From: Deltaproteobacteria bacterium
GTDB lineage: Bacteria > Myxococcota_C > UBA6777
Length of the DNA stretch: 36,515 nt
Assembly (NCBI GenBank): GCA_002731275.1
Contig: PCBK01000068.1
Coordinates: forward strand, 1 to 36,515
Direction of reading: 5' to 3'
A model generated the notes under the pieces. The model saw only the letters and a list, made by a program, of their open reading frames with translations, had not been told where the DNA came from and made no database searches. Numbering within the stretch: position 1 is the stretch's first letter; every line of letters starts with the position of its first letter. Below, in pieces: positions 1-36,515 of the stretch. The translations under genes were made by a program, and so were the position numbers.

Positions 1-114
1 AGATGGCTACAATTACAAAAATCGAATGGGCGTTTCCTCCCCCCTCTGAAGAAGGGGGTATCCACGCCTCAGCAAAACGAAAGGTTAAATTTCGATGAAG
101 GTCCAAGCACAACA

Positions 115-1881
115 ATGAGTCAGAAAGTCACCTCGAAATTCCATCTATGTACACTCGTTTTCCTCCTCTTGAGCGCGACTTTGCTCTTTCAAATGGGAGG
201 ATGTCGATGGGGTTTGCGAGCGCTCTCCTGTATCACCTCAGATGATTGCCCAAACAACGCCTCCATCTGTGTTCGAGGGACCTGTAAGCCCACAAGTGAC
301 GAGACACAAAATGCGTCTGAGCGCGACACAGAGTCCCACCCCAAAGAGACACATATCAACGACGCATCGATCGAACCCCTCCCAGACACACACCCACAAG
401 ACGAAGTGAACACAGAACCATCCGTTGTGGAGCGGTTGGAACTCGAACCAGGAACATCTTCTGAGCCGATCCCAGAGCGTTTCAAAGAAGGCATCCCCGA
501 ACACTGCCCTGCCACTAGATGCTCCCCTTATTGGTTGATTCGGCATGGTTCCAACACTATCTCCCAAAGGACACGCTCACTCATTCAGGACAAGACGGGA
601 AACATATACATCACAGGGAACGACGGACCAGATTTCTTCCTCGCGAAGTTCTCGCCAAAAGGGACGAGGATCTGGAAACGCACCTCAACTTCTCCACCAA
701 AGACGACATATGGTTCGACAGGCTCAGGGCTAACATTCGATCCATCGGGAAACATCATCGTCACAGGGATGTACGCACAAATACACACATTCGAAGGGAA
801 GACACCGACTCCAACAAACGGAGGCTACGACCACAGTAATATCTTTATAGCCTCGTATTCTCCGAGTGGTGCGCTACAGTGGGTTGATGGTGGAGGTGGT
901 ACGCTGCTCGACTTTGGGGGGCGTGTTCTCTCCGATGGAAAAGGACATCTGTACATCTCCGGAACACACCGCTCCTTTGGTTCACAAAAAACGGTCTTTG
1001 GTTTGCATACACTCATCTGTGAGGGATATGAAGAGGTCTTTGTCGCCAAATACGAGATCAAAACAAACACATGGCTCTGGGTCAACACGTCAGCCTTCGA
1101 CGAGACCACACCGACCTGGGGTGTGACCGCGACGGATATGAAGCTCACCTCAAAAGGCGAGGCGATCATCACAGGAGGCCTTCAACACGCGACCAAGTTT
1201 GGGACGACCCGCTTAGAAGCTCCTCGAGCAGGCAGCGGATACATCGCAAAAATCGACGCAAATGGTCAGTGGGTTTGGGCCCAGGGCATCTCAGGCTCCA
1301 AACACAAACAAGCCAAACGCGTTGTTCTCGATGCACAGGATAATATCTACATCGCTGGAACGATGATCTGTGGCGCAAAGATAGGCACGATCACGCTCCC
1401 TTGCTCACAACAAGTATATAGAGATATCTTTTTCGCAAAGCTGGACACAACAGGCAAGGTGATTTGGGCCAAGAGCCTGACAGGAGGGGGACACAAAACA
1501 GTAGGAGGGATAACACTCACACCAACAGGACAGCTTGTGCTTTCAGGTACATTTACAAAATCACTTGCCTACCAAAACACAAACCAAGCAACCAAGAGTT
1601 TCTCCACACACCCTAGCTGGCAAGGAGCAGGGCTCTTTATCATGCAACTCTCCCCCCAAAATGGAGATGTCACCTGGTACAATTACGCTTCGTCTTGGGA
1701 CAAGGGCGCAACACAGGATTGGCTGTTTGCTAACGCACAGGGCGAGCTCTTTCTCACGGGAGGCTTTTTTCAGGGACTCAAACTCGACAAGACAGACTAC
1801 TTCCAATTTCTTTCGGACCCAGACAAAACAGACGTCTACATCATGAAACTCGATCCAAACGGCAGCTTCTCCAAGCCCTAA
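115..1881 (+). CDS. Putative lipoprotein with SBBP-type beta-propeller repeats
   Basis: 588 residues. The N-terminus is a signal peptide (residues 1-29, hydrophobic core 12-25) ending in QMGGC, a lipobox-like site with Cys30 as the candidate lipidated residue. A short Cys module follows (C39, C45, C52, C57; pattern C-x5-C-x6-C-x4-C containing DDC), then a Thr/Glu/Pro-rich linker to about residue 135. From about 140 to the end there are repeated blocks of the form YITG...FFLAKFSP.G...W, typical of SBBP/PQQ-like propeller blades (for example IYITGNDGPDFFLAKFSPKG and FFAKLDTTGKVIWAKSL). The protein is probably exported and anchored to a membrane; substrate or partner is unknown. The start is ATG at 115 with only a weak AAGG upstream. 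It is convergent with the next gene, 28 bases apart. The family call is fairly secure, the role is not. Confidence 0.85.
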   Translation: MSQKVTSKFHLCTLVFLLLSATLLFQMGGCRWGLRALSCITSDDCPNNASICVRGTCKPTSDETQNASERDTESHPKETHINDASIEPLPDTHPQDEVNTEPSVVERLELEPGTSSEPIPERFKEGIPEHCPATRCSPYWLIRHGSNTISQRTRSLIQDKTGNIYITGNDGPDFFLAKFSPKGTRIWKRTSTSPPKTTYGSTGSGLTFDPSGNIIVTGMYAQIHTFEGKTPTPTNGGYDHSNIFIASYSPSGALQWVDGGGGTLLDFGGRVLSDGKGHLYISGTHRSFGSQKTVFGLHTLICEGYEEVFVAKYEIKTNTWLWVNTSAFDETTPTWGVTATDMKLTSKGEAIITGGLQHATKFGTTRLEAPRAGSGYIAKIDANGQWVWAQGISGSKHKQAKRVVLDAQDNIYIAGTMICGAKIGTITLPCSQQVYRDIFFAKLDTTGKVIWAKSLTGGGHKTVGGITLTPTGQLVLSGTFTKSLAYQNTNQATKSFSTHPSWQGAGLFIMQLSPQNGDVTWYNYASSWDKGATQDWLFANAQGELFLTGGFFQGLKLDKTDYFQFLSDPDKTDVYIMKLDPNGSFSKP

Positions 1882-1909
1882 GAAGCCCATCAAGCAAGAA
1901 AGACAGGTC

Positions 1910-4900
1910 TTATGGACGCCAGGGGATCACACGGATCCGATGATTTCCTGTGTCAGCGACCCAAAGGTCACCGGAGGGTAGAACCAATACAGCGTAAGGA
2001 TTGTTGAATAGAGCGAAGAGCGTTTCTCCGTCTTTGTCTCCTCCCCCATTCTTTTTGGCCCCCAATCTCGCTGCACAGGCTCCTGTGTATGGGGACTTCG
2101 TTCCACAGCTTCCGTTTTGGATGTATCGAATCTGCCAAATGAAGGACTTAAACGGCATCCCGATGTAGAGAGTCCCATCACGATCGATGTCGATGTGGCC
2201 AACACTGCTTCCCAACGTCGTTAAAAATCCCTGCGCGTCTTTTGGATCACTCACAGCCAGATCGTCTTTGACGATATTTGTATTGGACCCGACCACCATC
2301 GTAATGCACAAGCCCAAGTGTTTGGTGCCTTTGCAAGAGGACGTGTAGGGGACAGCTTTGCGGAGATCGTACGACTTTCCGTTGACAAAGAAGAGCGCCC
2401 CCTGTGGGCCAAAGGCGATCCCTCCGACTCCAGAGGCCTGTGCACTGTTGATGTAGGTTGTCACTTTCCCGGAAGAGTCTATTTTACGAACACGTCCGTT
2501 GCCTGTATCAGCGACAAAGATATCACCGGCCTTGTCGATCGCGATCGATGATGGACTGTTAAACTGTGCACTTTTCCCAATAGCATCGACCATGCCAGCC
2601 TTTCCATTCCCTGCGAATGTGGTCACCAGCTCTGTCTTGAGATCGATCTTCCTAATACTGTGGTTGCCCTGATCGACGACGTAAATCGCGTTCTGGGTAG
2701 GATGATACGCAACATCAGCAGGTTGGTAGAAGGTCGCACCGCTCGCAGGTCCATCGACAAACCCGGGTGTTTTCTGACCAGCGATCACGCTGACATCACC
2801 TTTGGAGTCGATCTGACGGATAATATGATTTCGTGAATCGGCGACATACACTCGCCCAATTTGTTCGTTGATCTTGTGATAGGTCATCCCTTTTGGGGCG
2901 TTGAGTCGCGCTTTGGTCCGAGGTCCATCCACCTGTCCTGGTTCTCCGCCGATGTAGGGGATGACACACCGCTGTGGTGGATTGCTGCGCGCCACGAATG
3001 TGTACTCTTTGATCGATTGTCTACCATCCTGCGAGTAAAACAACCCCAACTCCTCGCCTTTACTATCGACTGCCACAGTCAGCCCCGAAACATTCCCCAA
3101 TCGGCCTGTGACAGGTAACACAGAGAGAGAGCTGCTGGGAACATTCCACTTGTACAGTTTCGCGAAGGTCGATTGTGTCGCACCACGTCCACCAATGTAT
3201 AGATTGCCTTTCTTTTGCGAGAAGACGATGTGTGTAGGACCCTCCAACCCTGCCTTCAGGACAGTCACGGTCTTTGTAGAGAGTGTCAGACGAAGGAGAC
3301 TCCCTTGTCCTGCATCGACGATGTACAGATAGCTCCCACTAAACGCGATACCATCAAACGAGCTCGGTTTGTTGGCATCGGCGGGTTTGTACACAAATGA
3401 GATGGTCTCGACACAGTAGCCTGTGTACTGGGTGCTCCCACCACACACGCCGGCCTTTAGGTAGGTCAACTTGCGTATTCGATTTGCGTCGGAGACGTAG
3501 AGGGTCTTTCCGTCTGCCGAGACATCAAGCCCTCGCACGTTCACAAATTCAGCAAGATGTCCTTGTCCATCCAGACGTCCTCTCGCCCCAGAACCTGCGA
3601 TCGTCGTGACCTCGTACGTGTCCATATCCAAGACCTTGATCTTATTGGCAGTGTTATCCGAGATAAAGAGCCTCTGAGGTGCATCATCAGCGAACGCCAT
3701 CGCCGTGATCCAGCCGAGCTCAGCGGAGGGCCCTTTGCCATCTCGATCGCCTCGTTGTCCTGCACCTGCGATGGAGATGACGTTACCACAAGGGTCGATC
3801 TGACGGATCAGATAATTTCCGAGATCCGCAACAAACACGCGCCCCTTGTTAAACGCGAGGACAGAGGGCTTGTGGAACAGAGCCTTTGTCCCAGCAGCGT
3901 CTCGAAAACCAGAGAGGTTCTCCGAACCTGCAACAGTCGCCTGACACATCGGCACATCGCGGTCGATCTGCCCATCACAGTCATTGTCCACATCGTTACA
4001 AACCGTTCCCTCTTGGACATCGTACTGCGCAAAGTAATCTTTGTAATCTTGCACATCACAACTTCGCCACTGACCGTTGACACAGCCGGAGATCGTTTGT
4101 CCTCCACGTGTGACCTCAACAGGGACACGTGCGCCCAAACACGAACCGCTCTGCTTGCGACACAAGGGAGCGTCCGTCGGCTTGTCATCGATCATTCCGT
4201 TACAATCGTCATCTTTGCCATTGCATACTTCGACAACTGGTGTGACTTGCCCAGAACACTCTCCCCAGTTTCCGTTGATACAAGCTTGTGTACCGGCCTG
4301 ACAGGCACCTTTGCACACGTACTTTCCACTCGCGTCGAGAGAGCAACCTTTTGATTGATGACAGGCACGCAAAAGTGAATTGGTTCCACCTCCCTTTGTG
4401 TTATCAACCACACCGTCACAGTCGTCATCTTTGAGGTTACAGTCTTCGGGTTGTGGAGCGATCACGCCCTGACACAAACCCCATGTGCCCTGGCTCCCGC
4501 AGAGCTGTGTACCAGCCTTACAGATACCTTTTCCAACGGACGCAGCGGGGATACCATCAGTGCAATTGCGTGTGATACCAGGAGGCCAGCACTTGCACAC
4601 ACCACCATCGTCGATTGCGCCGTCACAGTTGTCATCTTTGCCGTTGCAGATCTCTTTGGCTGGGAGGATTTGCCCTTCACAGGTTTTGGACCACTTCCCC
4701 CCTTTCTCACAGCGTTGAATCCCAACAGCACAGAGACCTTTGTTCTTGGTGGCAGGCGCACCAAAGTAACATTCTTGTGTGACACCACCAGGAGGCCAGC
4801 ATTCGCACTCTTTGCTATCATCTATTTTTCCGTTACAGTCGTTATCTTTGCCATCACAGACTTCGGGCTCGGGGGTGACCTCTAAAAAACATCGCCCCCA

Positions 4901-5866
4901 CTTTCCAGTCACAGAGCACGTTCGTGTACCACTCTTACAGGGCAGTGTGTCTTTGGTGCTCTCTGGTGTACCTGTGTAACAGGCTTGTTCTTCACCAGGA
5001 AGACACTCACAACCTTCGTCGATCTGCCCATCACAGTTGTCATCCTTCTTGTTACAGGTCTCTTCTTTTTCGGGCAAGATTTGTCCGAGGCATTCCCCCC
5101 ACTTTCCCGACGCGTTACAGCTCTGTTTTCCCTTCTTACAGCTACCTTTCCCGACAGTCTCAATGGCCGCGCTGTAGCACTCTTGCACATCTCCAGGTGT
5201 ACAGTCACATTGTTTTGCGTCATCGATCACACCGTTGCAATCGTCATCTAGACCATTACATGTCTCTTGTTGTGGTGTGATTTCTCCAAGACACGCGCCC
5301 CAGTCTCCATCCTCAGTGCATGTCTTTTTCCCGCCCAAACAAGGCCCTTTTCCCATCGTCCCAGTGGGTCCAGTATAACAATCATCACTGCGTCCAGGTG
5401 CACACTGAATGACATCTTTGCAATCGATATCAAGCGTGTCGGTCTTTCCATCGCAATCGTTATCGAGACCATCACGACAGGCACTCTTCGTGTTTTCAGG
5501 CGTTCGACTGGAGCGACAATCTCCCCAAAGTAACTCATTGAGTCCATCTTCCTGACAAATCCTCGTCCCTCTCGTGCATCCATCAGGTGAATTTGTGAGC
5601 ACACATGTCTCCACACTCCCCTTCGAAGTACACTCTTCTCGCTTTTTGGACTGACAGACCTTGTCCACACAGCGACCAGTGTACCACTGGTTGCTACATT
5701 CACAATTGTAGTCACAGGGACTGTCTTGTGGATTGACTGTCAGTAGAGAGTACTTTTGATCCGCAGTGCAAGACGGTGGCGCAGAACAAGCCTGCATCCA
5801 GCCCCCTCCAATCAGACACAAAGACAACAGCACCAAGAGCGAACATCTTCGAAGATAGTACATCAT
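1910..5866 (-). CDS. Large Cys-rich lipoprotein: eight MopE-type metal-binding repeats plus NHL-type propeller
   Basis: 1318 residues. The signal peptide ends at MQAC (Cys27, lipobox-like). Residues 28-120 are Cys-rich. Eight copies of a C-[ND]-x-x-D-[ND]-[DN]-C-[DN]-G-x-x-D motif lie near residues 130, 203, 271, 337, 407, 476, 548 and 623, spaced 66-75 residues. This is the MopE-like putative metal-binding motif (PF11617); the DxDxDG spacing suggests calcium or copper. Between the repeats are small modules containing GxC..GxQxC...GxWGxC. Residues from about 645 to the end are NHL-type propeller blades, each with a N..IRxID..G.V..IAG signature (for example NHIIRQIDSKGDVSVIAG and NHRIRVIPWRP at the end). 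The start is the first of two adjacent ATGs with AAGG just upstream. It is likely a surface protein binding metal and a ligand; no enzymatic residues were identified. Confidence 0.9.
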   Translation of the reverse strand: MMYYLRRCSLLVLLSLCLIGGGWMQACSAPPSCTADQKYSLLTVNPQDSPCDYNCECSNQWYTGRCVDKVCQSKKREECTSKGSVETCVLTNSPDGCTRGTRICQEDGLNELLWGDCRSSRTPENTKSACRDGLDNDCDGKTDTLDIDCKDVIQCAPGRSDDCYTGPTGTMGKGPCLGGKKTCTEDGDWGACLGEITPQQETCNGLDDDCNGVIDDAKQCDCTPGDVQECYSAAIETVGKGSCKKGKQSCNASGKWGECLGQILPEKEETCNKKDDNCDGQIDEGCECLPGEEQACYTGTPESTKDTLPCKSGTRTCSVTGKWGRCFLEVTPEPEVCDGKDNDCNGKIDDSKECECWPPGGVTQECYFGAPATKNKGLCAVGIQRCEKGGKWSKTCEGQILPAKEICNGKDDNCDGAIDDGGVCKCWPPGITRNCTDGIPAASVGKGICKAGTQLCGSQGTWGLCQGVIAPQPEDCNLKDDDCDGVVDNTKGGGTNSLLRACHQSKGCSLDASGKYVCKGACQAGTQACINGNWGECSGQVTPVVEVCNGKDDDCNGMIDDKPTDAPLCRKQSGSCLGARVPVEVTRGGQTISGCVNGQWRSCDVQDYKDYFAQYDVQEGTVCNDVDNDCDGQIDRDVPMCQATVAGSENLSGFRDAAGTKALFHKPSVLAFNKGRVFVADLGNYLIRQIDPCGNVISIAGAGQRGDRDGKGPSAELGWITAMAFADDAPQRLFISDNTANKIKVLDMDTYEVTTIAGSGARGRLDGQGHLAEFVNVRGLDVSADGKTLYVSDANRIRKLTYLKAGVCGGSTQYTGYCVETISFVYKPADANKPSSFDGIAFSGSYLYIVDAGQGSLLRLTLSTKTVTVLKAGLEGPTHIVFSQKKGNLYIGGRGATQSTFAKLYKWNVPSSSLSVLPVTGRLGNVSGLTVAVDSKGEELGLFYSQDGRQSIKEYTFVARSNPPQRCVIPYIGGEPGQVDGPRTKARLNAPKGMTYHKINEQIGRVYVADSRNHIIRQIDSKGDVSVIAGQKTPGFVDGPASGATFYQPADVAYHPTQNAIYVVDQGNHSIRKIDLKTELVTTFAGNGKAGMVDAIGKSAQFNSPSSIAIDKAGDIFVADTGNGRVRKIDSSGKVTTYINSAQASGVGGIAFGPQGALFFVNGKSYDLRKAVPYTSSCKGTKHLGLCITMVVGSNTNIVKDDLAVSDPKDAQGFLTTLGSSVGHIDIDRDGTLYIGMPFKSFIWQIRYIQNGSCGTKSPYTGACAARLGAKKNGGGDKDGETLFALFNNPYAVLVLPSGDLWVADTGNHRIRVIPWRP

Positions 5867-6162
5867 TTTACCTTACCCTGGGGTTCTTCCAATGAAAGAA
5901 AACGACTTCGTCGTTTTTCTTTTTGCGGCCATGTAAAAAGTGCGGAAGATTTGGAGAGTGGATTCAAATCATTCGCTAAAACTTGCCAAAAAACGCAAAA
6001 AGGACATCTCTTTCGAATGCATAGCTCGGAACACTCTAGACAAAGCTATCAGCACACTTTTGTGCTACCAAAGATGGCCTCTCCCCTCACGTACACCATC
6101 CCTTGACAACCGCGCCCCCCAAAGACCAAAGTGCTTATAAGACCGCTTAATCCAAACAGAAT
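5867..6162. other. Intergenic region between divergent genes
   Basis: 296 bases separate the divergent MopE/NHL gene and the small lipoprotein gene. The only structure I see is a short hairpin at 5899-5917. A TTGACA at 6103-6108 has no correctly spaced -10 element. I found no convincing gene here. Confidence 0.5.
5899..5917. other. Small hairpin in the leader of the MopE/NHL gene
   Basis: AAAACGAC-TTC-GTCGTTTT is a perfect 8-bp stem with a 3-base loop, followed on both strands by T-rich sequence. On the minus strand it lies about 33 bases before the ATG of the MopE/NHL gene, so it would fall in the mRNA leader. It may be a weak terminator-like or attenuating hairpin. The function is inference. 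Confidence 0.35.
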
Positions 6163-6843
6163 ATGGAGAGGCCATTGCGAATCACAACCCTGTGCTTGCT
6201 CATGATGTCGTGTACTTTGTTCGGTTGCCAGAAGGACCAGGCACCAACCTCAAAAAACCCCCCTTCACACACAGCATCTTTGAAACATTCGTACATCAGA
6301 CAGATAAAAAGCAGTCCATCATTTTTGGCGAAATACACATTAAGCAAGGGTTGGAGGACACAGTCCTTCGCCTTGACAGCAGCAAAAGATGGGCGGTTTC
6401 AAGTTGAGTTACGAGAATTTGGCCAACAACTCTCTCTTCAACGGTTTGCGCTCAGGGCAGGACAAACGATCACCCTCGAATACGCGATCAACAAACAACC
6501 CAAATCTCGAACACTCCAAGTTGTCAGATGGACCCCCACGGCGAAATCAAAACATGTCTATACCTTGGCTGACACAGCCCCAAAACAACCAAGGACAGCC
6601 TACAACGAATCAGGTCCAAAAAGCTCCATTCTTTCAAAGACAAAGAAGACCTTCTACTACTGGGCATGGATGTACAAAGGTGGTGGCATTCCATACAACG
6701 ACTTCAAAAGGGGATGTTTTACGATCATCACAGGGGGTGCCAAAAAGATCTGTCGGACACAAGCGTGGCAAGGAGGCAAAGCTGTTAGATGGGAGCAATT
6801 GCGTGATGTGAACTTCGTCTCCCTCTCTATCCAACAGGAATAA
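6163..6843 (+). CDS. Small putative lipoprotein of unknown function
   Basis: 226 residues. The N-terminus is a clear lipoprotein signal: a short basic n-region, a hydrophobic core, and TLFGC with Cys22 at the lipidation position. The mature part is basic and beta-rich, with two Cys residues in its C-terminal third (RGCFTII and KKICRTQ) that could form a disulfide. I do not recognise a family. Start ATG 6163 has no visible Shine-Dalgarno. It stands alone: the gene to its left is divergent and the gene to its right appears to have its own promoter at 6924-6952. Confidence 0.75.
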   Translation: MERPLRITTLCLLMMSCTLFGCQKDQAPTSKNPPSHTASLKHSYIRQIKSSPSFLAKYTLSKGWRTQSFALTAAKDGRFQVELREFGQQLSLQRFALRAGQTITLEYAINKQPKSRTLQVVRWTPTAKSKHVYTLADTAPKQPRTAYNESGPKSSILSKTKKTFYYWAWMYKGGGIPYNDFKRGCFTIITGGAKKICRTQAWQGGKAVRWEQLRDVNFVSLSIQQE

Positions 6844-6923
6844 CCAAAGTACATCGCCGACTTTCCCCATAGAATGTCCTTTTTGAGCCATCAGGTACAA
6901 AAACACAGGACTTTTGGTCGAGA

Positions 6924-6952
6924 TTGCAATTTCAGCAAAGTCTCGTTACACT
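6924..6952 (+). promoter_or_regulatory. Candidate sigma70-type promoter of the HEAT-repeat gene
   Basis: TTGCAA (6924-6929), a 17-base spacer, and TACACT (6947-6952), each matching 4 of 6 consensus bases. The predicted transcript start near 6958 lies downstream of the longest-frame start (TTG 6914), which supports the ATG at 7025. Confidence 0.45.
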
Positions 6953-7024
6953 CACCAACGTCCTCAAACAATGGGTTCAAGATCATTTGAATCGTCATGG
7001 TTCGAAAAGGAGCATATATTTCTG

Positions 7025-8602
7025 ATGAACAGGAAGCATCGAACAAAGCATCTCACTTTTGTCGTGTGGTTAGGTCAGAAGATAGAAAAAAGCATACGTA
7101 GGGGGGCAGGCTCAAGAGCGAGCAAGCAGGCGCGAGGAGGCGGCATAGCAACGCTCTGCCAACGACAAACAACGAACTTGCTGGCCTTGACCCAAGCCCT
7201 GACGTATTCCTTTTTTCATCTTTTGGCCTTATGTTGTGGACTCACTTTTGGCCTCGTGTGTCATGTATACACACCCACCAATGCCCACGCACAATTGTCG
7301 AAGACACGTTTTCCAGCCCTGTTACAACAACTGCAAGCAAAAGACGCCACACAGCGAGAGTTCGCCGTTCGTACAATCGGCTATTTTCGCAAACGTGCGC
7401 TCGCACTCCTGCCGAAAGTGTTCCCATTGCTCAACGACAAGGCTCCCCAAGTCAGGACCTCCGCCCTTCGCTCGATTGGGCAGATCTGTCATACACTCTC
7501 AACACAGCAACACACAGCGCTCACCGCAAAGACCCAAGATTCAGATTGGAAAGTCCGCGCCACAGCGATCTGGGCGCTCGGACGTTGCACCCAACAAGAG
7601 ACAAAACTCTTGCCGCTGTTCCTCAAAGGGTTACAAGACCCACAGCACTGGGTTCGACAAAGAGCACTCGAAGCCATCGGAAACTTCGGTGTAAAAGCAA
7701 AGCAAACGCTCCCCTCAGTGAGCCAAAGTCTTCATGACAAACATTGGCTCGTCAGGATGCAGGCGGTCAAAACGCTAGCTCGTATCAGTCATTACGCAAA
7801 GGACATCGCACCGTCGCTCTTTTCGATGCTCTCAGACACAGAGCCTGCGGTCCGTTTGCTCGTCTCCAAACAGCTAGAAAAGATGCCCAAAGAGATCATC
7901 CCAGAGCTTGGAAAGAGTCTGGACAACAACGATCCTCACGTCCGTAAAATGGCAATTTATGTGCTTGGCAAAAAAGGAAGTCAACACAAAGAAGCCATTG
8001 TGTACCTTCGGAAAGCCTTGAAAGACAAAGACCTGTCTCTTCGTGAGATCGCAGCGACGGAGTTAGGTAACCTTCGAGAAAAAGCCCGCACAGCGTTGCC
8101 AGAGCTTGAACACAACCTCTACAACAAACGGCACTCCCTCAAACAAATCGCGGCCTGGGCTCTGGGACGTATTGGGACAGTCTCGCTCCCAGTGTTGATG
8201 AAAGCCGTCCGCCTTCATGGCATCAAACCCAAAGATTGGCGTATCAAAGTCGCCGCCATCGAAGCCCTGATCTACCTCGGTCCCAAAGCTGCTCCCGCAG
8301 CACCAGCCCTCGTCGAGGCGATGCTCAATCACCACTGGCGCGTGCGCAAAGAAGCTGCTTGGGCGATCCTTCGCATTGGTCCAGGTGTTGTCAAATACCT
8401 CGACAAACCCTATGTCAAAATGCTCACCAAAGCCCACCACGACAGGATCTGGCCGATCAAACTCGCGACAGTCAAAGCACTCGGATGGATGGGACCTGTC
8501 GCCAAGTCATCACTGTGGGTCATGCGCAGGATGCGCTTTCACCCAAACGCCAAAGTCAGACAGGCCGCCAACAGCGCGCTCATCTCTATCAAGCGTCGCT
8601 AA
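7025..8602 (+). CDS. Exported or membrane-anchored HEAT-repeat protein
   Basis: 525 residues from ATG 7025. I prefer this start over the longer frame (TTG 6914) because AAAGGAG lies 12 bases upstream and a candidate promoter lies between the two. The N-terminal 50 residues are basic. A long hydrophobic stretch follows (LLALTQALTYSFFHLLALCC and onward) ending in AHAQ, which could be an unusually long signal peptide or a membrane anchor. The rest, about residues 95-525, is a run of roughly ten HEAT/PBS-lyase-like repeats with a recurring VR..A..ALG.I pattern (for example WKVRATAIWALGRC, VRKMAIYVLGKKG, WRVRKEAAWAILRIG). Such solenoids are scaffolds for protein binding, and no catalytic motif is present. 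A UPF0462-like gene follows 30 bases later and is probably co-transcribed. Confidence 0.82.
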   Translation: MNRKHRTKHLTFVVWLGQKIEKSIRRGAGSRASKQARGGGIATLCQRQTTNLLALTQALTYSFFHLLALCCGLTFGLVCHVYTPTNAHAQLSKTRFPALLQQLQAKDATQREFAVRTIGYFRKRALALLPKVFPLLNDKAPQVRTSALRSIGQICHTLSTQQHTALTAKTQDSDWKVRATAIWALGRCTQQETKLLPLFLKGLQDPQHWVRQRALEAIGNFGVKAKQTLPSVSQSLHDKHWLVRMQAVKTLARISHYAKDIAPSLFSMLSDTEPAVRLLVSKQLEKMPKEIIPELGKSLDNNDPHVRKMAIYVLGKKGSQHKEAIVYLRKALKDKDLSLREIAATELGNLREKARTALPELEHNLYNKRHSLKQIAAWALGRIGTVSLPVLMKAVRLHGIKPKDWRIKVAAIEALIYLGPKAAPAAPALVEAMLNHHWRVRKEAAWAILRIGPGVVKYLDKPYVKMLTKAHHDRIWPIKLATVKALGWMGPVAKSSLWVMRRMRFHPNAKVRQAANSALISIKRR

Positions 8603-8632
8603 CCCCATCTCATCACAACGAAAGACTTCCAC

Positions 8633-9157
8633 ATGCACACATCCATCCAGTCGACATGGGACGGCAACACGCTCCCCGCAGAACAACATGTCTTCATCCA
8701 ACTCACGCACAAAGACGACGCACTACACATTGTCTTCGATGCCCCATTTTACGACGATCCAGCGCCCGAAGCCCCAGTCGGTCCCACACCTGCGCTCTGG
8801 AATCACGAGGTCGTCGAGTTCTTCTTCTCTGCTCCCCTCAACGATCCAGAGACCGTCACCTATACAGAGCTAGAATTTTCCCCACATGGACACTATCTCG
8901 TGCTCCAACTCAAAGGAATCAGACAGATCAAAACACAGCTGCTCCCGATCTCCTTTCAGGCGCAGAGACACGGACAACGCTGGCGCGGTGAAGTCGAGCT
9001 CCCACTCTCCTTACTCCCAGACAACGTGCAGCTTTGGAACGCCTATGCCATTCACGGCCTCGGTGCCGAAAGACAATATCTCGCGATGTGTCCTGTTCCA
9101 GGAGACAAACCGGACTTCCACCGACTCCAACACTTTGCTCCATATCCAAAGCGATAA
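8633..9157 (+). CDS. UPF0462/C4orf33-like protein with CBM9-like fold
   Basis: 174 residues with no signal peptide, so probably cytoplasmic. The pattern LWNHEVVEFFF followed by YTELEFSPHGHYLVLQL is the hallmark of the UPF0462 (C4orf33) family, which resembles family 9 carbohydrate-binding modules. Family function is unsettled; a sugar or glycan ligand would be inference. Length is near the usual 170-200 residues. ATG 8633 has only a weak upstream purine stretch. The 30-base gap to the HEAT gene suggests one transcript. Confidence 0.75.
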   Translation: MHTSIQSTWDGNTLPAEQHVFIQLTHKDDALHIVFDAPFYDDPAPEAPVGPTPALWNHEVVEFFFSAPLNDPETVTYTELEFSPHGHYLVLQLKGIRQIKTQLLPISFQAQRHGQRWRGEVELPLSLLPDNVQLWNAYAIHGLGAERQYLAMCPVPGDKPDFHRLQHFAPYPKR

Positions 9158-9325
9158 CCCCTAACAACACACCCCCCAAGTAGACCTCCCTCCAAAAGTC
9201 TCCTCCCAAGCCAGTACACCCAGCTCCATTTTTTGGCATCGCGTGTCACTTTCTACGTTCTCCAGACAGCCGAAAGACCAGGACAAACCTACGGGGAGTA
9301 CGAAAAAAGTGGATAAAAGTGAGGA

Positions 9326-9355
9326 TTGACAGCGTCTTTATAGGGATGGTATACA
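9326..9355 (+). promoter_or_regulatory. Candidate sigma70-type promoter of the trypsin-like protease gene
   Basis: A perfect -35 TTGACA (9326-9331), an 18-base spacer and TATACA (9350-9355). A start near 9362 would leave a leader of about 73 bases before ATG 9435. The element sits in an otherwise empty 277-base gap (9158-9434). Confidence 0.6.
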
Positions 9356-9434
9356 TCTACGAAAATTGGAGCAAAAGAGCCTTCCGAACAGGTCGAGGAA
9401 GACCTCAGCCTCGCAACATGGGAGTAGTATATTT

Positions 9435-11921
9435 ATGAAGCAACGAATTTGGATGCAGTGCCTTTTGTATTGTTTGGCCCTCGCCCTTTTATTTTCCCCG
9501 GCGTGTGGGCGTGAGACAGTTGAACCTGCCCCACAAACAAAAGACAACATCTCCACCAAACAACAGGCCATTATCAACGGAAAGCAGGACTCTGCGTACC
9601 CTGCAGCAGGAAGTTTAACGGCCAACCAACAATCCTTTTGTACAGGGACACTGATCGCATCGCGTGTCGTGTTGACAGCAGCCCACTGTATTGATGCATT
9701 TGCCCAATACCAGGGCCAATCACTTCAATTTCGTATTGACATCCCCTACGAAAATTTGAAGTACCGCACGATCTACGCAGACATCGACGTAGCCAACACA
9801 GAAAAACACCCACAATATTCGGGGCAACAAGGTCAGGCACCATTAAATGATGTCGCGGTCGTGATCCTCAAGGCGCCAGTCTTTGCAGTCGCGCCAATGC
9901 CGTGGCAAAAGACCAAGCCACCACAAACCTGGATCGGTACCAAAGCGATGTTCATGGGGTATGGTCGTCTGTCTGCGACAGCAACAGGCTCAGCGCCAAG
10001 AAAATACTCGACACTCATCCCCATCACAGGGATCGACCCCAAGGACGCTGCCGGACAAACCAAGACCAACCAGATCAGCTACGAAGACCCGAGCACATCG
10101 GTTTGTCAAGGAGACTCTGGAGGTCCAGCCTTCTACAACGTCAACGGTGTGATGACTCTGATCGCGGTCACTTCCCACGGAACCTCCTTCTCTTGTAACG
10201 GGACAAATTACTCATTCCGTACAGACCCCTACGCAGCCTGGATTGAGAGCTTCATCACTAAATTCGCCGTTTGTTCATCCAAGGCAGATTGCGGTCCTTG
10301 TAGCGACTGCAAAAACAATGCGTGTGTACCCATCGCAGTCACGGCCAACGCCAACCAATGCAAAGTTTGCTCGACAGATGCAGATTGTACAGGTGGCGGA
10401 ACATGTATGTTTATCGGTACGGGACTGCGTTGTATGTACGCTTGTAACAGCAACGGCTGTTGTCCCTCTGGCAACGTCTGTGGTACGGAGCCCAACGGTG
10501 GAAACCATTGTCTCCCCGAACCAATGGTCTGTCCAGATGTCAAATGTAGCAAAGACAGTGACTGTAGCCCCAAAGAGATCTGTGGCACTGGCGGGACATG
10601 TGAGATCAAACTTCCGGCCCTCGATCCCAAGACTTGTCATCCTTGCACCAAGAGCGCAGACTGCGCAACAGGCGGATACTGTAATACACCTGACGGTCGT
10701 GGCGGGACATGTCTGCAACCCTGCGACAATGATCTATGTCCCAAAGGATTCAAGTGTGAAGTGGTCTCAGGCATCAAACAATGTCTTCCCACAAATGGTC
10801 AATGTCTCGTCGCTTGTAAAGCCAACACGGACTGCCCCACAGGATTCGAATGTAAAAGCGACAGCTGTGTCCGCACAGGTGGTGGTGAGGTTGGTGAGCA
10901 GTGCTCGACAAACAACCCCTGTAAAACAGGACTCAACTGTATCGCCAACGGCAACGAGACGCGATGTTACCAGACTTGTGGAACGCCAGAAGGTTCAGCA
11001 GGTTCTCCTTGTCGAGCAGGAAACCAGTGTGATCCAGGGCTGACCTGTTACCCCAACCCTCTCGGCGGAAAAGCGATCTGTGTCGAATCCTGCCAGGGCG
11101 GCGCACCTTGTAAACTTGGTGGGACATGTTTGAGTTTTGCGGGGATCTGTATCTGTCAAAACGACGCTGAGTGTGGCGGAAATGGTCGCACATGTAACAA
11201 AATTATCTCCTTTGGTGGTGCCTGTACAGACAAACAAGCAGCCGGTTGTCCAGCAGGTGAAGTCTGCTCATCTGGCAGCATCGGACAGGACAAGATCTGC
11301 CTGAAAAAGAACGAGGCCACACGTGGCATTGGACAATCTTGTAGTGCAGCAAACACCTGTAAAGACGGACTCATCTGTGCACCACTCATCGATGTTTGTG
11401 TCGAAAGTTGCAGCGCAACCAAGAAGTGTACCCAAGGTGGCCAATGCCAAAGTCTGCCCATTCCAGGCGCCAGCACACAGGTTTGCCTCTGCGATGCTTC
11501 GGCACCATGCCCAGTAGGCACAAAGTGTAACATCATCCAGCAGATCAACGCCGGGTACTGTCAGGCCGATGGAAGTGGTGCATGCCAAGATGACAGTCAA
11601 TGTCCGAGTGGCTTCGTCTGTCAAAACCAACAATGTGTCCAAGCCGGCACAGAACCCAAGCCTGAACCCAAACCAGAGCCTGCTCCAGAACCAGCTCCCA
11701 AAGAGCCCACAGCCGAACCTGCAGCAGAAGCCGCCACACCAGATGCGGGCACAACGGAAAAAATAGTCAACATCGACTCTCCCGGCACCACACAAGACAC
11801 AGGTACTCCAGCAGCACCTAAGGCTTGTGGCTGTCAAACGACATCCCCCACGCCTGACTTCTCTCACTTGCTGCTCGGTCTCTGGCTCCTGCTCCTGCCC
11901 CTCTTCCGTAAACGCTCCTAA
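9435..11921 (+). CDS. Secreted trypsin-like serine protease with Cys-rich stalk and MYXO-CTERM-like tail
   Basis: 828 residues from ATG 9435. This start is chosen over TTG 9366 because a signal peptide begins exactly here and GGAG lies about 10 bases upstream. Residues 1-23 are the signal; Cys24 (SPAC) is a weak lipobox. Peptidase family S1 spans about 46-285: IINGK at the mature N-terminus, His84 in LTAAHC, Asp139 in NDVAVV, Ser228 in CQGDSGGP, so the triad is complete. Residues 285-770 are repeats of a C-x4-DC-x4-6-G-x2-C-x4-C module. A Pro/Glu/Ala-rich linker follows. The last 32 residues (ACGCQ, hydrophobic span, FRKRS) match the layout of MYXO-CTERM surface-sorting tails. The protease is probably displayed on the cell surface; its target is unknown. 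Confidence 0.92.
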   Translation: MKQRIWMQCLLYCLALALLFSPACGRETVEPAPQTKDNISTKQQAIINGKQDSAYPAAGSLTANQQSFCTGTLIASRVVLTAAHCIDAFAQYQGQSLQFRIDIPYENLKYRTIYADIDVANTEKHPQYSGQQGQAPLNDVAVVILKAPVFAVAPMPWQKTKPPQTWIGTKAMFMGYGRLSATATGSAPRKYSTLIPITGIDPKDAAGQTKTNQISYEDPSTSVCQGDSGGPAFYNVNGVMTLIAVTSHGTSFSCNGTNYSFRTDPYAAWIESFITKFAVCSSKADCGPCSDCKNNACVPIAVTANANQCKVCSTDADCTGGGTCMFIGTGLRCMYACNSNGCCPSGNVCGTEPNGGNHCLPEPMVCPDVKCSKDSDCSPKEICGTGGTCEIKLPALDPKTCHPCTKSADCATGGYCNTPDGRGGTCLQPCDNDLCPKGFKCEVVSGIKQCLPTNGQCLVACKANTDCPTGFECKSDSCVRTGGGEVGEQCSTNNPCKTGLNCIANGNETRCYQTCGTPEGSAGSPCRAGNQCDPGLTCYPNPLGGKAICVESCQGGAPCKLGGTCLSFAGICICQNDAECGGNGRTCNKIISFGGACTDKQAAGCPAGEVCSSGSIGQDKICLKKNEATRGIGQSCSAANTCKDGLICAPLIDVCVESCSATKKCTQGGQCQSLPIPGASTQVCLCDASAPCPVGTKCNIIQQINAGYCQADGSGACQDDSQCPSGFVCQNQQCVQAGTEPKPEPKPEPAPEPAPKEPTAEPAAEAATPDAGTTEKIVNIDSPGTTQDTGTPAAPKACGCQTTSPTPDFSHLLLGLWLLLLPLFRKRS

Positions 11922-11923
11922 GC

Positions 11924-11972
11924 TTCCTCAAACACTCCAAAATCCCCTCAAACGCCCCTGCGTTCCCTCAAA
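11924..11972. repeat. Three degenerate direct repeats after the protease stop codon
   Basis: TTCCTCAAAC (from 11924), CCCCTCAAAC (from 11944) and TCCCTCAAAA (from about 11964) recur at 19-20 base spacing immediately after the protease gene. The unit is short and the purpose unknown; chance is possible. Confidence 0.3.
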
Positions 11973-11993
11973 AGCTCAAGTCCTCTCCAAGGA

Positions 11994-12022
11994 TTGATGT
12001 CTCTCCTTAAACATCGTATATT
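11994..12022 (+). promoter_or_regulatory. Candidate sigma70-type promoter of the pseudokinase gene
   Basis: TTGATG (11994-11999), a 17-base spacer and TATATT (12017-12022). The predicted start near 12029 gives a leader of about 35 bases before ATG 12064 and could also serve the closely spaced downstream gene. Confidence 0.55.
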
Positions 12023-12063
12023 GGTCTCTCCTTCTTTGTATCTTGAGACAGGAGCAGATGTTG

Positions 12064-13275
12064 ATGGAAGACCTCATCTCACTCACCAGAGCCGCGCTCT
12101 CATCACCTACGATAGAATCATTTGAGACGCTCGCCTTCCAGCTCCTCACCGTTAGCATTGAAGCCTCTGTCCAGGCCGTACAGTACGGTCGCGAACATCT
12201 CAAAACAACTCCGCCCCCCAAACCCCACATAAAAGAAACAATTGGTTCTTATACACTCTTCAGACAACTGCCCAACAAACACGACCCCACCTCACACAAC
12301 AGAGCCGAACACCCATACGAACGACAACTTTTTCTGCTTCACAGTCCCTACCGCAAAAACGATATACTGATGTGCTATCACCCGGAGATTCCGGAGTGGA
12401 TGGATACGTTTCCGCTGTATGAGTTACAATTCCCATCAAATCACCCCAACCTCCAAAATTTGATCAAAGGTGGAGAGGGAGAGGGGTACACATACTCACT
12501 GCTCGACAACATCGATGGTCCATGCATTCGCGACATCGCAGCACACATACACAACATGACTCCCACACAACAAGAGATCCTGGCCCTCGTCCTTGGTATA
12601 CAAGGTGCAAAAGGTCTACAAGCCCTTCATGAGCTTCACATGAATGGACAACATCTCAACGCCGTATACAGATCAGTGAATCCAAACAACGCGCTCCTCT
12701 CCAGCGACGGTCGTTTGTGTTGGAAGAATGTCTACACACAACACTTTGGATATCCACAAAGTCACAGCAGGGGTTTCCAGTTTATGTCTCCTAAGCAAAT
12801 CAAGGGAGAATACATCACGCAAAAGGCGGATATTTACAGCCTTGGTATGCTGTTGTATGAGTTACTGGTTGTACATGACACTTTTGCGGGCTCCGATATC
12901 GACACATTGCGTGCAATCATCGACAGAAAACTTCCCTCCATCTTCACTTGTAGACCTGGGATTGGTGGACTTGGAGATATCATCACCACCTGTTTGGCAT
13001 TCGATCCAGACAATCGCTTTGAGAGCACGAGCGCGCTGACGACCGCACTGCAAAGACAATTCGAACACGTCACACAACACATGCCCCTCGAAGATTTGTG
13101 GGGCGCAGAAGATCGAAGTCCCCGCTCTGTCCTCAAGGCATGGATGGAGAAGACACTCTACCTGGAGTCCTTTTTGACAACACTCGCGATGCGCATTCCC
13201 GTACAATCCGCGACAAAAGAAGTCATCCCCTACTATTGGGATTCACTCACATCACTGTACCAACAACTACAATAA
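12064..13275 (+). CDS. Degenerate Ser/Thr protein kinase-like protein (probable pseudokinase)
   Basis: 403 residues from ATG 12064, which has AGGAG 9 bases upstream; ATG 12058 and TTG 12043 are alternatives. The C-lobe of a eukaryotic-type kinase is recognisable. YRSVNPNN at 202-209 aligns with the catalytic loop HRDxKPxN, FMSPKQ at 241-246 with the activation-segment YMSPEQ, and DIYSLGMLLYELL at 256-268 with the helix F signature. The catalytic Asp is Ser204, the loop Lys is Asn206, no DFG follows the ALLSSDG strand, and no Gly-rich loop or VAxK lysine is visible in the N-lobe. It is therefore probably catalytically dead, acting as a scaffold or sensor. There is no signal peptide. The next gene starts 21 bases downstream, suggesting an operon. 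Confidence 0.75.
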   Translation: MEDLISLTRAALSSPTIESFETLAFQLLTVSIEASVQAVQYGREHLKTTPPPKPHIKETIGSYTLFRQLPNKHDPTSHNRAEHPYERQLFLLHSPYRKNDILMCYHPEIPEWMDTFPLYELQFPSNHPNLQNLIKGGEGEGYTYSLLDNIDGPCIRDIAAHIHNMTPTQQEILALVLGIQGAKGLQALHELHMNGQHLNAVYRSVNPNNALLSSDGRLCWKNVYTQHFGYPQSHSRGFQFMSPKQIKGEYITQKADIYSLGMLLYELLVVHDTFAGSDIDTLRAIIDRKLPSIFTCRPGIGGLGDIITTCLAFDPDNRFESTSALTTALQRQFEHVTQHMPLEDLWGAEDRSPRSVLKAWMEKTLYLESFLTTLAMRIPVQSATKEVIPYYWDSLTSLYQQLQ

Positions 13276-13296
13276 TTCACACCTTGTGGAGAGTGT

Positions 13297-14907
13297 ATGT
13301 TCACCAACAGACGACAAAGTCGATGGTTCGCCCTTCTTCTCATCATCTCCCTCTCTTTTTCGATGGAGTGGAGCTGTGCGCCAGCGCTTCCGCAACACGA
13401 GCCCTCCCATGAGGTCACAACAGAGCCCCGTACAGAGAGTATCCGCGTACGTGAGCCAGCCCAGGAGAAGCACAAAGAAGCGGAAGCCGCCCAAACAGAG
13501 GCACAACATGAACACACAACGCCAGAACCCCTTGTAGAAAAAGACATCGAGACTTCGAGGCCTGATGCAGGCGAGCCATTCGTCGAGAAGGCACCAGACA
13601 ACACAACAACGCAACCGATGTGTGATCTGACGAATCCGCAAAATGACCCATACCAACCAGGTGTCGCTTACTTCGGACGCAACCGATACATTAAATATAT
13701 AGCAGGTTCCTTACCGATCATTTTGAGCGCGCCACATGGAGGGAGCCTCAAACCCAGTGAGATCAAGTCACGGACGACAGGTGTCCTTGGTGGTGACACA
13801 TACAGTCGAGAATACACCTACGAAGTCGCCAGACGTCTTTACCAGCTCACAGGCCGTCTGCCTCACATCATCATCAACCGCCTTCATCGGAGTAAGCTCG
13901 ACGCCAACAGAGAGATTGTAGAGGCCTCGCAAGGCGATAAAAATAGCGAGACAGCGTGGGGAGAATTCAAGGATTACATCCTCGCTGCGAAGAAGTGGGT
14001 CACGAAAAGATGCAAACAAGGCCACTACTTCGATCTGCACACAAATGCCCACAGCGAAAAGTGGATGGAGCTTGGCTATCTGTTGTACTCATCACAACTC
14101 GCGCTCAAAAACAGCACCCTCGATACGGGAACAACCTACCTCAACAAAACCTCCGTCAAAACCCTCGCGAGCCAACAAGGCCATACTCTCTCGACCCTTC
14201 TTCGTGGACCAGAGAGCCTTGGCGCGTTGATGCAGATCCGAGGGTATAAGACCGTCCCAAGTCCTAAGTACCCCGACCCCAATGGCGGTGGATATTTTAG
14301 CGGAGGCTACAACACAGCCCGCTACGGTTCAAAAGGTGGCGGCGTCATCGATGGAACACAGATCGAAACACATCTCTCCATGATCCAAAACAGTACACGC
14401 TACAATTACTCCCGTGCACTCGCTGAGTCGATCTTGACGTTCGTCGAACGCTGGTATGGGTTTCGTCTGCGCAATCCCATCCAGACCGTCCCACATAGTG
14501 CCTGCTTGAACGCCAAAGTGCTAACCTTCCAACAAGGTGAGGTCACGCTCAACGACGACACATGGGGCGCACTTGCCCAATATCCAGGAAAGATTACTTG
14601 CGGTACATCTTCCAAGTTGAATGGTCCACAAGTCTATTACACCTTCTCCGTTCAGTCAGGAAAACAATACGACATCACGATCAAGCCGGACTTTCCAGCG
14701 CGCGTATACTTATTCGCCGGAGGCTGCGACATCAATGACCTGAATGCAGGTTGCAAAGCCAGCAAAATTGACGGAATCCTCGCTGTCACAGACGTAGAGA
14801 AGACCATGACCTACACAGCCACAAAGACAACCTCCGTCCGTCTCGCTGTTGGCAGCCTCCTCCTCCACTGGTTGGGCTCATTTACACTGACCATTCGCGA
14901 ACGTTAA
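13297..14907 (+). CDS. Exported N-formylglutamate amidohydrolase-like protein with C-terminal PPC-like domain
   Basis: 536 residues. GGAGAG lies about 4 bases before ATG 13297. Residues 1-26 form a signal peptide with Cys27 as a possible but non-canonical lipidation site, followed by a Glu/Thr-rich linker to about 105. The core, about 120-455, carries FGase (PF05013)-type signatures: SAPHGG at 144-149, NRLHRSKLDANRE at 194-206 and FDLHTNAH at 245-252, which supply His, Asp and Glu residues expected for zinc-dependent hydrolysis. In that family the substrate is an N-formyl amino acid or a peptide-like amide; an exported version may act on an external peptide or on cell wall. Residues 460-536 resemble a beta-sandwich PPC domain (YYTFSVQSGKQYDITIKP). 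It probably forms an operon with the pseudokinase gene. Confidence 0.75.
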   Translation: MFTNRRQSRWFALLLIISLSFSMEWSCAPALPQHEPSHEVTTEPRTESIRVREPAQEKHKEAEAAQTEAQHEHTTPEPLVEKDIETSRPDAGEPFVEKAPDNTTTQPMCDLTNPQNDPYQPGVAYFGRNRYIKYIAGSLPIILSAPHGGSLKPSEIKSRTTGVLGGDTYSREYTYEVARRLYQLTGRLPHIIINRLHRSKLDANREIVEASQGDKNSETAWGEFKDYILAAKKWVTKRCKQGHYFDLHTNAHSEKWMELGYLLYSSQLALKNSTLDTGTTYLNKTSVKTLASQQGHTLSTLLRGPESLGALMQIRGYKTVPSPKYPDPNGGGYFSGGYNTARYGSKGGGVIDGTQIETHLSMIQNSTRYNYSRALAESILTFVERWYGFRLRNPIQTVPHSACLNAKVLTFQQGEVTLNDDTWGALAQYPGKITCGTSSKLNGPQVYYTFSVQSGKQYDITIKPDFPARVYLFAGGCDINDLNAGCKASKIDGILAVTDVEKTMTYTATKTTSVRLAVGSLLLHWLGSFTLTIRER

Positions 14908-14923
14908 GAGCGCCAAAAACATC

Positions 14924-14969
14924 TGTGTCCAATTGTTGGACAATTCAAGTTGTCCAACAATTGGACACA
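14924..14969. repeat. 46-bp inverted repeat built from two 17-bp dyads
   Basis: Two perfectly complementary 20-base arms (14924-14943 and 14950-14969) are separated by TTCAAG. Each arm contains its own dyad: TGTCCAATTGTTGGACA at 14926-14942 and TGTCCAACAATTGGACA at 14951-14967, that is TGTCCAA-N3-TTGGACA twice, 25 bp centre to centre. That geometry suits two regulator dimers side by side. It lies 17 bases after the amidohydrolase-like gene and about 200 bases before the EF-hand gene. As RNA it would form a strong hairpin, but no T-run follows, so a simple intrinsic terminator is less likely. Confidence 0.85.
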
Positions 14970-15170
14970 TTCCACACAGACCTCTCTTTTTACGCCCCAC
15001 AGATCCCACACACCACTATTAAAAAAAGACATTTCACACACAAAGAGGCTGGCCTGTTCATTGCTATGAGTTCCCGACAAGAAACACCGCAGGGTGTGCA
15101 TACAACCTCAAAAGTAAGCACGGCTCAATGACACAGCGTCTGGAAGCTGAGCGATAAAGGAGAGAAGACC

Positions 15171-16727
15171 ATGGGAACGATCAATCGCCGAACATTTCGC
15201 AATCAACTCGCACAAGAAGGGGTCTCCTTGAAGGACAAGGAGATGGTCAAACAGCTCGGGGAGCTTGGCATTACAAAGCAAGATCTCAAGGACGTCGATA
15301 CAAACGGAGACAGCCAGATCAAAGGCGATAAAGAATGTGATCGCCTGTTTGACGTCTTTGAACGCAAGCTGGATAGCCGAGATAATGGAAAACATCGACT
15401 GGATAGCAACGGCAAAGCAGGAAACGCTTACAAAGCTGTCCACTCATCGAGCAAACGCCAAAAGCCCATCGGACCAAGCGCGTTCAAACAAGACTATGCA
15501 AAATGGTCTGAGACAACGACACCAGGACGTGCGACAGACCCCACGACACTCTCTCGTTGGATGGGCAAACAATACGGCCTGTCCTCCACACAACAAAAAC
15601 AGGCAGAGTTGGCACTTAAACATTGCCTCCCGACCAATAACACAGCAGAGAGCAGGATCTTTGCATACGCCAGGATCGCGGAACTTGCCCGCAGTGGCAA
15701 ACTCAAATGGACCCAAAAGAAGCTGGACCCATCTGTCGTGACCGACGCCGTGAAGATGCAGATCGCTTTCCCAAAAAACGCAGACGCTGTCCAAAATCTC
15801 CTACAAGACAAAAAATTTGGCACGTGGACAAAGTCCGTTGGTGTCGAAAGAGGACTTGTTCATCTCGCTGGCATCCGAGGCAAAGCCGCCCACCAATTAC
15901 TTCAAGACAAAAACTTTCGCCAAACCCCTGCAAAAGAAGCCGCTTACATCCTCAATGCACATCTCCAAAGCCCCACGCTCTGTAAAAAATTGAACACCTG
16001 GATGAGTTACGGAAAGAGTCGCCTGTCTGTACCAACAAATACCAGCACAGCGTCCATCAAAAAGGACCTCTCCACCATCAAGGAACAACTCAAACTCACG
16101 ACATCCGGCAACTACGGTGATCAGAACAGTGCTGCAAAAAAGCTCGGTGAGCTTCTCGCAGACAGACCGTGGCTCTGGCACAGCATGGACAAATCCACAC
16201 TCAAACAAACGACTGGCTTTATGTTGAAACAGCTAGGTCTCAGCGCATCGATGACGGACAAGAGCGGAATGGACAAAGACACCATCAAACACACCCGACT
16301 CGCGCTCGCAAACTTCAAAGAAGACAACCCACAAGCCTACAAAGCGTTGATTGGTGGTTCACTCGCCAAGATGGGCGCGATTGATGGCAAGAGTTTGTTC
16401 ACCAACCTGAGAAATGCAGGCTTATCTGAGACCTTGGGTCAGGTCGCAGGGAAACTCGTCGGTGATTCGGCAGGTCAGTTGTTGGGACCGGTGTTGTCGG
16501 GCTTGGTGCAAGGGACATCAGACATGCTCAACGGTAAGTCCGCTGACGTCGCGATGAGAAATGCTTACATCTCCGGACTGGTTGGAGGGATTGGAGCGAT
16601 GGCAGGCGCTGGCCCCATTGGCGCACTTGGCACCATTCCGCTGGAATTGGCAACGGAGTATGCGATCAACCAACGTGTCAAACAATCGCTGTCACAACTG
16701 TTCACATCCCCCGACATTGCTCCATGA
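15171..16727 (+). CDS. Uncharacterised protein with degenerate EF-hand and Gly-rich hydrophobic C-terminus
   Basis: 518 residues. A strong AAAGGAGAG lies just upstream of ATG 15171. Residues 43-54 (DTNGDSQIKGDK) form an EF-hand-like loop with ligands at positions 1, 3 and 5, Ser instead of Gly at position 6 and Lys instead of Glu at position 12, so calcium binding may be weak. Residues 60-420 are hydrophilic, mostly helical and Lys/Gln-rich. Residues about 430-500 contain GxxxG-like hydrophobic stretches (GKLVGDSAGQLLGPVLSGLV and VGGIGAMAGAGPIGALG) typical of membrane-inserting or glycine-zipper segments. There is no signal peptide. The final codons overlap the next gene by ATGA, implying translational coupling. 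I do not recognise the family; a membrane-active toxin or effector is a guess from architecture and neighbour. Confidence 0.8.
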   Translation: MGTINRRTFRNQLAQEGVSLKDKEMVKQLGELGITKQDLKDVDTNGDSQIKGDKECDRLFDVFERKLDSRDNGKHRLDSNGKAGNAYKAVHSSSKRQKPIGPSAFKQDYAKWSETTTPGRATDPTTLSRWMGKQYGLSSTQQKQAELALKHCLPTNNTAESRIFAYARIAELARSGKLKWTQKKLDPSVVTDAVKMQIAFPKNADAVQNLLQDKKFGTWTKSVGVERGLVHLAGIRGKAAHQLLQDKNFRQTPAKEAAYILNAHLQSPTLCKKLNTWMSYGKSRLSVPTNTSTASIKKDLSTIKEQLKLTTSGNYGDQNSAAKKLGELLADRPWLWHSMDKSTLKQTTGFMLKQLGLSASMTDKSGMDKDTIKHTRLALANFKEDNPQAYKALIGGSLAKMGAIDGKSLFTNLRNAGLSETLGQVAGKLVGDSAGQLLGPVLSGLVQGTSDMLNGKSADVAMRNAYISGLVGGIGAMAGAGPIGALGTIPLELATEYAINQRVKQSLSQLFTSPDIAP

Positions 16728-17641
16728 GCGAGTCAAACACAAAGGAGCCAGAGTACACACCCTTTGATGGGCTGCTCAAACACCTGACGGACCAATTTGC
16801 ACCAGAACTTCTCGCATACTTAGGAGATATCGAACACATTAAAGAGTGCAGTTCGATAGGCGGTGAGATCGAGTTGATGCACAGACTCAGTGATCGAGTG
16901 TGGAAAATCACCGAAGACAAAGCACAAAATGACCTCACATACTTACTCCATCTAGAATTTGAGTCATCTCCTTCGGATAACATAGGAGAGAGAGTTGGGA
17001 TGTATGGATGGGGAGTCTTCCAAAAGGAACAACTGCCTGTTCGCCATATCGTTTGGTATGTTGGAGAACTCAAACCCAAAGGTTGGCCAGAGGACACATG
17101 GTTTCGATTTGTCCACAAAGAGATGAAGATCGAAACAGAGGTCGAGTCGTGGGTGCGTTGGAAAGAAATTTGGTTGCCTGGAAAGTATTCTGCTGTACAA
17201 TTCCTTGAAGAAGCACCACCTTATCTCTTGCCCTTTTCAGCTTTGATGAAGGGCGCAGATCGTTCTTTGATTAAACAGCTACACGAGGTTATCTCGGAAG
17301 CATCGCTTCCAGAGACACAGCGTCAAGATTTACTGGCGATAGCGGCATTTTTCCTCTGTCGCCACTTCAAACTATCAGACATCAAAGAGGTTTTTGATAT
17401 GGAAGCCCTCGAACACAACCCCCTTGGAGAGTATCTGCTTCAAAAAGGCATTGAACAAGGCCTCGAACAAGGCATTGAACAGGGCATTGAACAGGGTCTT
17501 GAACAAGGAGAGCGGAAAGCGCAGATCAAAATAGCAAAACGCCTTCTCCTTGCAGGAACACCTCCTCAAGAAATATGCGAACTCACCGAACTTCCTCTTG
17601 AAGAGATCCAACGTCTCGAAGAAGAACTCCAACAACCCTAG
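16724..17641 (+). CDS. Rpn-family PD-(D/E)XK nuclease (formerly annotated as putative transposase)
   Basis: 305 residues. The N-terminal domain reads FDGLLKHL, then LSDRVWKI and YLLHLEFESSPSDNIGERVGMYGW, then LPVRHIVWYV. This is the order seen in Rpn/COG5464-type nucleases, with candidate catalytic residues Asp57, Glu78 and Glu80 (the usual ExQ is ExE here). Rpn proteins are DNA nucleases studied for recombination promotion and, more recently, phage defence and toxicity. Residues about 240-261 are five G-[IL]-E-Q tetrapeptides, then a helical tail ending in acidic and Leu-rich sequence. The gene starts inside the stop of the EF-hand gene (ATGA). An internal in-frame ATG at 17399 with its own Shine-Dalgarno is listed separately. 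No transposon ends flank it. Confidence 0.85.
   Translation: MSESNTKEPEYTPFDGLLKHLTDQFAPELLAYLGDIEHIKECSSIGGEIELMHRLSDRVWKITEDKAQNDLTYLLHLEFESSPSDNIGERVGMYGWGVFQKEQLPVRHIVWYVGELKPKGWPEDTWFRFVHKEMKIETEVESWVRWKEIWLPGKYSAVQFLEEAPPYLLPFSALMKGADRSLIKQLHEVISEASLPETQRQDLLAIAAFFLCRHFKLSDIKEVFDMEALEHNPLGEYLLQKGIEQGLEQGIEQGIEQGLEQGERKAQIKIAKRLLLAGTPPQEICELTELPLEEIQRLEEELQQP
17399..17641 (+). CDS. Candidate internal translation product: C-terminal 80 residues of the Rpn protein
   Basis: ATG 17399 is in frame with the Rpn gene (residue 226) and has AAAGAGG at 17384-17390, 8 bases upstream, an unusually good ribosome-binding site inside a coding region. The product would be 80 residues: a short start, the GxEQ tetrapeptide run and the C-terminal helices, without the nuclease domain. 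In E. coli, Rpn genes are reported to make such in-frame small proteins that restrain the full-length toxin. That parallel is inference; translation here is unproven. Confidence 0.4.
   Translation: MEALEHNPLGEYLLQKGIEQGLEQGIEQGIEQGLEQGERKAQIKIAKRLLLAGTPPQEICELTELPLEEIQRLEEELQQP
17447..17506 (+). repeat. Five tandem 12-base repeats inside the Rpn gene
   Basis: Consensus GGCATTGAACAA repeats five times without gaps; three units are identical apart from the last base. It encodes Gly-Ile/Leu-Glu-Gln repeats and is in frame, so copy-number change would lengthen or shorten the linker without a frameshift. Confidence 0.9.
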
Positions 17642-17847
17642 CACAACTCATCCTCTCTGCTATTCAAGTAGGTGCTCAAAATGCAGAGCACGGATGTTCT
17701 GGTTCATCCTCCAACCACTTCCACAGCTCCTGATCCATCAACTGTGTCGACCTCACCTCACATAACGAACGCAGCAAACTCTGTTTGATGGTTCTATCAT
17801 GTCTTTCTCATCCGAGTATGCGTTTTCGCTGTCCTTGCTGGCTTGCT

Positions 17848-19155
17848 TTAAATCGTCGCAGGGAAGCCATCGATGTGTTTCTGTCTCTTCCAAAACAGAT
17901 CAAAGGGTCTCGGCAGCCAAAGCTCTCGTGGCGTCGTCTCCACGAGTGGGAACCAATCCAACAACAATTGGCGATGTTGTTCCCAGGCATCGTACGACCC
18001 CTCCGGAACCAACACATCCCCCGCCGGTCGACACAAAGCCTGAAGCGCCTCGCGCTCCTTTTGATACATCCTCTTGTGAATGATGTAATTCTCTAACACC
18101 AGTCGATGCATCCGCTCATGCCGCCAAAATAGAGAGTCCGCGTCATATCGTTCTCCAGGCACAGGCCCCGCCGCAAACACACCCTCTTCAAAAGGAATCG
18201 GCTTAAACACACTCAAACAAGGCGAAGACGTCCCCGTCGCCCACACAGCAGGTGCTTCTTCCGTTGAGAGACGGCAAATCATCGACGCATTGGTCTGGCC
18301 TTTTTGACGCGTTGGCCACCAGGAAGCGTGTGCACATGGCATCTCCACACTCCAACCGTCAGCAGGCGAAAATCCACCATGTTCTGTCAACGCAGCCACA
18401 CAAACATCCCAATCTGGACGCCCACGATAATCCTTCAAACGAAACGTCGTACAAGACCGACGAATCTGTCCGCCAGTCAGTGACGCAGCCATCGGAGCAG
18501 AAAAAGACTTCGAAAAGTCTAACCGCTCAGCGCTACTGCTCCAACCTCGTTGGCAGGCGTCAATGTGCGCCCCCTCAGAAAGAAAGTCGTAGTCGTCGTG
18601 GATTGTCATCATATTCGAGAATGACAAAGACGTCCTGAGTCTCTTGGCCGCCCAATGTTCTCCAGCCGTGTCGAGGATATAGGCCTCATGTTTGTCGACC
18701 ACAAGGAACGCATTGTACAATGTATACATCTTCGGATGGACAAAGCATTCGCTCTTCTGTCCGCACTCTGTGAGCAGACGAATCAGGTGTTCAAGCGCTT
18801 CCTTCGCGCTCGCTCCACGCTCCAACGCGAGCCGCACGAGATCTTCGCCACGTAAACCGTCCTCTTGGGCAGGCATCCTCGTCAAAACAGTCTCACGAGA
18901 GATCATCACACCGTGCTCATTGCATCCCATATCTCCGCCCCACTGCCCTACAATACGGGACAACAAGAGGCGATGTGTACGTGCAACTTGTGGAACCTGT
19001 ACACCACTGAGTTCAAAGACCTCCTCAGCGTCGTGCTCAGCGGCAGCCAACCACTCCATCCATTGAGGCTCGCCTGGTGTGCGTGTGCAGTTTTTCCCAA
19101 ACCAGATCGCGCCGTCCATCGTGTCTTTGGGCAAGACAACAAAAGAATCTCCCAT
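17848..19155 (-). CDS. Secernin-family (peptidase C69-like) protein lacking an N-terminal Cys
   Basis: 435 residues, close to the usual secernin length. AGGAG 7 bases upstream fixes the ATG at 19155. Family signatures are FVVLP at 5-9, FGKN at 19-22, QWGGDMGCNEHGV at 71-83, LRGEDLVRLALERG at 101-114, LDTAGEHWAAKR near 160, and SSPCLSVFKP in the C-terminal half. Secernins are N-terminal-nucleophile relatives of C69 dipeptidases and carry a catalytic cysteine just before the FVA(L/F)P motif. Here the protein begins MGDSFVV, with no Cys, so Ser4 would be the only candidate nucleophile, or the protein is inactive. It lies 60 bases downstream of thrB on the same strand and could be co-transcribed with it. 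Confidence 0.88.
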   Translation of the reverse strand: MGDSFVVLPKDTMDGAIWFGKNCTRTPGEPQWMEWLAAAEHDAEEVFELSGVQVPQVARTHRLLLSRIVGQWGGDMGCNEHGVMISRETVLTRMPAQEDGLRGEDLVRLALERGASAKEALEHLIRLLTECGQKSECFVHPKMYTLYNAFLVVDKHEAYILDTAGEHWAAKRLRTSLSFSNMMTIHDDYDFLSEGAHIDACQRGWSSSAERLDFSKSFSAPMAASLTGGQIRRSCTTFRLKDYRGRPDWDVCVAALTEHGGFSPADGWSVEMPCAHASWWPTRQKGQTNASMICRLSTEEAPAVWATGTSSPCLSVFKPIPFEEGVFAAGPVPGERYDADSLFWRHERMHRLVLENYIIHKRMYQKEREALQALCRPAGDVLVPEGSYDAWEQHRQLLLDWFPLVETTPRELWLPRPFDLFWKRQKHIDGFPATI

Positions 19156-19215
19156 CTCCTCACTCCTGGATGTATGTGTTGGTATATATGTCTACTGTAT
19201 AATACGAAAGAAGGA

Positions 19216-20166
19216 CTAAGTCACAGGGAGGTCGATCTGTCGCGCCCCGTCAAGATCGACGTGACCAATCGTCACAAAGCTGTCAAGTTGCGCGTCCTGC
19301 ATGAACGCATCCTGCATGACCTTCGCGACACGCTGTGCCAGCTCATCACTGTCGACAATCGCGAAGATAGTCGGTCCTGCGCCGCTGATGGAACAACCAT
19401 AAGCGCCTGCCTCTAACGCAGCACGCTTCACAGCATGAAAACCTGGAATCAATGGAGCACGTGCAGGTTCAACGATCACATCTTGTATCGCGGCTCCAAA
19501 ACGCTTGATATCTTTCATCCCAAGCGCGCCGATCATCGCCGCGAGATTGCCACTGTTCGCGATGTGTTGTTTGATGGGGATCTCTGTGGGGACAGCTGCG
19601 CGGGCTTTCTTCGTCTCAAGTGCGGTGTCGGGCTTGACCAACACAAATCGCATCGCTTCGGGGACATCAAATCGCATCCAGTCGAGTGGCTCGTAGCTCC
19701 GAATCAAAATTAATCCACCAAACAAAGACGCCGCGACGTTATCTGCGTGCCAACCACTGACAGAAGCCTCCGCGACCATCGTCGCGTGCAGCATGTCTTT
19801 CTTCTCGAGAGGCTCGCCAAATAACACATTGATCGCCTGTACCGCCGCCGCCGCGCTCGCGCCACTTGACCCCAAACCACTCCCAAGCGGGAGCCCTTTC
19901 TTCAAGTGTAGTGCAATCCCCACGTCCTCTTTTCCAAGCAGCTTCAAGACCTCAAGCGCGGCAATCCCCGCAGTGTTCTCGTCTGCTTTAAGAGGAAGAC
20001 GCCCACCATCACCTTCAATCGACTCGATGAACAAACCATCCGCTTCAGGCGCAAGACGTACTTCAACCTCGTCTCCGACACCACCGATGGCCACGCCCAA
20101 AAGATCATACCCTGGCCCCAAATTCGCTGCTGAAGCTGGTGCAAATACTCGAACTCGTTTTTGCAT
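19216..20166 (-). CDS. thrB: Homoserine kinase
   Basis: 316 residues, a standard length. It phosphorylates L-homoserine with ATP to O-phosphohomoserine, the step before threonine synthase in threonine synthesis, in the cytoplasm. The three GHMP-kinase motifs are present in order: PASAANLGPGYDLLG near 10-24, the ATP-binding LPLGSGLGSSGASAAA at 92-107, and GCSISGAGPTIFAI in the C-terminal third. ATG 20166 has only a weak ribosome-binding site, but a good promoter lies 44 bases upstream (20210-20238). No other threonine-pathway gene is in the window; the downstream neighbour is a secernin-family gene. Confidence 0.95.
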   Translation of the reverse strand: MQKRVRVFAPASAANLGPGYDLLGVAIGGVGDEVEVRLAPEADGLFIESIEGDGGRLPLKADENTAGIAALEVLKLLGKEDVGIALHLKKGLPLGSGLGSSGASAAAAVQAINVLFGEPLEKKDMLHATMVAEASVSGWHADNVAASLFGGLILIRSYEPLDWMRFDVPEAMRFVLVKPDTALETKKARAAVPTEIPIKQHIANSGNLAAMIGALGMKDIKRFGAAIQDVIVEPARAPLIPGFHAVKRAALEAGAYGCSISGAGPTIFAIVDSDELAQRVAKVMQDAFMQDAQLDSFVTIGHVDLDGARQIDLPVT

Positions 20167-20209
20167 GCTCTATCCACCCATTCAAATTGAAGGTTCTCAA
20201 AAGAAGCTC

Positions 20210-20238
20210 GTTGTAACCAAAAAAAAGAAATGTGTCAA
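20210..20238 (-). promoter_or_regulatory. Candidate sigma70-type promoter of thrB
   Basis: Read on the minus strand: TTGACA (20238-20233), a 17-base spacer containing a T8 run, and TACAAC (20215-20210). The -35 is perfect and the -10 matches 4 of 6. The predicted leader is about 37 bases. Confidence 0.6.
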
Positions 20239-20400
20239 TCGTCTTCGCCATATCCCCCCGAGCTAGACGCTGCAACAGACAAAATCCATGCCCTCGATCA
20301 AACCCTCACCCAAGGCACTCCGTCTAGGAGATCATATCATCTTGTGTATATCATCTAGGCTGTCGGATAGAAAAAAGGTCTCGCGACAAAGGAGCCCCTC

Positions 20401-21432
20401 ATGGCGAAGAAAAAACCTTCGAAAAACCCAATCCCCCAAGAAGACATCCCACAACAACAACAAACACCCCTCGAACCAGACTTTCCCATCCAACAGATGG
20501 TCCAAAATGTCGACTTTCCCATCCAACAGATGAAAGGAGGTCCCTCCCAAATGGCTGGAGGCGTCAAAGGCTCCGAAAAAATGCGCAAGGCTTACCAAGC
20601 CGCCTCCAAACTCTCCAAAACCCTCCTCGAACAAGAAGCACCAGAAGACGCGAAATTCCTCTCAGAGTTATCAGAATCCGATGTCATCGTCCTTCGTGGC
20701 TGCTACGACTTTGGTGAGACGATCTTCGAGCTCGCTGAGATCCCCTACACACTCATCGACCCCGACACCATCCAAGATATCGAGCTTCGTGATGAACAGA
20801 TTATCTTCGTCAACTGTCCCGGCAGCGAAGTGACAGAACGTGGGATCGAACGCATCAAGAGTTTTGTCGAGCAAGGCGGCCTCCTCGTCACAACGGACTG
20901 GAGTCTCAAGCACGTCATCGAACGCGCCTTCCCCAAAACGATCAAATACAACGGCACAGCCACAGGTGATGATGTCGTACGTATCGTCTATGAACCGATC
21001 GATGATACCTTCCTCAAAGGGCTCCTCGATCCCAATGACGATCCACAGTGGTGGCTAGAAGGTAGCTCATATCCCATCGAAATACTCGATGAATCAGTTC
21101 GCGTCCTCGTCTCCTCCAAAGAGATGAAGGAGAAGTACGGTGAAGCTCCAATCGTCGTAGCCTTCGAGATCGGCAAAGGCAAAGTTTATCACATGACCTC
21201 CCATTTTTATCTTCAACGCTCTGAGACCCGAAACAAACGGCATATCCAAAAAGGTTCCGCATACGCCGCGCAAAAAGGACTCTCCATGAATGCATTCACG
21301 AGCGAAGAAGCTGAAGCTCTTGAAGAGACAGATGTCGCGTCCGTTGAAGCTGCCTACACTTCCGTTCGCTCCATGCAAAACATCATCATCGAACAAAAAA
21401 TGCGGGTGAGTGATCGCAATAAGAAAAAATAA
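20401..21432 (+). CDS. Uncharacterised cytoplasmic protein with class-I glutamine-amidotransferase/ThuA-like domain
   Basis: 343 residues; AAAGGAG 6 bases upstream supports ATG 20401. The first 65 residues are Pro/Gln-rich and disordered-looking, with a duplicated DFPIQQM. From about 85 to 275 an alternating beta/alpha pattern includes VIVLRGC, YTLIDPDTI, IIFVNCPGSE, IKSFVEQGGLLVTTDWSLKH and VVAFEIGKGKVYHMTSHFY. This order (a short Cys-containing strand, a widened G-G-L loop, a closing GKG.V strand) is typical of GATase1-like/ThuA-like folds, but no complete Cys-His-Glu triad is evident. The tail is charged and ends in KKK. No signal peptide. The neighbours (thrB divergent, a lipoprotein gene downstream) do not suggest a pathway. 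Confidence 0.75.
   Translation: MAKKKPSKNPIPQEDIPQQQQTPLEPDFPIQQMVQNVDFPIQQMKGGPSQMAGGVKGSEKMRKAYQAASKLSKTLLEQEAPEDAKFLSELSESDVIVLRGCYDFGETIFELAEIPYTLIDPDTIQDIELRDEQIIFVNCPGSEVTERGIERIKSFVEQGGLLVTTDWSLKHVIERAFPKTIKYNGTATGDDVVRIVYEPIDDTFLKGLLDPNDDPQWWLEGSSYPIEILDESVRVLVSSKEMKEKYGEAPIVVAFEIGKGKVYHMTSHFYLQRSETRNKRHIQKGSAYAAQKGLSMNAFTSEEAEALEETDVASVEAAYTSVRSMQNIIIEQKMRVSDRNKKK
20479..20532 (+). repeat. Duplicated 21-base unit encoding DFPIQQM
   Basis: An identical 21-base unit (GACTTTCCCATCCAACAGAT plus G) occurs at 20479-20499 and 20512-20532, a 33-base period. It is in frame and suggests a recent internal duplication in the disordered N-terminus. Confidence 0.85.
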
Positions 21433-21537
21433 GATTTTTTTGATCTTTTGGGGAACAGATCAACGCATCAATGACACCATCCTTTCTGACTCTGTGAAAA
21501 AAGCAAACATCACAAGCACACCTTGGAGAATCATTGC

Positions 21538-22767
21538 ATGTACCGCCCGAACCTTTTGCTCATTGTCGTCTTTCTCAGTCTCCCATTGTTCCACTGTACT
21601 GGCCCCATCAGCGAACCAGCGTCCGAAATAGCATCTGAATCATCCACAAATGATGGAGGGAACACAGACCTCTCCAGCGAAAAAGATACAGTAAAAGAGA
21701 GCACCGCTCCTGATGCCTCCATGACTGACACAGAACCCATCCAAGAAGCACAACCAACTGAAGCGCCAAAAGAAACACAACCAGAAGAGACAAAAGAAGT
21801 TGAGCTAGGACCCATCACCAAAATCATCGCGACCAATGTCGACGCTGCAGAGGTTCTCTACGCCCACAAACAATACCTATACTGGTTTGAACGTTTTGGG
21901 TTCTCAAGCTTGACGCGGATTTTTCGCATTCCCCTCAGCGGTGGCGCAAAGCAAAAAATCGCAGAGATCAAAACAGGCCATCTCCTCACAGCATTCGACT
22001 TCTCCGATACAACCCTCTACTATGTCGAATCAAAACAACAAGATCCCAAACAAGAGAAACGATACAAAAACACTGTGTACGCGATCGAGCTGAGTACACT
22101 CTCGAGCAAAACCGTCGCGACCTACGAAAACGGAAGACAGATTGGAAGTGGGTTCCTTGTACACAACGACGCTATCTACTGGTCCAACCATTTTCCACGC
22201 GTCGCCCCAACATTTAAGCGAACAAGTGAGATATGGCGCACAGATCTTAAAGATGGAACTTCCAAGAAGCTCGCATCCACTGAAGGATGGGCCCAAGACT
22301 TCGTCATCCATGGAACTTATCTGTACTGGTTGGGTGCGGGTCTTCGAAGGATGCCACTCGTAGGTGGCACCGTGGAGAGCACAGAGTGGAGCGGTGGACA
22401 TAGAGTGTGGTTGCGTACAGATGGATTTTGGGGCGTCGTTACATCAGGAGAATTAGGCGACGTGCTGGCATACAACATGAAGTCTTTCGGCGAAAAACCG
22501 ACAACCATCTACTACGGAAAAGGCCACCCGCTCCCCAAATCAGAAGTCAGAGACCAACAGGGGATGTACTACATCGACTCATTCACATATGATTGCCGCG
22601 TCTGCTACATCCCCTTCGCAGGGCCACACAAACCCTCCTCTCCAAAAAATATCCCCTTCAATGGCAAAGAAGAGACCTCAGATTTCAACAAAATCACGGC
22701 CATCACACTCACACAACACTACATTTACTGGTACAGCAACCATCAAATTGGCAGAACTCAAAAATGA
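21538..22767 (+). CDS. Putative lipoprotein with beta-propeller (DUF5050-like)
   Basis: 409 residues from ATG 21538. I prefer it to TTG 21523 because the signal peptide begins here and GGAG lies 9 bases upstream. Residues 1-19 are hydrophobic; Cys20 (LFHC) is a candidate but non-canonical lipidation site. Residues 20-95 are a Glu/Thr/Pro/Ser-rich linker. From about 100 the protein has repeated blades such as LYWFERFGFSSLTRIFRIPLSGG, IYWSNHFPRV and LYWLGAGLRRMPLVGG, the Y-W...I.R.pl.GG pattern of LDL-receptor-YWTD/DUF5050-like propellers. It is probably an envelope protein binding an unknown partner. Confidence 0.8.
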   Translation: MYRPNLLLIVVFLSLPLFHCTGPISEPASEIASESSTNDGGNTDLSSEKDTVKESTAPDASMTDTEPIQEAQPTEAPKETQPEETKEVELGPITKIIATNVDAAEVLYAHKQYLYWFERFGFSSLTRIFRIPLSGGAKQKIAEIKTGHLLTAFDFSDTTLYYVESKQQDPKQEKRYKNTVYAIELSTLSSKTVATYENGRQIGSGFLVHNDAIYWSNHFPRVAPTFKRTSEIWRTDLKDGTSKKLASTEGWAQDFVIHGTYLYWLGAGLRRMPLVGGTVESTEWSGGHRVWLRTDGFWGVVTSGELGDVLAYNMKSFGEKPTTIYYGKGHPLPKSEVRDQQGMYYIDSFTYDCRVCYIPFAGPHKPSSPKNIPFNGKEETSDFNKITAITLTQHYIYWYSNHQIGRTQK

Positions 22768-22856
22768 CCCTCAAGTAGCGTTCACCTTTTCAACTCATCT
22801 TTCCTCGTGTACATTGGACACCTGAATCTCTGCACAGTTGAAGAGGAGCACGCGTC

Positions 22857-23975
22857 ATGAAGATATCCGCCAGAAAAGTCCGTTATTTTCGACAAGCCCG
22901 AGCGGGGTTGGTCGAGCCCTTTGAGACCCAAGAAGAAGCCGCCCGACAGCTCGCCGGAATCCAGGCTCAGATTCTCCCAGCCGCCGCCATATCTCTGTAC
23001 AATCGGACACAAGGACTGACCTACGAAGCGTTCCTCGATCAGCTCCACAAAGAACGCAGCCTGATCAAGATGTGGGGACAACGAGGGACATTGCATCTCT
23101 ACCCTTCGAGTGATTGGCCGATCGTTCATAGCGCGCTGTCAGGACGTAAGACATGGTGGGAGCGAAAGATCATCCAAAAAGGTGGGGATCTCAAGGCATT
23201 TCATCGCGCAATTGACGACATTGAGAGCTACCTCCGCACACACAAAACCATCACCCGCAGTGAGCTACGAGACTCCGAGATTGAGCTGGAAGATTTTTTG
23301 ATGTCGTCGTGGGGTGGGATCTTTCATGAACTCACTCGTAGGGGGATCACCTGTCACGCAGGCACAGAAGGCAACGAAGCGCGCTTCGCTCACAGAGAAC
23401 ACTGGCTCCCCCATCTCGAATGGGCTCCCCCTGCCAAGAAAGACGCCAACATAGACATCGCCAAACGGTACTTTCGCAACTATGGACCTTCTACGATCCG
23501 CGACCTTGCGTACTGGCGCGGTGCGACGCTCAAAGACACAAAGATCTGGGTCGAAGCCTTTAAAGACGATCTCGTCGAGGTCGAGGTCGACGGAGAGACA
23601 CTCTTACTGTTCGAAGACGATCTCGATGAACTTCGTGCACGCCCTCCCGAGAAAGAATCCTGGCCCACACACATGCTGTACCGTTTTGACCCCCATCTCC
23701 TCGCACATAAAGACAAGACGTGGTTAGTTCCCCAAAAACACTACAACCAGGTGTGGCGACCCGCTGGACATATCGAAGGCTGCGTCCTTGAACATGGACG
23801 TCTCTGTGGGACGTGGCGGTACGACCGAACGAAAAATGGCTTGCTCGTCACTGCCTATCCATTCACCCGTTTCTCCAAAGAGACCAAAGAACGCCTTGAA
23901 GAGCTCGCGCCACGATTTGCGACCTTCTTTGGCGTGCCCTTCGACGATCTGCTCATCAAACGATACGAAGGCTAA
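22857..23975 (+). CDS. Winged-helix DNA-binding domain protein (HTH_42/DUF1006 family)
   Basis: 372 residues; GAGGAG lies about 8 bases before ATG 22857. Signatures of the family (PF06224; the AlkX/YcaQ-like group) are present: an N-terminal helical block with AARQLAGIQAQ, then MWGQRGTLHLYPSSDWPI near 73-90, TRSELRDSEIE in the middle, and a C-terminal LVPQKHYNQVWRPAGHIEGCVLEHGRLCGTW block. Some members act in DNA interstrand-crosslink repair or binding, others are uncharacterised, so the exact role here is open. Cytoplasmic. Convergent with miaA, 13 bases apart. Confidence 0.82.
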   Translation: MKISARKVRYFRQARAGLVEPFETQEEAARQLAGIQAQILPAAAISLYNRTQGLTYEAFLDQLHKERSLIKMWGQRGTLHLYPSSDWPIVHSALSGRKTWWERKIIQKGGDLKAFHRAIDDIESYLRTHKTITRSELRDSEIELEDFLMSSWGGIFHELTRRGITCHAGTEGNEARFAHREHWLPHLEWAPPAKKDANIDIAKRYFRNYGPSTIRDLAYWRGATLKDTKIWVEAFKDDLVEVEVDGETLLLFEDDLDELRARPPEKESWPTHMLYRFDPHLLAHKDKTWLVPQKHYNQVWRPAGHIEGCVLEHGRLCGTWRYDRTKNGLLVTAYPFTRFSKETKERLEELAPRFATFFGVPFDDLLIKRYEG

Positions 23976-23988
23976 TTCCAACAATCAT

Positions 23989-24972
23989 CTATTCTTTTTT
24001 AGGTTGCAGGAGGGGTTCTGGTGGTGTGTACGTTTCAGGTGCAGCGAGAAAAGACTCGATCTCTCGTGGAAGGACCGCATCTTCAAGTAATGCTTGGGGA
24101 GAGGGAAACCACGAGACGGCTTCCTTGCGAAACCACGTCAATTGCCTCTTGGCGTAGGCTTTGGTTTGCTTACAAACACGTTGGTAGAGGATATCAGCGT
24201 CCAATTCACCGGCGAGGACAGCGTTGATCTCACGGTAGCCGATACACTGCATAGGCTTGAGCTCCGGGCCATAACCCATCCCACGTAACATCTCGACTTC
24301 GGTGCTCCAGCCTTCCTGAAACATCATCTCGACACGTCGAACGATCCGCTCATAGAGGACAGGACGGGGCCACATCAGACCGAGGGTAAGCACAGGATAA
24401 CGACGTTCACCATGCCGATGTTGGGCAGCGAGCGAGGAGAATGGGGAGCCTGTCAGTTGAAAGACTTCCAGCGCACGGATAATCCGAACGGCGTCACGGC
24501 TAGAGATCTTTTCGGCCGCTTTTGGATCGACGTCTTGGAGTTCTCTGTACAGCGTCAGTAGCCCCTCAGCTTCAGCACGTGCCCGCAAACTTTCGCGTAG
24601 AGTCTGGTCGGATGGTGTGTCGAAGAGTCCATGCAGGAGGGCTTTCAGGTAGAGACCTGTCCCACCTGCGAGGATGGGGACGTGGCCGCGAGCATGAATC
24701 TCGGCGATCACCCTGTCTGCATCGGCCTGAAAATCGGCGGCGTTGTACTCTTTGTCAGGTGCAACGATGTCGATCAGGTGGTGAGGTGCGAGTGATTGCT
24801 CTTCGAGGGTGACCTTCCCCGTACCAATGTCAAAGTGACGGTAGACTTGCAGTGAATCGACGCTGACGATCTCACCATTGAGGCGCTTGGCGATCTCGAT
24901 GGCGACACCACTTTTGCCGCTTGCGGTGGGACCGACGATGGAGATGACAGGTGTTTGAAAAAGGTAGGACAT
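23989..24972 (-). CDS. miaA: tRNA dimethylallyltransferase
   Basis: 327 residues, usual length. It transfers a dimethylallyl group from DMAPP to N6 of A37 in tRNAs reading UNN codons, the first step to ms2i6A. Family signatures in order: P-loop GPTASGKS at 14-21, DSLQVYRHFDIGTGK, HHLIDIVAPDKEYNAADF, AGGTGLYLKALLHG, RDAVRIIRALEV, and GYREI and RQLTWFR near the C-terminus. It starts 8 bases after the stop codon of the TerB/J-domain gene, so the two probably share a transcript driven from the promoter at 27236-27264. Confidence 0.96.
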   Translation of the reverse strand: MSYLFQTPVISIVGPTASGKSGVAIEIAKRLNGEIVSVDSLQVYRHFDIGTGKVTLEEQSLAPHHLIDIVAPDKEYNAADFQADADRVIAEIHARGHVPILAGGTGLYLKALLHGLFDTPSDQTLRESLRARAEAEGLLTLYRELQDVDPKAAEKISSRDAVRIIRALEVFQLTGSPFSSLAAQHRHGERRYPVLTLGLMWPRPVLYERIVRRVEMMFQEGWSTEVEMLRGMGYGPELKPMQCIGYREINAVLAGELDADILYQRVCKQTKAYAKRQLTWFRKEAVSWFPSPQALLEDAVLPREIESFLAAPETYTPPEPLLQPKKE

Positions 24973-24980
24973 GAATATCT

Positions 24981-27176
24981 TTAGAGCTTTTTGCGGTGTA
25001 GGAGGATCTCAAGGGACATATTGACCTCCTTCATCTTGCGCTCTGCGAGGCGGACAAATTCGGGGCCTTTGGAGTGGAATTGATCCGGGTGGTATGTCCG
25101 CGCGGCCTTGCGGTGCGCTTTCCGGATCTCCGTCTCAGTCGCGCCCTCTTCGACGTCGAGGGTTTGCAGACAGCTCTTGTAATCGAGCTCGATCTCTTCG
25201 GGACCAATGCCAAACATCGTGAACAAATTGACGTCCGCAGGATCGATGCGCAACTCGACGCTGAGGTCTGTAAGAAAGTCTCTGTATCGTTCGAGATTTT
25301 GGAGCTTTGTACACCCAATGAGGAAGATCACATCCTGCAACAATGTGCTGCGTGAAGAGTACGGTAAAATCGGCACGAGCTCCGTAATCTTATCGAGCTT
25401 GGGCGGGACAAGGGGGACGTCTTGGGCTTGCAGTTTCTTGAGTTGGTTACGCACCCGTTTAAGCTGGATGGGGACACACTCAAGGACTTTTTGGAAGAAG
25501 ATCCGGACAGTACGAATCTGTGGTCGTCCATAAGCCCCTCCAAGCAAAGACGCCCTGTAAAGCAGCTCTGTCAGCGTATCGACGTATGCAGGTGTGAGTA
25601 AGGCCGCGACGCTTGTCGCGCCTTCAAGAGGTCCACTCTTTCCTTTGGGAGGTGTTGGTGGAGCTTTACGGGGAGGTGGTTGTTTCGGTGGCGGCTTTGC
25701 ACCAGATGGAGCGCGTGGGGGCGGTGGCTCTGACTTTACATTGCTTTGGGGTGGAGGCGTCGGCTTGACTTCTTTTGGAGGTGGCGGAACCGTCGCTTTG
25801 AGCGTGGAAAGTGGGACAGCGTCCATCTCTCGACTGAGGGCTTCATCGCTCTCATCAAGCTCGACAATCTCAGTCAGCTCTTCGACCTCATCAAGTTCTT
25901 CATCATCTTCAACGATTTCGGAGAGTTCCTCGATGAATTCACCTGACTCTTCGATATCTTTGATCTCATCGGAGGTATGATCCTCAATCACCAGATCTTG
26001 CAGCTCAGCGACGGAGATCCGTTGTGTGCGAAAAGCCGCGTCTTCGTCTTGGACGGGCGTTTGTGTGACAGGAGGCTTGGTTGGTGTGCTTGTTCCGTTG
26101 GTCGCTTGGGCCGACTTCTTTCGTTTCTCTTCAGCGTCTGCTTCGAGGATATAGTTTTCGAGGTCAAAGGCGCTGATCTCGATGGTCCGCATGGGACTCG
26201 ATGCGCTCTGGTCCTGAAGTCCGATAGACGCTTTGGGAGATGGCGTCTCTGCTGTTTGGGAGCCTGACTCTTCGACAGGCACAGCCTCTATGGAATCTTG
26301 CTGTATGACATTTGTGACGACACGTGGGATTTCGGAGGCTGTAGAGGTCGTTGAAGAGACATCTGGAACAGTGACCTCATCGCTGACATCATGCTCACCG
26401 GTAAAGTAAGCGGCGTCCTCTTGTGGGATCTCCACCTCGATCAAGATGTCATCTTCGACGGGGGGCTCGTTTGTGACCAAAACATCTTCGACAATACCGA
26501 GGTCCGGAAACTTCATTTCATCGTTGACGAGGGTTGTGTGCAGATCACCTGCGGCAGGAGTGGGTGCGACAGAGATGTCAGAGAAAGCACTCTTTCCGCC
26601 GATAATGGTTGTGTCATTGGCATCGGGGAGATCTGTTGCGCTCGCATTGGAGGCGACTTCTTCCCACGTCGTTTGGGGTTCGTCCTGCGACCACTCACCT
26701 GGCTCGGGGCTTGCATGTTGTCCAGTTTGACGTGTCGGATCTTGGGCTTCGAGGGCCTCAACATCGTCAATGGAGATGCGTTTGCGGAAGAAGTGGAACC
26801 ACAAGTAGAACTTGCGCGCGTCCTCTTTGAGGAAGTACTGCGAAGCGCTGAGTCGCTCGACGAGCTGTTCGTGACTTTCGGGGATCAGATCATCATCGAG
26901 ATAGATCGAAAAAAGCGCAAAGAGCAGGTCATCAGGCAGAGCATCAACCATCTCGGACTTTAGGACCGGGACGGTGTAAAAATCGTAATGCTCAAAGAAC
27001 TCCTGACAATACAAGACATCCTGTTGAGACATCGCCCGGCTCAGGATATCGATCATATGATCCTTTGAATCGGTTCGGTGGATCTCTTCAGGAGATTGTG
27101 ATTCGAGCAGGAGAAACTGGTAGACCGAATACAATTCATCACGGGAAAGTTGTTCGAGGATTTTAGCCGACTCCAT
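24981..27176 (-). CDS. TerB-like/J-domain protein with long acidic and Pro-rich linker
   Basis: 731 residues. Residues 1-145 are helical and unrecognised. Residues 150-400 look disordered and carry two related short segments, RTIEISAFDLENYILEAD (330-347) and RTQRISVAELQDLVIEDH (383-400). Residues 404-450 are extremely acidic, and 460-515 are Pro/Lys-rich. About 530-655 is an all-helical TerB/DjlA-like domain. Residues 665-731 are a J domain with HPD at 696-698, the motif that stimulates DnaK ATPase. The TerB plus C-terminal J order is that of DjlA-type co-chaperones, but without an N-terminal membrane anchor. ATG 27176 has a weak ribosome-binding site. It is directly upstream of miaA. Confidence 0.85.
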   Translation of the reverse strand: MESAKILEQLSRDELYSVYQFLLLESQSPEEIHRTDSKDHMIDILSRAMSQQDVLYCQEFFEHYDFYTVPVLKSEMVDALPDDLLFALFSIYLDDDLIPESHEQLVERLSASQYFLKEDARKFYLWFHFFRKRISIDDVEALEAQDPTRQTGQHASPEPGEWSQDEPQTTWEEVASNASATDLPDANDTTIIGGKSAFSDISVAPTPAAGDLHTTLVNDEMKFPDLGIVEDVLVTNEPPVEDDILIEVEIPQEDAAYFTGEHDVSDEVTVPDVSSTTSTASEIPRVVTNVIQQDSIEAVPVEESGSQTAETPSPKASIGLQDQSASSPMRTIEISAFDLENYILEADAEEKRKKSAQATNGTSTPTKPPVTQTPVQDEDAAFRTQRISVAELQDLVIEDHTSDEIKDIEESGEFIEELSEIVEDDEELDEVEELTEIVELDESDEALSREMDAVPLSTLKATVPPPPKEVKPTPPPQSNVKSEPPPPRAPSGAKPPPKQPPPRKAPPTPPKGKSGPLEGATSVAALLTPAYVDTLTELLYRASLLGGAYGRPQIRTVRIFFQKVLECVPIQLKRVRNQLKKLQAQDVPLVPPKLDKITELVPILPYSSRSTLLQDVIFLIGCTKLQNLERYRDFLTDLSVELRIDPADVNLFTMFGIGPEEIELDYKSCLQTLDVEEGATETEIRKAHRKAARTYHPDQFHSKGPEFVRLAERKMKEVNMSLEILLHRKKL

Positions 27177-27215
27177 TCGCGTCTCGTCTCATCTGTGTTG
27201 GGATGATATCAATTC

Positions 27216-27245
27216 TTGACCCTAAAAGTGGGAAAATGATATACG
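27216..27245 (+). promoter_or_regulatory. Candidate sigma70-type promoter for the small-gene pair
   Basis: TTGACC (27216-27221), an 18-base spacer and TATACG (27240-27245). A start near 27252 would give a leader of about 27 bases to ATG 27279. It overlaps a divergent promoter on the other strand. Confidence 0.45.
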
Positions 27246-27264
27246 TCCAAACGCCCAATCGCAA
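27236..27264 (-). promoter_or_regulatory. Candidate sigma70-type promoter for the TerB/J-domain gene and miaA
   Basis: Read on the minus strand: TTGCGA (27264-27259), a 17-base spacer and TATCAT (27241-27236). Its -10 overlaps the -10 of the plus-strand promoter by two bases. The predicted leader is about 55 bases. Confidence 0.45.
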
Positions 27265-27278
27265 GCGTTTAATTTTGA

Positions 27279-27497
27279 ATGTGCGAGAAAAAGCCTTTTC
27301 ATCAACCGCATCTCATGGTAATGCAGTGCATCAAAAAGATGCCCAAGATGAAAAACTTGCCAATTCATCAGGACAATGTCCATCTTGTATCAAAGGAGCA
27401 TTCATCCCATGTTTGGATGATTTGGACAAAAAAAGAATATGAAAGAAATGGGCAATGTCGCCCTTGTGAACATTTTTTGGAGGTGTCAAGATGGTAG
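27279..27497 (+). CDS. Small Cys-containing protein, possibly real
   Basis: 72 residues, Lys/His/Met-rich, with a CRPC pair near the C-terminus (GQCRPCEHF) that could bind metal or form a disulfide. No family is recognised. In its favour are natural-looking codon choice, a candidate promoter at 27216-27245, and a 7-base overlap of its stop with the start of the next small gene, whose Shine-Dalgarno lies inside this frame. Against it, ATG 27279 has no ribosome-binding site. Another frame (27203-27442) also stays open here and holds a CPSC pair, so the reading frame is not certain. Confidence 0.4.
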   Translation: MCEKKPFHQPHLMVMQCIKKMPKMKNLPIHQDNVHLVSKEHSSHVWMIWTKKEYERNGQCRPCEHFLEVSRW

Positions 27498-27730
27498 ATA
27501 TAGAAGTCGGACAACGTTGGACCCACAAAATGACCTCTATGGCTTTCTCCGTTGCATTGGTAGATGGTGATGAGATCCTGCTTGAGCCAGAAGGAGATGG
27601 TGCCGAGCTGACTCTTTCACGCAATATGCTGATTCAGGAATTCAAGTGCCCGTTATTCAGAAGAAGCCAAAGCAGAGGAAAGCAAAAGAGGATCAAACCA
27701 GGAAAGATTCGACGTGGTGCACGACGTTAA
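27491..27730 (+). CDS. Small basic-tailed protein of unknown function
   Basis: 79 residues. GGAGG at 27479-27483, 7 bases before ATG 27491, is one of the best ribosome-binding sites in the window. The first 50 residues are beta-rich with VGQRWTHKM and DGDEILLEPEGDGAELTL; the last 25 are strongly basic (RSQSRGKQKRIKPGKIRRG), which suggests nucleic-acid contact. No family is recognised. It overlaps the preceding small frame by 7 bases and is followed by a hairpin and an intrinsic terminator (27745-27807). Confidence 0.7.
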   Translation: MVDIEVGQRWTHKMTSMAFSVALVDGDEILLEPEGDGAELTLSRNMLIQEFKCPLFRRSQSRGKQKRIKPGKIRRGARR

Positions 27731-27744
27731 GTACAGCACTCTTT

Positions 27745-27777
27745 GCATGCTCCCACCGTGGCAGGTGGGTTCCATGC
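27745..27777 (+). other. Nested hairpin before the terminator
   Basis: GCATG pairs with CATGC (27745-27749 with 27773-27777) and CCCACC with GGTGGG (27752-27757 with 27764-27769), with a small internal loop and a 6-base apical loop. It directly precedes the terminator and could be a processing or stability element of the mRNA 3' end. Confidence 0.5.
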
Positions 27778-27778
27778 C

Positions 27779-27807
27779 AAAACGGCTCCCTCAGAGGAGC
27801 CGTTTTT
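27779..27807. terminator. Bidirectional intrinsic terminator
   Basis: AAAACGGCTCC-CTCAGA-GGAGCCGTTTT plus a further T: an 11-bp stem with a 6-base loop, T-run on the plus strand and the matching A-run on the other side. It lies between convergent genes and can end transcription of the small-gene pair and of the minus-strand barrel gene. Confidence 0.9.
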
Positions 27808-27833
27808 CATTTTAGGACATACATTGCAACAAC

Positions 27834-28355
27834 TTAGAACCGCACACCGATCCCCAGTCGCAGCTCAGCAGGCATCGAGACACCGTGCTCATTGATGTTG
27901 ATAAAGAAGGGTGAGACACTCCCTTCAAAGGTGAAAAATAATCTCTTGGTCGCCTTGATCCTGATCCCAGCACCGATCAACACACCGACGTCAAAGTCAT
28001 CATTGGGGTCTGCGGGGATGACGATAGGGATCGCAGCGCGGAGATAGAGCCATCCCAAAAACAGACGTAGACCAGGACGTGCGACAAAGCGCTGCTTGGC
28101 GAAATCGTACACACCACCCAAATCAGCCGAGACGATGAGCAACTGATAGCTCAACATCAACTCCGTGTTGAGTCCCAGCCGCTTGGACTTTTTCGAGTCA
28201 TTCACCAAAAAATCGTAGTTGGCTCCACCTGAGAGTGTCATCGAAAATCCTGACAACACCTTCTTCTTCAAGGTCCCAGCTTCGGACTCTCCAGAGAAAA
28301 CCCCCACACACAAAAGACAAACAGCAACACTCCACACAAACACAAGACGCCTCAT
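27834..28355 (-). CDS. Putative outer-membrane beta-barrel protein
   Basis: 173 residues from ATG 28355. AAGGAG 7 bases upstream and the start of the signal peptide support this over the longer frame. Residues 1-26 are a Sec signal (RRLVFVWSVAVCLLCVGVF, then SEA before GT). The mature protein is a series of amphipathic strands with alternating hydrophobic residues and ends in GIGVRF, a C-terminal Phe as BAM substrates have. It is probably an eight-strand-class barrel of unknown function. Divergent from the M50 protease gene. Confidence 0.75.
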   Translation of the reverse strand: MRRLVFVWSVAVCLLCVGVFSGESEAGTLKKKVLSGFSMTLSGGANYDFLVNDSKKSKRLGLNTELMLSYQLLIVSADLGGVYDFAKQRFVARPGLRLFLGWLYLRAAIPIVIPADPNDDFDVGVLIGAGIRIKATKRLFFTFEGSVSPFFININEHGVSMPAELRLGIGVRF

Positions 28356-28677
28356 CGACATTCTCCTTACTGTATACACAGATACTGATACTTGCGAGCT
28401 TCCACTATCATATAGATCGCACAAGCAAAATGCCACCAAACATTTCTCCGAGATTGCGCTCTGGCGCTTCCAATACAGTCTCTACCGGCACCAAACAACC
28501 CCCACACTCATCGAATGAACCTGCTCTGTGTCTGGTCAATGGATGCAACACGCCCTATCATGGAAGAGACACACTCTGCACCCAAAAACGAACGGACATT
28601 GGAACGTCGGCGCTCGCTCGTTGACCAAAGAGACACAACGCCGTCAACACACGAGCCCAAAGCACAGGAGCACTACA
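28356..28677. other. Divergent intergenic region
   Basis: About 320 bases between the barrel gene and the preferred M50 start. Open frames cross it but have no supported start. I see no correctly spaced promoter pair in either direction and no repeat. Confidence 0.4.
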
Positions 28678-30414
28678 GTGTCTTCAACGGAAGAGCCCAC
28701 AGTGACACCATCCTCCAAAGGACAACATCGTCCCTCAACAGCACAACAGGTCGAGGCTTTTCTGCAAAAGGAGACAGAGCTTGAGCAGCTCTCTCCACTC
28801 TCCCGTCACCTTCAAGCTGCTGCCCCAACAGAGACCGGACCACCTCTCTTTGACGGCAATGCGCTCACATTCCGAGGCAGTTACAGGAGGTTCTTCGTCT
28901 TCTTGGTCTTCTTTTGTTTTGCGTTGGCGATTGGACTCTTTTTTACACTTCGTGCGCTCGCGTGGATCTATGTTGAGCAGTGGACTTTGGGACTGACCTC
29001 AGCCTTCGCGATCTTTGCGACGCTCATGTACCTGTTTGGGAGCTATCGCCGCAGAAGTATCACCATCGACACATATGGCATCTCCTACACAGACGAGTTG
29101 CGTAGCCTGCTCATCCGCTGGGAAGACATTAACAGCATCCATCTTCACGCTGTCGCGGCCTTCTTTAACCCCTATCCTCTCTGCTATGTGCGTCTTGTGA
29201 CCGAGCAAGAGGAAGAGTTTGGATTCTCCAGTTTTGGGCGCTTTTTGTTCGGCATCCAACGAGGCATTTCGTTTGGAAATCCTCCCTACCCGATCATCGA
29301 CATTCGCGACGCAGATCTTCTCCTTGCCTTACTCATCCAACACGCGCCAGCAAAAGCAGAGCTGCCAGATCTAGAGAGGATATGGTATCGCGCCCAACAG
29401 AGCGTCGAAGAACAAGACGAAGAGACCACAACACCAACCACCGAAAAAGAGTCGTCCTCAGCATCATCTGCACGTTCAGCGTGGTTGGGGTTGTGGACGC
29501 TGGGCGCCAAGATCGGCTTGAAGTTCTTGCCCCACCTGCCTAAGACACTGCAATTTGCGCTCAAAACGATCAAACCGACTTACGTTGGTCTCTCAGTGGG
29601 CTTGTACGCAGTCTTCTTCACCTGGCAATTTGCGCTCTTGCTGTGTTTTATCCTGCTCGTTCACGAATGGGGGCATGTGTGGGCGATGCACAAGGAAGGG
29701 ATGGAGATCAGAGGTGTCTACTTTATCCCATTCTTTGGCGCTGCGACTGTCACAGATGATGTCTGGAAGAGTTGGGGAGCACAAGCAAGGGTCAACATCG
29801 CAGGTCCTCTGTGGGGCCTCTATGGTGTCATCCTGAGCATGGCTTTGTATGCCGTGACAGCGTCCAACTTTTGGCTTGGTGCTGCGCTCTGGGGTGCCCT
29901 CGTCAACTTCCTCAACTTGCTCCCAGTGCATCCTCTTGACGGTGGTCGCATCCTCAACGCGATGGCCTACTCCCTGCAATCCTACATTGGATACGTTATC
30001 ATCCTGGCGATCCTGATAGGGACGGCTGGACTAGGCTTATTCATGGGACTCTTTTTGCTTTACATTCTCGCATGTATCGGCCTCGCAGAGTTCGTCAAGG
30101 AATACGGTCAGCGACAACGAGCGGATGCTTTCTCGTATGTCCATAACTTTGCGAATTGGACGCCCCATCAGCTCTTATCACTCAAGAGCATCACGAGCAT
30201 CAACTTTGGCGATCGAAATGCTCCCTATATGATCGAGCAAGAAGAAGTCGCCCTCAAACGATTGCATCTGATCCTCCACGCGCCCAAAATGACAGAAGAA
30301 GAGATCGCCAAGACAGGTTTCATGACACTCACGATCGCCGTTTTGTTGTTTGGTTTGTTGCTGTATCTCCAACACATTCCAGGTACACGCTGGGCCCTCC
30401 AACTCTTTCAATGA
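28678..30414 (+). CDS. M50-family intramembrane metalloprotease (site-2-protease type)
   Basis: 578 residues from GTG 28678. This start is preferred because AGGAG lies exactly 7 bases upstream; the longer frames from GTG 28528 or ATG 28543 add 45-50 low-complexity residues and have no ribosome-binding site. Two membrane segments (about 71-93 and 104-121) precede a cytoplasmic-looking region with a Glu/Ser/Thr-rich linker. The catalytic core has HEWGH at 329-333 as zinc ligands and base, and NLLPVHPLDGGR at 413-424 supplying the third ligand Asp421. Further helices and a C-terminal membrane segment follow. M50 proteases cut membrane-embedded substrates such as anti-sigma factors or serve in export; no substrate gene is evident nearby. 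Confidence 0.9.
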   Translation: MSSTEEPTVTPSSKGQHRPSTAQQVEAFLQKETELEQLSPLSRHLQAAAPTETGPPLFDGNALTFRGSYRRFFVFLVFFCFALAIGLFFTLRALAWIYVEQWTLGLTSAFAIFATLMYLFGSYRRRSITIDTYGISYTDELRSLLIRWEDINSIHLHAVAAFFNPYPLCYVRLVTEQEEEFGFSSFGRFLFGIQRGISFGNPPYPIIDIRDADLLLALLIQHAPAKAELPDLERIWYRAQQSVEEQDEETTTPTTEKESSSASSARSAWLGLWTLGAKIGLKFLPHLPKTLQFALKTIKPTYVGLSVGLYAVFFTWQFALLLCFILLVHEWGHVWAMHKEGMEIRGVYFIPFFGAATVTDDVWKSWGAQARVNIAGPLWGLYGVILSMALYAVTASNFWLGAALWGALVNFLNLLPVHPLDGGRILNAMAYSLQSYIGYVIILAILIGTAGLGLFMGLFLLYILACIGLAEFVKEYGQRQRADAFSYVHNFANWTPHQLLSLKSITSINFGDRNAPYMIEQEEVALKRLHLILHAPKMTEEEIAKTGFMTLTIAVLLFGLLLYLQHIPGTRWALQLFQ

Positions 30415-30660
30415 GCCACCTTGCGCACTGTTTGGCGTGTGCTTGTGTTGATACCAAGAAGACACCCTCGAAAGATCGAATCCGCACTCCATTGCAAACC
30501 TTTCGAGAAAGACTCAATTGTGTTATGTTACTAAGGTGTTTGGGGATTCATCCCTAGTACACGACATAAAGCCTGATGACTATTTGGTAGCAGATCGCTT
30601 CACCGTACCGAGACGAGAACAAAAGCGTCCACCAGCTACCTTTTTCCTCCGGGGAGCCAG

Positions 30661-32634
30661 ATGAATACTTTACGCATTTCATTTCTTCTTTGCATCTCAG
30701 TCTTTGTAGGACTCATGATCTCTTGCGGCCAGTCTGCGAGCGGCCCGCTCCCGCAAGGCGGACTCTTCTGTCAACAAGATGCAGATTGCCCACAAGGACA
30801 ACGCTGCATCAATCTCCTCTGTATTGATCTCACGAAGATCAGCACTGAAAAAGGAAACACAGAAAAAGCTACGAAAGAAGCCACAAAAGAAGCAAACGAC
30901 GAGCCCTCTATCCCAACAGAGCAGAACAAAGAAACAACCCCCGAAGACGGTGGAGACACAGAGCCACCTCCAGCCGATACGCAATGTTCGGCAGTGGAGA
31001 TCTGCGGTGATGGACTCGACAACAATTGTAATGGCCAAACAGACGAAGGATGTGGGTGCAAGAATGATCAAGAGTGCCCCAAAGGTTTGTGCATCAACGC
31101 CAAGTGTGTGGATGGAGATTGTCGAACATTTGCGGATTGTGGAGACGGCAGAGTCTGTAAAGGCAACACCTGCTCAGCCTGCCAAAAGAACACAGAGTGC
31201 CCCCGAGAATACGTCTGCTTGACTGGACGCTGTAAAAAAGCAGAGTGCCAAAAGAACGGCGACTGCAAAAGTGGGCAACTTTGCGAAAACGGCATATGCA
31301 GTGATTGTTCAACGGACGCACAGTGCGCCAACGGCCAAAAGTGTATCGAGAAGCGATGTCAAACTCCCGAATGTACAGCCAACAGCCAATGCTCAGGCAA
31401 AGTCTGTCAGGCGTTCAAATGTGTCAATTGCAGCCAAAGCGCCAAATGTGACGCAGGATTACTCTGCCAAAACGGCACATGTATCAAACCACAATGTGTG
31501 GACAACAAAGGATGTGCAGACGGAAAAGTGTGCAAGGGTAACAAGTGTGTAAATTGCACGACAAAAGCCGATTGTGGCAGTGACAGCCTCTTCTGTGTTC
31601 AGGGAACCTGTCAAAAGGGCTGCACTGACATCAGCCAATGCGCCAAAGGGCAAGTCTGTATCAACAACCAATGTCGTGCCTGCAAAAACACACAGGAATG
31701 CCCTAGAGGAAATATCTGCGTCAATGGTGCGTGCACACAACAACAATGCGCGAGTTTGGCAGACTGTACCAACCAACAAGCTTGCATCCAAGGACAATGT
31801 AAAGCATGCACGAGAACCAGTGATTGCGGTCAAGCCGGCAATGTTTGCAACAATGGGAAATGCTACATTGGCCTTGAGGACGCTCAAGCTGGAAATACAA
31901 CCGCCAAACGCTGGACCAACAACACATACGCCGAAAATTGCCTTGGGTACAGAAAACCAAAAGCAGGATATGTCATCGCAAACAGAGACGGTCGATACTG
32001 GATTAAGCCGGCAGGTGCAAGTAATCCCTTTGCCGTGTATTGTGAGATGGATGACCTCGACGGTGGTGGATGGACACTCGTTCTGAAAGGAGACGGGACC
32101 AAGAGCACCTTCTCCTACGGCTCCAGCCGCTGGACCAACCAAAGCACATTCGGTAGCCCGACGTGGGATCTCAACGAAGGAAAATCCGCGAGTTACCACA
32201 CTGTTCCCTTTAGCGAACTTGCTGTTGTATTCCGTACAGGAAACAACAACTACAAGTCCCTCATCCTTCCCAAAAAAGCCAACTCACTTTACAACTTGAT
32301 GAGGGGTAATTACTCTGGCACAAATGTCGGCGTTGCCAAATGGAAGGCGCTCGTCAGCTCCGCATCATTGCAAAGTTACTGTCGTCGAGAAGGATTCAAC
32401 GTAGCTGGCGACTCAGGCTATGCGAGAGTGAGGATCGGTATCATCGGAAATGATAGAAACAATTGTGACTATGGAGAGTCCTTCATTGGATTTGGTGGAG
32501 CATCCCGGTGCATTTCAGGAACGGACTCAACAATCGGGAACACTGCGCCACACTCCGTCAACACCTGTGGTGCTGGAGCCGGAGATAACGGCGGCAAAAA
32601 TACAAAAGTCTTTGGCTATATCCTCGTCAGATAA
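30661..32634 (+). CDS. Lipoprotein with long Cys-repeat stalk and fibrinogen/intelectin-like C-terminal domain
   Basis: 657 residues; GGGAG 5 bases before ATG 30661. The signal peptide ends at LMISC (Cys22, lipobox-like). A first Cys module (CQQDADCPQGQRC) is followed by a Glu/Thr/Lys linker, then a single MopE-type motif (CGDGLDNNCNGQTDEGC, about 119-135). About thirteen tandem modules of 20-22 residues follow (x-DC-xxGxxC-xxxxC-xxC) to about residue 405. The last 240 residues are fibrinogen-C-terminal/intelectin-like: YWIKPAG, FAVYCEMDDLDGGGWTLV, and a Cys-rich end with GFGGASRC and VFGYILVR. In animals such domains bind glycans; here it may be a surface lectin or adhesin held away from the cell by the stalk. 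Confidence 0.88.
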   Translation: MNTLRISFLLCISVFVGLMISCGQSASGPLPQGGLFCQQDADCPQGQRCINLLCIDLTKISTEKGNTEKATKEATKEANDEPSIPTEQNKETTPEDGGDTEPPPADTQCSAVEICGDGLDNNCNGQTDEGCGCKNDQECPKGLCINAKCVDGDCRTFADCGDGRVCKGNTCSACQKNTECPREYVCLTGRCKKAECQKNGDCKSGQLCENGICSDCSTDAQCANGQKCIEKRCQTPECTANSQCSGKVCQAFKCVNCSQSAKCDAGLLCQNGTCIKPQCVDNKGCADGKVCKGNKCVNCTTKADCGSDSLFCVQGTCQKGCTDISQCAKGQVCINNQCRACKNTQECPRGNICVNGACTQQQCASLADCTNQQACIQGQCKACTRTSDCGQAGNVCNNGKCYIGLEDAQAGNTTAKRWTNNTYAENCLGYRKPKAGYVIANRDGRYWIKPAGASNPFAVYCEMDDLDGGGWTLVLKGDGTKSTFSYGSSRWTNQSTFGSPTWDLNEGKSASYHTVPFSELAVVFRTGNNNYKSLILPKKANSLYNLMRGNYSGTNVGVAKWKALVSSASLQSYCRREGFNVAGDSGYARVRIGIIGNDRNNCDYGESFIGFGGASRCISGTDSTIGNTAPHSVNTCGAGAGDNGGKNTKVFGYILVR

Positions 32635-32685
32635 CATATCAAATCCACTCCGAATGGGTGGTGTGCATACAAAGGAGATACACAT

Positions 32686-33879
32686 ATGCGTGAAGTCGTG
32701 ATCGTTGCAGCAGCAAGAACAGGAATGGGTTCGTTTAATGGCTCATTGGCCTCTCTCAGCGCAACAGAATTGGGTGCAAAAGTCCTCAATGAAGTCATCA
32801 CCCGCGCTGGGCTGACCAAAGAGCAAGTTGATGAGGTCATCATGGGTAACGTCCTCCCCCACGGTCTTGGACAAAACCCTGCGCGCCAAGCCTGCCTCAA
32901 AGCAGAGCTGCCCTACGAATCAGGCGCGATCACTGTCAACAAAGTATGTGGTTCAGGATTGAAGTCCGTCATGCTCGCAGCACAGGCGATCGCTTGTGGT
33001 GATGCAGACGTCGTCCTCGCAGGTGGTATGGAGAACATGACTCGTGCCCCTTATATGATGGAGAAGGCTCGCTTTGGCCATCGTATGGGACATGGCCAAT
33101 TGACAGATGCGATGATCCACGACGGCTTGTGGGACATCAACAACGACTTCCACATGGGCTATACAGCAGAGCTCGTCTCCGAGAAGTACGGTATCTCACG
33201 TGAAGATATGGACGCGTTCGCGATGGAATCATACAACCGCGCAGAGCAGGCAAGAGACGCAGGGAAGTTCAAGGAAGAGATCATGACCTTGCACATCCCA
33301 CAACGAAAGAAAGATCCCATTGTCTTCGAAACAGACGAGGTCTTCCGTGCGACATCTCTTGAAAAACTCGCAAGTCTTCGCCCCGCCTTCAAGAGAGATG
33401 GTGGTGTGATCACTGCGGGTAACTCTTCGAAGATCTCGGATGGAGCGTCAGCTCTAGCCTTGACAAGTCGCGAATTTGCAGAGAAGCACAAACTCCCCAT
33501 CATCGCCAAAGTGGGTGCGCAGGCGTCCGCAGGGATCGAACCCAAAGATGTCCTCGTCGCGCCGATCAACGCGATCCCCAAAGTCCTCAAAAAAGCTGGA
33601 TTGACTGTCTCTGATATCGACTTGTACGAAGTCAACGAAGCATTCGCTGCGAGTACTGTCGCAGTCATGAGACACCTTGAGCTTCCCCATGAGAAGGTCA
33701 ACGTCAACGGTGGCGCGACAGCTCTTGGACACCCCATCGGCGCAAGTGGGGCGCGTGTCTTGACCACTCTTCTCTATGCCCTCAAACAACAAAACGCCCA
33801 TCGCGGTCTCGCGACGCTCTGTCTTGGCGGTGGTGAAGCTGTCGCCCTGATTGTTGAACGCGATCCCTCATTCACCTAA
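32686..33879 (+). CDS. Acetyl-CoA C-acetyltransferase (thiolase)
   Basis: 397 residues, usual for degradative and biosynthetic thiolases. It condenses two acetyl-CoA to acetoacetyl-CoA or runs in reverse; cytoplasmic, in fatty-acid, ketone or PHB metabolism. AAAGGAG 9 bases before ATG 32686. Catalytic residues are visible: Cys88 in NKVCGSGLKS, His349 in GGATALGHPIGASG, and Cys379 in CLGGGEA; also NEAFAAS. No companion PHB or beta-oxidation gene is present. It lies 51 bases after the fibrinogen-like lipoprotein gene, with no terminator seen, so read-through is possible although the functions appear unrelated. The specific symbol (atoB, thlA or phaA) cannot be decided. Confidence 0.95.
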   Translation: MREVVIVAAARTGMGSFNGSLASLSATELGAKVLNEVITRAGLTKEQVDEVIMGNVLPHGLGQNPARQACLKAELPYESGAITVNKVCGSGLKSVMLAAQAIACGDADVVLAGGMENMTRAPYMMEKARFGHRMGHGQLTDAMIHDGLWDINNDFHMGYTAELVSEKYGISREDMDAFAMESYNRAEQARDAGKFKEEIMTLHIPQRKKDPIVFETDEVFRATSLEKLASLRPAFKRDGGVITAGNSSKISDGASALALTSREFAEKHKLPIIAKVGAQASAGIEPKDVLVAPINAIPKVLKKAGLTVSDIDLYEVNEAFAASTVAVMRHLELPHEKVNVNGGATALGHPIGASGARVLTTLLYALKQQNAHRGLATLCLGGGEAVALIVERDPSFT

Positions 33880-33935
33880 TCCCTCTCGCCCCCCCCATCT
33901 TCCAACAGAACACTTCCCCCTTCCAAACACACGTA

Positions 33936-34835
33936 TCAGCCGCAGACACGGTTTCGGCCGTTGCGTTTGGCGTGATAGAGGTAGGTATCGGCTTCTTTGA
34001 TCAGATGCGCAGCGTCTTGCGTCTCAGCCCCGGCCATTGCGACCCCCAGGCTAAGTGTCACGCGGATGTTCATCTTATCATAGAAGATCTGTTGGCTCTC
34101 GATGAGCTGTCTCAATTTTTCCGCGATTTGAAGCGCTTGCCAGCGATCGGTTTCGGGCAGCAAGAGAGCAAACTCTTCGCCGCCATAGCGCGCAAAGATA
34201 TCTTCTCGGCGTACATGACTTTGTGCGAGTCTTGCAGTCCGCTTGAGCACGTAATCACCAGCGAGGTGACCGTATGTGTCGTTGATCTGCTTAAAGTGGT
34301 CGAGATCGAGGAGAATCAGGCTGAGATGGCGTTTGTAACGAATGGCCCGGCTAAATTCTCGATCGAGGCAATCGAGGAAGAAGCGCTTGTTGTGGACCAT
34401 CGTGAGTCCATCCATCGTCGCGAGCTTGTAAAGCTCTTCGTGGTAAACGTTTTCGAGGTTGTCCTGGCTGAGGAACTTGAAAATCACCTCACCGATCTTG
34501 AGCAGATCTCCATCACACAGAGGCGCTTCTTTCACTTGCGTATCGTTGACGTATGTACCGTTTGTGCTACCGAGATCTTGTGCGACATACCCGTTCCCTT
34601 TCATCACGACTTGGGCGTGATGACGAGAGACAGAGTCACGATCGACGTAAATCGTCGCTTTTTCGGAGCGACCGATGATCATAGGTTGCCCACTTTCGAG
34701 GGGATAACGTTTTCCAAGATCGGGCCCATAAAGCATGACAAGGCAAGCATCTTTGGCTTTAGGGAGTTGATCTTGAAACTTTCCCACGACAGTGATTAGC
34801 GCCGTATTTTCCTCAAAATCCTTCATCTCACTCAT
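33936..34835 (-). CDS. FHA domain-GGDEF diguanylate cyclase
   Basis: 299 residues. An FHA domain occupies about 30-122 with the phosphothreonine-binding signatures IIGRSEKATIYV, SVSRHHA (68-74) and LGSTNGTYVN. A GGDEF domain occupies about 135-299, with LDLDHFKQINDTYGH and the active-site GGEEF at 218-222; the inhibitory I-site RxxD is RRED at 209-212, exactly five residues before. It should make cyclic di-GMP from two GTP and be product-inhibited, with the FHA domain tying activity or location to a Thr-phosphorylated partner. AGGA lies 5 bases before ATG 34835. Convergent with the thiolase gene. Confidence 0.93.
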   Translation of the reverse strand: MSEMKDFEENTALITVVGKFQDQLPKAKDACLVMLYGPDLGKRYPLESGQPMIIGRSEKATIYVDRDSVSRHHAQVVMKGNGYVAQDLGSTNGTYVNDTQVKEAPLCDGDLLKIGEVIFKFLSQDNLENVYHEELYKLATMDGLTMVHNKRFFLDCLDREFSRAIRYKRHLSLILLDLDHFKQINDTYGHLAGDYVLKRTARLAQSHVRREDIFARYGGEEFALLLPETDRWQALQIAEKLRQLIESQQIFYDKMNIRVTLSLGVAMAGAETQDAAHLIKEADTYLYHAKRNGRNRVCG

Positions 34836-35137
34836 TGTGTCCTACTCGTAAACAGCAAGGGAACACGACTCCTTTTGTCCACATCAAACACGATCAAGTC
34901 AATCATGTTTCTCTTTGGATCTTCAGAGTATGCTCTTTTGCCAAAGAGTGCAAGAAAACCCATCCCTCCACCAAAAAATAAACGTTTCACAAACAAGTAC
35001 TTGAAAAACCTCCCTCCGACGAGACAAAACACCTGCACTCTCCCATCAAACCGAGAGAAAACCTGAGGAATACATGCATACGGGAGAAACAACAACGATA
35101 GATGAAATGTTCTGCTATTCCACTTGAGAATCGACAC
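34832..35137 (-). CDS. Possible small protein upstream of the FHA-GGDEF gene
   Basis: A 101-residue frame beginning at GTG 35137 and ending in an ATGA overlap with the FHA-GGDEF start. It is Phe-rich with a hydrophobic centre (KRLFFGGGMGFLALFGKRA). The overlap is what coupled genes show, but the start has no clear ribosome-binding site and no family is recognised. The stretch may be plain intergenic sequence. Confidence 0.25.
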   Translation of the reverse strand: MSILKWNSRTFHLSLLFLPYACIPQVFSRFDGRVQVFCLVGGRFFKYLFVKRLFFGGGMGFLALFGKRAYSEDPKRNMIDLIVFDVDKRSRVPLLFTSRTQ

Positions 35138-35162
35138 TTACTGACCCAACAACGAACAGTCC

Positions 35163-36203
35163 TTACTCCGAGATTCTGGAGCGTGTGAGCATGGAGTGTG
35201 TGCTCACGTGGATCTTGCCGAGATGTGTCCACGTCCATCTGGTCCCACCTGTCTCAGGGACACGTTCTTCGACCATTCCAAGAGGGACAGAGAGATTGAT
35301 TCTCACGACAGAGCGTGTCTTTAGTTGGATGTTGATCCGTTTGCCTTTGAGTCGCTTGGGTGGTTGGACGCGCTTCATACAGTAGTTGGCTTTTGCGAGG
35401 ACTACATTGGTCGCGCTGATAGCACCACTCGCGTCACGCAGCTCGACTTTTGGTTTCCCCTGCCCATCCCATGAGAAGTGAAACGTTCCCTGCCAAAAGG
35501 CGCCAACAACAGCCTGATTCCCTATCTTTTGCAAACCATAGTTCCGTGCCTTCAAATGTTTGACGAAGCGACGTTTAAACCACACTTCCAGACATCGATC
35601 GAGTGTGACAGTCGCTTTTCCGATAAACATATCTGTCAATCCAGCTCGATCCTTCATCATCTCTTTCCAACCAGCATGATATTTTTGCATTGTCCGGGAG
35701 AAGTGATCTGTGCCAGCCCAAGCTCGTCGCTTGTTTCGTTCTTTTTCGGCTTTTGTCAATCCCGGTAACCGGCTGGGACGCAGATCCAAAAAACGATACT
35801 GTTTTGGTTTTTTTTGTGTCTGCTTGTTCTTTTTTGCAAGTGAAGGCGTTTTGTGAGGCTTTTTTATCGGTGTCTTTTGCCTCTTAACAATGCGTCGCTT
35901 GGGCGGAGAACGACGTCGCTTCCTCACAACTCTTGGTCTTTTTATCGCCCTTTTTCGCAGTTTGCGTGTTCGACGGGGACGCGGAGGTGTGACGATCGCC
36001 TTTTTGAGCCGCTTTTGTGGCTTCGGCTTCTTTCTCACCACTTGCTTTTTGGGTTTCCACTTTACCAGTCGGATTGTAAGCTTCTTCTCTTTTGGTGTTT
36101 GCCTGAACAGTTCAATAGTACTTCCTAAGTACAGTACGATGAGATGCAGTAGCCCAGAGAAGAGCAACATCGCTACAAAGCTGCGTTTGGCTGTGGATAG
36201 CAT
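35163..36203 (-). CDS. TonB-like energy-transducer protein with very basic linker
   Basis: 346 residues from ATG 36203. This start is preferred over TTG 36224 because the signal-anchor begins here. Residues about 8-30 form one membrane segment (SFVAMLLFSGLLHLIVLYLG). Residues 42-140 are extraordinarily Lys/Arg/Pro-rich, as in TonB periplasmic linkers but more basic. The C-terminal half has GTFHFSWDGQGKPKVELRDASG followed by VVLAKANYCMKRVQPPKRL, which resembles the TonB/AgmX C-terminal pattern. TonB couples the proton-driven ExbBD motor to outer-membrane receptors; no exbBD or receptor genes are in the window, so the system is unknown. Lies downstream of the 5S gene on the same strand, beyond its terminator. 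Confidence 0.75.
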   Translation of the reverse strand: MLSTAKRSFVAMLLFSGLLHLIVLYLGSTIELFRQTPKEKKLTIRLVKWKPKKQVVRKKPKPQKRLKKAIVTPPRPRRTRKLRKRAIKRPRVVRKRRRSPPKRRIVKRQKTPIKKPHKTPSLAKKNKQTQKKPKQYRFLDLRPSRLPGLTKAEKERNKRRAWAGTDHFSRTMQKYHAGWKEMMKDRAGLTDMFIGKATVTLDRCLEVWFKRRFVKHLKARNYGLQKIGNQAVVGAFWQGTFHFSWDGQGKPKVELRDASGAISATNVVLAKANYCMKRVQPPKRLKGKRINIQLKTRSVVRINLSVPLGMVEERVPETGGTRWTWTHLGKIHVSTHSMLTRSRISE

Positions 36204-36380
36204 CACATACCTGCCTGTGTTCAAAAAGCAACAAACACCGATTCAGACGACCAAGTGAAAGAACCGAATGTATCTGAAGGATATTCATGACAGCGGGCAA
36301 ATGCAACAAAGACAGTGACTTTCTGGGAATACAAGCGAGTCAGTACACAAGGGGAGGGGAGAGAAATAGAGACCCTAGAA

Positions 36381-36415
36381 ACAAAAAACCCCGAAAGAGA
36401 GTCTCTTTCGGGGTT
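36381..36415 (-). terminator. Intrinsic terminator of the rRNA operon
   Basis: On the minus strand, AACCCCGAAAGAGA pairs with TCTCTTTCGGGGTT and is followed by a T-run (36386-36382). The stem is about 13 bp. It lies 15 bases past the 5S 3' end. Confidence 0.92.
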
Positions 36416-36429
36416 GATTGCTTTGATAG

Positions 36430-36515
36430 ACCCAGCAACGACCTACTTTCCCACCACAGAGGGCAGTATCATCGGCGCTAAAGAGCTTGACGACCGAGTT
36501 CGGAATGGGATCGGG
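36430..36515 (-). rRNA. rrf: 5S ribosomal RNA, partial (5' part outside the window)
   Basis: The minus strand reads CCCGATCCCATTCCGAACTC, then GCGCCGATGATACTG and GGGAAAGTAGGTCGTTGCTGGG, the conserved loops and 3' strand of bacterial 5S rRNA. About 86 of roughly 117 bases are present; the exact 3' end is uncertain by a few bases. It implies 23S and 16S genes further right. Confidence 0.95.

Follow-up and report, generated by a model that had tools for sequence, protein, structure and literature searches.

An intelectin-like fold predicted for the head of a cysteine-stalked, probable surface lipoprotein in a Deltaproteobacteria bacterium

Introduction

What use does a bacterium have for a domain that resembles the lectins of animal innate immunity, when it sits at the far end of a cysteine-rich chain that is probably tied to a membrane? 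The question is raised by a gene at 30661-32634 (+) of the window, that is, the whole 36,515-nt stretch of DNA analysed here (assembly GCA_002731275.1, contig PCBK01000068.1, positions 1 to 36,515; GTDB lineage Myxococcota_C, UBA6777). The gene starts with ATG and encodes 657 aa. A preliminary description had read the product as a lipoprotein with a fibrinogen/intelectin-like head on a stalk of Cys modules, and its account of this ORF proved correct in almost all details.

Results

A lipobox-like signal and fourteen cysteine modules

The lipobox consensus is [LVI][ASTVI][GAS]C behind a hydrophobic stretch. In the window protein, the hydrophobic signal peptide (residues 1-22; 30661..30726, +; sequence and regex scan) closes as GLMIS|C22, where Ser at -1 fits the lipobox and Met at -3 is non-canonical. 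The lipobox-like signal proposed earlier is thus present in this slightly deviant form (MIS|C22), and Cys22 would be the lipidated residue. The same regex scan found no lipobox in several paralogues, and detected one in 12 of the 24 head proteins with a closed 5' end among 28 from outside the window's phylum, a noisy tally in which at least 4 of the 12 proved false when the stretches were read. Between 30380 and 32720 we found no promoter sites, compared with 1.8 expected from shuffles, and 4 terminator-like sites compared with 2.9 expected.

The protein holds 68 cysteines. The pattern C-x5-C-x4-6-C-x4-C occurs exactly 14 times in residues 1-401; when these residues were shuffled 2000 times, it appeared 0.05 times on average and never more than twice. 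The count is in keeping with the roughly fourteen 20-residue modules of the preliminary description. The first module is membrane-proximal (residues 37-54; 30769..30822, +; pattern count), and the protein's best stretch for TIGR04201 lies at residues 37-50. It is followed by an acidic/Thr-rich linker, rich in Glu, Thr, Lys and Pro in the translation (residues 55-108; 30823..30984, +), and by one MopE-type motif (residues 111-129; 30991..31047, +). A single motif of this type had been predicted, and one was found; with 23.5 bits against a Pfam gathering cut-off of 27 for Cu-binding_MopE (PF11617), it is family-like and falls short of the family proper.

The other 13 four-Cys modules stand in tandem (residues 133-401; 31057..31863, +; pattern count, TIGR04201 and DUF7107), with a start-to-start spacing of 19-22 residues. 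NCBIfam TIGR04201 (Myxo_Cys_RPT) matched 10 stretches at 42.9 bits (curated cut-off, 25), and Pfam DUF7107 scored 48.7 bits (cut-off, 24.6). Because the Cys-rich tandem repeats of TraA, on which TIGR04201 was founded, are proposed to form a rigid stalk in PMC3325183, we infer that the modules of the window protein act likewise as a stiff stalk.

The head is predicted to fold like an intelectin

The C-terminal head (residues 410-657; 31888..32631, +) contains the GGGWT core motif at residues 468-472 (32062..32076, +), in which GGGW is invariant among 42 aligned heads and T is kept in at least 90%. This alignment consists of the window head, 13 of the other heads among the 26 found in its phylum, and 28 heads from outside it with scores above 130 bits and alignments extending at least to profile position 245. 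Taken alone, residues 410-657 match NF040941 (GGGWT_bact, a fibrinogen-like domain with the signature YCDxxxxGGGW) at 43.8 bits (curated cut-off, 30) and Pfam Fibrinogen_C (PF00147) at 25.6 (gathering cut-off, 22), the latter over 43 residues only, and in a genome-wide NF040941 search the window head scored 46.2 bits. The C-terminal GGGWT head described earlier is therefore recovered by both models from the isolated domain, while Pfam and NCBIfam scans of the whole protein list neither. NF040941 has 46 positions and spans the core only; the C-terminal, intelectin-like half lies outside it.

AlphaFold2 modelled the head with a pLDDT of 90.6 and a pTM of 0.91, from an alignment in which the phylum's five genomes were represented by 26 heads. 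The six best Foldseek matches to this model in the PDB all belonged to the intelectin family, with modest TM-scores of 0.51-0.53 (rmsd about 7). In VIA-align, the best five entries were likewise all intelectins (Z 14.1-15.1, 205-217 residues aligned), including human intelectin-1 (Z 15.1, rmsd 3.6 Å, 217 aligned), XEEL (Z 14.8) and the lamprey lectin (Z 14.1), and the match spanned residues 9-248 of the 248-residue head. The entries that came after them, fibrinogens and FIBCD1, stood at Z 9.5; no fibrinogen, ficolin or angiopoietin exceeded this value, and all 50 entries listed were of the FReD/intelectin group. An unrelated fold, which the preliminary description had set as a refutation of its fibrinogen/intelectin reading, did not appear. 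A profile of the 42 heads ranked four intelectins at the top (5.7e-13, 9.2e-12, 8.9e-11 and 1.2e-10), with fibrinogen beta next (1.4e-9). The predicted structure thus supports an intelectin-like rather than a fibrinogen-like head.

Intelectins such as ITLN1, XEEL and the lamprey serum lectin share with the bacterial heads the GGGWT subdomain, the predicted fold over nearly the whole head and a C.....IG.GG pattern in the C-terminal half. Their sequence likeness to the head profile is significant over about 95 N-terminal columns only; the C-terminal halves aligned at an hhalign E of 0.21, with only 14 columns aligned in global mode, and we therefore do not equate single residues of the heads with those of the intelectin site. 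Since sequence similarity is confined to the N-terminal half and the calcium signatures are not conserved, the head is not classed as an intelectin despite its predicted fold.

A candidate ligand or metal site

Intelectins are trimers that bind exocyclic 1,2-diols in a Ca2+-dependent manner, and we take the ligand-site residues of ITLN1 to be E244, N260, E262, H263, E274, W288 and Y297. This assignment follows in part the lamprey lectin, for which PMC9682848 gives the calcium ligands Glu262, Asp279, Glu281 and Glu293 in the matching half, along with the intelectin loop consensus HENxxxGxCTxGD. When the 42 heads were compared with three intelectins, this calcium loop was absent after GGGWTLV, with no conserved Cys or HEN at that place. 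The preliminary description had suggested a search for intelectin calcium-site residues; these are not recognisably conserved, and a different acid/amide cluster occupies the same half.

The candidate ligand or metal site comprises the loop NDRNNCDYGES (residues 597-607; 32449..32481, +) and possibly Gly626-Asn627 (32536..32541, +), both picked out by column counts in the 42 heads. Residue 597 is Asn or Asp in 41 of 42 heads, an acid is found at 598/599 in 39, Asp or Glu at 606 in 39 and Asn or Asp at 627 in 35; Cys602, Ser or Thr at 607, and Gly610, Gly612 and Gly626 are kept in all 42. The four-residue set (597, 598/599, 606, 627) is complete in 32 of the 42; for the heads of the window's phylum the figure is only 13 of 26, so that the site cannot be usable by every head. 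The window head has all four residues. Its loop NDRNNC departs from the bacterial consensus (NxENDC in most heads), with Arg599 and Asn601 in place of the commonest Glu and Asp. Binding of Ca2+ by this loop is plausible from the residues present. The calcium region of gamma-fibrinogen reads DNDND...GWW..CH, and the heads have no counterpart of GWW..CH; by eye only, the bacterial NxENDC resembles the DNDND loop.

A conserved locus with heads under apparent purifying selection

Upstream of the gene lies an M50-family membrane peptidase (28528..30411, +; PF02163, 52.5 bits), and 51 bases after its stop begins an acetyl-CoA acetyltransferase (thiolase; 32686..33876, +; PF00108/PF02803, with TIGR01930 above cut-off). 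The order of peptidase, stalked head and thiolase, all on one strand, is kept in L041 and L042, two genomes from a different genus in this family, in both of which a three-head stalked protein has been added beside the single-head gene. In L041 these genes lie at 2337-4955 (M50), 5232-7103 (single head), 7124-10903 (three heads) and from 11037 (thiolase); L042 has the same order reversed, with the three-head protein at 4733-8509. Identity between the window and these loci is 69-70% for the thiolase, 46-50% for the M50 peptidase and about 41% for the head. Our tree places the syntenic single head as sister to the window head, with support (93/70) that is not strong. In two genomes of a third genus, the thiolase matches (C494, C723 and C264; C43 and C26) fall on contigs that have no match to the window head.

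Orthologous heads of the two congeners L041 and L042 are 89-96% identical. Pairwise Nei-Gojobori dN/dS between these two genomes was 0.10 for the single head and 0.18, 0.13 and 0.08 for the three heads, compared with 0.19-0.23 for the stalks, 0.26 for the M50 peptidase and 0.04 for the thiolase. The heads thus appear to be under purifying selection rather than racing.

Elsewhere in the window, 1910-5866 (-) encodes another large surface-type protein of 1318 aa, with MopE motifs (94.1 bits), NHL repeats and a Teneurin NHL match (54.5 bits). Further on, 9366-11918 (+) encodes an 851-aa protease of the trypsin family, followed by a protein-kinase-like gene (12043-13272, +; 35.4 bits against 31.7). 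The gene at 33936-34835 (-), which faces the lectin-thiolase pair, joins an FHA domain to a diguanylate cyclase (GGDEF).

A multi-copy family in two phyla

The window's phylum, as grouped, comprises five species (five genomes) and is distinct from Myxococcota, the phylum of Nannocystis. All five genomes contain matches to the window head. With NF040941 they gave 8, 13, 13, 14 and 23 matches (71 in total, 67 of them above the cut-off), compared with none in any of 14 control genomes; at E up to 1, the model matched all 26 heads of the phylum. Among 145 genomes of sampled relatives, 7 matched, 5 of them being the phylum's own, which leaves 2 of the other 140. The domain is widespread in Myxococcota, where 130 of 235 genomes matched at E 0.001 (129 above the cut-off, with at most 28 candidates scored per genome); two genomes in which all candidates were scored had 40 and 35 matches. 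The rarity of the bacterial fusion implied by the preliminary description is not borne out by these counts, nor by the existence of an NCBIfam model.

A scan of public contigs confirmed 153 relatives among 236 pattern matches. The 78 loci kept come mostly from Myxococcota MAGs and include one myxobacterial isolate, Nannocystis pusilla; single loci carry the titles Hydrogenedens, Flavobacterium, Spirochaetes, Achromobacter, Parcubacteria and a Woesearchaeon. Plasmid records gave no match at E 0.01. Of the 28 full-length heads outside the phylum, 25 are preceded by a region with at least three loose Cys modules. Proteins of the phylum bear one to three heads on stalks of highly variable length.

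We built a tree from 54 heads (26 of the phylum and 28 from outside) and 3 phage sequences. All 26 heads from the window's phylum fall into a single clade (97/99), separate from the Myxococcota heads, which indicates a lineage-specific expansion. Within its own class, the window head shares about 26-44% identity with other heads, and heads within a genome are about 40% identical to one another. A second head class shares only 114 N-terminal columns with the 42-head profile (99.3%, E 4e-20), and its AlphaFold2 model has a pLDDT of 66.7, with residues 146-234 under 50. This comparison points to a common pattern in which a conserved N-terminal core is joined to varied or exchanged C-terminal halves.

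Several of the public records are unusual in themselves. A contig titled Woesearchaeota archaeon encodes a GGGWT head protein in which a regex scan finds three MopE-type motifs (L111, 2303-4606). The head at L088 (1325-4636), from a MAG titled Klebsiella pneumoniae with 20 GGGWT matches in its genome, groups with heads of Proteobacteria- and Myxococcales-titled MAGs; the MAG is probably wrongly named. Very long frames also hold GGGWT domains: for example, frames of 4212-4974 aa in the L062 genome (G146, contigs C141, C338 and C8), and an open frame of 12,255 aa around a match at G003:C26:471404-471508.

Relatives in cyanophage tail-fibre clusters

T4-like cyanophages carry full-length homologues of the head. 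For one protein of cyanophage S-RIM12, 188 columns aligned to the profile of the heads (99.3%, E 3.3e-20). The alignment runs through the motif MRFGITMNNENECNSNDSSIGFG, and the protein scores 31.3 with NF040941, above the cut-off. Its relatives occur in 95 of 50,697 phage records, all cyanophages by name. In the four records that were opened (three genera), the gene lies within a tail-fibre cluster in every case, as the third to fifth gene after the last annotated tail-fibre gene of the run. A structural search of BFVD gave only three matches at E <0.001, one of them named 'phage tail fiber-like protein'; TM-scores to proteins of S-CAM8 and P-HM2 were 0.70-0.72, above any PDB entry listed. In the tree, the phage heads group with Myxococcota heads, outside the window's clade. 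The association with tail fibres is the best hint that the head may bind surfaces. An earlier metavirome study places phage genes for a 'fibrinogen-like coiled coil' under host recognition (PMC3909814).

Discussion

We conclude that the gene product is probably, if by no means certainly, a surface lipoprotein that works as a lectin or adhesin of fixed specificity, with an intelectin-fold head on a Cys stalk. The signal peptide would carry the chain over the inner membrane, and lipid on Cys22 would anchor it, most likely in the outer membrane. The fourteen disulfide-rich modules, if they function as proposed for TraA, would then form a stiff stalk that keeps the C-terminal head off the envelope, where the head would most likely bind a specific carbohydrate on another cell or in a matrix. 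The conserved acidic and amide residues of the loop may form the binding site, which may hold Ca2+. The presence of several proteins with differing heads in the genome argues for a fixed-specificity repertoire rather than one hypervariable receptor, in which each paralogue would contribute a single specificity, much like phage tail adhesins.

The evidence can be read in other ways. Fibrinogen_C is the sole Pfam match above its cut-off, the intelectin ligand residues are not recognisable in the heads, and solved FReDs bind proteins as well as sugars, with angiopoietins, tenascin and FGL1 among the matches; the head might therefore be a fibrinogen-type protein-binding module in the style of these proteins, which docks on a partner, envelope or matrix protein. 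We consider this rather unlikely, given that structure and profile alike rank intelectins over all fibrinogen-type domains and that the heads are without the GWW..CH of the gamma-fibrinogen calcium region. Heads within a single genome (about 40% identity, with differing C-terminal halves) are more diverse than one shared ligand would need, and the phage relatives sit in tail-fibre clusters; both observations speak against an envelope or matrix protein whose heads tie together exopolysaccharide of the same cell or hold a coat and do not recognise other cells. Cys-rich repeats, numerous paralogues and heads in tandem would fit such a role, and the strong constraint on the heads agrees with it, but it seems to us improbable.

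Least probable, and by some distance from likely, is a kin-recognition receptor like TraA, with a variable head that binds its own kind. TraA of Myxococcus xanthus does share with the window protein the TIGR04201 repeats, proposed as its stalk, together with a lectin-like head (PMC3325183). The order of parts is reversed, however: in TraA a PA14 head lies at the N-terminus and a sorting tag at the C-terminus, whereas the window protein has an N-terminal anchor and a C-terminal head of a different fold. The TraA model NF033759 gave only 23.5 bits against a curated cut-off of 750, its best stretch (169-250) falling in the repeats. A polymorphic self-marker should also vary more than heads that are 89-96% identical with dN/dS of 0.08-0.18 in two genomes, and many paralogues occur together in one genome.

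The favoured reading, a stalked lectin of fixed specificity, differs in display from both of its relatives. Intelectins are secreted oligomers, whereas the bacterial heads are C-terminal on a probably lipid-anchored stalk. The cyanophage tail-cluster proteins (S-RIM12, S-RIM2, S-CAM8 and Syn33) are homologous to the head across the domain, and the 330-aa cyanophage protein, annotated as hypothetical, shows neither a Cys stalk nor a lipid anchor. Among tested systems, the closest analogue of a repertoire is the set of MAT fibres that the predator Bdellovibrio bacteriovorus bears on its surface; their tips, which have known adhesive folds, can be exchanged and were assayed for glycan binding. 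According to PMC10769870, these fibres are trimeric, with tips of TNF-like, C-type lectin and new folds, and neither 'fibrinogen' nor 'intelectin' occurs in its main text.

Each part of the window protein is already named in public libraries, and PMC9682848 proposes that bacterial motifs may be a prototype of the intelectin domain, with a phage or bacterial source. Our literature search, which covered few subscription journals, yielded no paper on stalked heads of this intelectin-like type in bacteria. New relative to the literature found are the stalked lipoprotein architecture, the whole-domain match to intelectins, the expansion, the conserved locus and the cyanophage link.

Taken together, these observations allow a broader reading that we put forward tentatively, as possible but somewhat doubtful as a whole: Myxococcota-like bacteria would hold a repertoire of stalked intelectin-fold lectins with fixed glycan specificities, and cyanophage tail-fibre clusters would use the same domain; vertebrate intelectins would be a late offshoot of this ancient adhesin of bacteria and phages, and bacteria would use their heads to read microbial surface sugars of the same kind in choosing prey, partners or surfaces. 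If this is true, a lectin domain of animal innate immunity is a common tool with which environmental bacteria and phages read cell surfaces, and one lineage keeps an intelectin-like domain as a stalked, multi-copy display. Should the reading of sugars be wrong, the heads would still represent an abundant, constrained and little-studied surface family. The finding bears both on the origin of intelectins and on cell recognition by large environmental Myxococcota-like bacteria.
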